From: Symbiodinium natans
Lineage: Eukaryota; Sar; Dinophyceae; Suessiales; Symbiodiniaceae
Assembly (NCBI GenBank): GCA_905221605.1
Contig: CAJNDS010002107.1
Coordinates: 62,001-126,000 of the forward strand
Length of the DNA stretch: 64,000 bases
Direction: 5' to 3'
Of the stretch, positions 1-64,000 are shown in pieces (positions within the stretch are counted from its first letter, which is position 1; each line of letters starts with the position of its first letter). The translations under genes and the position numbers were made by a program. A model generated the notes under the pieces. The model saw nothing but the letters and a program-made list of their open reading frames with translations. It was not told the origin of the DNA and did no database searches.

Positions 1-1250
1 GGGGGTGGGGGGGGGGGGGGGGGGGGGGGGGTGGGGGGTGGGGGGGGGGGGGTGGGGGGGGTTGGGGGGGGGGGGGGGGGTGGGAAGGGGGCGGGTGGGA
101 AGGGGGGAGCAAACGGAGCGGGCGGAGCGGGCGGGCGTGCGCTGGCGTCAGTCATCTGATCATCTGATCCAGTCTAGAGAGGGGAGGAGGATGGAGTGGA
201 ATGGTGTGTCGGGCATGCGATGGAGGGGAAGGGGAAGAGGTTGCGGTGAGGGCAGGGGTAGGGGAGGGGGATGGAGTGGAATGGTTGGGAAGGGGTGGTT
301 GGTGGTGGGGGGGGGAGGGGGGATGAGGTAAGTTGGAGAAGGGTGGATAAGGTTGGGAAGGGGAAGGGTAGTGGGAGGAGGGGCAGGGAAGGGGTTGGAT
401 TGGGGGTACGGGGGAGCGGGGCAGGGGTGGGTGGAGGAGATGAGGTGGTGGCTGGAGAAGGGTGGGGGTGGGGGGGGGGTGGGGGGGGGGTGGGGGGGCG
501 GGGGGGGGGGGTGGGGGGGGGGGGGGCGGGGGGGGGGTGGGTGGGGGGGGGAGGGGTGGAGCAAACGGAGGAGTGGAGTGGGTGGGAAAGTCAGATCGAG
601 TGGGGGGGGGGGGGTTGGGGGCATGCGCTGGAGCCCTTTAAAGCATCTGATCCAGTCTAGAGAGGAATGGTTGGGAAGGGGGAGGGCAAGGAAGCAGCGG
701 TTAGTGGTGGTGGGAGTGGGGGGGAGGGGGGCAGGTGGAGGAGATGAGGTCAGTGCCTGGAGAAGGGTGGATTGGGGGTGGGGAAGGGGTGAAGGGGTTG
801 GTGGTGGGTGGAGTGGGGGTACGGTGAGAGGGGGATGGGGAAGGGGTGGGGGAGGGGGATGGAGTGGAATGGTTGGGGGGGCAGGGGAAAGTCAAAAGAT
901 GAGGTAAGTGGCTGGAGAAGGGTGGATTGGGGGTGGGGAAGGGGGGGAGGAGGATGGAGTGGAATGCTTGGGAAGGGGAAGGGTAGTGGGAGGGGGGGCA
1001 GGTAGTAACGGTGAGGGGCGGGCAAGGGGTTGGTGGTGGGTGGATTGGGGGTACGGTGAGAGGGGGGGCAGGGATGGGGAAGGGGTAGGGGAGGGGGATG
1101 GAGTGGAATGGTTGGGAAAGGGAGGGGGGGGAGGAGAAGGGGTTGGTGGGGGTTACGGGCAGAGGCAAGGCCAAGTGGAGAGGTGGAGTGGAATGGTTGG
1201 GAAGGGGAAGGGGGAAGAGGTTGCGGTGAGGGCAGGGAGGGTCTTCACTG
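1..1250. repeat. G-rich low-complexity tract
   Basis: The + strand is almost pure G with scattered T and A, first as G runs with single T and then as GGGGA/GGTTGGG-like text. Degenerate units recur, for example GGATGGAGTGGAATG near 190, 270, 860, 950 and 1098, and a CATCTGATCCAGTCTAGAGA motif near 160-180 and 645-665. The long open frames here on both strands encode only G/W/R or P/H/S and are composition artefacts. G-quadruplex formation is likely. No gene is seen. Confidence 0.85.
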
Positions 1251-1425
1251 ACGCCGCCCCGCTGTTGCTGGGGTCGGCGGATACATGGACTTAATGTTTT
1301 GGCTTCGCGGTTGTTTGGGTTGGGTGGGTTGGGGCAGCTGGGGTTGGCGGGGGCCTCAGTCTCCATGGGCAATTCGCTCCCCAAAGTCTGAGGTTCGGGT
1401 GTAGGCTTGAGGGTGTAATTTACTC

Positions 1426-1535
1426 GATCAGTGTTAGGGATCCTCTTTTACTTTTTGGGTTATGGGCTTTCTTTATATATAAACAAAAAGGATCCTTTTT
1501 TTCTTCCTAGGGGAACAGGGAGTAAGATTAGGGTA
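1426..1535. mobile_element. Palindromic MITE-like element, copy 1
   Basis: The segment shares the motif GTTAGGGATCC, a T-rich arm, a TATATATAAACA centre, AAAAAGGATCC and a TTCTTCCTAGGGGAAC tail with 9190-9285. The GGATCC plus T-run and A-run plus GGATCC arms are inverted repeats, so it can fold as a hairpin. There is no coding capacity. It is interpreted as a small non-autonomous element present twice in the window. Confidence 0.55.
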
Positions 1536-1587
1536 TAGGGTTCAGATCTGGCTCGCCCCTAAGCCCAGCTGTAGAACGGGGTCAGGG

Positions 1588-1857
1588 TTGAGGGTTTAGG
1601 GTTTAGGGTTTAGGGTTCAGGGTTTAGGGTTTAGGGTTTAGGGTTTAAGGGTTTAAGGGTTTAAGGGTTTAAGGGTTTAAGGGTTGAGGGTTTGCAGGGC
1701 TGCTCGCATGATTAGCTTCGGCCGTCACGCCAATATTGATGCCGGCAAAGCTGCTCTGGCGTGTCCATTGCGCATTAAACCCTAAACCCTAAACCCTAAA
1801 CCCTAAACCCTAAAGCCTAAACCCTAAACCCTAAACCCTAAACCCTAAACCCTAAAC
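1588..1857. repeat. Opposed telomere-like arrays
   Basis: A TTTAGGG array (about 1588-1690, with a TTTAAGGG variant block) faces a CCCTAAA array (about 1776-1857) across an 80-bp island that contains an exon-like segment. The two arrays are reverse complements and could pair. Confidence 0.9.
1698..1758 (+). CDS. Exon-like island, function unknown
   Basis: A TTTGCAG acceptor-like sequence precedes an open stretch whose reading AARMISFGRHANIDAGKAAL contains an NIDAGK string reminiscent of the P-loop of translational GTPases (HIDAGK). The resemblance is short and the second half of the P-loop (TT) is not kept. A GC or GT donor could follow near 1759. It may be an exon of a gene whose other exons are not identified, or chance. 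Confidence 0.2.
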
Positions 1858-1880
1858 TGCCGAGAGCGCCGCTGTCCATT

Positions 1881-3832
1881 TACATGGGCGCTCGAGGCTT
1901 CGACCGAGGTCCCCGCCCGAGCGTCTCCACAGAACGGGGCCTGCAGTTCCTGGCTACGTGGCTACGCCTCAGACCTAGAACGTATCTGGGGCCAGGGCTG
2001 GCAGATTCCAGGGACCCCCCCCCACCGCGACCGGCACGATTTTACCCTAAAGCGACCCTCTGGGACCCCCCTGAAACCCACGTAAAAAGAAAGTTTCTGG
2101 GAGCCTGCTGCAACCCCCTTGTCTCTGACAGAGATGGTTCTTCTGGTTGTGGGATCTGTTCAAATTTCTGCTGCCGCCTGGCACGCTTTGAGGACCTCCA
2201 AGCCTGCTTTTCCTGGAACCCTTCTCTGGGACCTTGCCTTTGCAAACTGTTTTCGTGGTTGAAAGCAGGGGCCGGCCGAGGCCCCTGCTTCCCCCTACCG
2301 CTTTAAGGCTGCATGAAGCCCCGCGATCCAGGATTTGCCCAGAAAGTAGTGAAAACGTTGGTTTTTTAGTATTGCAATCTCCAAGAAGCCTAATTACGAG
2401 CCACTGACAGGCTCCACGAGGCAGGAGGCCCAACCTTGCTCTCTTGTATAAAGCAAGAAAGCCCCTCTTGAGGGGGGGGGTTTGGGGGGTGAACCCTAAA
2501 CCCTAAATGAGAATAGTTTGGGTGGTTGGGGTGGGACTACATGCTAACGCAAGCGAGCGGCCCGGGTGCTTTTAGCACCGCGAGCTTCCCTTCTATAAAC
2601 CCTAAACCCTAAACCCTAAACCCTAAACCCTAAACCCTAAACCTTAAACCCTAAACTCTAAACCCTAAACCCTAAACCCTAAACCCTAAACCCTAAACCG
2701 TTGGAGAAAGAATGGAGTCTCTGGCAGCAGAGTGCTTAATTGTGAATTAGGTGCATGTGCGTGCCCGAATGTCCCGGATCCTCTTGCGCTACCCGTTCTT
2801 AGTAATTTTTGTTTTGGTTACTTACTTACTTTGTGGATTAGCTGCCAGTAGCGTGGGGAGACAGACATCTTGCACACTTTGAAAAGCAAGGCTGAGGGGA
2901 GGAGACTCCATCAAGGTGTGCCCATCTTGTGGATCGATGTGGTGGTTGGTTTTGGGTGTAGCGTTTTCTCATCGTTGGGATCGATGTGGTGGTTGGGATG
3001 TTGCAGCTGGAGAGAATGGAGTCTCTGGCGGAAACCTGTAGGACCGGCTTGCCTAGAGGTGTGGACGTGTGTAGCAAGTTGGGACAGCTGCCCCTCAACA
3101 TGGAATCTAGCTGTGGATCGATGTGGTGGTGGTTGCTGCAGTCGGGTTTTCCTATCGTTAGGATCTATGTGGTTTTTGGGTTGCTGCGGTCGATGGGGGG
3201 GCAGATGTCAGATGCAGAGTAGGAGAACCATGGGCAAGCTACAAAGCAGGCTAGCCTGGAGGATCCTGGGGGTGAACCGGAATGGTCACCCCGTAGAGAG
3301 CAGTTGAAGGACAGGTTTCTGCGTTGTCTACTTCCAACTGGTCTGTTAAGCTGTGTGTTCCACAAGGCAACTGCTCCAAACCTTGTTTGCTGTGTTTGGT
3401 GCAGGGCTTGAAAGGCCATTGTACAAGAGCTTCCGACAAAGCCTGGCCGCTAGTCTAGCACTTTGCACACTCGTGAGAACAGGCTGCTGAGCTGCATAGA
3501 GCGATTGAGCGATAGCGTTGTGGTTTAAGTACTTTTCTTGTCTGGTTGGACATCTTATGCAGCTTCAGCGGTGACTTGAAGCCTCTCCTGAGTCCGGCAG
3601 CAGGTCGTTGTGTTTCTTTTGTATTGCTGAGTGGGGCTGTTGACTCAGCTGTGGACTTGGGAGTTCCAGTAGTCTTGATTTTGGCGTAGCCGACGGTGAA
3701 CGAGTATACAGTATTTCCAGACATTCCCCTGCAGAGTGTCCGAACAGGTCAGCTAAGCGGGTGGCAAAAAAACCCTACCCTAAACCCTAGATTCTAAACC
3801 CTAAACCCTAAACCCTAAACCCCGGGTGGCAG
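1881..3832. other. Array-bearing stretch without a recognised gene
   Basis: It holds CCCTAAA arrays at about 2491-2507, 2598-2699 and 3774-3819, and otherwise unique sequence. A local motif, GGATCGATGTGGTGGTTG, recurs near 2932, 2981 and 3116, and AATGGAGTCTCTGGC recurs near 2711 and 3017, which suggests an old local duplication. Open frames of up to 145 codons show no recognisable domain. Confidence 0.6.
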
Positions 3833-3869
3833 GGTGAAATCGAAGCGATGATCTCTGGACCGACCCTTC
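3833..3869 (+). CDS. Exon-like island, possibly upstream exon of the S1 gene
   Basis: It sits between a CCCTAAA array ending near 3819 and a TTTAGGG array from 3905. An acceptor-like GGTGGCAG precedes GGTGAAATCG, which reads GEIEAMISGPTL and ends one base into a codon before GTCGTC. That phase would join the S1-like exon at 4031, but the segment shows no diagnostic S1 residues, so the link is only suggestive. Confidence 0.25.
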
Positions 3870-3904
3870 GTCGTCTGCAAATTCTGTACTAAGACTAAAG
3901 AGGG

Positions 3905-6900
3905 TTTAGGGTTTAGGGCTTTGGGCTTTGGGTTTAGGGTTTAGGGTTTAGGGTTTAGGGTTTAGGGTTTGGGGTTTAGCAAGACTCTGTCGGGAATGGT
4001 TCGCAATGGCCTGCGCGCATGTGCTGGCAGGTTTCGTGCATTATTCCAAAATCCCGGACTACGTCAAGTCGGCGCACGAGGCGCGGCATGCTCAGCTCGT
4101 GGTTGTAATTCAGCGCATATGCTCCCAGTCTCTGAAGTGTAGACTACTGTAGACGTGCCTGCATAGGCTTGCAACCACAGGGCGCAGTTGGCGTAAAGCA
4201 ATGTTATGCTCCATATGTTGGAGGGATTTGCCAGGCTTTTCTGAGCCATGCCATTGTTGTTCAACCCTCGTGGTTTTGACTTGATTGTTTCCCGCTATGA
4301 GATATGTAGCATACGTTTTCCATTCGCTACACAGCTGCAACATAGACCTGACAATCTTACCACAGGGCTTTTATGCCTCCCCTTACCGACGTCCGCCCGC
4401 ACTCATCATCCCCTTCCCCGCGGCCCCGAAAGAGGAGAGCAAACAACTTGGTTTTTGTTCAAGCGCCGTCCCCTGCCCCCCTCTCCCCGCTTCCCTCCCC
4501 CCTCTCCTCCCTTCCCTCCCCTCGTCCCCCTCCCCTTTTCCCCACCCCCTCTCACCCCCCTCGTGCCGGCGGCGGTTAATGCATTTTTCGCATCGGGACC
4601 TTTCAACTTTCGTGTAGATTTAGATCCTGCGCCCACTGTGCTTGCACAGGCCGTCAAAGTTTGCGACAAGGTCCGGGTGAAGGTTCTCGGTATACATACC
4701 AAGCCAGAACTGGGCAGCTCGTGGGGTCTTCAGCAAGAAGGACTGTCGAGGGACGCTGGCAAGTCACGCTTGCGGTTGTTTGTGGGACAGTGCCAGAAAA
4801 AGTTGTGCCGAAGACAATTTGCAAATGTTCTTTCTGTGTTGGCTTCTGTCCAACTTGAAGGTCTACCCCCACGTAGAACTACCCATGAACCTCCAAGCAG
4901 GTATATGCTTGCCTTTCATGCAATCCGAGCTCCATTTTTCGACCATGGCAGATTCGCTTGTTGACAAGTTGAATCCCGTCCACTCTCTCCCGAAGCTTCT
5001 TCACTGAGCAGTTCTTGCATTGGGGCTCCGAGGCATGTAGCGGTTTCGCCGTTTGCTACAAGCCAGTCCTTGTGCTTTGTGTTCCGAGATGTTTCGAGAC
5101 CCTGAACCGTAAACCCGTTCCTAACCGTACGGCAGCCTTATGTCAGCTGTCGTTAGTGGAGTGGAGGGGCTCCTGTCTGTCAAACGCATCGCCCCGGTTT
5201 CGTGGCACATTGTGGACATCATGCGCGTGCCAACAAGAAAAACCCAAACCGAGAGAGCCCGGAGCACCATACGCTCTAAGGGTAGTTGCATGGTCCCTTA
5301 ATATGGTCTCTTACCTTCTTTAAAGGGTTCAGAAGTAGGGTAATTATGTAAAGGGTATACAAGGGAGCCCTCTATCTCAGCCCGAACCCTAAACCGTGAA
5401 CCCTAAACCCTAAACCCTAAACCCTAAACCCTAAACCCTAAACCCTAAACCCTAAACCCTAAACCCTAAACCCTAAACCCTACACCCTAAACCCTAAACC
5501 CTAAACCCTAAAGCCTAAACCCTACACCCTAGTTAAACTCTAAACCCATACCGGGAGCGCCTCTTCAGGAAGCAAGCCGCGTCTGGAGCTGGCATGGGAC
5601 CGAAAGAAGGTCGCCCACGAGAACCTGCAAAGGCGATGTGGCGAGCGAGAGAGCAGAGGGCTCACGGGGTTTAGGGTTTAGGGTTTAAGGTTTACGGCTT
5701 AGGGTTTAGGGCTTACGGCTTCGGGTTTAGGGTCAGAGCCAGGTGGGCTTCAGAGTTGGCCGGTTCTTGTTTTTGACGGTCTTTTCCGCGCACTTTTTCC
5801 TTCACAACGTTCAGTTGGATGCCACATGGTCACTTGTCCAAAATACAAGGAGCGAGGAGAAAAACACAGTCCCTAAATTGGGATCCTTCTTAGAAGCCGG
5901 CCCCCATTATTCAGGGTACCCAAACCCTAAACCCTAAACCCTAAACCCTAAACCCTAAACCCTAAACCCTAAACCCTAAACCCTAAACCCTAAACCCTAA
6001 ACCCTAAACCCTAAACCCTAAACCCTAAACCCTAAACCCTAAAAGGGACCACTCTTTTGAGAAGTGACCAGATGACCCATGCCAGGATGCCAGGTTGCCT
6101 TTTAAGCTCCAATGGCTGTCCGAGCTGCGACTTTTCCCCTCGTCAGTACCTTTTCCCTAAAGGGGTTCCCTTAGGGAAGAGTTTCGGAGTTCAGGGTTTT
6201 AGGGTCTGCGGATCAGAGGCCTGGATGCAAAAAGGGTCTAGGGTTTGGGGTTTGGATGAAAAAGGGTTTAGAAAAAGAGGGTTAAGGGTTTAGGGTTTAG
6301 GGTAAAGCGATGTCATGGAACAACCCCCCCATGTGCGCCAGGGGCCAGTGGCTCACTGGCACCGTCTACAACTTAAAGGCGTTTGGGCTCTTCGTGGAGG
6401 TGCTCCCCTCAACCCTAAACAGTGAAAACCCTAAATCCTAAACCCTAAACCCTAAGCACTGAACCCTAAACCCCTAGAACCCTAAACCCTACATCCTAAA
6501 CCCTGCCACGGGGCTTCTCCAACAAGTAGCATTTAAACAAGTTGTCCGGCTGATCAATCGAAACGTAGCCTAAAAGGGATGCGTCTGTGGGTATGATCGA
6601 TCATGACCCCTTGTAATTTCGGATGAATCTGCATGGTTTAGGGGTTAGGGTTTAAGGTTTAGGGTTTAGGGTTTGTTCGTTTTTTGGGAATTCAAGTCAG
6701 AGACAAAGCCTCATGCTCCCTGCCCGCCCTGTCTTTGCTTCTCTTACCGGTTCAGGGCTTATGGGCTTACGGGGTTCTGCCTTGGACCCCTCAGGTTGTA
6801 CCCTTGGGTTTGGGAAGTTTTTTGCTTAAGAAAGCTACTAGACGTACATCCTTCGGGGTAAGGAGTATGGGGCGTATGGGGGTGCATGGCCTCTCAGTCG

Positions 6901-9900
6901 ACTAGCCTTCGGTTTGCCAGGTTTAGGGTTTAGGGTTAGGGTTTAGGGTTTAGGGTTTAGGGTTTAGGGTTTAGGGTTTCGGGTTTAGGGTTTAGGGTTT
7001 AGGGTGTAGGGTTTAGGGTCTAGGGTTTAGAGTTTAGTTTAGGGTTTAGGGTTTGGGGTTTAGGGTTTGGAATGTAAGGTTTAGGTCTCCACACGTTCCC
7101 GACAGCGCAGCGATGGAGGTGCCAACAAAAGATGGCCCGTGCCAAGGCCCCGGCAGGGGTACCGGGAACTTAGTGGGACTGGGGCCCTGAACCCTAAACC
7201 CTAAACCCTAAATCCTAAAGCCTAAAGCCTAAAGCCTAAAGCCTACAGTTTAAAGCCTAAAGCCTAAAGCCTAAAGCCTAAAGCCTAAAGCCTAAAGCCT
7301 AAAGCCTAAATCCTAAAGCCAAAACCCTAAACCCTAAACCCTAAGCCCTAAGCCCTAAGCCCTAAACGGTGCTGGGCAGGCGCCGAAGCTGAGCACCGCA
7401 AGCCCCAGCCTAAACACCCCGAACCGCTAGTGCCATAGTTCATGGGACTAAAGGAGGACCCTTATAAGGGACCTTAGAAGTTCTTTAGGGGCTTAGGTAT
7501 AGAAGGGAAGAAGATTTAAGCCTCCTTATTCCCCGTAACTGAAGAGGGTTTGGTGTCAAGGGTTAAGGGGGCACTTCAGAGCAAGAGCTTGGCAGCGGAG
7601 GAGCTGTAGCAAGGCGAACCTGCCGAGTGTTGGTACAGGCGCTTTAGGGTTTAGGGTTTAGGGTTTAGGGTTTAGGGTTTAGGGTTTAGGGTTTAGGGTT
7701 TAGGGTTTAGGGTTTAGCTCTGCAACTGCCTTGCATTCCTTATAAGAGTAGAATACAAGCAACCCAAATTGATCAAATCCCAAACCCTTCCAATCCTCCT
7801 TCTTCCCCTTCAAAAACACGAGTGCAAACTACACTCAGCACCCACTTGGGTTTAAGGTTTAGGGTTTAGGGTTTAGGGTTTAGGGGTCAATCGGTGTCTA
7901 TGTTGCAAAGTGAACTTCGACTCTGGCAGCCCAAAGCTCGGAGCCAAAAACCTGCAGCACCTCGGAGGATTTCATGTTTGGGAAGAATATGTTCACTTGT
8001 TGGGGGCGGGGGGGGGGGGGTTCTGAAGCAAATAGAAGAAATGGTGCTGCATTAGGAGGCTTTACCCTAAGGTTTCAGATGTACCTATATAGCAGTTCCT
8101 TGGGCCTGAAAGGATTTGGGGTTTAGGGTTTAGAGTACCCATGCAGTAGCTTTAGGGCCCAGGTATATACGATAAAGGTACACGTACCTTTAGGGTTTGG
8201 AACCGGGGCAGACAAGCGTTGTAGGAAGGAACCCCCCCCCATATGGGCCCTTAAAAGGGGACCCCTTATACACATCTTATGTACCCTGTAGAAAAGAAGC
8301 GCCCATACATCAGAACCCTTTAAAGGAGGATAGGGACCACATTAAGGGCCTATGAAACTACGGGACCCAAGACAGAACCCTAAGCCCTAAGCTCTAACTT
8401 TCAACGCTAACCACCCTTTTGAGCGCGGACTTGAGCTCGAAGCACCTCTATAAGGGTTTAGGGTTGAGGGTTTTGGGATGATGTTCTTTTATTTGTTGGT
8501 TCTTGGGAAACGGAACAGTGACACTTCAAACAACCCTCCGGTCTCAACCCCTGGCCAGGCATGGTGCACATCTCACAAATCCGTGAGGCCCGACTGGTAT
8601 ACCGACCTAAACCCTCAACCCTCAACCCTCAACCCTCAACCCTAAACCTTAAACCCTAAACCCTACAGCTCAGGGTTTGGGACTTTAAACCGGTCGAAGC
8701 TGCTGGGGACATGGGTTTGCTGGGTCCAGGGAGGTTTCCAGGCACGTCAGGGAGCCCTGGTGGGAAAAGATTAAGAGCTGTGGGGTTCACGGTCTGGGTT
8801 TTCTCTAGGGTTTTTGGGGTTTTCAGGACGGTAGGGTGGGTTTTAGGATGCAGGGTTTGGGGCGTGCTTGTAAATCGCCCTGACTCAAAAGCAGTGAGCT
8901 TTTGGGTAGGAAGCTAGGTCATGCTGTGACTAGCCACATCTATCTTCAGCCTGCGCCGCTGCCAGTTTTGCAAGATACGGCGGCCTGCACACTAAACCCT
9001 GCGGCGGGCATGCCAATAGTTGCCTGGACCCAAGGTTGCCACAAACATGCTTAGGACTAGGACCCTAAGCCCCAAACCCGGCCGCTGAAGTGGCGAGGGG
9101 TGTCCCACATGGCTCTTGCAGGGGTATGTCGAGGACGTCAGAGCAGAGGCCGGATGTCGGTTCATCCTCTTTGTTTGGGGATGACTAAATCAGTGTTAGG
9201 GATCCTTTTTACTTTTTGGCTTTCTTATATATAAACAAAAAGGGATCCTTCTTTCTTCCTAGGGGAACTGGGATTAAGATTGGGGTTTAGGGCTTCAGGG
9301 GGGCTTAACGTCTAGGGCTGAGGGTTTTGTTGCAAGGGGGCTTCGTTTTATTTGTTTCGCGGCCGACGCTAGGTTCTAGCTCTTGGCAGGTTCCCTAGCC
9401 AAAGTGCGTTTTGGATCTTGAATGCTAAAACTTAAGCACCTTTGCCACGTCCCAAGAGAAGGGACCCTCAAACCCTCACGAAACAGTGGCTTTTCGAGGA
9501 GTAGCTTGCAGGGGCCCTGTATGGCGAACCCTTGAATCTAGGATGTTTAGATTTGAAATTCTTAAAAACTTTGTGGCCTCTCATTGTGCCACCTCGCAAG
9601 CATGCGGTCAGCTACTCCGACATACACGGCAGACCCTCACTGCTTCACCTCGTGTCCCGACTGAGCCAGCCAGAAGCCCTAAACCCTCAACCCACAAGCG
9701 CAACAACCCCTAAATCGTAAACCCTAAACCCTAAACCCTAAACCCTAAACCCTAAACCCGAAACCCGAAACCCTAAACCCTAAACCCCAAACCCTATAGT
9801 CCTTAACCCAGCATCTCTTGCGCGCACATCACATGGAGCCCAGGCGGAAATCGGACATCAAGTGCCCTGCCGAGAGAGTGTTGCCATCAGAGTTTTCGGT

Positions 9901-10545
9901 TTGGGGAGATGTTTCAGCAGGCCGGATGCAAAAATGGTGTAGGGATGCACAAAGCACAGGGTTTAGATGGGTTTAGATGGGTTTGGGGTTTGGGGTTTAG
10001 GGTTTAGGGTTTAGGGGGTTTAGGGTTTGGGTTTTCTTTTTCCGCCCCTTGTTGCAGTTGCACCCACCTGGTTGCTGCAGGCCTTGTCGGGTTTGCGCTG
10101 CACAGTGCAAGTCGGCTTAGCTACAGGCATGTAGTCCAAATGCATTCACTTCGTGATGTTGTATGACGGACATGCCATCCTCACTTCTACCAGCCGCTTG
10201 CTTGGAGAGATGTGTCCCTTCACCTTGCAGCATTTCAAGCCCTGGGTTTGGTTTTTTTTTTCGGGTTGGGCCAAGAATCCCAAACCCCCAAGCCTTTCTT
10301 GTCATCTGTAGCCAGCTCAGGTGCAGGTGCGCGTGCTCGACATCAAGGGGGACCGTGCCGGGGGATCCGGATCTCACTTGAGGGTTGGGGTTTAGGGTTT
10401 TTTTGGTTTAGGGTTTAGGGTTTAGGGTTTAGGGTTTAGGGTTTAGGGTTTAGGATTTAGGGTTTAGGGTTTAGGGTTTAGGGTCTTAAGACCCGAATCC
10501 AAAGGCGCGAGGAGCAAGTTTAAACCGTCACGCCTTGAGCCTAAA
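3905..10545. repeat. Telomere-like arrays within S1-gene introns
   Basis: TTTAGGG arrays: about 3905-3977, 5670-5735, 6245-6305, 6640-6675, 6920-7085, 7645-7717, 7855-7886, 8455-8475, 9965-10030, 10385-10485. CCCTAAA arrays: about 5390-5535, 5925-6043, 6412-6505, 7190-7365, 8608-8668 (CCCTCAA type), 9670-9797. Most of the reconstructed introns contain arrays, and several contain both orientations. The 5' splice site after the exon at 5569-5668 is the first GT of a GTTTAGGG array. The block at 7210-7325 is homogenised to a CCTAAAG variant. Confidence 0.8.
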
Positions 10546-10673
10546 CCCTACCGCACCCCTTTAAGGGGTTTCATAGTGCCCCTACTTCCTTAGTAAGGTT
10601 TTAGAATGTCGAGTGGGACGTCCCAGGTGAAATTCTCGATGCTGCCTGAGCGCAGCAACGCCAGAAGCTCCGG
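4031..10673 (+). CDS. S1 RNA-binding-domain protein, many short exons (partial)
   Basis: A split gene for a protein with at least two S1 (OB-fold, RNA-binding) domains. Exons: 4031-4101 (GFVHYSKIPDYV), 4618-4689 (VCDKVRVKVLG), 5569-5668 (SKPRLELAWDRKKV), 6342-6401 (GQWLTGTVYNLKAFGLFVEV), 7106-7158, 8559-8596 (GMVHISQIREARL), 9122-9136 or -9172, 9844-9879 or -9898, 10321-10356 (VQVRVLDIKGDR), 10627-10673 (VKFSMLPERSN). Exons 4618 to 8596 join in phase with AG acceptors and GT donors, except a GC donor at 6402; a second GC donor fits at 10357. The pieces fall in the S1 order GxVxxxxxFGxFVEV, GMVHIS, VxVRVL. The 4031 to 4618 junction is out of phase with the obvious donor (4102), so a donor or small exon is missed. 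Both ends of the gene are unresolved. S1 domains occur in ribosomal protein S1, PNPase and rRNA-processing proteins; which family this is cannot be said. Confidence 0.72.
9190..9285. mobile_element. Palindromic MITE-like element, copy 2
   Basis: Close relative of 1426-1535 with the same GGATCC-plus-T-run and A-run-plus-GGATCC inverted arms, TATATATAAACA centre and CTTCCTAGGGGAACTGGGA tail. It lies inside an intron of the S1-domain gene. Small indels separate the two copies. Confidence 0.55.
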
Positions 10674-11640
10674 GTCATCTTTGTTTTAGTTCGCGTTGTG
10701 GGGTAAGGGGGTTCCAGTAATTCTGGGTCCATGTTGTTTAGGGGGGGTGTAGGGGTGTTAAGGGACTTGGCCATTGACAGCTCAACTTTCAGTTGGAGGT
10801 CGCTGGCGACTGCCCTGCTGAGAAAGGGCTGCCCGACGCATCCATCGACACCCGCCCATCGATTTTAGGGGTTTTCTGGTGTGTCCAAAACTGATGCCCT
10901 TGCCCGCCAATGGGAAGCCCTCAAGCGACTGAGTGTCCAGGTTTTAGTGGGCGCAAATAAGCCGGCTCGCCCTTCCCATGCAGGATGCTTCGTTGTTTCG
11001 GCTCTGGGGTATAGGGCCCTAAGCCCTAAACCCTAAACCCTAAACCCTAAACCCTAAACCCTAAACCCTAAATCCTAAGCTTGGGATGTTCCTCCTTCTC
11101 CGAACATCCCAAGTTGAGGGCCCGAAGCCCTAAGCCCTTCGCAAAAAGCAACCCGAAGAAGTTTAGGTGGGGTTGAGGAGAACAAGAAGCGAAGACTGTA
11201 CCGACCTGCTGCATAGCCCTCAGAACACAGAGCCCTAGGGTTAGGGTTTAGGGTTTGGGGTCTAGGGTTTAAGGTTTAGGGTTTAGGGTTTCTCGTCAGA
11301 TTTTCGGCTAGAGGGCCATGACCCTGGGTATGATGTAAAGGGACTCCCGATGTCCAGCTTCGAGGTGCCTTGTTTCTACAGGTTTCTATAGTTTTTTTTT
11401 TCATAAGGCTTTTTACAGGCTTTTGTAGGTTTTTATAAGGTCTTTATGGGCTTTTATAGGGTTTACAGTGCTCATGGGGTTTATGGGGTTTGTAGGGTTT
11501 ATACAGTCGGGCCGGGGCCCTTGGTGTCTTGAAAGACCTGCCGTGCTTGGCTGCCGTTTCCTCAAGACCCCGCCAGGGGTCTGCTCCAAAGTGGGCTGCG
11601 GCTAGGGATGCGCAGCTTGCGCTCAAGTCTGCTCGCCGTT
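10674..11640. other. Stretch without a recognised gene
   Basis: It contains a CCCTAAA array (about 11023-11072), a TTTAGGG array (about 11235-11290), a perfect 12-bp inverted repeat at 11080-11113, and from 11390 to 11500 a T-rich degenerate (TTTATAGGGTTT) stretch. The S1 gene may continue here, but no exon could be placed with confidence. Confidence 0.5.
11080..11113. repeat. Perfect short hairpin related to the MITE ends
   Basis: CTTGGGATGTTC and GAACATCCCAAG are perfect 12-bp inverted repeats around a 10-nt loop. The arm matches the outer ends of the elements at 34612-34713 and 52588-52695, so this may be an internally deleted copy of that family. A more decayed hairpin with the same loop lies near 54968-54990. 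Confidence 0.6.
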
Positions 11641-13140
11641 GAGCTTACTCTATTAAAATACGAACCTATTAATATACTCTCACACTTTTCATCATGTAAT
11701 CATGCAAATATTTAGCGAGATTGTGATTATTCGTAATATTATGATATTATGACATTCTGGTATTATGATACTATGATATTTTGCGATTAGAAAACGCTTC
11801 AATTTTTAGGTTATTATGCCCTTAGAAGAACATATTATTTTCTGCCTCTTTGCGGTTGCAGTTGAGAAGCTTGCGGGGACCTGAGTACGTCGAGCTGTCG
11901 GTGGTGCAACTCAATGATTCCCACACCCAAAAATAGGAAGTGAAATCAATGAACGGACCAAGAGGGAAGGAACGTGACTAATGATTGTGGCAAAACAGGC
12001 TTCCAAAGAGTCCTTAAACACCAGGAAATGATTGGTCTTTTGCTCATTTAATTCGTTTTATTCCTAAAAGACCACATTAAAAGACAAATTCAGATTATTA
12101 GTGGAGGTCTTATTGGGGGATTCGTTCACTTTCAGAATCAAGAAGTGAAGAAAATGACAGTAAAAAGATTAATGGAATGAATGAGAGAAAGATATTAGAG
12201 ATGAAGGCACACTAAAAATGCATTCTATTTCCTTGTCAATTCATTTCTTTTGTCTGCTAATTTCATACGCAACAGGAATATCATAGGTGTACAGTATACT
12301 GATTATCTTTTATCAGTAGTTTTAATGTCTTCTGTTCGCGTATTCGTCCAGTTACCAAATGCAAGAATGAAACAGATAAAAAACTTGTTAAAGGAAGTGA
12401 TTTCTCTTTCCTTTATGATTCTAGGATATCTGCTAAATTTCCAAGAATTTGATCGATTTTTAAGGCGTGATCGGTTTTCAAGGAGTCATAAGTGAAGATA
12501 TCATGTGACCACCAAGGATTATGATTACTGCGTCCTTTTTCCCATTCATTTAATTTGTACATCTCGTTCTTGCAATGTCGTTCTTATTTCGTACAAACGT
12601 GAAGCGAGGAAAATTCTCGTAAACTAGCCCGTTTATGCTGATTATATTACTATTGGTGTACATTATTAACATAATATTGCAAGAGGGATTTAGGGCTTAG
12701 GGTTCCTAATTTCAGGGACGCCCACATCTCTAAACCCTAAACCCTAAAGCGTAAATCGCACAGTGCCAAACTCATGTTGCTCTGAGGCCCGAAGTGTCCA
12801 GAGAACTGTTCTAAGCTGCAGGAACTTGAAAAGTTCTTCCCGGCATTATGAACGTCATGATCTGATTTGCCGTTATATCATCATCATTAACTTTGTATAT
12901 ACACGTGATAGATAAATAGTAATAATGGTAGTAATGAGAATAAGAATAAGAATAAGAATAATCAAAATTATGGTTGTAATAATAAATAAATAAATATATA
13001 CATGTATATATATTATATTATATTTGTGTATTTATTTATTTATTTACTTATTATTTGTTTATTTACTTCTTCATTTATATGATGTATATGTATATTTGTG
13101 TTGATTTACATGATATATTCCTACAAATCTATATCATCAT
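11640..13140. other. AT-rich island
   Basis: Composition changes sharply to AT-rich, with ATTATGATATT-type runs (11720-11790), GAATAA repeats (12938-12962), TAAATAAATA and TATTTATTTA runs (12978-13075). Two tiny telomere-like scraps occur near 12690 and 12733. The longest open frame, 12250-12495, lacks an ATG start and has no recognisable domain. This could be an inserted AT-rich element or organelle-derived DNA; no organelle gene is recognised. Confidence 0.6.
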
Positions 13141-13158
13141 TGGCCCACAGCCGTCGCC

Positions 13159-13258
13159 ATGGCGGACGTCGGCGGGCCCTCGGGTCTGGCAGTGCCCGGG
13201 ACCCTGGACTGGCTCTTCCCCAGCGTGCGCCAGGCCAGCTTGTGGGTGCTTCTGTACA
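13159..13258 (+). CDS. Exon-like island with ATG start
   Basis: An ATG in a strong context (CGCCATGGCG) opens 33 codons reading MADVGGPSGLAVPGTLDWLF and onward, GC-rich and coding-like, directly after the AT-rich island. It ends one base into a codon at a GT that is the start of a TTTAGGG array (13259-13300), so the array would supply the 5' splice site. No domain is recognised. It could be the first exon of a gene continuing rightwards. Confidence 0.35.
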
Positions 13259-14001
13259 GTTTAGGGTTTAGGGTTTAGGGTTTAGGGTTTAGGATTTAGG
13301 GCCTTTAAGGTTTCCGGTTTCAAAAGGGTTCAGGGCGTAGGGCTTAGGGTTTAGGTAAGGGTTGAGGGTTTAGGGTTTACGAAAAGGGCAGGAGTTGAGG
13401 ATTTGGAGGGTTCTGAGGGCTGGCGTCTGAACACGAGCTTAAACGGCAACGACAGGCAGGCGGCAAAGCCACACACCCAAACCCTCACAACCCCATTTGC
13501 CTCCCCCCCAACCCTAAACCCTAAAACCGCTAACCTTAACATCCTAAAGCCTATACCCTAAATAGAATCACACTGCAACCCCTGAGTTATCATGAGATTC
13601 TTGAGCTCTTACACACCAGAGCTCAGAACCCCCGAACCACCTCAAACAGTTCCAAAAGCCATCAGAATACTCCTTCCCAATTCCCAAGTTCAAGAGAAAC
13701 ATAAGAAAAAAGCGCCAGACAACCTTAAGTTCCGTGAAAGCATTCTTCAAGCACTGTTTGAGACCGACGTGTTAAAACGGTTTAGAGTTTAGAGTCCCAA
13801 AGAGCTCTACATCCTGGGACCCTAAGCCCTACACCCCTAAACCCGAAACCCTAAACCCTAAACCCCAAAACTGCTAAAACCCTAAGCCCTAAACCCTAAG
13901 CCCTAAACCCTAAACCCTAAACCCTAAACCCTAAACCCTAAACCCTAAACCCTAAACCCTAAACCCTAAACCCTAAACCCTAAACCCTAAACCCATCACA
14001 G

Positions 14002-14086
14002 GATGCCCCAGATTTCGAAGTCTCCCGGCCTCTGGGCGTTCGCCCGAGCTTCGCCGCCACATCCACTGCCGCGGCCAAGGAGCTGG
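14002..14086 (+). CDS. Exon-like island, function unknown
   Basis: A CATCACAG acceptor right after a CCCTAAA array opens 28 codons, DAPDFEVSRPLGVRPSFAAT and onward, ending one base into a codon at a GT donor that runs into TTTAGGG repeats. Phase would allow joining to 15020-15066 (reading GRSSGGQRSRLSDED). Composition is that of a disordered protein segment. Confidence 0.4.
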
Positions 14087-15019
14087 GTGTGTTTAGGGTT
14101 TAGGGTTTGGGGGTTAGGGTTTAGGCTGTAGGGTTTAGGCTGTAGGGTTTAGGGCTTTAGGCGTTAGGGTTTTAGGGTTTAAGGGGTTCATTCCGGGCTG
14201 CTCTTACACCCTTCGTCCCAAATGCCTTGAGGGGCAGGGACCTACAGACAAGCATCTAGGGCCCCATGCTGCGTGTAGCATGTTTAGGGGTTTTGGTCTC
14301 AGGGTTTAGGGTTTAGGGTTTAGGGTTTAGGGTTTAGGGTTAAGGATGTCTTGCCTGAGACAAGAATTTATTGTCACATGGTATGATGTTCTTTTTACGA
14401 CAGTTTTTTTTGCAATTTCCAGACCAGTATCCCCGAAAAAAGGCCCGGTTGTGCGCTTGTACCCTTTTGTGGGATTTATGACACTTGCCAGGAGAACAGG
14501 TGGCACCCGTAATATGATGTGGTTGCTGGGTTGCCTCGCTTGGGACGTCGGCATTGGGGATGAGGTGCCGTGTCGCATTTGGGCTGAGCTGGTGGAAGTC
14601 GCGGGGGCATGGTCATCAACACGGTCGTCGTTTGCAGAGGAGTTGAAAACGCAGTCGTATAGACTGTAGACATAGTCGCGAGTCGCAACTGGCGCTGTTG
14701 GTTAACACACGACGTGCCCAAGTCCCGCTACTGAGCGACTCGATCCCATCAGCACATCCTGAACCAAAACATACAGGAACACAGACCGCCTGCTAAGTCT
14801 GAATAGTTACCCTGTACTGACATTCCCCCCCTTTGAAGCCCTGCTAAAATCACAAACTAACCCATAAAAAAGACGAAACACTTTAAACCCTAAACCCTAA
14901 ACCCTAAACCCTAAACCCTAAACTCTAAACCCTAAACCCTAAACCCTAAACGCTAAACCCTAAGATGAAATGGGCTCCTTCCTCATGGCGCCGGAGCCCT
15001 GAGCCCCCAGTGCATGCAG

Positions 15020-15066
15020 GAGGGCGCAGTAGCGGTGGCCAAAGGTCGCGACTCTCGGACGAAGAT
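15020..15066 (+). CDS. Exon-like island, function unknown
   Basis: GTGCATGCAG acceptor, then an open stretch ending at a GT donor that leads into TTTAGGG repeats. If joined to 14002-14086 it reads GRSSGGQRSRLSDED; read alone from its first base it gives EGAVAVAKGRDSRTKM. The frame is therefore not settled. Confidence 0.35.
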
Positions 15067-15600
15067 GGTCGGTTTAGGGCCTTGAGGGTTTAGGGTTTAG
15101 GTTTAGGGTTTAGGGTTTAGGGTTTAGGGTTTAGGGTTTAGGGTTTAGGGTTTAGGGTCTAGGGTTTAGGGTTTAGGATTGAGGGTTTAGGGTTCAGGGT
15201 TCATAGGGTTTCAGGGGTTGAGTGGAGGGTCCCGCGGGCTGCATGCCGAATCTGACAAGACAATGCCGGCGTGTTTCGAGCCTGGGAATCTGAACCCTAA
15301 ACCCTAAACTCTAGAAAGCCCTAATTCCTTGGCTTAAGCAAGTTTGGGGATGGCTGGGAAGCTGTAAGATTCAGGGCTCAGAAATCTGCTCCTTGAGATG
15401 GAGCTGCCGGTAGCTTGAGCCTGGTGGCCGATTTGCCCAATGAACCCCCGAATGGGTTTAGGGTTTTAGGGTCTTAGGGTTTAGGGTTTAGGGATTAGGG
15501 TTAAGGGTTCAGGGTTGAGGGTTTAGGGCTGAGGGCTTTGCGGCTTCCAGTGGCAAAAACAGGGTTGGATCACAGTCCCCACTCATAAGCAGACTTTCAG

Positions 15601-15636
15601 CGAGAATGCAAGACCAAGAGCTCGGTCGTTGATAGG
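15601..15636 (+). CDS. Small exon-like island
   Basis: An ACTTTCAG acceptor, 12 in-frame codons (RECKTKSSVVDR) and a GT donor. Too short to assign a function; the phase is 0 on both sides. Confidence 0.25.
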
Positions 15637-17241
15637 GTCCTTAAGGGAGGGGGGTTCGGGGGGGGGGGGGGAGACTTGCAGGTGCATGGGTGCTTAAAAC
15701 CCCAATGATAAGTCTACTTACAACATGCTTAAGGGACTTAGGGGGGGGCTCATAATTGCAGTTCTGATTGGGGCTATGACCCGAAGGTGTGCCCATATCG
15801 TATATACTTTGGGCCCTAAGGCTACTATATGGGAACCCCTTTAGGGCTCAAGTATATACTGTATAGGGATATGGACCCTTTGGGTAAGCACCCTGAACTT
15901 CCAAGCAGGTGCCCAGGGAACCTCAGGGAAGCTTCGGGAGCTTGAGGGAGTAGTGGGGAGTATTCGGGGAGCTTGGGTCGCCGACCCCGAAACCCGAAAC
16001 CCTAAACCCTGAACCCTAAACCCTGAACCCTGAACCCTGAACCCTAAACCCTAAACCCTGAACCCTGAACCCTGAAGCCTAGACCCTAAACCCTAAACCA
16101 TGAGCTCTGACCAGGGTTTAGGGTGGAGGGTTGAGTTTACTACTTTTTGAGGGGTAGGCCCAAGTTTGGGCAGCTGTCCGAAGTCCAGCTGCAAAAAGGG
16201 TTGAGGGTTTAGGGTTTAGGATTTAGGGTTTAGGGTTTAGGGTTAAGGGTTTAGGACAATGTCCACCTTGGCTCCTTTGCAGTCTGCAGCTTTATAGGGC
16301 TTTGTGGTGTCAAGGCCCAGCGAGAAGGACGGAAGAGTTCTATCACAGAACGAATTGCCATAAGGGTTTAGGGTTTAGGGTTTCGGGTTTAGGGTTAGGG
16401 TTTAGGGGCATTATAATCATAGACTTCGTATCCAAGCCACGTGAAACGTGTCAACGGTACTCTGACACCCTAAACCCCAATAACCCTAAGACTCTAAAAC
16501 CCTAAAACCCCAAGACCCTGAAACCCCAACTAAAACCCTAAACCCTAAAACCCCCCCCCCCCCCCAGGATTCGAACCAGGAGCCCTGGTCCCTTGGCTGC
16601 TCTTCGCAGGTTTCGCTTTTTTTCCTTGCCTGCAGGATGAATATGAAGCAGAGTTTGTATTTCTGTTTTTGGTGAGTGTATATAAGGTTCCTTTGAAATA
16701 TTGGCGAGTGTATATAGTGGGTGTCCTTTTGAGAAATCAGGAATATAAGCCCTACTTCATATGGGTAGTTTAGAGAACTATCATGGGTTCCCCTGCTACC
16801 CCCCTACTCTATGATTGAGGGTTTAGGGTTTAGGGTTTAGGATTTAAGGTTTAGGGTTTACGGTTTAGGGCCTCTATACTACCCCCCCCCCCGTAGGTTC
16901 CCCCATAATTAAGGCTATTCAGGGATAAATGAGCCGAATCAAGGTTATTTAAGCTAGGGGGAGGGGGTAGTAGGGAAACCCAATGAAATTAGGGCCCCCC
17001 TTTGGGATCCGGTCTTAAAGGGTCCCGCCCCGCCTTATAATGGGTACCCAAAAAGGGACCTGATTTAGAAAGCTGCCCATCTGCGAGGGGTTTGGGTCGG
17101 GTTTGGGGGTTTCGGGTTCTGAGGTCTAGATTCTAGGGTTTTTGGGTTTCCCCATCTGCAAAAAATTCGGGTTTGGGGTTTAGGATTTAGGGTTTAGGGT
17201 TCGGCGTGGTTGAAGGTTTGTGACGCGGGAGACGCCCTAAG

Positions 17242-17287
17242 CAGCACCGCTACGGGCACAAGCTCCATTTTGGAGGGTGTGCCTCTG
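17242..17287 (+). CDS. Small exon-like island
   Basis: After CCCTAAG an open stretch reads QHRYGHKLHFGGCAS and ends at a GT donor (GTGATACAG). No family is recognised. Confidence 0.25.
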
Positions 17288-17409
17288 GTGATACAGTTGT
17301 CTCCTTTTTTTGGTTGCGGTTGCCGGAATGTCACGGAGACGACACCCAGTCGAAAAGCCTAAAACTTCAAACCCCTCAACGCTAAGCCCCAAACCAACCC
17401 CCCCCCCCC

Positions 17410-17745
17410 CCCGCCCAAACCCTAAACCTGAAGCCCTAAGCCCTAAGCCCTAAGCCCTAAGCCTAGCCCTAAGCCCTAAGCCCTAAGCCTAAGCCCTAAG
17501 CCCTAAAGCCCTAAGCCCTATAAGCCCTAAGCCCTAAGCCCTAAGCCCCTAAGCCCTAAGCCCTAAGCCCTAAGCCCTAAGCCCTAAGCCCTAAGCCCTA
17601 AGCCCTAAAGCCCTAAGCCCTAAGCCCGAAAAAAGCCTTAAGCCCTAAGCCCTAACCCTAAGCCCTAAGCCTAAGCCCTCAGCCCTCAGCCCTCAGCCCG
17701 AAGCCCCAAGCCCTAAGCCCTAAACCCTAAACCCCCCCCACCCCC
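17410..17745. repeat. Homogenised CCCTAAG array
   Basis: About 300 bp in which nearly every heptamer carries the same A-to-G variant (GCCCTAA), with short CCCTCAG runs at the distal end and ordinary CCCTAAA only at the edges. Such uniform variants indicate local tandem expansion after the original repeat was seeded. Confidence 0.9.
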
Positions 17746-18654
17746 CTCCAAAAAAAAAAAAACAACCTCATCCGAGCGACGCCGAGGACCTGGGCCCCAG
17801 GAATCACAGCGCCCAACTCTGACCTACTGCTGGATGAGGCCAGCGAAGGGCTCAGGGTTCAGGGATTTAGGGTTTCGGGTTTCGGGTTTAGGGTTTAGGG
17901 TTTAGGGTTTAGGGTTTAGGGTTTGAAACTTCTGGATGAGGCCAGCTAAGTCAGGGGTTCAGCGAGAAGCTGCATCTTTCACTGGGCTCAGGGTTGGGTC
18001 CGGGCAGAGCCAGGATGAGAGCGATTTAGGGTTTAGGGGTTGAGGGGTTGAGGGTTTAGGGTTTAGGGTTAGGGTTCAGGGTTGAGGGTTTAACGTGGCG
18101 CCCCAGGATGCCCAAGGTAGTCCGTACCCTGCAAAGTTTGCGGGGGCGGGGGGTGGGGGGGGCTGGTTGGCGCATGGCAAGGCATTGGCCAGTGTACCTT
18201 TCTAGCGTCAAGGGTTTAGGATTTAGGGTGAGATCTTTTCTGCTTCCCCAGCTAGGGCTACGCCGGATCACAGTGTTTGTGTGAAAGCAGTCTTTGTGTG
18301 AAAGCAGTCTCCCAAGCAGTACTTTCCACTTCTCCTCACACCCGGAAGTACAGCCCCTCTCAGCCTCAGCACGAGTTTAGGGTTCCCTACCCCGAGATCC
18401 ATTGGAGCCAGAAGCCTCTAGGAACTCCTTGCCGGTTTTGCGCCGGTACCTTTGGTCAAGAGGCAGATCAAGGCCGGGCTACCCACGGGACCGTTCCGAA
18501 GGCACTTCGCCCTAAATCTTCGGGACCGCCTGAAAATAGTAGCCCCGAAAGGGACCACAATCAAGAGAAGTGACCATGTATATGTCTAATTACAATACGG
18601 GACTTTGAAGATCTAACGGGGTTGTAAGAAGAGGTGAGGGTATAGTCGGTAATT

Positions 18655-18765
18655 AAAGCGAGAGAGAGAGAGAGAGAGAGAGCCTGCGCTTGCGCTTGTG
18701 CTTGTGTGTGCGCGTGCGTGTGCGCGTGCACGTTCGCGTGCGCATGTGCGTGCGCTTACTTCAGG
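18655..18765. repeat. (GA)n and (GTGCGC)-like microsatellites
   Basis: A run of about 12 AG dinucleotides is followed by alternating purine-pyrimidine GTGCGCGTGC-type sequence, which could adopt Z-DNA. No gene is seen. Confidence 0.85.
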
Positions 18766-19761
18766 TTGTACTGCCAAGTTGGGTTCCGTGAGTATGTAGA
18801 ACGTGTGTGACAAGCGCAGATCGGCATCTGGAATCATGTCCCGATAGGTCGATCACTCAACCCTAAATCCGAAACCTCAAACCCCAGCGCAAAGCCCAAA
18901 GCACCCCTCCGAGCCTGCGCAAGAGATGGTTTAGGGCTTTCGGGTTTAGGGTTAAACACTTTGTCGTAGTTGGGTAACATTTTGCATTTTTAAGGGTACT
19001 TAAACCCAATAAGGAATATAATTTTAAAATTTGAAAACAATCCCAACCATGAACTAGGTTAGGGGCCCAGGGATTCTGGAATGGTTTCTGACCCTGTCGA
19101 CCTGGCAGCAACAGGTGAAGCATTCGGAGGATCTCTTCAGCCGCCTTGTCGAGACTTGGCTCAGATGCATCTCTTCTTGCTTGTGATGTGAGGTCGGTAC
19201 TCTTAAAGCCCGTTGCTTGAGGGGTTTCGGGGGGGATGGTTTAGGGGGCTTTAGGGGGGGTTCCGGGGGGTTTGGAGGGTTTGAACTACGGATCTTGACC
19301 TGAGGGGTTTCTTGAAACAAAGAACCCTTTTCAGTTTCCACTTCGCTCTAAGGTGAGCCCACCCTAAACCCGAACCCCTAACCCCTAAGCCCTAAACTCT
19401 AAGCCCTAAGCCTTATGAACCCTAAACCCTAAACCCTAAGCCCTAAGCCCTAAGCCCTAAGCCCTAAGCCCTAAGCCCTAAACCCTAAACCCTAAGCCCT
19501 CACGTACTTGTAGAGGTTCGGGTGCCAGGATCCGGCTTCCATGGACGCCATGCGCTTCTCCGTGCGCTGTGTGCCGAGCAGGACTCCAGAGCAGGCATCC
19601 CCGCCTTTGTGGCCCTGACGCTCCGCTTGAAAGGGGTTTAGGGCTAGGGTTTAGGGTTTAGGGTTTAGGGTTTAGGGTTTAGGGTTTAGGGTTTAGGGTT
19701 TAGGGTTTAGGGTTTAGGGTTTAGGGTTTAGGGTTTAGGGTTTAGGGTTTACGGTTTAGGG

Positions 19762-21497
19762 TGTGTCAGGGGAGGGCGCGCGCTCGGGTGTGAAACACCC
19801 CGGGCCGCGCGCTCGCGTTGCCCGTCAACCCACCCCGGCCACCCAAACTATACTCTATTAGGGTTTAGGGTTTATGGAATTTACTTTCTTGTGCTCTGAT
19901 GCTTGCTTTGATGTTTTTAAAGTTGCGCTGTTAGGGTTTAAGCTGGGGTTGGGGGTAGCCTCGGCCCTTTTCGGGCCTTCGGCGTGTCAGGGCCCGTAGA
20001 GGGCATTTTTTATTTGAAGGTCAGGGAAACCCTTTGTGTCTGCTTTTGGATTCCCCTTCTTTAAGGGCCTCAATTAAGCATCGATTTCACTACCAAAAAA
20101 TCGCATTTTCATTGCGGGTACGGGCATCCTGGGGTCCCCCTTCTTTTAGGGGGCCTTTTGAAGCCTTTTGAAGTATTTTGGTGGCTCTTGGGGTCTCTCG
20201 GGGCCTTGTTCGGACCTTCGGCGTGTCAGGGGCCGTAGAGGATTTATTCATTTAAAGGTCAGGGAACCTATTAATGAGTTTTTCGCCAATGAGTCTTTCA
20301 ATCGCTAGGGTTTAAGCTCGGGTTCGGGGTAGCCTCGGCCCTTTTCGGGCCTTCGGCAAGTTAGGGCCCGTAGAGGCCCTTATTTGCTTGAAGGCCTTCG
20401 TAGGGTTTTGCGGAGTTAGGGTTTAAGCTGGGGTTCGGGGTAGCCTCGGCCCTTTTCGGGCCTTCGGCACGTTAGGGCCCGTAGAGGCCCTTATTTGCTT
20501 GAAGGCCGTCGTAGGGTTTTGCGGTGTCAGGGTTTAGGCTGGGGTTCGGGGTAGTTTCGGTCCTTTTCGGGCCTTCAACACGTGAACCCGTAGAGGTCCT
20601 TGCTGATTTAGGGGGAGCCATCGATTTCAATACTAAAATGCGGGCAGGGGTGCCTAAAAACAATGTTTTCAATATTCTCATTGTGGGCACGGACAAATCT
20701 TGTGGTCCCCCTTCTTTTAGTGGGCCTTTTGAAGCTTTTGAAGCTTTTGGTGGCTCTTGGCGCGTCTTGGGGGCTTCCTAGGCCCTTAGCCGAGCCCTGG
20801 TGTTAGGGGTCCAGGCCCCTGGGGCCCTTGGCTGACCTGGCGGGGACCTATCAGGCGCCTTGGCGGCTTGGCTCCGGGGGGGCCCTTGGCCCGGGGGGCC
20901 CTTGGCCCGGGGGCTGCCCTTGGTTGGGGGGGTGCTTGGCCCCGGGGCCCTTGGCCCGGAAGGGCCCCCCGGGGCCCGCGGCCCGGGCCTTGGCCCTTGG
21001 CCTGGGGGGGCCCTCGAGGGGCGGGCCCTTGGCCCGGGGGGCCCTTGGCTCGGGGGGCCCTTGGTTGGGGGGGCTATTGGCCCGGGCCTGAAATCCGTCA
21101 AAAAGCCACCAAAATCACGAAATTGAGCAACCAGCCTGCCTGGACCCCTCGCCAGCCTCCTGGTCCAGGAATCCAGCTACCAGGGACCAGGGGGCCCCCG
21201 GGGGGGGGGGGCCCGACAAACCCTGAACCCAAAACCCTGAACCGACCTCCAGAGGCAAAGGGTTACGATTTGGGGTTATACTTTAGCTACGCTAAAGGTG
21301 GTCTGGGTGCCGGCCATCCCTTAGCCGAGTACTGACGTTGTCGTAAAAAAGGCCGATGTCCGTTGGCCTGTCCAGGACAGACGGTGAGGCTTAACCCTCA
21401 CCTTTCCGTTTCTCTTTTCGCTTGGGCGCTCGGGCTGTAAGGCCCTCGGCCGAGCGTTCGGGGTCTGTCGCTCGACGGAAGCGACCCCTCACTTAGT
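19762..21497. mobile_element. Hairpin-ended element, copy 1
   Basis: The left end (19787-19850) has a GC-rich hairpin, GCGCGCTCGGGTG against CACCCCGGGCCGCGCG, followed by CCGGCCACCCAAACTAT. The right end (21424-21497) has GGGCGCTCGGGCTGT and a second hairpin, GGGGTCTGTCGCT against AGCGACCCC. Both ends are closely matched at 50167-50900. The interior holds about five degenerate copies of a unit with GTAGCCTCGGCCCTTTTCGG (19955-20600) and a GGCCCTTGGCCCGGGG tandem region (20860-21090). The element sits within a TTTAGGG array on both sides. The open frames over 20778-21335 follow the GC-rich tandem repeat and are not thought to be genes. Confidence 0.65.
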
Positions 21498-22050
21498 TTA
21501 GGGTTTAGGGTTTAGGGCCTAGGGTTTAGGGCTTAGGGCTTAGGGCTTAGGGCTTAGGGCTTAGGGTTCTGGGTTTGGGGTTTAGAATTTAAGCTTGAAA
21601 AAGCCCTGACACCCTAAAACTTCAACCCAGACATGCGGTGACAGGCAGAGGTTGTTGTAGTCGAAAGCATAGCAGTCTGAAGCAGCATGGGGCACTCTTC
21701 TGGGTGGCGTGATGATGTTCCGGCTTTCAGTCTTTAAGGTTTAGGGTTTAGGGTTTAGGGTTTAGGGTTTAGGGTTTAGGGTTTAGGGTTCTTTAGGGTT
21801 TAGGGTGGCTGTGAATGGAGCCTCAACTGGCCGATGCCTCAGGGTTGCGCACGGTTCCTTATCGAAAGATTCAGCAGTGGCAACACTTAGGGTTTAGGGC
21901 TTAGGGTTTAGGGTTTAAGGTTTAGGGTTTAGGGTGTAGGGTGTTCCATTGCCGTTCCCCTGCTGGTGATTTGTGAAATGCTCGCGTGCGCGAAGCTGTT
22001 TCGGAGGCTTGCGAGCAGGGCAGTCCTAGCGGTCTCGCCTGAGCATTGGC
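21498..22050. repeat. TTTAGGG arrays upstream of the ubiquitin-like/ART gene
   Basis: Arrays at about 21497-21575 (with GCTTAGG variants), 21735-21808 and 21890-21950. The last 100 bases before the ATG are unique and should hold the trans-splice acceptor expected for a dinoflagellate mRNA; several AG sites are present but none can be singled out. An in-frame TAG at 22027 supports the ATG at 22051. Confidence 0.7.
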
Positions 22051-24645
22051 ATGAGCATTCTCGTCAAGCGCATTACAGGCAAGACAAGCACTCTACCATA
22101 TGTTGATGCAGGTGAGACAGTTCTGTCTGTGAAAAAGAGGCTGGAGGATGTTGAAGGTATTCCAGTCGACCAACAAAAACTGATCTTTGCCGGCAAACTC
22201 CTCCAGAACGAGCAGACCTTGTCCGACTACAAATACCAACCGGGTGAGCTCATACATTTGTGTCTGCCTGGGCTCCGAGCCGGACCAAGGTATGACGCAG
22301 TACTGGATCACCAGTTCCAGGGCCCCGTCCTGGAGGTTTTGTCCACAGACTGTGCGCATCGGGGTGATTGCCCAGTTCTGGCTCGGTGCCGAGACTCGTA
22401 CGAGTACACCGAGGAGGCTTATGTTCACATGAAGAGCTGTTACCACGGCGCACGCATCCCTTGCAGATACGGCTCAGATTGCCGGGCGCATCAACGCCTG
22501 ATCCGTGGGGGCGAGCGACTTGACGACAGGCGGGTTTGTGTAGCAGCCCTTGCATGCACAAAGTATGCTTCAAGCTGCCCCAAGGTTGCGATCCTGTGTG
22601 TAACTCCGGTGTACCAGTATGTATAAGCAATAAGAACATGAAACAGGTTTGACTAGCAAACGTCCAACAGCAGTCTACGTAGACGATAACAAAACGGCAC
22701 CAACTGCGACAACCCCTTTAACTGAAAGCTTTCCAAAAGAGCAGCAGAAGCTGGGGCCCAGGCGTTGACCAAAACTCGTGCGTTCATCATTTGCGAGTGT
22801 GGCAAAGCGCCTGCGGTGTCACGCGGGTGTTGCCACAGGCGTCCACAAGCATCCACAAGTGTCCGCGGAGCCGCATGCGCCCTTGATTTTGTCAAGGCCC
22901 GCATCTTGCGGGTGTCATGCTGGCGACTTACCTAGCAGAAGCTCTCACGAACCCATTTTCCCCTGCTCCGGTCTAAAGCCGAGCCTGCTCCTTCGGGCTG
23001 CGCAGGGAAACGGCAGCGGCAGGAGACCCTCGCTCAGGCCAAAGAGGCACGACCACCCAAGCAAAGTGAGGGCTCCAAAGGCGCTTTTTTTAAACTCTCC
23101 GCCTCCACTGCTGTTAGTATCGTTGTGTATTTCTATTTCTGTTTTCATGTTCCTGTACGTTTCGACGGGTGCTCCGGCTCAGCCTTTGTGCAGTATTTCT
23201 CCTCCTCTGAGCTCAGTAGTTGCGCATGGACCTCCAGCAACAGTGTGACAGACAGCCTAGACACGTATGAAGATATCGCAGATGCTTTCTGCTTGCCACG
23301 ACACAAGCTGTCAAAGACACAAGCTGTCACAGCCTGTAGTCGCAGCTCCTGATTCATTAAGAATCGCGTGTGGTATAGTTTTGTGGCGTTTTGGGGTGCC
23401 GGAGCGTTCGCCTACTTTCAGTTCCATTTCATAGGTGCGCTCTCTTTAACGACGATTCCCGGCTCTGAGAATCGAATCTCCTGCTTTTTTGTAGGCGGTT
23501 GCGACCTGCACCAGAAAGATACCCCGCCCGTCGCTCACCTCATGCGGGCGATCCACATGTTTGCATTTGGGTTTCTGGCTCCTAATCATTGTCCCAAGTG
23601 ACAAGTGACCCTGCAGCTGAACCTTTGGTGGCTACGAAGTGTACTTGTATTAATGGTTTGTAAAGGTGAGGCGATCAAGAGTGAACTGCACGATTCGATG
23701 CTGCTAGCATTTTTCTAACTCATGTAGTCGTCTGTGCACGACACCAGGTGTCATGAGCTGATCTTTGACCACCCGCCGCGCTTGCGAATGCGCGATATGG
23801 AAGGAAGAGGTTTCAACCCTTTAGCGTGCGTCAGGAGCTCCGGTACGGTCTCAAGCACCGGCCTATGCGAGTCCGTGGATGTTAAACGCGGCACAGTACC
23901 ATGCCTCTACAGGGTGAAGCTGCCAAAGGATGTCGGCTTACAACCAGACAGAGATCTCGTTCGGGAGCTGATGGCTGAGGTGGAGCGAAATGGCTGTGGG
24001 AATCAGCTGATTTCCACGGAGGGGCAGTCCCTCATGTCGGTCGCTCGAAGGTACAGAGATCACCCTTTCCATGCATCCATCGGTATGCCTCTCAATGATG
24101 GGGAGCTGCTCGCGCTGGTGCTGTACACGGGATGTGACTGCAACTACTCCTTGACCAGATCCCTGTTGAACGACGATCATGACACTTGGAAGGTGTTCGA
24201 CTACACGCTTTCCATGGCCATTGGCATTTTGTCCTGGCACTATCGGGCTTCGGAAGTCCCCTTGTATACCGGACTCTCCAAGGTTTACATAGATGCGTCC
24301 CTCTTTCTTCCGAGTGCTGATCGGTTCAACAACCACGGGGCATTTCTCAAGTGCCACACCAGCACCTCCACCAAGCGACAAGTGGCCGAGGCGTTTCGGG
24401 GTTTAGAGGGTGTGCTCATCACCATTCCTCCGCAAACCGCCCCTAAGATCCACACGAGAACTGATCGCGTGTGTGGCATGGCTCCAGTCGCTTGGATCTC
24501 CAAATTTGGGGACAACGAGGCCGAGGTGCTCTTCAGCCGCTTCACGTGGTACTCCATGCAGTTCCGCGAGCGCTCCCGTGTGAACGGTCAGCAGGAGGTG
24601 GATGCATTCTACAACGTCGGCATGATCTATGGCGAGCTGCTTTGA
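22051..24645 (+). CDS. Ubiquitin-like, PBZ-like zinc finger, ADP-ribosyltransferase-like fusion protein
   Basis: Two exons, 22051-22529 and 23748-24645, give 458 residues. Residues 1-78 resemble ubiquitin (IPVDQQKLIFAGK at 37-49, TLSDY at 56-60) but end LRAG instead of LRGG, so cleavage to free ubiquitin is unlikely. Residues 101-134 are Cys-rich. Residues 138-174 (CRYGSDC, then a Cys-His pair at 161-162 and DHPP) resemble a poly(ADP-ribose)-binding zinc finger (PBZ) with an insertion, completed only by splicing. Residues about 270-440 match the arginine-type mono-ADP-ribosyltransferase plan: LALVLYTG, LYTG at 332-335 where the R of R-S-E would be, TSTS at 364-367, and EAEVLF with Glu417 and Glu419. 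The usual NAD-contacting Arg is Thr334, so catalysis is uncertain. The gene may link ubiquitin-type and ADP-ribose signals. The domain calls are by eye. Confidence 0.75.
22530..23747 (+). other. GC-AG intron of the ubiquitin-like/ART gene
   Basis: The intron begins GCGGGT after GACGACAG and ends CACCAG before GTGTCATGAG. Joining restores DDRCHELIFDHPP in one frame and completes the zinc-finger motif. The AG|G acceptor and GC donor are typical of dinoflagellates. Unlike the S1-gene introns it has no telomere-like array. Open frames inside it (up to 156 codons) have no recognisable domain. Confidence 0.75.
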
Positions 24646-25949
24646 TGACTTGTGGAGCCTGATCCCTGCGCAGCCCGGGGAATGGAAACCGTGAGCCCCG
24701 ACGGGCTTTGCTCGGACAGGGTGGCCGGAGGCCCCAAGCTTGCTCCAGCTTTTGTTGAGCTCGGTTGGGGGGGTTTTTAGTCCACGGGCCCCAAGGGACA
24801 CGGTTTTCCCCCTCAACTGCTTTGCTTTTTCACCTTCTCACGAGATGGAAGTATATGAGAACAAGTTTGATTGTAAAGAATACTTAGAAGCCTTTCTGCC
24901 CGTAAGCACCTTCATCAACCATACTCCAAGTACAGCAGGATGTCGACAAGAAACCTGAGTTCTCCGGAAGAAGCCCTGGGCTCGAAACTTGACTTGCGAC
25001 CGCGTAGCAAAACAGTTGCAGCACCTGCTGCAGGCATTTGCAAGATTGCAGGTAAGCCCTAAAACCCGGCATGGGCCTCGAGGACGGGCAGGGTGCGCCG
25101 GCTCAACAGTCCTAAGCCTTGTTGAAAAAACGGGAGACCCTAAACCGCAGAAGCCCTAAACCCTGAACCAAAGGCGCTGCACCTTCAATCTTGAGCTGAG
25201 CACTAACAGCCGAAGTAAAGATACACCTGGGCAGGTCTTGACCTCCTACGCCAACAACTTGACCCTAGGGCACACGCTGCCCAAGCGCTGGCTGCTGATT
25301 GAAACCCGGCTGGAGATGGGCTTTCTGGAGGTCTTAGTCCAGAGGATGCCCAGCGTCGAAGGCCACAACCCCTTCTGAGTGGGGACCCTAATTCCCTCAT
25401 TCCCGATGAAGTCCTAAACCTTAAGCCGTAAACCCTAAACCCTAAACCCTAAAGCCCAAAAACCCCGAATGCACGGGAAACCTTGGTTGACGATCCAACC
25501 GGCCATGCACATCATCCTCAAACCTAAGCCCTAAACCCTAAATCCTAACCCTTACACCCTACACTCACTATTGCTACGGCTGGGGGCCGCAGCCCATGTG
25601 TGGGTCCATGTTGAGAGCTCTTTTTTTAAACTGGAGACATGGCAACACCGAACGGAAATGAACGAAGTAGACCCCTGGACGTGGACAAAGTTTCGAGGCT
25701 GCCTGCTGAATAGTTTAGGGTTTGAGAGCTTTGCATAAGGAACACTTTTCTTAACAAGATGCCCTTTAACAGTCCAAAGGGCCGTACTCAAAACCCAACG
25801 CTCCATTTCTTGAAGAAGCTTGGCCCTCAGCCTCCTGACCTTGAACCCCAGGCCCTCGTAACACTGACATAGAAACCCCGTCTTTTGGGGCTCTTTGGTG
25901 GCTTTTCGGGGCTTCTTCAATCTACCTGAGGCTGTTCCTTTACCCGCAG
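24646..25949. other. 3' flank and stretch without a recognised gene
   Basis: The first few hundred bases are presumably 3' untranslated. Short CCCTAAA scraps occur at about 25138-25165, 25418-25453 and 25522-25562. A 122-codon minus-strand frame (25552-25920) has no recognisable domain. Confidence 0.5.
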
Positions 25950-26060
25950 GAAGTCCAGAGCACCCCCAGGTCTACTACGCGCCGGACCGCCGGGGCGCGG
26001 TCGAAGACTTCATGGCGCAGAGGGGCTTCAGTCTCGACTCCAAGGAGGCTAGCTTGGGAG
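25950..26060 (+). CDS. Exon-like island, function unknown
   Basis: A strong acceptor (GTTCCTTTACCCGCAG) opens 111 bases without stops in the frame SPEHPQVYYAPDRRGAVEDF and onward, ending one base into a codon at a GT donor (26061). Codon use is GC-rich and coding-like. No family is recognised. Confidence 0.45.
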
Positions 26061-26109
26061 GTTCGGGGTCTTTTGAAACCCTGAACCCTGAACCCCAAAC
26101 CCTGAACCC

Positions 26110-28600
26110 CACACTACACCTGAAACCCTAAACCCTAAACCCTAAAAACCCCTGGGGGGGGAGGGGGGAGGGGATTCGGGGTTTTTCCGTTGGCCCTCCA
26201 GTGCATGGAAGGCAGTATATAAAGGCCTCACAATTTAGGATTTAGGGTTAAGGCTGAAGGGTGTTTTTGGGGTATTTAGGGCTTCGTTTCTGAGTACTTC
26301 GCGATAGCCTTTAAACCTTTTGGGGGGTTATACAATCCTACCAGAATTGCCCAGGGAACTTACAACTCAGCAACCCTAAAATCTGGGGGGCAGAGCTTAA
26401 GCCCTTCGACCTCTATGGCGTCGGTCGACCCAGGTTGTTCGTCCGTTTGCTCAAAAAGTTGCATTTTTTTGGGATCCAAACCCCAGAAGTTAGGCCGAAA
26501 CCCTAAAAGGAATAGGTTTGGGTGGTTTTGCCGCCTGAGATGGCGTGGGGTGGGATAAAAGAGTTAGATGGCCCTCCACTATCGGGCCATGGCTACTCCT
26601 CGCATTTCACGAGGCTATCGAAGCGAGTCTGCATCCCAACCTTCACAGCTTCTGCGCCCAGCAAACCCTAAACCCTAAACCCTAAACCCTAAACCCTAAA
26701 CCCTAAACCCTAAACCCTAAACCCTAAACCCTAAACCCTAAACCCTAAACCCTAAACCCTAAACCCTAAACCCTAAAAACACTAAACCTAAACCCGTAAT
26801 ACCCTAAAAACCTAAACCTAAACCCTAAACCATAAACCCTAAACCCTAAACCCTAAACCCTAAACCCTAAAACCCTAAAACCTAAAACCCTAAACCCTAA
26901 AGTCCCTAAACCCTAAACCCTAAACCCTAAACCCTAAACCCTAAACCCTAAACCCTAAACCCTAAACCCTACACCCTAAACCCTAAACCCTCAACCCGAA
27001 ACCCTAAACCTTAAACCCTAAACCCTAAACCCTACACCGGGTGTTCAGGGTATTAGGGCCCTCTGGTTGCGGCTGTTGAAATTTCTTCGGTTTGCCGGGA
27101 GGGCCTTGGGTGGAAGTGGAAGCCCAGAGTCTTTAGGGTTTAGGGTTTAGGGTTTTAGGGTTTTAGGGTTTTAGGGTTTAGGGTTTAGGGTTTTAGGGGT
27201 TTTAGGGGTTTTAGGGTTTTAGGGTTTTAGGGTTTTAGGGTTTTAGGGTTTTAGGGTTTTAGGGTTTTAGGGTTTTAGGGTTTTAGGGTTTTAGGGTTTT
27301 AGGGTTTTAGGGTTTTAGGGTTTTAGGGTTTAGGGTTTGAGGTTTAGGGGGATGAGGGCAACAGGGGACTTTCGAGCTTCGGACTTTCAGCAATAGGGGC
27401 CTATGAACATTCGACATACTAACAGTCCTGACTAGGGATTTTGTACCCCTATTATAATCTTAAGGACTGTTAGTATAAGGGGAGCATCCCAACCCAAAAC
27501 CCTAAACCCTAAACCCTAAACCCTAAACCCTAAACCCTAAACCCTAAACCCTAAACCCTAAACCCAAAACCCTAGACCACCAGACCACGGCCTGCAGCAA
27601 CGTTCAACTTGCAGGCGTCAGCCAGTTCGGATGCCACGGATCAGTGGCCAGGCTGATCTAGGTAGGCCCGGGACATTTTATTTACTTACCTTGTTGGAAT
27701 AAAAAAGCTTAGTCGTTGAGTGTTATTTACTTACCTTGTTGGAATAAAAAAGCTTAGTAGTTGAGTGAGTACACTTTACACTTTTAGGGGTACTATAAAG
27801 CTCTATAAAACTGAAAGTGTACACTTTGTGGGGGCTTATGAACTTAGCAACTAAGAAAGGGATAGTATCCAGGAATATGTGTCAGAGGGTTTTAAGGGCC
27901 CATGCCAGCGATGTTTCAGACTCGGGAGTCGTCTGTGGGTGGTTTCAGGGTTTTGATTTTGGGGTTTAGGGTTTAGGGTTTGGGGTTTAGGGTTTAGGGT
28001 TTATTCTTTGGGTACATCGCATGGGTCTTGTGCCCCTGCGTTATCAAGGGCATCTTGAGTAAAGCGCGCTCGGAGTAGAGGTGGTTACCTGCCAACAGTT
28101 GGTGGAAAGTGCGCACTCTTTCAAGCCTTGCATCATTCTGCCCCAAGCCCTGTCCCAAACCCTACCCTAAACCCCAAACCCTAAGCCTTAAGCCCTAAGC
28201 CCGAAACCCTAAACCCTGAACCTTAAACCCAACTTTCTGGCACATCAGGAGTTGCGTTGTGAGGGAGGCACCCTAGACCCTAAACCCTAAACCCTCGATC
28301 CTCAACCCTACACCCTAAACCCTGAACCATTGGGCCAAGAACACATGTACCGCCTCGCAGCACGGAAGCTTTGAGCACCAATTCCCTCCGGTCTCCACTT
28401 GCTGGTCTTCGTTCTTAGTCAGGAAAAACCTTGCGGTTTAGGGTTTAGGGTTTAGGGTTCAGCATCTCAAGTCCAAGCATTCACTAGTCAAGGACTTCAT
28501 CGAGCGTTGGAAAAATACCCACCCACCCAAAGAATCCCATAACATTAAGAACATATTTCGCTTACCTTTATAAATTCAGGCGACAAGACAACAACCCTAA
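26110..28600. repeat. Long telomere-like arrays and small repeats
   Basis: A CCCTAAA array at about 26664-27033 faces a TTTAGGG array at 27134-27350. Much of the latter is homogenised to an octamer, TTTTAGGG (27150-27325). Further CCCTAAA at 27496-27575 and TTTAGGG at 27962-28003. At 27676-27770 a unit of about 46 bp (TTACTTACCTTGTTGGAATA) is present twice in tandem, followed by an inverted AGTACACTTT/AAAGTGTACACT pair to 27830. No gene is recognised. Confidence 0.8.
27410..27492. mobile_element. Palindromic MITE-like element, family copy
   Basis: Inverted arms TACTAACAGTCC (27417-27428) and GGACTGTTAGTA (27464-27475) surround a short AT-rich centre with TATAATCTTA. An outer GGGGAGCATCCC matches the ends of the copies at 34612-34713 and 52588-52695. 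Confidence 0.65.
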
Positions 28601-28619
28601 AGCCAACCCAGAAAAGAGC

Positions 28620-28941
28620 GGGCCTTGAACCCCTTTGAACCCTAAACCCAGCCCATAGTGGGGCCTGAGCCCTAAAGCCCCTAAAACCAGCCCAGGCTAG
28701 ACCCTAAACCCTAAAGCCAGCCCAGAGTAGGCCCTGAACCCTAAAGCCAGCCCAGAGTGGGGCTTGAACCCTAAGCCAGCCCAGAGTGGGGCCTCAACCC
28801 TAAAGTCAGCCCAGCCCAGAGTAGGGCCTGAACCCTAAAGCCAGCCTAGAGTAGGCCCTGGCCCTGAACCCTAAAGAGCCAGCCCAGAGCAGGGCCTGAA
28901 CCCTAAAGCCAGCCCAGAGTAGGCCCTGAACCCTAAAACCA
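28620..28941. repeat. Degenerate tandem repeat of about 30-37 bp
   Basis: Around ten units built on AACCCTAAAGCCAGCCCAGA plus GTAGGGCCTG, that is, a telomere heptamer fused to a non-telomeric segment and amplified together. Confidence 0.85.
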
Positions 28942-29517
28942 CCTTGCCCAGTAACACGACGACCTTGCCCAGTAAAACGGCGACCTTGCCCAGTAAAACG
29001 GCGACCTTGCCCAGGAAAACGGCGACCTTGCCCAGTAAAACGGCGACCTTGCCCAGTAAAACGGCGACCTTGCCCAGTAAAACGGCGGCCTTGCCCAGTA
29101 AAACGGCGACCTTGCCCAGTAAAACGGCGACCTTGCCCAGTAAAACAGCGACCTTCGGGCACACCCCCCTGCCCAGTAAAAATGCTACCTTCGGCCCCGA
29201 ATGTCGCCGTTTTACTTGGCAAGGTCGCCGTTTTACTGGGCAAGGTCGTTTTTGGTTAAAAAATCGACCTTGCCCAGTAAAACGGCGACCTTGCCCAGTA
29301 AAACGGCGACCTTCGGGGTCCAAGGTCGCATTTTTACTGGGCAGGGGCGGAAGGTCGCCGTTTTACTGGGCAAGGTCGCCGTTTTACTGGGCAAGGTCGA
29401 TTTTTTTGACCGAACTGACCTTGCCCAGTAAAACGGCGACCTTGCCCAGTAAAACGGCGACCTTGCCCAGTAACACGGCGACCTTGCCCAGTAAAACGGC
29501 GACCTTGCCCAGTAACT
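28942..29517. repeat. 21-bp tandem repeat in alternating orientation
   Basis: The unit is CCTTGCCCAGTAAAACGGCG plus one base. It runs forward at 28942-29158, inverted at 29203-29248, forward at 29266-29318, inverted at 29332-29400 and forward at 29417-29517, with short unique spacers. Each switch makes a potential large hairpin. Because 21 is a multiple of three, every frame stays open; the open frames of up to 205 codons are artefacts. Confidence 0.9.
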
Positions 29518-29547
29518 CCTTAACATTTAAATTATATATGAAAGAGA

Positions 29548-30926
29548 GGTTTAGGGTTTAGGGTTTAGGGTTTAGGGTTTAGGGTTTAGGGTTTAGGGTT
29601 TAGGGTTTAGGGTTTAGGGTTTAGGGTTTAGGGTTTAGGGTTTAGGGTTGTGATGATTGAAAAACTCCTCTCGTCAAGGTATCCAGTCCACTAAGAACTG
29701 GTAAGTTCCACAGTAAAACCTAAACACCTGAACCCTGAACCCTGAACCCTAAACCCTAAACCCTAAACCCTAAACCCTAAACCCTAAACCCTAAACCCCA
29801 AGTTGAGGGAGTCGCCCAAAGGTACTTGTCCTTCCGTCACGGCTGCGGTCGGTGTGGCTTCTGGGTGAAGCCGCTTGGCCCAACAGTCCCCCATGCGTTT
29901 AGAGTTCAGGGTTTGGGGTTTGGGGGTTAGGGTTTGGGATTTGGGGTTTAGGGTTTAGGGTTTAGGGTTTTGGGTTTTGGGTTTTGGGTTTTGGGGTTTG
30001 GGGCCGAGGGTTGGCATCAGGTAGTGTGAGCGGGGCCCCCTCCACGCGTGTCTAGACGAAATTCTGCCATCTCTCGAGTGAGGCAGCAGTAGCACGCACA
30101 CCCCAAACTAAATGCCCTGAACTCTAAGCCCTAAACCCTAAACCCTAAAACCTAGACCCTAGACCCTAAACCCTAAACCCTAAACCCTAAGCCCTAAACC
30201 CTAAACCCTTAACCCTAAGCCTTAAACCATCCGAAAAGACGCTGAAGCCAAGGCACGGAATGGAGGAGATTGAAGTGACCAACGGCCCAGCGCTAGATGC
30301 AGAGATGAAGGCCTTCCTACATGATACCATAGTCTTAGGGTTTAGGGTTTAGGGTTTAGGGTTTAGGGTTTAGGGTTTAGGGTTTAGGGTTTAGGGTTTA
30401 GGGTTTAGGGTTTAGGGTTTAGGGTTTAGGGTTTAGGGTTTAGGGTCCAGAATTACACCTTAATCCCCTATATCATCCCTTGGAAGCCATAAACATGCAT
30501 TTTCTTATAGGGCCCCCTATAGGGCCCCCAAACCTACGCCAGTTCCGGTGATGGCATGCCTGGCAGAGGCAGTTTACCGGCACAAACAGGGTTAGAGGTT
30601 CGGGTTTTGGGGTTTTGCATCTCCCGAGAACACCGATCCTGGAATTTGTACTTCTGAGTCAACCTGACTCCCCACAGGGTGACACCTGAACCCTACACCC
30701 TAAACTCTCGGTTTGGAGGGCAACTGACCCTAAACCCTAAACCCTAAGCGCCAAACCCTAAACCCCAAACCCCAAACCCCAAACCCTAAACCCTAAACCC
30801 TAAACCCCAAACCCCAAACCCCAAACCCCAAACCCCAAACCCTAAACCCTAAACCCTAAACCCTAAACCCTAAACCCTAAACTAAGCTGTCACACGGTGC
30901 GTCTTCCAGGTTAGCGGGAAAACCGA
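29548..30926. repeat. Telomere-like arrays with one exon-like island
   Basis: TTTAGGG at about 29548-29648 and 30337-30445; CCCTAAA at 29745-29800, 30130-30232, 30723-30880 (with a CCCCAAA variant block at 30765-30838). No gene is recognised apart from the island at 30248-30331. Confidence 0.85.
30248..30331 (+). CDS. Exon-like island, function unknown
   Basis: Between a CCCTAAA and a TTTAGGG array an open stretch reads MEEIEVTNGPALDAEMKAFL and onward, ending at a GT (GTCTTAGGG) where the array begins. It looks coding in composition; no family is recognised. Confidence 0.35.
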
Positions 30927-30927
30927 C

Positions 30928-33431
30928 CAGAAAAGTTGCTTTTCGCAAAAAGTGGCTTTTCGAGAAAAGTGGCTTTTCGAGAAAAGTGGCTTTTCGCGGA
31001 CACCGTGCGCTCAAACGCCGCGACAAAAGCGACTTTTCGCAAAAAGTGGCTTTTCGAGAAAAGTGGCTTTTCGCGGACACCGTGCGCTCCAATGCCGCGG
31101 GAAAAGTGACTTTTCGCAAGAAGTGGCTTTTCGAGAAAAGTGGCTTTTCGAGAAAAGTGGCTTTTCTCGGACACCGCGCGCTCCAACGCCGCGAGAAAAA
31201 GTGATTTTCGCAAAAAGTGGCTTTTCGAGAAAAGTGGCTTTTCGAGAAAAGTGGCTTTTCGCGGTTACCGTGCGCTCCAACGCCGCGAGAAAAGTGACTT
31301 TTCGCAAAAAGTGGCTTTTCGAGAAAAGTGGCTTTTCGAGAAAAGGGGCTTTTCGCGGACGCTGCGCGTGCCAACGTCGCGAGAAAAGTGACTTTTCGCA
31401 AAAAGTGGCTTTTCGAGACAAGTGGCTTTTCGAGAAAAGTGGCTTTTCGAGAAAAGTGGCTTTTCGAGAAAAGGGGCTTTTCGCGGACGCTGCGCGCGCC
31501 AACGTCGCGAGAAAAGTGGCTTTTCGCAAAAAGTGGCTTTTCGAGACAAGTGGCCGAGAAAAGTGGCTTTTCGAGAAAAGTTGTTTTTCAAGAAAAGTTG
31601 CTTTCGAGAAAAGTGGCTTTTCGGAAAAGAAAAGTGGCTTTTCGCGGACACCGTGCGCTCCAACGCCGCGAGAAAAGTAACTTGTCGAGAAAAGTGGCTT
31701 TTCGAGAAAAGTGGCTTTTCGCGGACACCGCGCGCTCCAACGCCGCGAGAAAAGTGACTTTTCGCAAGAAGTGGCTTTTCGAGAAAAGTGGAAGCTTTTC
31801 TAAGCCGCTGTGCGCCGCCACGCCGCGAGAAAAGTCACTTTGCTCAAAAAGTGTTGTTCCAGAAAAGTGGCATTCCGGAATACGCCACAGGCAACGTTTT
31901 TTCTGAAAGTAGCTTGTCCAGAGACGTGTTGTTGCCCCAACGCCGTGAGAAAATGCACATGTACAAACAAAAACAACACAGCTATTCGATGCAAGTTGCG
32001 TTTGTCGAAGAGTGGCTTTTCGCGAATGGGTGGCTTTTCGGTAGAAGTAGCTTTTCAGGAAAAATAGCTTCTCGGGAACATGCAACACGTCGGCACTAAG
32101 TGACACGGCGCCCACCATTGAAGCAACCAAGAGAACCTCTACACCTCCCTTTTCCGCTTCTTTGAGATGGCACGGCAAGGCACCCACGGCGGCATTTATA
32201 CCTGCCTTGATAATCATAGTAGCTGGGAGGGATTGTGGAATTCTAGTAGCGGGGTTCACAGCCTGACAGAGTCGCTGTCGAAGATTAAGAGCATTATAGG
32301 CTCTCGAAATTCTTGGACGAGTAGGGATTCACTAACTTATTAACCTCAGAGCCCCCCAAACCTCGAACCCAATTAATTAGAATCTCTAAGCTTGACATTG
32401 CTAACTTAACTTAGTAGTCCTGTGAACAGAGCCCCACAAGGAAGTGCTGCGTATGGCTATCGCCCAGCTGTGAACGACGGCGAGAGAAGTGGGTGCACAC
32501 ACGCAACGGACACTACCTTTTCCGGCTTTCAATGAGTAAACTCACTTTTCGCAAAAGGTGCCTTTTCAAGAGAAGTGGCTTTTCGGGAAAAGTGGCTTCT
32601 CGCGGACACCGCGCGCTCCAACCCTCAACACTAAACCCTAAACCCTACTAACCCTAAACCCTACTAACCCTAAACCCTACTGACCCTAAACCCTAAATCC
32701 TACTGAAACCCCAAACCCTTAACCCTTAACCCTAAACCTCACTTTTCGCAAATAGTGGCTTTTCAAGAAGTGGCTTTTCGGGAAAAGTGGCTTTTCGCGG
32801 ACACCGCGCGCTCCAACGCCGCGAGACAAGTGACTTTTCGCAAAAAGTGGCTTTTCGAGAAAAGTGGCTTTTCGCGGACGCCGCGCGCTCCAACGCCAAG
32901 AGAAAAGTGACTTTTCGCGAAAAGTGGCTTTTCGCAAAAAGTGGCTTTTCGAGAAAAGTGGCTTTTCGAGAAAAGTGGTTTTCAGGGACGCGGCGCGCGC
33001 AGCGCCACGAGAGAAGTCACTTTTCGCAAAAAGTGGCTTTTCGAGAAAAGTGGCTTTTCGAGAAAAGTGGCTTTTCGGGGACGCGGCGCGCGCAACGACG
33101 CGAGAAAAGTGACTTTTCGCAAAAAGTGGCTTTTCGATAAAAGTTGCTTTTCGAGAAAAGTTGTTTTTCGGGGACGCGGCGCGCCCGACGCCGCGAGAAA
33201 AGTGACTTTTCGCAAAAAGTGGCTTTTCGAGAAAAGTGGCTTTTCGAGAAAAGTTTCTTTTCGGGGACGCGGCGCGCGCAACGCCGCGAGAAAAGTGACT
33301 TGTCGCAAAAAGTGGCTTTTCGAGAAAAGTGGCTTTTCGAGAAAAGTTGTTTTTCGGGGACGCGGCGCGCGCAACGCCGCGAGAAAAGTGACTTTTCGCA
33401 AAAAGTGGCTTTTCGAGAAAAGTGGCTTTTC
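30928..33431. repeat. Palindromic 17-bp minisatellite with about 93-bp higher-order units
   Basis: The unit CGAGAAAAGTGGCTTTT is an inverted repeat (GAAAAG, TGG, CTTTTC). Runs of 2-5 units alternate with a GC-rich spacer (CGGACACCGTGCGCTCC or GGGACGCGGCGCGCG). Spacer-to-spacer distance is mostly 94 bp in block 1 (30928-31790) and 93 bp in block 2 (32983-33355). A decayed tail covers 31790-32078. 32100-32540 is unique sequence with no gene seen. A fragment is at 32544-32625 and a CCCTAAA/CCCTACTAA patch at 32625-32737. Long frames on both strands (up to 252 codons) arise from the repeat. Confidence 0.9.
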
Positions 33432-33479
33432 CCGAGCATTTTCCCCGTAACGTCAAAGACACCCCACACGCCAGCACAG

Positions 33480-35316
33480 TAAACTAAGCCCCCACCCCTA
33501 AGCCCTAAGCCCTAAGTGCTTGGGCGTCGGTTCTTGTCATCCGAAGGCCTGGAAGCAAAGCTACGAGGCGCCTCCTCAGCTTTTGTTGTTGGAGCACAGC
33601 CCAACACCCCCTGAGGACTCAGGGTTTAGGGTTAAGGGTTCCGGGTTTAGGGTTTAGGGTTTAGGGTTTAGGTTCAGGGTTCAGGGTTCGTAGGGGGTGT
33701 TTCGAGGGGAGCACATCTTGGTCCGACAAGGGGTTCCTGATTGTGAGCTGATGGCGCTAATAAGTACCGGTTTTCCTATCAATTCTGCTCCCCGTTGCCG
33801 GTTTGGGGTTCCCCTTCAGGGTTTAGGGTCTCCTTTTCTTTAGGGTTTAGGGTTTAGGGTTTAGGGTTTAGGGTTTAGGGTATAGGCGGTTTAGGGTTTA
33901 GGGTTTAGGGTTCCTGGCTCCTCGGGGCTTCGGCTAAGGGAAGGGGTCGACAGGCACACGCAGGCCCAAGACTGTTTTTTGGTTCAGCTTTGGCCCTTGC
34001 TCCTAAGTCCATCGCGAGAGCGCTGTGTCGTTGAAGTTTATGGTCTCTTCCTCAAAGAAAGGGTAGCTCTGCAGGCCCCTGGAAACTGTAGGGCCGAACC
34101 CTAAGCGCAGTTTAGGGTTTAGGGTTTCGGGTTTAGGGTTTAGGGTTTAGGGTTTAGGGTTTAGGATTTACGAAACACGTCATGAAGAGATACTGGGCTG
34201 CACTTCCATCATGCTTCGCCTCGATGGGCAAGGAGCCTAAACCCTCAACCCTAAACTTCGGAGCCACCCCTGGATTCAAAAGGAGGTAGTGGCATTCTCC
34301 ACCCCCAAACCCCTTGAGTTTAGGGTTTAGGGTTTAGGGTTCAGGGTTCAGGGTTTAGGGTTTATAGGGTTTAGGGTTTAGGGTTTAGGGTTTAGGGTTT
34401 AGGGTTTAGGTTTTAGGGTTTAGGGTTTAGCACTGCTTCGCAGCAGTGCTGCTTCGACGCAGGCGGTCCCGATGCGCGCCATCGCTGGTCCGGTCTGAGG
34501 ATGTTGTCCCTGACATGCGGGTTTAGGGTTTAGGGTTTAGGGTTTAGGGTTTCGGGTTTAGGGTTTAGGGTTTAGGGTTTAGGGGAACACGTGATGGTTT
34601 ACCACAGTAGATTGGGATGTTCCCCCTTCGACTAACAGTCCTTAGTAGGGATTCTAGTACCCCCCCCCTTATAATCCTATTAAGGACTGTTAGTAGAAGG
34701 GGAAACATCCCAAACAGAAGGGTTCAGGCGAGCTGGAGATTTGGGCCAGTGTCATTCGAGGTCGTCGCACTTGGCCCTGCGTTTGTCAGTTTCACGTGTG
34801 TAACCACAACCGGTGGCAGTTGTTCTTTCAGTGCATATTGAGATGGCAAACTCGGGTATGCGCAAAGTGCTCGTAAACCCTAAACCCTAAACCCTAAACC
34901 CTAAACCCTGAACCCTGAACCCTGAACCCTGAACCCTGAACCCTGAACCCTGAACCCTAAACCCTAAACCCTAAACCCTACACCTATACCTTAAACCCTA
35001 AACCCTAAACCCTAAACCCTTAGCCCAACCTCTGTTTCGGTGGAGATGTCAAGCTTGTGCTGATGCCGTGCACCTTAACAAACCATTCCGATTTCGTTGG
35101 GGTAGCTGTTGACTTGATTTATTCTTTCATCCCAGCCCCAATATTTCACGAGGTCTTCCTCAACCCCAACCTACAGATGAGATTCCAACAAGTAAACAAG
35201 GCCGTCCATCCATCTGTGGCCCTAAGCCCGGAACCCTAAACCCTAAAACCCCAAAAACCTAGACGAACCCTAAACCCTAAACCGAGTTGCGAGGCCACCT
35301 GGGCTAGGACACGTGC
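33480..35316. repeat. Array-rich stretch, no recognised gene
   Basis: TTTAGGG at about 33625-33690, 33840-33912, 34110-34165, 34320-34432, 34518-34580; CCCTAAA at 34875-35020 (with a CCCTGAA block) and 35235-35282. The islands between them (33700-33830, 33915-34100, 34440-34515, 35030-35230) have no domain that could be recognised. Confidence 0.75.
34612..34713. mobile_element. Palindromic MITE-like element, family copy
   Basis: Ends TTGGGATGTTCCCCCTTCGA and GAAGGGGAAACATCCCAA are near-perfect inverted repeats. Inner arms ACTAACAGTCC and GGACTGTTAGT flank an AT-rich centre. This is the best preserved of four copies in the window. Confidence 0.75.
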
Positions 35317-35354
35317 CTAGCGTCTCGTCGTAGATTTCGCTGGCGACGATCTTC
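35317..35354 (-). CDS. Small minus-strand exon-like island
   Basis: On the minus strand an AGCTTTCACAG acceptor opens the reading KIVASEIYDETL, ending one base into a codon at a GC donor (GCACGTG). Too short for a family call. Confidence 0.3.
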
Positions 35355-36051
35355 CTGTGAAAGCTGCGAGCTCCCTGCAATGCAGGGTCTAGGGTTTAGG
35401 GTTTAGGATTTAGGATTTAGGGTGTAGGATTTCGGGTTTAGGGTTTGAGGCTCAAGGGACTTCAGAAAGATGTAAGGCAGGAGCCGAAAGAGTCACCACG
35501 ATTATCCCACCTGGCAGGCGCCAGAATCATAGTAGTACAGGGCATGCTGCTTCGGGTTTAGGGTTTGGGGTTGGGGGTTTAGGGTTTAGGGTTTGGGCTT
35601 TAGTTGGGGTTTGGGGGTTTAGGGTTTGGGGGTTTAGGGCGGTTTAGTCGGGGTTTGTGGGTTAAGGTTTTAGGTTCAGGTTAGGGTCCTTTGCAGGGGG
35701 GCTTGGGGTTTAAGGTCTCAAAGGCAGTCGCACGCCGGAGCAAGAGTTGAGAAGTTCGGCGTGACGAGAGGGAGAGGGACGCATTTCAAAGCTCCAACAC
35801 TCAATAGCGATGCCAGAATCCAAAAACCAAAGCCCCAAGCTGGCATGTGGCTGAGGGCTTAGGCTCTTGCAGTAACACTGTGGCGGTCCTCACCCCGGGA
35901 CTGTTTCTTTGCACGCAGCCTAGTGCTTTCAGAACACTACATGTGGGTTTAGGGTCTAGGGTTTGGGGTTTAGGGTGTAGGGTTGAGGGTTTAGGGTTTG
36001 CTGCTGCAAAAAGGGTTTAGGGTTTGGGGGCTTGAGCGTGGAAGCAATCAC

Positions 36052-36115
36052 AAAGAACGGCAGCTGCCTCAATGCCATGGCGACATCGTCGAGGCAGATG
36101 CAAATGCAGCTGTGC
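36052..36115 (-). CDS. Minus-strand exon-like island
   Basis: A CCTTGCAG acceptor on the minus strand opens 21 codons, HSCICICLDDVAMALRQLPF and F, ending in phase at a GT donor (GTGATTGC). No family is recognised. With 35317-35354 and 37224-37314 it may belong to one minus-strand gene, but the phases do not yet connect. Confidence 0.35.
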
Positions 36116-37223
36116 CTGCAAGGTTCAAGGGACTACAGGAGGGACACTTGCAAGGGACCTTAGGGTAAGCCCCTTAAAAGGTGTTTCCCAGGGAGCCCAT
36201 TGCTTTGGAGTAAGGGGGTTGAGGGATTCAGGGTTTAGGGTCCAGGGGTTAGGGTTTAGGGTTTAGGGTTTAGGGTTTAGGGTTTAGGGTTTAGGTTTAG
36301 GGTTTAGGGTTTAGGGTTTAGGGTTTAGGGTTTAGGGTTTAGGGTTTAGGGTTTAGGGTTTAGGGTTTAGGGTTTAGGGTTTAGGGCGGAATACACCTGA
36401 ATTAACACCGGGAATACGCTTGAATTAACACCAAAAAAACCCAAGGGTGGTTTAAGTAAGGACTATGACTCAAGGGGTTTTCCGAATCCTAAAGAGTTTC
36501 GTGAAGGCAACTTCCCTGTACCTTCAAGCTTATGCCTTGAACCCTAAACCCTAAACCCTGAACCCTTTAAGCCCTAGACTGATTCCCCAGATCCTCCAAG
36601 TAAGGCTTTGAAAGCTTGACAGTCTAAGATTTGGGTGCCAGAGTTTTGTTAAAGTTTGAAGTTGTATTTCTAGAGCTGTGTGGTGGCCCAGATTGAGGCC
36701 CACTCACAGGGTTTCCTAGACCCTAAACCTTAAACCCTAAACCCGAGCCCTAAACCCTAAACCCCAAACCCCAAGCCCTAAACTTGGACTCAGAGGGCAC
36801 TTTAGGGTTTAGGGTTTAGGGGGTTTTAGGGTTTAGTGCTTGAGGTGCTCCTCTTACAAGGGAACGATTTTCAAGTGCGCCCCTAAACCCCTGAACCCCG
36901 AAACCCCCTAAACCCCCTAAACCCCCTAAACCCCCTAAACCCCCTAAACCCCCTAAACGCCCGAAACCCCCTAAGCCCCCTAAACCCCCTAAACCCCCAA
37001 AACACCAAACCCTAAAACCTAAACCCCTAGGCCAAGACACCCTAACCTTAGGCCAAAAATCCCTAAACCCTAGGCCAGAAACCCTAAACCCTGGACCCTA
37101 GGCCAAAAAGCCCTAAACCCTAGACAAAAATCCCGAACCCCAAAACCCTAAACCCCAAACCCTAAACCCCACACCCCAAACCCTAAACCCAAACCCTAAA
37201 CCCAAAACCCTCAACCCGAGCGC

Positions 37224-37314
37224 CTTCCGAGGCTGGTCACACGGTTCGAGCGGCTTTCTCGGCGCATCGCGCTGGCTGGCCTGCTTTCGAACCACAAGGC
37301 TGCCGGGGCTCTCC
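37224..37314 (-). CDS. Minus-strand exon-like island
   Basis: On the minus strand CCTTCCTTTCAG precedes 91 bases reading ESPGSLVVRKQASQRDAPRK and onward to QPRK, then a GC donor (GCGCTCGGG). Read on that strand, a CCCTAAA array lies just before and G-rich telomere-like repeats just after. The basic, Ser/Pro-containing composition suggests a disordered protein segment. Confidence 0.45.
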
Positions 37315-38720
37315 CTGAAAGGAAGGTTTAGGGTTTAGGGTTTCGGGTTTAGGGTTTGGGGTTTAGGGTTTAGGCTTTAGGGTTTAGGATGTAGGGCTTG
37401 GGGTTTAGGGTTTAGGTTTTAGGGTTTATGGTGTTTACGATTTTAGGTTGCCAGGCTGAACATGAACGGTTCCGTACCGGGTGAAGTCGCAGAAGGCCCG
37501 TAGCAAAAGGGTGCCAGGGTTTAGCATCAAATCCCAAACCCTGAACCTCAAAACCCTCTACCCTAAACCCTAAACCTAAACCCTAAACCCCCGTAAACCT
37601 CAAAATAGGGTTTGCGGCTTTCTGCACGTTTTGGCATCAAGGCCAGACGCAGGGCCCGATGGCGAGGGTTATGGCAATGCAGTGCCGCTGGAGTTCCACT
37701 CCGTTGTATTCGGTTCCTTAAGGAAGTACATTTCGTTTCTCTATGCAAGTTGTTGAAGAAAGCAATTTTAGTTCAATTTGATTCCAAGGAGAGTCGTCTT
37801 AACTCTAAATCACTGCATTTCCTGAGCACCCTAAACCCTAAACCTAAACCCTAAACCCTAATCCCTTGAAACCCCACAAAAGATCTCCAATGCCGAAGCC
37901 CACGAGCCGAAGGCGTGTTTCGGGCTTTTCTTTTCAGAGGGTTTGAGGGTTTGAGGGTTTTAGGGTTTAGGGGTTTAGGGTTTTAGGGTTTTAGGGTTTG
38001 TAGGGTTTAGGGTGTTACCGGGTGTTTTTCGGGCGTTTGCCTTTTTTCTTTGAGTCCGAAGGGCTTTTTTTAGGGCTAAGGGTTATGGCTTCAGCCGAAG
38101 CAAGCGTGCGGAAGGAAAGTGAGCAAAAAAGGGCTTGGTAAGCCCCTGTAGCATGGACCTGACAGCTTGTCGTCCCAAGGGTTAGGGTTGAGGGTTTAGG
38201 GTTTAGGGTTGAGGGTTTAGGGTTTAATCCGAGCTTCTGTTTAATTGGGGGGGGCCCCCCCCCCCTCCACAATAAGGAATGCAGGGTTCCGCAATAGTTG
38301 GACCGTGGCCCTGTATTGATTCTCTACTAAAAACAATAGGCTGCAGATCCCTGAGGTGCTGTAGCTTTGCGTCTCCGCAAGCAAAACAAGATGCCTGCCG
38401 ACAGATTTTTGAACCCCCCCAAAAAAATTCCTTTAAATGTGGGGGGTTTGTCCCATACGAAATCCACCCTAATGGAAAGTAGTCTTCCGGCGGGCTTCCG
38501 GCCAAAAAAAATTTCTCTAAATGTGGGGGTATTAATTAAACTGATGCTCGGATTAGGGTTTAGGGTTGAGGGTTTAAGGTTTTAAAAGCCCTAAGAGCCC
38601 TGGGAGCTCTAAGAGCCCTAAGAGCCCTTAGAATCGTTTAGGGTTTAGGGTTTAGGGTTTAGGGTTAGAAGAGCACTCAGCCCTGAACTCGAAGAACCCT
38701 TAAAACCTTAAAACTTTCAG

Positions 38721-38780
38721 AGCCCGGCGGCCCACTGCAATCCCTGCGAGGCGGCGGAGGCCATTTCCCAAGGCACCTGG
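38721..38780 (+). CDS. Exon-like island, function unknown
   Basis: AAACTTTCAG acceptor, 20 in-frame codons reading SPAAHCNPCEAAEAISQGTW, and a GT donor (GTTTTGGGTTTAGGG) that is itself the edge of a telomere-like array. Phase 0 on both sides. Confidence 0.4.
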
Positions 38781-39479
38781 GTTTTGGGTTTAGGGTTCTT
38801 AGGGTTGAGGGTTTAGGGTTTAGGGTTTAGGGTTCAGGGTTTAGGGTTTTTGGGGTTGAGGGCGACCAAGCCCGGGTGCAACAAGGAAACCCGAAACCCG
38901 AAACCCGAAACCCGAAACCCCAAACCCGAAACCCGAAACCCTACACCCTACACCCTACACCCTAAACCCTAAACCCTAAACCCTAAACCCTAAACCCTAA
39001 ACCCTTTTTGCAAAAAAGGGGGTTTGGGGGGCCTTGGGGTTTAGGGGCTTACGCTCAGGTTGGGGCTTGAAGAGGGCTGGGAGTTCGCAAAGCTGACAGA
39101 TTTAGGGTTTAGGGTTTAGGGTTTAGGGTTTAGGGTTTAGGGTTTAGGGTTTAGGGTTTAGGGTTTAGGGCTTCAGGCTTTGCGGCTTTGCGGCTTTGGG
39201 AGTTGTGTTGTTTGGGGTGTTGGGGTCTTCGGGTCGAGGGGTTTGGGGCTCTTGAAGGATTTTGAGACTTAGGGTTTAGGGTTCAGGGTTTAGGGTTTAG
39301 GGTTTAGGGGTGGCTATAGTTCGTTTTGGGTCTTAGGTTCCTTGGTTTTGGATTCCAGGGTTTGGGGTTTTGGGGTCTTGGGTATGTAGCAGGCCCAAGC
39401 TATGAAGCCACCCCAAGGGATCATAAGGGGTTTTTGGTTGAGCTGCAGTGACGTCTGCTCGGAGTTCCGGGCGGTTTAG

Positions 39480-40370
39480 GGTTTAGGGTTTAGGGTTTCC
39501 TCAGGTTCCGCGCACACCACCACGCGGGACGTGTGTTGTGGTGTGCGCCCAGGTTCAACGCACTCTCCCAACCCACCCACCCACATCTCAACCTTGGGCG
39601 GGTTTAGGGTTTTATAATATCGTGTGTAAGTACAGTAGTGGGAGGGGGCGCTACGGGCCGCCTTTGACCAAATCCTGGGGTACCCCCCGCGAAGGCCTCT
39701 CTGTCCCCCCAAGATCCATAGGTTTGTTTGGCGGGTTTAGGTTTTTTTTGCCCGGTGTTTCCAATTATGATGCTTATACCGGGCTTACAAGACCCATAGG
39801 TCTATGCCTTGGGCTCCCTTTGGTTTTTGGTCCTGCGACTGTCCTGGGACCTCAGGAAGTTTGGGAGGCCTGGCCGAAGGAGGCTTCCTGAAAAGATTTC
39901 CTGGTTCAGAAATGGTCCGGGCCTAACCCAAAAAAGGCCCAGAAATGGTCCGGGAGGAGCCCAAAAAGGCTCAGAAACGGTCCGGGAGAAGCCCAAAAAA
40001 AGGCTCAGAAATGGTCCGGGCGGAGCCCAGAAATTGTCCGGGAGGAGCCCAAAAAAAGGCTCAGAAATGGTCCGGCTCGCAGAAAGCTCAGAAATGGTCC
40101 GGGAGGAGCCGTACTCGGCGGGGGTGCTCTCGCGGGGTGCTCTGGTGGGGGTGCTCTGGTGGAGGGGGGGCTCTAGTGGGTGCTCTGGTGGGGTGCTCTG
40201 GCAGGAGCCCCAAAAGGCGCAGAAATGGTCCGAGGAGCGCTCAGAAACCTGCCCCAGGATTTGGCCGGACCCGTAGTGAAAATGCGATTTTTTCGTACTA
40301 AAAAACGATGGTTTTGGGTGACCCCTCCGTTTTCCAAAAAAATCTAAATCGTAACTGAACTGGCGGGATG
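39480..40370. repeat. Unique stretch followed by a tandem repeat of about 30 bp
   Basis: 39480-39900 is mostly unique with no recognisable gene. 39905-40110 repeats GCTCAGAAATGGTCCGGGAG plus GAGCCCAAAAA about six times. 40115-40205 repeats GGGGTGCTCTGGTG. 40245-40320 is a diverged copy of a 90-bp segment (CCCCAGGATTTGGCCGGACC onward) that recurs at 40450 and 41045. Open frames of up to 211 codons follow the repeats. Confidence 0.75.
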
Positions 40371-41560
40371 CTCTGGCGGGGGTGCTCTGGCGGGGGTGCT
40401 CTGGGTGGTTTGGTGGGGGTGCTCTGGCGGGGGTCACTCTAAAGGCCCTGCCCCAGGATTTGGCCGGACCCGTAGTAAAAATGCGATTTTTTAGTATTGA
40501 AAAACGATGGTTTTGGGTGACCCTCCGTTTTACGGAAGGCCCCTTACGGGAAGGCCCCTTACGGGGAAGGCCCCTTACGGGGAAGGCCCCTCACGGGGAA
40601 GGCCCCTTACGGGGAAGGCCCCCTTACGGGGAAGGCCCCTTACGGGGAAGGCCCCTTACGGGGAAGGCCCCTTACGGGGAAGGCCAACTACGGGGAAGGC
40701 CCCTTACGGAGAAGGCCCCTCACGGAGAAGGGTTACGGGAGGCCCCTTACGGGGAAGGCCCGGGGAAGGCCCCTTGCGGGGAAGACCCCTTACGGGGAAG
40801 GCCCCTTACGGGGAAGGCCCCTTACGGGGAAGGCCCCTTACGGGGAAGTCCCCTTTTCGGGAAGCCCCCTTGCGCGGAAGGCCCCTTACGGGGAAGGCCC
40901 CTTACGGGGAAGGCCCCTTACGGGGAGGCTTTTTACAGGGAAGGCCCCTTACGGGGAAGGCCCCTTACGGGGCGGGATGCTCTGGCGGGGGTGCTCTGGG
41001 TGGTTTGGTGGGGGTGCTCTGGCGGGGGTCACTCTAAAGGCCCTGCCCCAGGATTTGGCCGGACCCGTAGTAAAAATGCGATTTTTTAGTATTGAAAAAC
41101 GATGGTTTTGGGTGACCCTCCGTTTTACGGAAGGCCCCTTACGGGAAGGCCCCTTACGGGGAAGGCCCCTTACGGGGAAGGCCCCTCACGGGGAAGGCCC
41201 CTTACGGGGAAGGCCCCCTTACGGGGAAGGCCCCTTACGGGGAAGGCCCCTTACGGGGAAGGCCCCTTACGGGGAAGGCCAACTACGGGGAAGGCCCCTT
41301 ACGGAGAAGGCCCCTCACGGAGAAGGGTTACGGGAGGCCCCTTACGGGGAAGGCCCGGGGAAGGCCCCTTGCGGGGAAGACCCCTTACGGGGAAGGCCCC
41401 TTACGGGGAAGGCCCCTTACGGGGAAGGCCCCTTACGGGGAAGGCCCCTTACGGGGAAGGCCCCTTACGGGGAAGGCCCCTCACGGGGAAGGCCCCTTAC
41501 GGGGAAGGCCCTTTACGAAGGCCCCTTACGGGGAAGGCCCCTTACGGGGAAGGATGCGTG
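40371..41560. repeat. Tandem duplication of about 595 bp made of 16-bp units
   Basis: Each copy starts with GGCGGGATGCTCTGGCGGGG, passes through the 90-bp GGATTTGGCCGGACCC segment and continues as about 25 units of GGGGAAGGCCCCTTAC. The two copies are offset by 595 bp, even sharing unit irregularities such as GGCCAACTACGG. The 16-bp unit has internal dyad symmetry. Open frames up to 235 codons are products of the repeat. Confidence 0.9.
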
Positions 41561-41926
41561 GGCCTAACTTTAAAACCGAGGGTTTAGGGTTATTCTCTTT
41601 GGGGCCAGACTGACGCTGGCACGCGGGTTCCACCCTTCTATGCGTGGGCCGCGCTCATCGCGCGCACTGGCCCCGAGCCCTCGCCAGGCTTCGCCGGACG
41701 GCTCGGGCTCGTCCGCGGGCTGGCGCCACGCGGTATCGCTCGCTGCTGCTTATCGCAGGACCCGCAGCTCGCTCTAGTTTAGGGGCGGTAGTTCGTGATC
41801 ATGCTAAGCCGAAACAGGGTCGCAACCCTGTTAAGCCCCTAACCCTCTCACCTGCACCTCTGGCCCTGAACTGGCTTTCTCTTGGCTTGTTGAAGGCTGA
41901 ATGTTGGAAATCTCTCACCTTCAACT

Positions 41927-42061
41927 ATGCCTGGATCCCAGATCGTCCAGATCAACTTTGGGAGGACTGCTCCCCGAGAGAGAATGGAACAAGAAGACTT
42001 GGCTGACCGAGTGGAGTCCGCCTTCAATGAGGCTCTGAGCCTGAGCATCTCTGGCCCAACG
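41927..42061 (+). CDS. Hypothetical coding island with ATG
   Basis: From an ATG, 45 codons begin MPGSQIVQINFGRTAPRERM and continue with acidic and hydrophobic residues typical of a folded protein, before the frame runs into degenerate telomere-like repeats near 42070. No domain is recognised. It could be a first exon, possibly of the pseudouridine-synthase-like gene downstream, but no splice donor is certain. Confidence 0.3.
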
Positions 42062-42264
42062 CTTGAGAACCCAAAAAACCCAATACAACCCCTAAACCCA
42101 AAGCCCCTCAATCCTGATCCCGGAGGCGTCCGAAGCACTAAGCCCTAAGCCCAAAGCCCTAAGCCCTAAGCCCCAAGCCCTAAACCCTAAACCCTAAACC
42201 CTAAACCCCAACAAAATCCTTCTCTTCCCCCCCGCCCCCCCCCCCCCCCCCCGCTCACGCGCAG

Positions 42265-43859
42265 GCCGCGTGACCGTGGACGGCCAGGTGGCCACGAGCA
42301 ACTTCAAGGTGCCTCTTGAAGCTTAGGGTTTAAGGTTTAGGGTTTAGGGTTCGGGGTTTATGGTTTAGGGTTCGGGCTTAACCAAGAAAAGAATCAACAT
42401 ATCATGTTTATTCTGGTTCGAAGGAGGTTTTGGGCGTGTTTTCAGGACTTTGGGGGGCTTAAGGGTTTGATGCAGAAAGGGTTTGGCTTTCGGGCTTGGG
42501 GTGGGAGTTGAAGGGTTCAGGGCTTCGGGGGTTTGAGGTGCGGGGTTGTTGTTTGGCGTTCCGGGCTTCTGAGCTTAGGGCGCGGGTTCACGGTTTAAGT
42601 AGGCTTGCTTGTTGGGGGGTTGTTTAGGCAAGGTAGGGTTTAGGGTTTAGGGTTTAGAGTTTGGGGCCTGGGGAAGTCTAGGAATCTAGTGGAGCCTTCC
42701 GCGTGCGGTGCCCGCGTAACCGTCGACACAGAGCCCAAAACCATAAACCCTAAACCCGAAACCCTAAACCATCAACCCAGCCCCTCCGTCGATTCGTGCG
42801 AGTTCGAGCATCGGCCCGGCTGGGTCTCGAATCTGGATGTTTCCCGAAGGTTTAGGGTTTAGGGTTTAGGGTTTAGGGTTTAGGGTTTAGGGTTTAGGGC
42901 TTAGGGTTTAGGGTTTAGGGTTGAGCCCGGTTGCAAAAAAGGGTTTAGGGTTTAGGCCCTGTCTGTCTCTTCTTTTAAGAAGTATAAGGAGGGACCCCCT
43001 AGAAGGGACCCTTGATCTTATTCCCCTAGAGGACCCCTATTTATACCTTATATAGTCCCTACAAGCTTTAAGTAGCCCTAAATTAACCCCAAGGTCTCTC
43101 ATAAAAGTCCCTCCTCTAGTGTCTTGATTCTAGGGGGCCATGTCTGAGACTCTTTGAAGGCCCTTCGTCCTAAACCCTAAACCCTAAACCCTAAACCCTA
43201 AACCCTAAACCCTAAGCACCCTCCCCTAAACCTTAGCATCCCTGTAGCGCCCTGCATGTGGTCAGTTCTTTAAATCAGGGTCCCTTTTTTGGGTGCCCTA
43301 AACCCTAAACCCTAAACCCTAAACCCTAAACCCTAAACCCTAAACCCTAAACCCTAAACCCTAAAACAATAGGGGGGCTGCCTTATAATAAGGACCCCAG
43401 GAGGGAACCATCTCGGAGAGAAAGCCATGTGCCCCTGCCCTCACAGGTCTTCGAGCAAGCCCAGGTTGTCCTGGTCGCTCGGAGCTCTTTGTGGTTGAAG
43501 GGGGTTTGGCGGTTTAGGGTTTAGGGTTTAGGGTTTAGGGTTAGGGGCCTAAGTGGGTTTAAGGGGCTTGAGGGGCTTTAGGGGCTGAAAGGTCTCGTGG
43601 GGGGGGCTTAAGAGGTTTGAGGGGCTTAAGGGTTTGAAGGGAGCCCCGCAACCTTTATCCAAAGTTCCTACCGCAGTAAGCAACCTCCAAAACTCTAGGC
43701 ACACTTGCCAGAGTCTCCACATTTACCAAATGAATCCCCGAAACAAAGGCCTCTAACCTGACAGTTAAATACCCTCAACCCTCAAACCCTCAACCCTCAA
43801 ACCCTCAACCCTCAACCCTCAACCCTCATTCCTCAACCCTAAACCTTAAACCCTAAACC

Positions 43860-43891
<32 letters not shown>

Positions 43892-44011
43892 ACCCTAAAC
43901 CCTAAACCCTAAACCCTAAACCCTAAACCCTAAACCCTAAACCCCCAAGGATGGTATGGAAGTGCCGGCTCCCGGTCCTGAGCCCAAGCTCTGGGCGATG
44001 AACAAACCCAG
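42265..44011 (+). CDS. RsuA/RluB-type pseudouridine synthase, split exons (partial)
   Basis: Exon 42265-42308 (acceptor CACGCGCAG, GT donor) reads GRVTVDGQVATSNFK, the end of an S4 RNA-binding domain as in RsuA/RluB rRNA pseudouridine synthases. Exon 43950-44011 reads DGMEVPAPGPEPKLWAMNKP and then AG before a GC donor; KLWxMNKPRG is the start of the catalytic domain in that family, and the split codon allows the Arg. Both exons are phase 0 where they meet. An 18-base microexon at 43447-43464 (VFEQAQ, AG and GT sites, phase 0) could lie between. The 1.6-kb interval is filled by arrays of both orientations (G-type 42325-42375, 42850-42950, 43510-43545; C-type 43170-43215, 43295-43370, 43770-43945). 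The rest of the catalytic domain, including the catalytic Asp, was not found downstream. Family assignment rests on two short motifs. Confidence 0.5.
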
Positions 44012-44310
44012 GCCGCGTTCAGGGTACTGGGTTTAGGGTTTAGGGTTTAGGGCTTAGGGTTGAGGGTTTAGGGTTTAGGCTTGAGGGATTCAGGGCTTGG
44101 GGTTTCAGAAAACGTCACAATACGGTTTAGAGTTTAGGGTTTAGAGTTTAGGGTTTAGGGGTTGGGGCTTTGCGGTATTGGTTTGGCAGTTTAGGTTTCC
44201 AGGGTTTTTAAGAGCTTCAGGGGACATGTGCAAGTCTGGGACGTGCTTTTCAGGACGTTGAGCTCCCTTTGAGGCTTCCGCAAAGCAAGGCCGGGGGAGC
44301 TCTGAGCCCT

Positions 44311-44397
44311 CTTATACTTACAAACAGTCCTTAATCAATAGGGATTGAAGTACCCCTAAATTATAATCCCCACCAAGGACTGTTTACGTTTAGGCTT
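44311..44397. mobile_element. Palindromic MITE-like element, diverged family copy
   Basis: Inner arms AAACAGTCCTTA (44322) and AAGGACTGTTT (44375-44385) around GGGATTGAAGTACCCC and TTATAATCCC, as in the copies at 27.4, 34.6 and 52.6 kb. The outer GGATGTTCC ends are not preserved. Confidence 0.55.
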
Positions 44398-44516
44398 CTG
44401 AGGCCTGCAAGAGGCCGCAGGCTAAAGTACCAAAAGCTCCCGGTAGCCACCCGCACCCCCCCCCTCCCCCCGGAGCTCTAACAGATCCTTAGGGGCTGGG
44501 TGGTAAGCCTGAAAAA

Positions 44517-44636
44517 CTTTTTGGGTTCTATAATCCTACTAGAACTAAAAAGTAAGCTTTTTGGGTTCTATAATCCTACTAGAACTGAAAAGGAAGCTTT
44601 TTGGGTTCTATGATCCTACTGGAACTAAGAAGGAAA
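44517..44636. repeat. Three tandem 40-bp palindromic units
   Basis: CTTTTTGGGTTCTATAATCC plus TACTAGAACTAAAAAG recurs at 44517, 44557 and 44597. Each unit has inverted arms (CTTTTTGGGTTCT, AGAACTAAAAAG). The third copy carries a few substitutions. Confidence 0.85.
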
Positions 44637-45230
44637 ACCTTTTTTTGTGGGCTAGGGCCTTCCGCTCCTTAGGATCCTCTCGCAAGCCACCCTAAACCTT
44701 TAACCCTAAACCCTTAACCCCTTAAACCCTTCAACCCTAAACCTTAAATCCTAGACCCTAAACCCCAAACCCTAAACCCTAAGCCCTAAACCCTAAACCC
44801 TAAACCCTAAACCCTAAACCCTAAACCCTAAACCCTAAACCCTAAACCCTAAACCCTAAACCCTAAACCCTAAACCCTAAACCCTAAACCCTAAACCGCC
44901 CAAGGGTAGTCAGCCCCTCTGGGATCCTCTCGCAAGTAGCTGCGATCAGGAAGGTCCTTTGTGAGCCTGGCCCGGAGAAGAGTGGCGTGGCCGCACCTTC
45001 AGAGAGTGGGAAGCAACTGTCGCGAATGTTGAGGGTTTGGAGGGTGTTTAGGGTTTTAGGGAATTTGGGTTTTTCGAGGTTTTTAGGGTTTTGAGGGTTT
45101 TTAGGGTTTTTAGGGCTTTTCGGATTTAGGGTTTAGGGTTTAGGGTCACCATGGCACGAGATGGGTGCCTTTGCAAAAGCCAAAGTACTTACCCTCAGCC
45201 CTCTTTAAAAGCACCTCGACAGCGCGCCAG

Positions 45231-45304
45231 GTGATGGCACCGAAACGCTGAGGCGGCGTATGCGGCGCTGGTACGAGAAGGATGGCTTTGGTTTTGAAGG
45301 GTAG
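45231..45304 (+). CDS. Exon-like island, possibly a terminal exon
   Basis: CAGCGCGCCAG acceptor, then GDGTETLRRRMRRWYEKDGF and GFEG with a TAG at 45302-45304; a GT at 45301-45302 could alternatively be a donor. The WYEKDGFGF string recalls the last strand of GNAT acetyltransferases, but this is too short to assign. Confidence 0.35.
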
Positions 45305-46199
45305 GGCGCGCCTCTTCGAGAGACCTCGGATGCCGGGTTTAGGGTTTAGGGTTTAGGGTTTAGGGTTTAGGGTTTAGGGTTTAGGGTTTAGGGTTTAGGG
45401 TTTAGGGTTTAGGGTTTAGGGATATTCTGGTTTGGAGCACCGGTGGTTGAACGTCCTTCTCCGTAGGTGTGGGGAGACAAATAGCAGCAAAGCACGTAGT
45501 TCTCTACACATGGTCTTGCGGGGATGTACGACGCCTGGAGCATGAGCCCTGTGTCACTGTCAGGGCTTGTTAAGGAACCTTACCATAACTTTGCAGTCTT
45601 AGAGGCACTGAACCCTAAACCCTAAACCCTAAACCCTAAACCCTAAACCCTAAACCCTAAACCCTACACCCTACACCCTAAACCCTACACCCTAAACCCT
45701 AAACCCTAAACCCTAAACCCTAAACCCTAAACCCTAAACCCTGAACCCTGAACCCTGAACCCTGAACCCTGAACCCTGAACCCTAAACCCCAAGCCCTAA
45801 GCCCTAAGCCCTAAGCCCTAAGCCCTAAGCCCGAAGCCCTAAGCCCTAAGCCCTAAGCCCTAAACCCTGAACCCTGAACCCTGAACCCTCAACCCTAAAC
45901 CCTAAACCCTACACCCTAAACCCTAAACCCTAACCCCCCTCCCCCGCAACCGTGAACCCTCAACTCAACCTCAAGCGCCTGAAAGCCTGGCACCCTTTAA
46001 GCTGAGGCCTTTGAGGCTTAGCATAAGGGCCCCTGAACACCGAACATGCACCCTAAACCCTAAACTCAAAACCCGAAACCCTAAACCCTAAGCCCTAAAC
46101 TCTAAACCCTAAACCTTACACCCTAAACCCTCGCGCAGTGCCTGCATGCAGTGGTAAGTGCAGTTGAGCGATTCAGAGGCTACCTCCCTAAGCCCTAAA

Positions 46200-46271
46200 C
46201 CACGCAATGATATGCATCTGTATGTACTTATGCCTGTATGTTTGTAAATAAATATGTAGAAATGTACATGA

Positions 46272-46310
<39 letters not shown>

Positions 46311-46410
46311 ATATACACATGTACACATACATACATTTAGATAGATAGATAGATTGATAAAATACACAGATAGTTAGATAGATAGATATATATATATATA
46401 TACATACTCA
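46200..46410. repeat. (CA)n/(TA)n/(GATA)n microsatellite cluster
   Basis: ACACACACA followed by TATATATATA (46270-46312), then ATAGATAGATAG and a second ATATATATAT run (46340-46402). No gene. Confidence 0.9.
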
Positions 46411-46419
46411 TGTTGTTTG

Positions 46420-48545
46420 AGCCGTTCAACTCCTAAACTTTAACGAGAACTCCCTTGGGAAGGAGATGACGAAGATCGGGAAAGCGGTCGGTGAAGGGCT
46501 TGAAGCATTTCGGCTTCAGGCTTCGCGTTTCGTTTTAGGTTAGGGTTTCGGGTTTAGGGTTTAGGGTCTCGGCTCCTGAGTTCCGGGTTGAGACAATCAT
46601 AAGGTTTTCGTTCGTGTCCCCCCGTTTGTGGGTTTAATCATCGTTTATCGGTTGATTGCGGGGTTTTGACTCCGGTAGGAAGGCTCTGGTTTTAACTCCC
46701 TGTCGTGCTGCAAGAAAAGCTAGGATGCCGCGTGGCGCCACCTTTCTTTTTTTGGGGGGGGGGGGGGAGGGGGGGAGGGGTTTAGGGTCCCTGATCAAGC
46801 CCTTAAAGCAAAATTGGGCGCCCTGTTTTTAGTCCTAGGTTACTGGGCAACCTAGCCACTACTTAACGTGTGTGTCAAAACATGTACCAGCCTTTTCATT
46901 GAACATAAGCTTTGAATTCTTATTCAACCCTAAACCCTAAACCCCAAACCCTCGCTGATGTTGTTTCAGAAAGAACCCGGGGGGTGGAAGGGAGGGTGGT
47001 GCTAAAGGGTGCAGGTCTTTCCCCAAATCAGTGCCCTTACCCCCCCCCCCCCCCCCCCTCCTCCCTTCCAACCCTTGGCCCCTTAAAACTTAACACCCTA
47101 AGCCCCTAAACCCTTAAACCCTAAACCTTAAGCCCGAATTTCCTAAAGCCCCTAAACCGGTATGATGTTGCTGACCTGAAGCACGTAGCCTTTTTATGGG
47201 GCGTTGGTTCCACGAGTTTGGGCCCACTCATCGCGAAGCCCGAAAACGCCTAGGAAGAGAGCTTGAAGGACAAGCACTGGGTCATCGTCTGCTGGCCGGC
47301 AGTGTTTAGGGTGTAGGGTTTAGTTTAGGGTTTAGGGTTCCGTGGGTTTCAAATAAAGAGCCTTGGACGTTCGAGAGATGGAAAGCCCAGGAGTTTTCCG
47401 GAGCCTTTGTTATGGAACTGAGCCGAATAAGGTTTCTGTCTTTTGCCAGCTCACCCTTTGTCATGGTATCTTATTTGAAGACAGGAACACGTGTTTTCAG
47501 AATGGGCATGAGGGCAATTCAGGCGGATTCCCCCGAGCCACGCCCCAGTCCCTTCAGAGGGGCTTCTTTAATAACCCTAAACCCTAAACCCTAAACCCTA
47601 AACCCTAAACCCTAAACCCTAAACCCTAAACACTTTAGTTGGTTCGGAGATCTTCGGACTTTGGGACTTCGACCCCCAGATTCCTTTAAGGACGTTGTCC
47701 TCCCTCCCCCCACTTTTCCCCCATTCAATTCCTCTGAAGCGCGAATCCTCATAAACCCTGAACCCTAACCCAGAAACCCGAAACCCTAAACCCTAAACCC
47801 TAAACCCTAAACCCTAAACCCTAAACCCTAAGCTAAACCCTAAACCCCAAACCCCAAACCCCAAACCCCAAACCGTAAACCCTAAACCCTAAACCACAGT
47901 AAGACCGTAAACTGCACCCTGTAGCCTTGAGAGCCCCCATGACGTTTCCTGCTGCATGCTTCTGCCCTTCTTTAACCCACGTATGATAAATGTGTCTGCA
48001 GTCCCCGTAGGGTTAGGGTTTAGGGTTTAGGGTTTAGGGTTTAGGGTTTAGGGTTTAGGGTTTAGGGTTTAGGGTTTAGGGTTTAGGGTTTAGGGTTTAG
48101 GGTTTAGGGTTTAGTTAGGGTTTAGGGTTCAGGGTTTAGGGTTTTGAGTTTAGGGTTTGGGGTTTAGGGTTTAGGGAACCTTCAACCGTTCTTTGCGTTG
48201 CAAGCTCTCAGCCCTGAAATGGCTCCGAGGCCACCGGCCTCGCGTACGCTTCCGACGGCCTGGTCCTTCTGATCCCCAGCTCCACTAGGGTTTAGGGTTT
48301 AGGGTTAAGCCCCCCAAGCCCTAAACGCCTGGGCTTGAGTTCAGTGTTTGGGGTTTGGGGCCAGGGGGTTGTTCCTGGGCCGGGAGGCTATTTTGAGGAG
48401 TTGAGTCGAGTTCCCTGAGTGTTGCAGGAACCAGATATCATGTGGTTTAGGGTTTAGGGTTTGGGGTTTAGAGTTTAGGGTCTAGGGTCTAGGGTTTAGG
48501 GTCTTGGGGTTTAGGGTTAGGTCTGGTTTGGGGTTTAGGGTTTAG
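46420..48545. repeat. Array-rich stretch, no recognised gene
   Basis: CCCTAAA at about 46926-46950, 47572-47630, 47752-47895 (with a CCCCAAA block); TTTAGGG at 47305-47340, 48008-48175, 48288-48308, 48444-48548. Homopolymer runs occur at 46754-46775 (G) and 47041-47058 (C). The island 47340-47570 has a 74-codon frame without a recognisable domain. Confidence 0.75.
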
Positions 48546-48547
48546 GG

Positions 48548-50118
48548 CGTGTCAGACGGGAGCGCGCTTTGGGAGCGCGCGGTAGTCTGCAGACCTACCC
48601 ACCCCAAGACCGCCCACTTACAACTCTCAAGGAGTTAAGACCTTTTATTTTTTTACAAAGCATCACATGAGTCAGCACTCACACCCTTTTTGGGGATTTC
48701 CACAAGGTGCGTGGACCAGGCGCAAAGCTGCAGCAGACGGAAACGAGGCAGGGTCCGTGAAGACAGCTTGGGTTGGCGCGAAGGGGCTAAGGGATGGGCC
48801 AGGAACAGAGAAAGGCAGCGAGGCTTGGTTGGCGTGAAGGGGCTCCAGCCAGGAAGAACACACAGTGAACAGCTTGGGTTAACCAAAAAAACCACGAAAA
48901 CAAGGCTGGTAGATTGGCTTGGCGCGAACGGGGTAAGGTGGGGTGCCGAACCAGGGTCAGGACCAGGCACAAAGTTGCAGCAAACGGAAGCGAGGCGATT
49001 GGGTTGGCGGGAAGGGGCGAAAGCCAGAGGGAGAGCCCCGAAACAGGACACAAACTGGTGCGCGGACAGCTTGGCTTGGCGCAAGGGGGTAGATGACTCG
49101 AACAGGCCAGAGGCCAGGGCCAGGGCCGCAAAACTAGTCAGGACAGAGGGTCAGGGTCAGGGTCAAGCAGGGGCCAGGGCCAGGGCCAGGGCCAGGGCCA
49201 GGGCCAGGCCAAGGGCCAGGAGGGCCAGTCAGGGTCAGGGGCAGGGTCAGGGCCAGGGCCAGGGCCAGCACCAGGAGGAGGGCCAGGCCAGAACAGGTCC
49301 AAGGGCCCAAAGCCAGGGTGAACTGGTGCGCGGACAGCTTGGCTTGGCGCAAGGGGGTAAGATGACTCGAACAGGCCAGAGGCCACGGCCAGGGCCGCAA
49401 AACTCGTCAGAGGGCCAGGGCCAGCACCACAGGGACAGGGTCAGGGCCAGGGCGGGGGTCAGGGCCAGGGCCAGCGCCAGACCCACAAGTAAGAGGGCCA
49501 GGGCCAGGGCCAGGGCCAGGGCCAGGGCCAGGCCCAGGGCCAGCACCAGGCCAGGCCCAGGCCAGGGCCAGGACGAGGGTCAGGGTCAGGGCCAGGGCCA
49601 CCAGGGCCAAGGGCCAGGGGTGCAGGCCCCAGGGTCCAGGGCCAGGGCCAGGGCCAGGGTCCAGCCAGGGCCAGGGCCAGCCAAAGCCAGGGCCAGGGCC
49701 AGGGCCAGGGCCAGGGCCAGGGCCAGGGCCAGGGCCAGGGCCAGGGCCAGGGCCAGGGCCAGGGCCAGGACCAGGGCCAGGGCCCAAAAAGGTTTTTTGG
49801 CCAGAGCCCTGCCTGCCCCAACAAAACGGCCCCTGGTGCCCTCAGCCCAGCGGATGGGGGTGATGGACCAGGAGTCTCAAGGGGCTGTCCAGGGGGCCCT
49901 CCAAGGCAGGACCCAACCATGTGCGCGGACAGCTTGGGGTTTAGGGTAATATAATATAATACAGTGACAACTGCTGACTCGGCTTGTGCCTGCCTGGAGG
50001 GTAAGCCAGCCTGGAGGCCAGCTCGGTCGCCCGCCTGGGGCTCCCTCACAGGGTCTCACTGAGCGCTCGACCAGCGCCCGCCTACCCCAAAAGACAAGAG
50101 AGTGGGGTGGCGGGCGGG
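48548..50118. mobile_element. Third hairpin-ended element with GGCCAG core
   Basis: The left end has GAGCGCGC TTTGG GAGCGCGC-type hairpin sequence (48560-48582); the right end (50073-50118) has CGCCCGCCTACCCC paired with GGGGTGGCGGGCG. It too starts and stops within TTTAGGG repeats. The interior has a unit with CAGCTTGGCTTGGCGCAAGG at about 49069 and 49337 (offset 268 bp) plus diverged relatives at 48760-48920, and a long GGCCAG tract. The overall plan resembles the elements at 19.76 and 50.17 kb but the end sequences differ. Confidence 0.45.
49143..49790. repeat. GGCCAG hexanucleotide tract
   Basis: More than 60 units of GGCCAG or GGTCAG, interrupted by short unique segments. All frames read as dipeptide repeats (RA, GP, WP), which explains the 419-codon open frame over 48690-49949. 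Not a gene. Confidence 0.9.
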
Positions 50119-50166
50119 TTTAGGGTTAGGGTTTAGGGTTTAGGGTTTAGGGTTTAGGGTTTAGGG

Positions 50167-50900
50167 TGTGCATGCGAGGTCGCGCGCTCGGGTGTGAAGC
50201 ACCCCGGGCCGCGCGCTCGCGTTGCCCGTACACCCGCCCCGGCCACCCAAACTATTCTCAATTAGGGTTTAGGGTTCACCCCCCCAACCCCCCTCAAGGG
50301 GGGCTTTCACCTCAACCCAAGACGCATTTCAAGCCGTCATCGCCCAGCCCACTTGAGGCTCGAAAGCATGTATTGAGGTTCGAAAAACGCTTGGTGGTAA
50401 CCTCGACCCTGCTCGGGCCGAGGATTCTTGCCCTGTTCGGACCGCCCTGAACACTAAATCATCGTCCAGCCCTCTTGAGGCTCGAAAGCATCTATTGAGG
50501 TTCGAAAAACGCCTGGTGGTAACCTCGACCCTGCTCGGGCCGAGGCTTCTTGCCCTGTTCGGACCGCCTTGAACACTAAATCCAGAGGCCCACGCGTTTC
50601 AATCTGCCATCGCCCAGCCCTCTTGAGGCTCGAAAGCATTATTGAGGTTCGGAAAGCGTCTCGACCCTGTTCGGGCCGAGGCTTCTTGCCCTGTTCGGCC
50701 GCCCGGAACATTAAATCCTGAACGTCTGCAAGCACCTCAAGCCCTGAGGAGGCGACGGGAGTGATTGCTCACAACAGCCCCAAAAATCAACCAGCCTGCC
50801 TGGACGCCCTCGCCGCTCTTTTCGTATGGGCGCTCGGGCTGTGAGCCCTCGGCCAAGCCGTTCGGGGTCTGTCGCTCGACGGAAGCGACCCCTCACTAAG
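50167..50900. mobile_element. Hairpin-ended element, copy 2
   Basis: Left end 50181-50265 and right end 50827-50900 closely match those of 19762-21497, including both hairpins and the CCGGCCACCCAAACTAT and GGGGTCTGTCGCTCGACGGA strings. The interior instead carries three tandem copies of a unit of about 125 bp (TTGAGGCTCGAAAGCAT onward; 50355, 50475, 50620). CAACCAGCCTGCCTGGAC near the right end (50788) is also present in copy 1 (21127). Both flanks are TTTAGGG repeats. Confidence 0.65.
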
Positions 50901-52587
50901 TTTAGGGTTTAGGGTTTAGGGTTTAGGGTTACGCGAGCCTGAAGATCAGGCGAGGCTGGGACGCTGGCAGTCGTGAAGTCCGATTTTCAAAAGGATTCCG
51001 TGAGCTAAAGCTCCCCAACAGCAACCCAGGTCCGACTTGGTCCCTAAACCCTGAACCCTAAGCCCTAAACCCTAAGCCCTAAACCCTAAACCCTAAACCC
51101 TAAACGCTAAACCCTAAACCCTAAACCCTAAACCCTAGACCCTAGACCCTAGACCCTAGACCCTAGATCCTAGACCCTAGACCCTAGACCCTAGACCCTA
51201 GGCCCTAGGCCCTAGGCCCTAGGCCCTAAACCCTAAACCCTAAACCCTCACGACTTCGAAGTCTTCAAGGGGGGATCACAGAATCACGGGGTCACGTGCC
51301 ACCAGGACTTCACGTTGGCTGAGCCTTGGACCTCATGCCGTGACAAGCCACTGCGTTCTCCAAGCTCGAGGAGAGCAAAGATCGCACCCTGGCCGCTGGT
51401 GATACATTCCTCCCCAAGGCTGCCGTCTTTCAGAACGCAAGAAGGCGGTGCTTGGCCCAGGTGCTGCCCATGGTGTGCTTGCTGCTTGCAGGTCTGGGAG
51501 CCCTGAAGGATGGCCGAAGATGATCGAGTGCCAAGCAGTGGCCTCCCTGGACGCCGCGTGGGACGACATTTAGGGTCTAGGGTTTAGGGTTTAGGGTTTA
51601 GGGTTTAGGGCTTGCTTCCAAGTGTGCCGAGGTTCCAGGGTGGGCCAAAGCCACCAACGAGACCTTCAGTGAAAGCGGGGCCGGCCAAGCCTTGAACAAC
51701 TAGCCTCCTAAGCCCTGAACCCCAAACACTAAACCCTAAACCCTAAACCCCTAACCCCTAAACCCTACACCCTAAACCCTAAACCCTAAGCCCTAAGCCC
51801 TAAACCCTAAGCCCTAAACCCTAACCCTTGCCGTAAGGGTTTCGGGAGTACAGTTTGGTTCGGGTGTAGGTGTTCGTGGCTTAAGGATCTGGGGTCATCA
51901 CTGGCGTTTAGTGAAGTGTTGAAGAGTGCATGGTTTCGGTGAGGATGACTTTCAACCCCCTCCATATCATCCACTGACTGCTTCCGAGTATCCCGGGTAT
52001 CCAAGGTGCTGCCAACTTCTTGTCAGCGAAGCTGAAAACGTCAGAGACAGAGAGTCGAGAGGGAGAGAGAGAACTAGAATCGCCATGCCCAACCTAACCC
52101 AAGGACCAACGATGGTATCTTTGCGGAGACGCTGGCCAGCCGGGACCCCGTGATGCACAGTGGGATGAACAGTGGGAGCGGGGCACATGGGTCTTATGTA
52201 GATGTTTCGAGGTTCTGCCTCTTGGTTTCTGCAAGACGCCCCTATCATCCCCCAAACTCCAGGCTGCCCTCGCTTGCTCGCCTAAACCTCTCAACCCTAA
52301 ACCGAAACCGGCTGCGAAGACGTCCATCTCTACCCTGTGCCACCTAAACCTTAAACCCCAAAAGCTTCTTCAAGCCCAAGCCCTGTCCTGTTTTTCGCCC
52401 AGAAGGCAAAAATGCCCCTGTCTTAAGGAGGAAATGTCATACGCACCCTTCTTCCCCGGGAATGATTGAGGGGGACTGGCCTGCGTAGGTGCGGAGAGCA
52501 ACGTCTTGACAGCGTACGACGTCAAAATCCAAGGCACCGGAGTTCCGGCGTCGGGGAAGAGCAGGGAAAGCTCCTCAACCCGAAATG
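50901..52587. repeat. Array-rich stretch
   Basis: TTTAGGG at about 50900-50930 and 51570-51610; CCCTAAA at 51045-51250 (with a CCCTAGA block at 51133-51200 and CCCTAGG at 51196-51228) and 51722-51830. 51840-52560 is largely unique with frames up to 93 codons and no recognisable domain. Confidence 0.75.
51492..51573 (+). CDS. Exon-like island, possibly terminal
   Basis: GCTGCTTGCAG acceptor, then SGSPEGWPKMIECQAVASLD and AAWDDI, ending at a TAG formed by the first telomere-like heptamer (ATTTAGGG). An upstream stretch (51308-51399, reading DFTLAEPWTSCRDKPL) also looks coding. No family is recognised. Confidence 0.3.
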
Positions 52588-52695
52588 CTTGGGATGTTCC
52601 CCCGTATACTAACAGTCCCTAATAGGGACTGCAATAGGGGGAATTATAACCCTATTAAGGATTGTGAGTATAAGGCAAAGGGAGAGCATCCCAAC
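52588..52695. mobile_element. Palindromic MITE-like element, family copy
   Basis: Outer ends CTTGGGATGTTCCCC and GGGAGAGCATCCCAA, inner arms TACTAACAGTCC and a decayed GGATTGTGAGTA, with an AATTATAACCC centre. Same family as 27410-27492, 34612-34713 and 44311-44397. Confidence 0.7.
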
Positions 52696-53034
52696 CATCA
52701 ACCCTCAGCCCTAACCCCGAAACAATCCACCTGTAGCGTTCAGGCAAGTTATCTTGAAAGCCTGCAGCCGTGGGACCATTCGCTCGAGAGTCCGGTTGTT
52801 GCGGTGGTGGACCTATCCCAAAACCCTACACCCTACACCCTAAACCCTATGTACCTTAAACTCTATGTGGCCTGCCCACCTTAAGTTATCGGGTCTATAC
52901 GCTTTAGGGTTTAGGGTTTAAGCCCTATGCCCTGAGCCCTGAACGCTAAGAATCGGTTTCTGCCAAAGCAAGCTCCCGGTTTGGGGCTTAGGGTTTCGGG
53001 ATAGCTTTAGGGTTTAGGGTCTTGGATTTAGGGT

Positions 53035-53442
53035 GTGCATCAGTGTGCTCACGCGAGGAGTACGCCTTGTCTTTTGCTGAGGGGCACACTGCCTATCGCG
53101 TGCTTGCATAGCTTAGTGGCCCCACCGAACTATTCGCAGGGTTTGGGGGCGATTCTAGCTTTTTGGCTACGAGGTCCTAATTCGAGTCAGTTTGTCGTGC
53201 TTCTCTCGCTGCAAATGGACCGTGCCAGGACAAAGCTCGTTCATGTTAAGGCCGCGCGACCCGCCTCGGCCGGGGCGTGCCCAGTTTGCAACCCAAACCG
53301 GAGCCGGGTGAGGGCAAAGGTGCTGATAGAATCAGGGCTTGGATGGTCGTTCGAATCTGTTGTAACACGTAAGTTCATGCTTAGAGCAGGCCCCCCAAAT
53401 CTGGGAGCAGTAAAACAAGAAAAGCAAGCAAGCACCGCGTAG
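53035..53442 (+). CDS. Hypothetical ORF between telomere-like arrays
   Basis: A 135-codon open frame without a clear ATG at its start, lying between TTTAGGG arrays at 53005-53035 and 53442-53535. Amino-acid composition is not repeat-driven, but no domain is recognisable and dinoflagellate codon bias is not obvious. It may be chance. Confidence 0.2.
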   Translation: MHQCAHARSTPCLLLRGTLPIACLHSLVAPPNYSQGLGAILAFWLRGPNSSQFVVLLSLQMDRARTKLVHVKAARPASAGACPVCNPNRSRVRAKVLIESGLGWSFESVVTRKFMLRAGPPNLGAVKQEKQASTA

Positions 53443-55545
53443 GGTTCAGGGTTTAGGGTTTAGGGTTTAGGGTTTAGGGTTTAGGGTTTAGGGTTTAGGG
53501 TTTAGGGTTTAGGGTTTAGGGTTTAGGGTTTAGGGTTCGGGTTTCGGGTTTCTGGGTTTCGGATTCGGGTTGAGGGTTGGTATCTGCGAGGCGACCCGCC
53601 GATCGACCTCCTCCACAAGTGGCGGACGGGAGCCAGAGCCGGCGGTGTGAAGTATGGTCGCGCTGCCCGGCAGCTCATTCAAGGGACTCAAGGAGGGAGC
53701 CTTCTTTAAGGGGCCTTAGGCTATTTGGGGGGCTACTTCGGGATGTAGGGGCTGCATAAGGTATATATATATATATATATGTGCCCATATAATATAGTGG
53801 TTAATTATACAGGGGAAAAAGATTACGGGTCCCTTCTAGGGGTCCCTGTGACCCTTAAACCATGGTGCAGAGGTCAAGGTTCGTGCAGGGACCCTTCGCC
53901 CGAACTTCCTTGCATACACGCCGGCCTTGCTGCTGCCAACATCAGTCGCCAGGATGCAGCCCGCAGACCCAAATGGTTTGGGACATGTTGGGATCCGGCC
54001 TTCATTTCGCATGGAAACAACATGGTCTAGCAGAAGCTGTAGTTCGAACGGGTATTTCGGTAGCCTCGAGTATAACAATACAGGGCATTCTGAGGTGATG
54101 AAACTTGGTAGATATTTAGGCTCCTTGTTTTTTTTTCCTGGTTCTTAGTTGGGAAGAAGGGAGTTCAGCATCTCATGTCGCCCTATGTATACCCTCTGAG
54201 GGGATTCTGGGGGTACCTACGTACTTCCCTCACTCCCGACGACGAACCGGTCAGAGTATTGGCGGACCACCGGTGTATTAGAGTTTAGGGTTTAGGGTTT
54301 AGGGTTTAGGGAAGCTCCCAGGTGTGGTGCAGCATGACGAAGCGGACGGGCGCCACGGCGAAGTTGCGGGCGCCTTGACAAAGAAACCCCGAACCCTTTT
54401 AGGGTGTAGTGCTTAGGGTTTAGGGTTTAGGGTTTTTGTGTGTTGCAGCGTCGGACATGACACGTGTTGCAGATTTTCAGGTGAACGGCCGCAGAGACAA
54501 AACAGCAGCCTCTGTAGGGCAGTACGAGCGATTGTGGGCACGTATCAAAGCGGCGAGACACATAGGGACCTTTTGCAGGCTTTGCATGGTTACGGTTAGC
54601 GTTGAGGTCTTTTGGATGATGGGTGTGCTCTTGGCGGTTGCTGTCACTGCTGCCACTAGCCCGAAACCCTAAACCCTAAACCCTTGCTGTCACTAGCATG
54701 GGTCCCGCGTCCCGAGTGCTGATTTTTTCGAGATGGCTGTTGTCCGGTTGTTGTATACCCTGCTGAGTGACTTCGTGTCGGCTCTGCGGGAGCGAGAGGG
54801 ACTACCTAAAACCTAAACTCTAAACCCAGGGGTTTAGAGTTTAGGTTTAGGGTTTAAGGGCACCCAAGCCCTAAACCCTAAACCCCAAACCCTAAACCCT
54901 AAGCCCTAAACCCCAAAGCCCAAACCCCAAACCCTAGCTGCTGAAACGGCAACTCTCGGTCCAAAAAGGTTGTTCCTCCGAACATTCCAAGGGTTGAACA
55001 CCTGGAGGAAGCGTTTTGGTTAGCCGGGTTTAGGGTTTAGGGTTTAGGATTTAGGGTTTAGGGTTTAGGTTTTAGGGTCAGCCACAGGTCCAAGTTCGAA
55101 GGTATTAGGGAACCTTTGGGTACACTCCCCCCCCCCCCCGAACCCCCCTCCCTTAAGAACCAATTGCAGGGCTCCGGGTTTAGGGCGTTTTGGGTTTGGG
55201 TTCAAGTTCCATACAAACAAACTGGGACACAGAGACGCGCACACGCCTTCACCCAAACGTAAAGATACGACCGGCAGGTTTTAAGTTGCGAACAAACCTC
55301 AAAACCCCATACTAACTTATTTATAGGGGTTAGGGTTTAGGGTTTAGGGTTTAGGGTTTAGGGTTTAGGGTTTAGGGTTTAGGGGCTTCAGGGGGGTTCT
55401 TAGGGAACCCTTAAGGGAAGCTTTGGGAGCCTTAGGGACTAGTAGGGGAGTATTAGGGAACCTTGGGTTACATACCCCGCCTCGAACCCCCCTCCCTTAA
55501 GAACCCTTTTCAGAAATGAGGGACTTAGGTGACCTTATATAGTTC
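53443..55545. repeat. Array-rich stretch, no recognised gene
   Basis: TTTAGGG at 53442-53535, 54283-54312, 54413-54436, 55027-55078 and 55327-55385; CCCTAAA at 54660-54685 and 54865-54935. (AT)n at 53763-53780. A dispersed segment, AGGGAACCCTTAAGGGAAGC to CCCCCCTCCCTTAAGAACC, lies at 55398-55510, partly again at 55105-55170 and diverged at 15912-15985. Another, TTCAAGGGACTCAAGGAGGG, at 53676 has relatives at 7437 and 36122. A small exon-like reading (ASDMTRVADFQ, 54448-54480) is noted. Confidence 0.7.
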
Positions 55546-55845
55546 TTTTGTCCACTACGTTCCCAGCATCTTACTAGTATAAGCCCGCCTCAGAAAAGGA
55601 ACTCACGAGTGCGACCGCGATCATGGAATCAATTTTGGGCGTTTTCCGGTTCATGATCATCAAGCGAGCAGCTCACAACAATGTTGCATGCAAGTGAACC
55701 ACTCCTTTCTGCAAACCGCTGAGTCTATCCGAAGACATAAGAGTCGTGATACTTTCATCGGCAGCTGAAGCTCCCAGACGGGGCGGAGAGCTGTTGCACA
55801 TAGCCCCCTCTGCACGGGAAGCTGCAGCCTTCAAAGAAATGACCC
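55546..55845 (-). repeat. Terminal repeat B2 of the retrotransposon
   Basis: 300 bp identical to B1 (55990-56289), offset 444 bp. It begins TTTTGTCCACTACG at the outer (low-coordinate) edge, which marks the 3' end of the element. Confidence 0.9.
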
Positions 55846-55862
55846 CGGGTGGGGGGGCTGGG

Positions 55863-55989
55863 CCTGACTGAAATCCTTGAGATTCCAAGTGCGGCGCCGA
55901 CAACAATCGTACAATCAAGAGTTCCCCCATCCCCAGTTTGCGTCGGGACAGGTCTCTCAGCAAAAGCTACGTTGCATCGCAAAGGACAA
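55863..55989 (-). repeat. Repeat A2 of the retrotransposon
   Basis: Its first 103 bp (55863-55965) are identical to A1 at 63898-64000; the remaining 24 bp (GCTACGTTGCATCGCAAAGG onward) predict the missing outer end of A1. Confidence 0.88.
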
Positions 55990-56289
55990 TTTTGTCCACT
56001 ACGTTCCCAGCATCTTACTAGTATAAGCCCGCCTCAGAAAAGGAACTCACGAGTGCGACCGCGATCATGGAATCAATTTTGGGCGTTTTCCGGTTCATGA
56101 TCATCAAGCGAGCAGCTCACAACAATGTTGCATGCAAGTGAACCACTCCTTTCTGCAAACCGCTGAGTCTATCCGAAGACATAAGAGTCGTGATACTTTC
56201 ATCGGCAGCTGAAGCTCCCAGACGGGGCGGAGAGCTGTTGCACATAGCCCCCTCTGCACGGGAAGCTGCAGCCTTCAAAGAAATGACCC
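55990..56289 (-). repeat. Internal repeat B1 of the retrotransposon
   Basis: 300 bp identical to B2, lying directly after the last ORF and directly abutting A2. Confidence 0.9.
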
Positions 56290-56330
56290 ACATCCACTCG
56301 TGCCCCGAACTCCGCTCAGCAGTTGCGTAA

Positions 56331-57485
56331 TCAAGCAGCTCGTGTAAAAGCGCTTCGAAACATCCACGCTGCAAATGAAAGGACCATGACCATGAACCCG
56401 AAACACCCATATCCCCGAAGGTCACAAAACTTGTGGAAAAAGTACCAAGCAATCGGCCAATGCTGCAGCACGAAAGAATTGCAAGTCGTCCACCAGCGAT
56501 GCCAGGTACTCAAAGGAGCGGCTTTTTCGGGGAAAAGATCCCAGGAGACATTCACGGCCGGAATGTGCGCAAGAACTTGATGCAAAGTTTCCAGAATTTG
56601 GTCATGCTCTGCTTCCAAGTTCATGGCCATAAGTTCCCACACTGGATTGGCCCATTGAGGCACGAAATCAACCGTGAACGTTTCAAACTCCATGACGAGC
56701 ATGCCCGATGAATGCAGCAAAAGGTTAGTCTGATAACTTGCGAAACTGCCGTTCAGACGCACCTCGTAGTCGTGCAAAGTCAGAAAAGGCATGTCAGCGC
56801 TGATGTGGAATACATTTTGGTGCCACTGCTGCAGCATTGCCGAGCGGTTCAAACGCGTAGCAGCTCGCCCCTCGGGCGAGACCAGCCAACCTGCCAGTGT
56901 CTCATGGCGGGCGGCTGCCACTCGCCCATGCACTCGATGGGCATGGACATCAATGAGATCCACACCCCGCCACGCAGCCTCCGCAGCAGTCAATGTAGTA
57001 GTGGTCACGCCGACGGCCGCTGAGGACAACACTGTCGTTAGCTCCGTCCCTTTGGATACAACAGTGGCCGCCGCTTGGCCCACTGCCTCTGAAACCAAAG
57101 CTGCAGAGCCCAGAATGTTGACGAGATGGTGTATTGCGCCATGGTTGCCAAACAGAAACATCAGGGCCAAGAAACTTGTCATTCGGCCCCAAAACATTCG
57201 AGGAAAACGGGGCCACTTTAACCATCGCGAAGCGGCACTACGGCGCCTGCGGCCGGGACCGCTTGGGCGGGGGTTTTGGTCCGCGGCCCCGGCCCTTGGC
57301 AGAACTGGCTGACCTGATGGCTCGGGGCTCGGGGGCCTGAGAACTGCCGCGCTCCACCTCGGTTTTGTCGCAGGAGATACCGCCGGCCCTGGAGTCAGAC
57401 TCCGCTTCCTGCCAAGTCGTCGGCCATTGGTAGGGTGCACGGAGCTCGCCACGGGGGCGCGCTTCGGCACCGGAGCGGTTTCCAT
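56331..57485 (-). CDS. Retrotransposon ORF4: predicted membrane protein of unknown function
   Basis: 384 residues from an ATG. The first 248 nt overlap the 3' end of the tyrosine-recombinase ORF in another frame. Residues 1-95 are basic and Pro-rich, matching the region shared with the recombinase tail. A hydrophobic stretch at about 103-135, an Ala/Thr/Val-rich segment to 170, then a Trp-rich 200-residue part with three potential N-glycosylation sequons (N213, N245, N312), and a C-terminal hydrophobic segment at about 358-376 (GCFGFMVMVLSFAAWMF) before a short basic tail. This layout (ectodomain-like region between two membrane segments) recalls envelope-type proteins only in outline; there is no sequence signature for one. 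Known YR elements do not usually carry such an ORF. The frame is long and intact, which favours a real gene. Confidence 0.65.
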   Translation of the reverse strand: METAPVPKRAPVASSVHPTNGRRLGRKRSLTPGPAVSPATKPRWSAAVLRPPSPEPSGQPVLPRAGAADQNPRPSGPGRRRRSAASRWLKWPRFPRMFWGRMTSFLALMFLFGNHGAIHHLVNILGSAALVSEAVGQAAATVVSKGTELTTVLSSAAVGVTTTTLTAAEAAWRGVDLIDVHAHRVHGRVAAARHETLAGWLVSPEGRAATRLNRSAMLQQWHQNVFHISADMPFLTLHDYEVRLNGSFASYQTNLLLHSSGMLVMEFETFTVDFVPQWANPVWELMAMNLEAEHDQILETLHQVLAHIPAVNVSWDLFPEKAAPLSTWHRWWTTCNSFVLQHWPIAWYFFHKFCDLRGYGCFGFMVMVLSFAAWMFRSAFTRAA

Positions 57486-58437
57486 GCGCCTCAGCTAGCA
57501 AAGCATGCACAGGGAAATAAAGGAGCAGGTGAGCACTGACATACACCATCGCGTCCGATAAATGTTGTAATCGCATGGCCGTGCCAACCTGTGCTGCTGT
57601 GATTGGGTCAATGTATACTTTGAACGAAGTCTCGCTCGCCCAACGCCCCTCCCGCCGTACCACTGTAGGGTCCTCGCCTGCAGCAATCCGCTCGCTGGCG
57701 AACCCGGCACGAGGAGAATGAGGAGTGTACCCAATCACTACCCCTAGATCGCGCTCCACCTGCTTGAAACATCGCAAGTAAAAAGCATAACTGTAGGGAA
57801 ATAGCTTCTCACCACGCCTTGTGCATGCGACTAGGCGTCTCATCAGCTCGATCATTTCAGCATGTTTATGTGGATACAATAGCGCAAACTGTTCTCGCTT
57901 TGCTTTGGTTCCAACAGCTGTACCGAGTCTGATGACAGTGTTGTCCGATGCTCTGTAAGGCAGCAAAATAGACGAGGATGTTAATGCCAACAGCTCGGAG
58001 GGCCGGAGGCCACACGTTTGTTGCAAAATCAATCCCAGGCCCATTCGCGGAAAACCCATGTTCACCAAGTATGCCGCCCACAGTTTTGCAGGTTCGGACA
58101 ACATAGGCACTTTGTGATTGATGGGACGTGCACGTTCATAGCCTTCTGCGACTGCACGCGCCCAAACTAGAGGTTTGAAGCGAGGGAAGAAAAACTCAAC
58201 AGCACACATGGTCGTGACAAAACGTGATTTGCCAATGCTGCATGCCTCTTTCCACTCCACCAACAAATCATCAAACTCCTCTTGTTTTGAAGGTGAATAC
58301 CGGGCTTCATCCAACCATTGAACAAAAACTGCAGCATGTCGCTGATAAGTTGATAAAGTCTTGGTGCTGACCCTGGCGGCCTGATGACGATCAAGCCTGC
58401 GGGGGCCGCAACAACTTTTGCCTTGGAATATACTCAT
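57238..58437 (-). CDS. Retrotransposon tyrosine recombinase
   Basis: 399 residues from an ATG that overlaps the end of the RT ORF by 47 nt in another frame. Residues about 20-110 form the SAM-like DNA-binding part. The catalytic part has Arg145 (CGLRPSELLAL), a Lys in TKAKRE (178 or 180), the H240-x-x-R243 motif (YTPHSPRAGF), Trp266 in GRW at the usual His/Trp site, and the nucleophile Tyr275 (FKVYID). All core catalytic residues of the family are present, so the enzyme is probably active. It integrates a circular DNA intermediate. The last 100 residues are a basic, Pro/Gly-rich tail, encoded where ORF4 overlaps. Confidence 0.9.
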   Translation of the reverse strand: MSIFQGKSCCGPRRLDRHQAARVSTKTLSTYQRHAAVFVQWLDEARYSPSKQEEFDDLLVEWKEACSIGKSRFVTTMCAVEFFFPRFKPLVWARAVAEGYERARPINHKVPMLSEPAKLWAAYLVNMGFPRMGLGLILQQTCGLRPSELLALTSSSILLPYRASDNTVIRLGTAVGTKAKREQFALLYPHKHAEMIELMRRLVACTRRGEKLFPYSYAFYLRCFKQVERDLGVVIGYTPHSPRAGFASERIAAGEDPTVVRREGRWASETSFKVYIDPITAAQVGTAMRLQHLSDAMVYVSAHLLLYFPVHALLAEAHGNRSGAEARPRGELRAPYQWPTTWQEAESDSRAGGISCDKTEVERGSSQAPEPRAIRSASSAKGRGRGPKPPPKRSRPQAP

Positions 58438-61400
58438 GTTGTCTTGAGAGCATGTCTGCCGGCATCATTGCCGACTCCACCCATGGTAAAAAGAGCCGAA
58501 TAGCTGACACTAGAAGTGATGATGTTTTCATCCGCCACAAGCGATTGAGTGGCCACGACGTTGATCGCCCCTTTGCGTGCGACCAAGCGCACGGTTGATT
58601 GTCTTGTAAGCTAATAACAAAGTGCCTGTGCGCAGACGGTCTCACACTAAGCAGTCGGGCCAATCTCACGACAGCTCTGGCTTCGCCAAGCGTGATGTGA
58701 TCCACTGTTTTCCAGCGTCCCCAAGCCATTGGAAGCCACCTAGCCTTTCCCTCGTTTTGGAATATTTCATTCGGTAGTAGTGAAAAAGGCTTGGAAGCTT
58801 TAATCGGCCGCTCGGGGAACTTCAAACCCGTGAAATCTCCAGAAAGGCGAGACACAGAACGGCTCTGCGATTCCCCATACTCTAAAATTTGTTCGATTGC
58901 CGCCCTTGAAACATCACGAACTGTGATCCCATAACCGCCTGCATCAACTTCGCTGTTTCCCATTGCATCGGTAGCAAAAATTGTGGTAGCTAATGGCGCT
59001 CCGGCGTCATAGAACAACCACGGTGCTGCGTAGCTCATTGCCAGGACTTCTCGCCTGGCACTGGGCCACCACCGAATAGTCTCATTTGGGTGGGCATCCA
59101 ACATCCGATAAACTGCGTGCGGTATGCTCAGCAAATCTCTGTTTAGCAAAGCAGCAAACACCCACACCCCAAGCACAGCTCGCAACACCTCCACATCTAT
59201 CCAAACTGGCACTGCCAGCTCCTTCAAGGCATCAGCGAGCAGCGCCCATTTGTCATCTGGCAGTTTGAATCGAGCTGGCCTCGCTACGGGCTGGTAACCC
59301 ACGACCTTCTGGACGTCTGCGGCCTGCACACGCTCGGGCACAATAAAGCCTGCATCTTCCAGCCCCTCTGCCAGAAAATGCATCACACGATCGGCATGAA
59401 TGTCCGAACTGGTTCCTGTTGATATGGTCACTGCATCATCCACATGAAGATAGACCGCCCCTTGGTGATCGTGTATATGTACATGCCTCCCCAAACAGAT
59501 ATCCTCGTTCAGAATGGAAATAGCTGGTGATGTAGCGGACCCCATTCGTGACCCATAACATGAAACCTTCTTGGCTAAGTGGCTACTTTGCGCAGAACTC
59601 GTAGGACCAATTTCGTTGTGTGCAAGATAGCGAAGCTCATGAAACACCATGTCGGCAATGGCATACGCATATTCGGAAACATACTTGCGTTGATAACGCT
59701 GACATTCGGAACTATGTTCGAGATGCCCTGGGCACCATAAACCCTCCAAGCGAAACCCCTGGGAACAATTTGTCGAAATGCATGTGGGGCTCATGTCCGC
59801 ACCTCCGAAAGCGCATTGATGATGATGTGCTCGCATCGCTCCAACACGACCTTCAAACTCCAGCATTTCGGCGGTGACAAACAAACTTGGATGCGGAGCC
59901 TCACCTGGATCATCCGGATGAGCAAGGAAAAACCTTCCGCCAGCTGCACACACAGCTTCAGCCATTGCCAGAAAATTCACAAACAAAGCATTCGTTCTTC
60001 TGATCTGTGTTTGCTCTGCAGAATTGAGACCTGGACATCCCCAAAAGCGTTCCCGGCTCCGCAAGAGTCGAAGCCCTGTCACAGAATCATTGACTCTTGT
60101 ATCGCTCAAAGTACCGCTCGGAGGACTGCCCCCAATCACGTCAATCAATCCTTCATGAGCCGCCACAAGAAACTTGTGCACAAGAGCTGGGTTCGTGAAA
60201 TCCCACCTGCTGTCAATGGCCACATCGGCGGAGATCACCAGCAGAGTGAGGCCTTGCGCTTGCGCCATGGTTTCCAGCCAATCACAGATGTCACCATGAC
60301 GTCGATCACCCATGAAGCACAACAAGACTACTAACACTCGGAATGAGGAAGATCGTGCACTCCGCAGTATCTCAATCCACTCTTCCGGCGAGCATTCGGA
60401 ATCCCTGCCTGCTGCCGTCGCAAGGCACGTGGCATCAGCATCGCCGTGCGTTGGAGCCGCATGCAAATGAGCCAAACCCTCTGCCCGTTGACGGTTTGCA
60501 CGGTTCACATTCAAGTGTTGTGATGCAAGCAAAGTGATTCCAATGTAGCGCAAATTGATCAACATCAGAATGTGCACCGAATGAGTACAGCCCATTGGAA
60601 GCCGCATGTACTGCGCAGAAACCAAAGTTGTTACATCAATCTGGGATCGAAAATCGTCTGGGAGGCAGTCCCACACGTGGAATGCCCGAATCGGTGGAGT
60701 AGAAAACCATGGCCATAACCACTCCGGTGTGAGGACATACGTGAAAGCATTACTTTCATCACATGCGGAGCATGCCAAGTTGTCCGAAGGAATATGGATC
60801 CTGGTGATTGCTCCGCCTCCTCCCATGCCTAATTCAGCTCTGTACCGCGGATCTTCGAACATGTAGTTGGCGGGGCAGCACATCAGCAGTTTTCGGAGTT
60901 TGGATGGGTCCTTCTTCGGCACAACGGTGAAACCTGCTACCGCGCGACAGCTCGCCCAGGGCGCCCAGCGCCACATTTGTTTAGGCAAGTCTGGCCGTTG
61001 GAAATACGACACAAATTCTTCCATGGACCCTCCAATGAAACCGTACTGCTCCGAAATCTCGCGAAAAATGATGCTGGACTTTCCTGCGGTGTCAACTACA
61101 TTCGTCTCCAAAGCATAATGTTCAGCCTCTTGCGGTGGCAGAGCTTGAAGCATAGGAACTACATGGTTTGTTTTGGGCTCATCAATCGAATTGGCCACGA
61201 TGGGTACTTGATTGACTCTGTTCTTCTTCATTCTGACATACCCACCATCAGCTTGTGCAAATTTTACCAGCTGCGTTGCTGCCGAAAAGGGCTCTTGAGG
61301 AGCCCCGTGGGCGCCTGTCGTGCCTAAGCACCGGCGCGCCTTAGCAAAGCGAGCAGCCTCGGAGAGAATCGTAGCTACTGCTTGCTTGACCGCTGGCCTG

Positions 61401-61696
61401 TGTTGATCAATCGAAGGAGTCTTGGCCAGCGATGGCGTGCGGTCTGCAAGAGGTTTGCCATCATCTAAGCCGTTCGCAACTGCAATCATTTTGACAGCAA
61501 TCTTCCACACCTCCATGCGTTTTTGATGGCGGCGTCTGATGCGTGAGGAAGTGCTGTCACTCTTGACCGGTCTCGGTGGGACCGGCAACGGTGTCAACCT
61601 TTGCAGGGACGGTTGTTGATCATAGAATTGTGTCCACACATCAGCCGCCGGGAATGTGCGACAAGCTCCGTCCTCTGTTGCACTCGATATGGGCAC
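58391..61696 (-). CDS. Retrotransposon reverse transcriptase/RNase H polyprotein with methyltransferase-like insert
   Basis: 1101 codons with no ATG near the start (first ATG is codon 61); the frame is continuous with the Gag-like ORF except for one TGA. RT landmarks: VPKKD at 259-263, motif A CDESNAF at 312-318, motif B RLPMGC at 365-370, motif C YLHVDD at 749-754, and the connection 800-890. RNase H: Asp910 (FATDAMG), Glu1005 (LGEA), Asp1032 (LQDN), Asp1081 (MPADMLSRQ), as in DIRS elements. About 380 residues lie between motifs B and C where about 20-40 are usual. This insert has a VVLLCFMG-like motif (456-463), GGSPPSGT (522-529), HPDDP, CAFGGADMSPTC (628-639) and GLWCPGHLEHS, matching the methyltransferase-like domain of DIRS-type elements. 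The catalytic status of that domain is unknown. Replicates the element by reverse transcription. Confidence 0.88.
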   Translation of the reverse strand: MPISSATEDGACRTFPAADVWTQFYDQQPSLQRLTPLPVPPRPVKSDSTSSRIRRRHQKRMEVWKIAVKMIAVANGLDDGKPLADRTPSLAKTPSIDQHRPAVKQAVATILSEAARFAKARRCLGTTGAHGAPQEPFSAATQLVKFAQADGGYVRMKKNRVNQVPIVANSIDEPKTNHVVPMLQALPPQEAEHYALETNVVDTAGKSSIIFREISEQYGFIGGSMEEFVSYFQRPDLPKQMWRWAPWASCRAVAGFTVVPKKDPSKLRKLLMCCPANYMFEDPRYRAELGMGGGGAITRIHIPSDNLACSACDESNAFTYVLTPEWLWPWFSTPPIRAFHVWDCLPDDFRSQIDVTTLVSAQYMRLPMGCTHSVHILMLINLRYIGITLLASQHLNVNRANRQRAEGLAHLHAAPTHGDADATCLATAAGRDSECSPEEWIEILRSARSSSFRVLVVLLCFMGDRRHGDICDWLETMAQAQGLTLLVISADVAIDSRWDFTNPALVHKFLVAAHEGLIDVIGGSPPSGTLSDTRVNDSVTGLRLLRSRERFWGCPGLNSAEQTQIRRTNALFVNFLAMAEAVCAAGGRFFLAHPDDPGEAPHPSLFVTAEMLEFEGRVGAMRAHHHQCAFGGADMSPTCISTNCSQGFRLEGLWCPGHLEHSSECQRYQRKYVSEYAYAIADMVFHELRYLAHNEIGPTSSAQSSHLAKKVSCYGSRMGSATSPAISILNEDICLGRHVHIHDHQGAVYLHVDDAVTISTGTSSDIHADRVMHFLAEGLEDAGFIVPERVQAADVQKVVGYQPVARPARFKLPDDKWALLADALKELAVPVWIDVEVLRAVLGVWVFAALLNRDLLSIPHAVYRMLDAHPNETIRWWPSARREVLAMSYAAPWLFYDAGAPLATTIFATDAMGNSEVDAGGYGITVRDVSRAAIEQILEYGESQSRSVSRLSGDFTGLKFPERPIKASKPFSLLPNEIFQNEGKARWLPMAWGRWKTVDHITLGEARAVVRLARLLSVRPSAHRHFVISLQDNQPCAWSHAKGRSTSWPLNRLWRMKTSSLLVSAIRLFLPWVESAMMPADMLSRQHEYIPRQKLLRPPQA

Positions 61697-61762
61697 CCAT
61701 GTTCGAGTGGGCCCAGCAGGCTTGTAGGGTGCCCGATGTGGCTGCTGGGCCGGTGCCGGGAG

Positions 61763-63832
61763 TCAACCCGGCACATGTGGGACTTTGTCTGCTTTAGCCT
61801 TCGGGTGGCTCTTTGCGCCACCCCGGCCCTTGCCTTTTCCAGCTCCTTTGTCAGCCCCTTTCGCGCCAGGCCCCTTTTGAGCTCTTGCCCTTTCACGTCG
61901 CTTGTATTCGGCTTGACTGTAAGCCGATGCCTCGGTAACAAGCCAATGAGGGGCAATGTCAGTGCCTGACCCGGGGGGCTGCACTGCCAGAATGCGCATT
62001 GCGGCATCCGCATCGCCAGTTCTTTTCTTGTGAACGTACGCAGCAATTCGTCGGAGTGAAATCTCTAGCTGGTCATTGGTTCCCAGGGTTTCCAAAATTT
62101 CGTCATCTGAAGCTGCTTTGGCCAACGCGAAATCGATGGTGGATGCTTGTGTAAATAAATCAAGGTACTCATTGCTGTGCGCGCGAGCATCGATTGGGAA
62201 AAACTGGTTCACGTAGTCCCGCATACACCGCACGCCCGATGCCAGTACTGACCTGTATATTTCCGGCCCTGCGTACTGATGATCACTTGGAAGCTTGCTG
62301 TGCCAGCTTGAAATGTCACCAAGTCCAGCAGCTGTTGGCGTGATCCTTTGCCCTGAGAAAAACTCGACGGCTGACCCGGCAGTCGGCGCGGGAGTCCCAA
62401 GATCTTTCAACTGCTTCAACAAAGCATCCGTCCGCGGCGCAGATATCGTCGCATCTCCCACATAACCGTGAGCTTGCAGTACACGCAGCAAATCTCGATG
62501 AAGCGGCTCGTTGCTCTGCATTTGCACCACGCCTTCCCAAAACAGTCGCGGCCAATGTGGCACGCTGGACGACTGCTTTGACCATGATTCCAAAGCATTA
62601 TGCACTTTGGAAGCCTGTGCTTTCAACTGCGTGTCGTCCAACAAGGGGTTCACGTAATGTTGTCGATCGGGTGAAGCTGGTTGCGGTCCCTGGCGCATGT
62701 CTGGAAGAAGAAATGCATCGCGAACTGAATGAACGATTGCTCCACCATTTAACCGCACACGAGCAGTTCCATCCGTCATGCGTTCAAGGATTTCGCCTCG
62801 CAGACCCCGCAATGAGGAAGGCACGGCATCTTCTGTGAACCGCACGGCTGCACCTTGCGGGAACTCAATCGCCAGCGTGGGTGAAAAAATCTTCGATGCC
62901 ATCTCCGGATTGTTGGGCTGTGACGCTTGCTGAACTGCTGTCAACGAAAGCGGACCATCCACGTTGCTGTCTTGTGCGAACGCACGGAAAGCAGTCATCA
63001 CGGCGTTGTTCTGTGACACAGGTTCCGCGTGGCTCGAAGGAAACGGCGGTGCGCCCGGCGGCGGAGGTGGCGGGATTCCTGATTCCGTCCCCTGCGCTCG
63101 CAAGTCCTCCACCATTTTTCGCAAGCGTTCATTCTCGAGCTTCAAATCAGCTGACGCAGAAGCTTCGGAAACAGGATCGTCGCTCGCCCGCATGGCTTGA
63201 TGGGCCGCAGCTGGCACTGCAGGTGACGTTATCTCCAGCTGCTCATCTGTACATATCCATGCATACTCCCAGCCGAAGCGCCGCCACAAATCTGCCAAAA
63301 CAAGGCAGACACTTGCACTGCCTCCGAAAGCCACCTTCGTTCGAGCGGACCATTCTCCTCCTGCGAAACAGAAAAGCACAACTGCTAGCGCCATCCATGC
63401 CATGGCACAAAAACGGCGGGAAGTCCACCACACGCCGGTTTGCATCACAACCTGACCGGAAGTCTCTGGCAAGGTTGACTGAATCACTTCGTCCCAAAGG
63501 TCTTCGTCGTCGTTGATCGCATTGCATACCTGGCCAGAGGCGGTGCCTCCAGTAGAAGACTTGTAGTATTCCCAGAGCGCAGAAGACCATTCATCTGCAT
63601 CCAAGCCTAATGCTTTGCCCCCAAGGACGTCTAACAACAAGTTCTTGCCAGGAACTAACGCATTCCTCAAGTGTCGCTTCTGGTCACTCACACGGGATAG
63701 GGGAGCTCTCCCCAAGGCTTCCCGTGTTTCTGCGATTGCCGACCTGATCTGTGCATCATCACATGCTGCTTCAGCATCCAAATTTGTCAGCAATGCAACC
63801 ACTTCAGTCACTGCGGCTCTGGACACCACCAT
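61763..63832 (-). CDS. Retrotransposon ORF1: Gag-like protein with membrane segments
   Basis: 689 residues from the ATG at 63832 (context CCACCCATGG); the frame is open further to 63949, inside repeat A1, but without an ATG there. Numbering from 63949: two hydrophobic segments at about 176-198 (FCAMAWMALAVVLFCFAGG) and 205-222, a short coiled coil at 265-286, a polyproline run at 293-299, an alpha-helical Gag-like middle (440-640), and a Lys/Gly-rich basic tail at 683-725 that could bind RNA. No CCHC knuckle is visible. Position first in the element and the basic tail suggest a capsid/nucleocapsid role. It ends in TGA, and the same frame continues open into the RT ORF 66 nt later. Confidence 0.75.
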   Translation of the reverse strand: MVVSRAAVTEVVALLTNLDAEAACDDAQIRSAIAETREALGRAPLSRVSDQKRHLRNALVPGKNLLLDVLGGKALGLDADEWSSALWEYYKSSTGGTASGQVCNAINDDEDLWDEVIQSTLPETSGQVVMQTGVWWTSRRFCAMAWMALAVVLFCFAGGEWSARTKVAFGGSASVCLVLADLWRRFGWEYAWICTDEQLEITSPAVPAAAHQAMRASDDPVSEASASADLKLENERLRKMVEDLRAQGTESGIPPPPPPGAPPFPSSHAEPVSQNNAVMTAFRAFAQDSNVDGPLSLTAVQQASQPNNPEMASKIFSPTLAIEFPQGAAVRFTEDAVPSSLRGLRGEILERMTDGTARVRLNGGAIVHSVRDAFLLPDMRQGPQPASPDRQHYVNPLLDDTQLKAQASKVHNALESWSKQSSSVPHWPRLFWEGVVQMQSNEPLHRDLLRVLQAHGYVGDATISAPRTDALLKQLKDLGTPAPTAGSAVEFFSGQRITPTAAGLGDISSWHSKLPSDHQYAGPEIYRSVLASGVRCMRDYVNQFFPIDARAHSNEYLDLFTQASTIDFALAKAASDDEILETLGTNDQLEISLRRIAAYVHKKRTGDADAAMRILAVQPPGSGTDIAPHWLVTEASAYSQAEYKRRERARAQKGPGAKGADKGAGKGKGRGGAKSHPKAKADKVPHVPG

Positions 63833-63897
63833 GGGTGGATAGGCAGCGAACCCGGTCAAACTGCCATGGCAAACCAAGAATATGGAAACTAGTAAAT

Positions 63898-64000
63898 CCT
63901 GACTGAAATCCTTGAGATTCCAAGTGCGGCGCCGACAACAATCGTACAATCAAGAGTTCCCCCATCCCCAGTTTGCGTCGGGACAGGTCTCTCAGCAAAA
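63898..64000 (-). repeat. 5' repeat A1 of the retrotransposon (truncated by window)
   Basis: Identical to 55863-55965. It lies upstream of the Gag-like ORF. The outer 24 bp expected from A2 are outside the window. Confidence 0.88.

Follow-up and report, generated by a model that had tools for sequence, protein, structure and literature searches.

Gene model and exons

The window (the whole 64,000-nucleotide stretch of Symbiodinium natans DNA analysed here, which lies internally on a 673-kb contig, at 62-126 kb) carries the 3' part of a gene of 27 exons over 27.3 kb (C1795:45378-72689 on its own contig). Exons 18-27 occupy window positions 4031-10689 on the + strand and 17 further exons sit left of the window; a search of window positions 1-4030 for additional 5' exons gave no convincing candidate. 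The coding sequence (1,536 bp, ATG to TAG) specifies 511 residues without an internal stop, and a spliced alignment of the whole gene (score 1322) covers residues 12-498 of the orthologue P0003 (EukProt s739_g5.t1), with which the gene's protein shares 327 of 478 aligned residues (68% identity). Exons 18-23 were placed with spliced alignments of P0001 and P0003, and exons 24-27 with P0003, exon 27 being extended by hand past 10659 as far as the stop:

4031..4080, +, exon 18 (GFVHYSKIPDYVKSAHE), AG|G acceptor, GC donor; P0001 and P0003
4650..4702, +, exon 19 (AVKVCDKVRVKVLGIHT), donor alternatives 4689, 4702, 4706; P0001 and P0003
5569..5632, +, exon 20 (PRLELAWDRKKVAHENLQ), start alternatives 5569, 5573, 5577, GC donor; P0001 and P0003
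6342..6399, +, exon 21 (GQWLTGTVYNLKAFGLFVE), AG|G acceptor, GT donor; P0001 and P0003
7119..7146, +, exon 22 (VPTKDGPCQ), AG|G acceptor, GC donor; P0001 and P0003
8559..8587, +, exon 23 (GMVHISQIRE), AG|G acceptor, GC donor; P0001 and P0003
9122..9148, +, exon 24 (GYVEDVRAE), AG|G acceptor, GC donor; P0003
9844..9861, +, exon 25, 18 bp (AEIGHQ), AG|G acceptor, GT donor; P0003
10321..10356, +, exon 26 (VQVRVLDIKGDR), AG|G acceptor, GC donor; P0003
10627..10689, +, exon 27, the last, ending in TAG (VKFSMLPERSNARSSGSSLF); P0003 up to 10659

The first-pass annotation had joined five short islands of this region into consecutive parts of S1 domains. The islands are genuine coding sequence in S1 order: P0001 spliced onto window positions 3901-8700 scores 278, compared with at most 82 (mean 57.6, sd 8.2) over 24 segments taken from the window as controls, and at most 75 with 15 shuffled P0001 sequences. 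Their boundaries fared less well, for the acceptors at 6342 and 8559 are kept but the P0001 and P0003 guides alter most others: the start moves from 4618 to 4650, the donor at 5668 to 5632, the junction 6401/7106 to 6399/7119, the donor at 7158 to 7146 and the end from 8596 to 8587, which alters one acceptor and all but one of the four donors. The proposed 4689/5569 junction between exons 19 and 20 has several solutions, appearing only when AG|G acceptors are given a bonus, while plain alignment yields 4702/5573 or 4706/5577. Nor were the five islands the full set, as the window holds five more exons (4031-4080, 9122-9148, 9844-9861, 10321-10356 and 10627-10689). Agreement of codon phase at four junctions, which had been offered as strong evidence, is weak evidence, since phases agreed at junctions now found to be wrong. 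The protein as originally joined scores 17.4 bits against Pfam S1 (PF00575), under the gathering cut-off of 22, whereas the corrected whole protein passes it with 83.3 bits in three stretches.

The orthologues P0001 and P0008 are Symbiodinium proteins named rpsA, a name that appears to overstate the protein's identity: P0003 (this score being its own and not that of the window's protein) reaches 64.8 bits with the NCBIfam rpsA model TIGR00717, below the equivalog cut-off of 577. Among the relatives, a transcript label is found only on P0005, a more distant one. Scans of the window for tRNA genes and Rfam families gave no match.

Splice sites and integrity of the gene

The acceptor is AG|G in 25 of the 26 introns, although the alignment gave AG|G no reward and it makes up 40% of all AGs in the gene's introns (P = 2e-9). 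The donors (GC in 18 introns, GT in five, GA in three) resemble the Symbiodinium natans values in the available text of PMC10666404. These are introns of dinoflagellate type, with GC, GT or GA donors and AG|G acceptors, and would be removed by the usual dinoflagellate spliceosome acting on such sites. Their sense strand holds 200 TAG|G sites, yet the acceptors in the gene model are CAG|G in 16 of the 26 introns and TAG|G in one. A candidate spliced-leader relic was set aside, being a single match with three mismatches where 3.3 are expected by chance.

A protein search of the organism's own genome found no second copy of the gene, so that the intact homologue of which it might have been a decayed duplicate, as the first-pass annotation had allowed, was not encountered there. 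Over the portion inside the window, the gene copy shows 63-68% identity with P0001, P0003 and P0008, and P0008 is itself 65% identical to P0001 and P0003; clear excess divergence is thus not seen in the copy. Read from sequence, the open frame from ATG to stop, the orthology, the exon order, the type of splice site and the positions of the arrays described below are established, and this is very probably an intact nuclear gene, with one copy found in its genome, encoding an S1-domain RNA-binding protein. That the gene is real and that the arrays are intronic can, jointly, be regarded as almost certain.

Telomere-like arrays in the introns and the genome

The TTTAGGG/CCCTAAA arrays that had been noticed between the islands are present and lie in introns. 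Those in the stretch of the gene that falls inside the window are:

1..4030, +, intron 17, right-hand part (C1795:60911-66030), seven arrays between 1528 and 3979
5385..5547, -, array, intron 19
5667..5733, +, array, intron 20
5922..6043, -, perfect array, intron 20
6239..6303, +, array, intron 20
6411..6504, -, array, intron 21
6635..6674, +, array, intron 21
6920..7085, +, array, intron 21
7190..7367, -, two arrays (7190-7212, 7322-7367) with variant units between, intron 22
7643..7717, +, perfect array, intron 22
7848..7885, +, array, intron 22
8119..8157, +, array, intron 22
8453..8473, +, array, intron 22
8606..8665, -, array, intron 23
9677..9796, -, array, intron 24
9958..10028, +, array, intron 25
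10388..10484, +, array, intron 26

The whole gene has 50 arrays in 19 of its 26 introns (27 in one orientation, 23 in the other), the remaining seven introns having none, and the single intron of a neighbouring gene is also free of them. No array touches an exon where 5.8 would be expected to (P = 0.0014, whole gene); when only the portion inside the window is considered, the avoidance is not significant (2.65 expected, P = 0.055). Array bases make up 13.1% of the introns of the whole gene and 30.4% of the 23 kb upstream, and so the introns may be partly spared; the introns inside the window have 21%, compared with 24% for other selected DNA.

The 166 arrays of the window consist of the telomeric unit in tandem at internal positions and qualify as interstitial telomeric sequences. 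TTTAGGG, the presumed telomere repeat of this organism, is reported for dinoflagellates in the accessible part of PMC11453091. Exact telomeric 28-mers number 1.7 million in the 759-Mb assembly, balanced between orientations (852,709 and 853,942), compared with 31 (10 + 21) for the reversed control. Estimates from samples put the share of the genome in arrays at about 10% and the perfect four-unit tracts at 315,000-347,000. Arrays are present in 14 of 17 sampled stretches, each from a different contig, and four other 7-base units account for 0-181 bp in each 10-kb stretch. Amplification is specific to the telomeric unit.

The first-pass annotation had set a transcribed gene against degraded subtelomere; the gene is supported, but subtelomere was the wrong contrast because arrays occur genome-wide, and a subtelomeric location was rejected on the stretches sampled from different contigs and the genome-wide count, which indicate repeats not confined to chromosome ends. 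A pseudogene, decayed from a duplicate in subtelomeric DNA, might be suspected from the richness of the window in telomeric 28-mers (4.16 per kb, genome mean 2.25), but the open frame, the lack of a second copy in the search above, a divergence not exceeding that of the Symbiodinium pilosum protein and the genome-wide spread of the repeat make it exceedingly improbable.

Orientation along the window is random, with 83 of 165 neighbouring pairs alike (82.9 expected). Array ends fall in all seven registers, unevenly (48-95 at starts, 32-114 at ends), and array flanks are repeated in 205 of 816 cases, no excess over control DNA (236 of 816; 294 kb); a fixed insertion site was rejected on these grounds.

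Origin of the arrays

The arrays may go back to a great many separate insertions in which telomeric DNA, most likely made by telomerase or derived from fragments of telomeres, was used to patch double-strand breaks, after which the repeats would have expanded locally and then decayed; the arrays would persist in introns and intergenic DNA while selection clears exons, the intronic arrays being presumed passengers. The analogy is with the short interstitial telomeric sequences of mammals, which, in the portion of PMC7215372 available, are likewise tandem telomeric units inside chromosomes in both orientations and were inserted at double-strand breaks. By analogy, insertion at breaks would be the origin of the arrays with a probability of roughly 0.5. 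The scale differs, the same source giving 229 interstitial loci for human and 142 for horse under a looser definition than the perfect four-unit tracts counted here in the hundreds of thousands.

A less likely origin is slippage in place from chance TTTAGGG seeds, by which the arrays would be microsatellites without any role for telomere or telomerase. Array purity ranges widely, and homogeneous variant arrays occur with units of 7, 8 and 9 bases (in one, an eight-base unit is repeated about 27 times), which shows expansion in place. In addition, a simple repeat fills a large part of another dinoflagellate genome, (TTG)n making up 19% of Polarella glacialis (19.1% and 18.5% in the accessible text of PMC7245778), although that repeat is a trinucleotide and the one here a telomeric heptamer at about 10% by sampling. 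Slippage alone, however, leaves unexplained the preference for the telomeric unit over its reversed control and the scarcity of the other four 7-base units.

Mobile introns (introners) with telomere-like inverted ends, of which the arrays would be parts, are improbable. Introners are reportedly common in dinoflagellates according to the available parts of PMC11453091, PMC10666404 and PMC7789003, the last two of which place repeats within dinoflagellate introns as here, and inverted telomeric pairs of 16, 13 and 11 nt lie at most 120 nt from the ends of introns 21, 22 and 26. The introners of PMC7789003, so far as its accessible text describes them, have inverted repeats of 8-20 nt near both ends, whereas here repeats of at least 8 nt within 30 nt of both ends are found in one of 26 introns; moreover, the array flanks show no repeat excess over control and array density outside the gene at least equals that inside. 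A 9-nt direct repeat at the ends of intron 21 was not counted as a target-site duplication because AG|G pairs drawn at random from the locus show such a repeat in 10% of cases. Pairing in RNA between C-rich and G-rich arrays at opposite intron ends, joining the splice sites, is a very remote prospect: introns 21 and 22 do open with a C-sense and close with a G-sense array, but only three of the 19 array-bearing introns are so arranged, seven introns have no array and orientation along the window is random.

Dispersal of telomere-type arrays in a dinoflagellate genome or its introns was not found reported in the open literature, a weak negative drawn from the accessible portions of sources that include PMC9498494, PMC10235076, PMC8045281, PMC11453091, PMC10666404, PMC6395649, PMC7789003, PMC7215372 and PMC7245778. 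In Karenia, the available text of PMC6395649 describes interstitial telomeric signals seen only rarely by FISH, which suggests that the phenomenon is not general or that it falls below FISH resolution.

Beyond the insertion of telomeric DNA at breaks, a tentative further proposal is that its addition may be routine patching of broken chromosomes, which would have left hundreds of thousands of scars, filled about one-tenth of the genome and enlarged the introns of working genes; splicing would cope because its machinery passes over the abundant UUUAG|GG sites, which resemble an AG|G acceptor, in favour of CAG|G. For annotators, masking such repeats or assuming GT-AG introns alone would hide a real gene, with exons down to 18 bp among those at risk. 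Interstitial telomeric sequences are customarily viewed as rare scars or fusion relics; with an estimated tenth of this genome in arrays, the introns of an intact gene included, the entry of telomeric DNA into chromosomes would become open to study at hundreds of thousands of sites, and a splicing puzzle is posed by introns so full of sense-strand TAG|G sites in which the gene model has TAG|G as acceptor once.

An intact gene for S1 RNA-binding domains

The first-pass annotation had read five islands between 4618 and 8596 as exons encoding S1 domains, and protein matches and spliced alignment bear this out. The joined islands, with a few pieces added by hand, matched a partial Symbiodinium protein named rpsA (P0001, E = 1e-14) in a protein search, and also P0002, an open reading frame of the window itself that is entered in the protein database on a 149,589-bp contig (the present contig, C1795, has 673,035 bp). 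After the join had been corrected, a repeat search matched the 500-residue EukProt protein s739_g5.t1 (P0003, E = 8e-47), a partial rpsA of Symbiodinium pilosum (P0008), four S1 proteins that are more distant and, once more, P0002. P0003 and P0001 share 84.6% identity across 91 columns. When P0001 was aligned with splicing to window positions 3901-8700, it scored 278, compared with at most 82 for 24 control segments from the window and at most 75 for 15 shuffled proteins.

With orthologues as guides for the exon boundaries, a full-gene alignment (score 1322) covered residues 12-498 of P0003; after extension by hand of the first exon back to ATG and of the last forward to a stop, the predicted gene has 27 exons from ATG at C1795:45378 to TAG at 72689, comprising 1,536 bp and 511 residues with no internal stops. 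The window covers C1795:62001-126000; the N-terminal exons lie to its left, and it contains the following.

Exons of the S1 gene in the window, from spliced alignment to orthologues
4031-4080, exon
4650-4702, exon
5569-5632, exon; start at 5569, 5573 or 5577
6342-6399, exon
7119-7146, exon
8559-8587, exon
9122-9148, exon
9844-9861, exon
10321-10356, exon
10627-10689, exon; stop reached by hand extension

Thus the initial reading was correct on its main point and mistaken on most details: acceptors 6342 and 8559 stand, acceptor 5569 and donor 4689 are ambiguous, and acceptor 7106 and three of the four donors change. Codon phase, offered as strong support for the original junctions, matched even at the wrong ones, and its agreement is therefore weak support.

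The predicted product shares 327 of 478 aligned residues with P0003, and its three S1 stretches score 83.3 bits, above the cut-off of 22; P0003 itself falls far under the NCBIfam cut-off for rpsA. By eye, the N-terminus of the predicted product is hydrophobic and signal-peptide-like; any role in the plastid would be a guess. Judged from its sequence, the gene is complete and has the look of neither a pseudogene nor a duplicate. The part in the window has 68% identity to P0003, 67% to P0001 and 63% to P0008, and as P0008 is itself 65% identical to the other two there, this copy has no clear excess of divergence. The possibility of a decayed duplicate was addressed by searching the organism's own assembly (759,417,921 bp, 2,543 contigs) with P0003: seven of 22 matches were inside the gene, and those outside were at most 43% identical, except for one of 30 residues at 57% (E = 7.7). 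Because this search recovered only some of the 27 exons, it could overlook a copy that is short and diverged.

Telomere-like arrays and splice sites in the introns

Arrays of TTTAGGG (G-sense) or CCCTAAA (C-sense) were defined as exact heptamer rotations with gaps of at most 25 bp and a length of at least 14 bp. The window has 166, amounting to 16.8% of bases, 92 G-sense and 74 C-sense in random order. That such arrays sit inside the introns of a real gene, as first proposed, holds for 19 of the 26 introns of the intact gene model, in which 50 arrays occupy 3,386 of 25,776 bp (13.1%); introns 10-14, 16 and 18 are free of them. All exons are clear of arrays, whereas random placement would put 5.8 arrays in contact with one (P = 0.0014); for the window part alone, the expectation is 2.65 (P = 0.055). 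Comparisons with other DNA are mixed: arrays account for 21% of the window's S1 introns versus 24% of 32 kb of other window DNA, hand-chosen to be without open reading frames and minisatellites, but for 13.1% of the introns of the whole gene versus 30.4% of the 23 kb upstream, and the introns may thus be partly spared. Intron 8, which lies to the left of the window at C1795:50688-58965, has a single 62-bp array in 8.3 kb, unlike other long introns, possibly due to a later insertion. Window positions 1-1250, within intron 17 of the model, are very G-rich with long G runs, and a 68-nt repeat, 87% identical, occurs in introns 17 (1473-1540) and 24 (9225-9292).

The predicted introns are of the dinoflagellate type. 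AG|G, which the alignment did not reward, is found at 25 of 26 acceptors, whereas 40% of the AGs within these introns are followed by G (P = 2e-9), and the donors are GC (18), GT (5) and GA (3); published values for Symbiodinium natans are 58%, 23.6% and 18.4%, with AGG at 97.1% of acceptors (PMC10666404). These intron features, the orthologues named as Symbiodinium and the TTTAGGG unit together point to a dinoflagellate as the organism. The 26 introns offer 200 sense-strand TAG|G sites and include 125 exact TTTAGGG units, yet the model uses CAG|G at 16 acceptors and TAG|G at one (CAG preference, P = 3e-6). How abundant TAG|G would be passed over is a puzzle posed by one gene and a predicted model.

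Other features and the origin of the arrays

Features of the window outside the S1 gene
22051-24645, + strand, second gene, ubiquitin-like domain PF00240 (Pfam match)
28941-29515, minisatellite, 21-bp unit, both orientations
30929-33431, minisatellite, 17-bp-based arrays of AGAAAAGTGGCTTTTCG, longer periods
56331-63949, - strand, region retroelement-like by eye, open reading frames up to 1123 aa

Variant arrays in the window
7193-7366, 25 copies of CCTAAAG
17420-17734, 45 copies of CCCTAAG
27132-27342, about 27 copies of an eight-base unit (TTTAGGGT register)
36880-37003, 14 copies of a nine-base unit

Aligned to P0009, the second gene falls into two exons, 22051-22529 and 23748-24642, separated by an intron that has a GC donor and an AG|G acceptor; this 1.2-kb intron has no arrays, and the C-terminal part of the gene is conserved with no Pfam match. 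The retroelement-like reading frames likewise have no Pfam match, and one looks by eye tyrosine-recombinase-like. This stretch (56-64 kb) has no arrays, and its middle 3.3 kb (58400-61700) is represented in the genome by three full-length, nearly identical copies plus a partial one, for which reasons it is probably a young insertion amid older arrays. An AT-rich island (GC 0.40) lies at 12001-14000, and low-complexity reading frames built of tandem repeats at 40521-41567 and 48639-49949.

Dispersal by a single mobile element with fixed ends is countered by array starts and ends in all seven registers, albeit unevenly, and by flanks no more often repeated (205/816) than those of random low-telomere DNA from the same regions (236/816). 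That the telomeric unit is so strongly preferred suggests that the source is telomeric DNA, which may have been inserted at double-strand breaks, by analogy with the interstitial telomeric sequences of mammals (PMC7215372). Homogeneous variant arrays indicate that local expansion also acts. In all, 13 of the window's 117 arrays of at least 35 bp are perfect, the others being degraded to differing degrees, which fits arrays arising over a long time.

Abundance across the genome

The arrays are genome-wide. The exact four-unit 28-mer occurs 852,709 times on one strand of the assembly and 853,942 times on the other, and its reversed control 10 and 21 times. Among 10-kb stretches spaced by contig number (20 sought, of which 17 exist, one with 3,016 masked bases), 14 have arrays and three have none, with a mean content of 10.4% of bases (standard error 2.5); the 28-mer density per kb is 2.29 in this sample, 2.25 in the genome and 4.16 in the window. 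At 4.9-5.4 28-mers per locus, the genome count gives an estimated 315,000-347,000 loci that include four perfect units in tandem, in contrast to 229 human interstitial telomeric loci under a looser definition (PMC7215372). Searches of open-access papers found no account of such abundance of telomere-type repeats. The larger surprise is what is apparently a dinoflagellate genome with an extreme abundance of these repeats, which extends to the introns of an intact gene.
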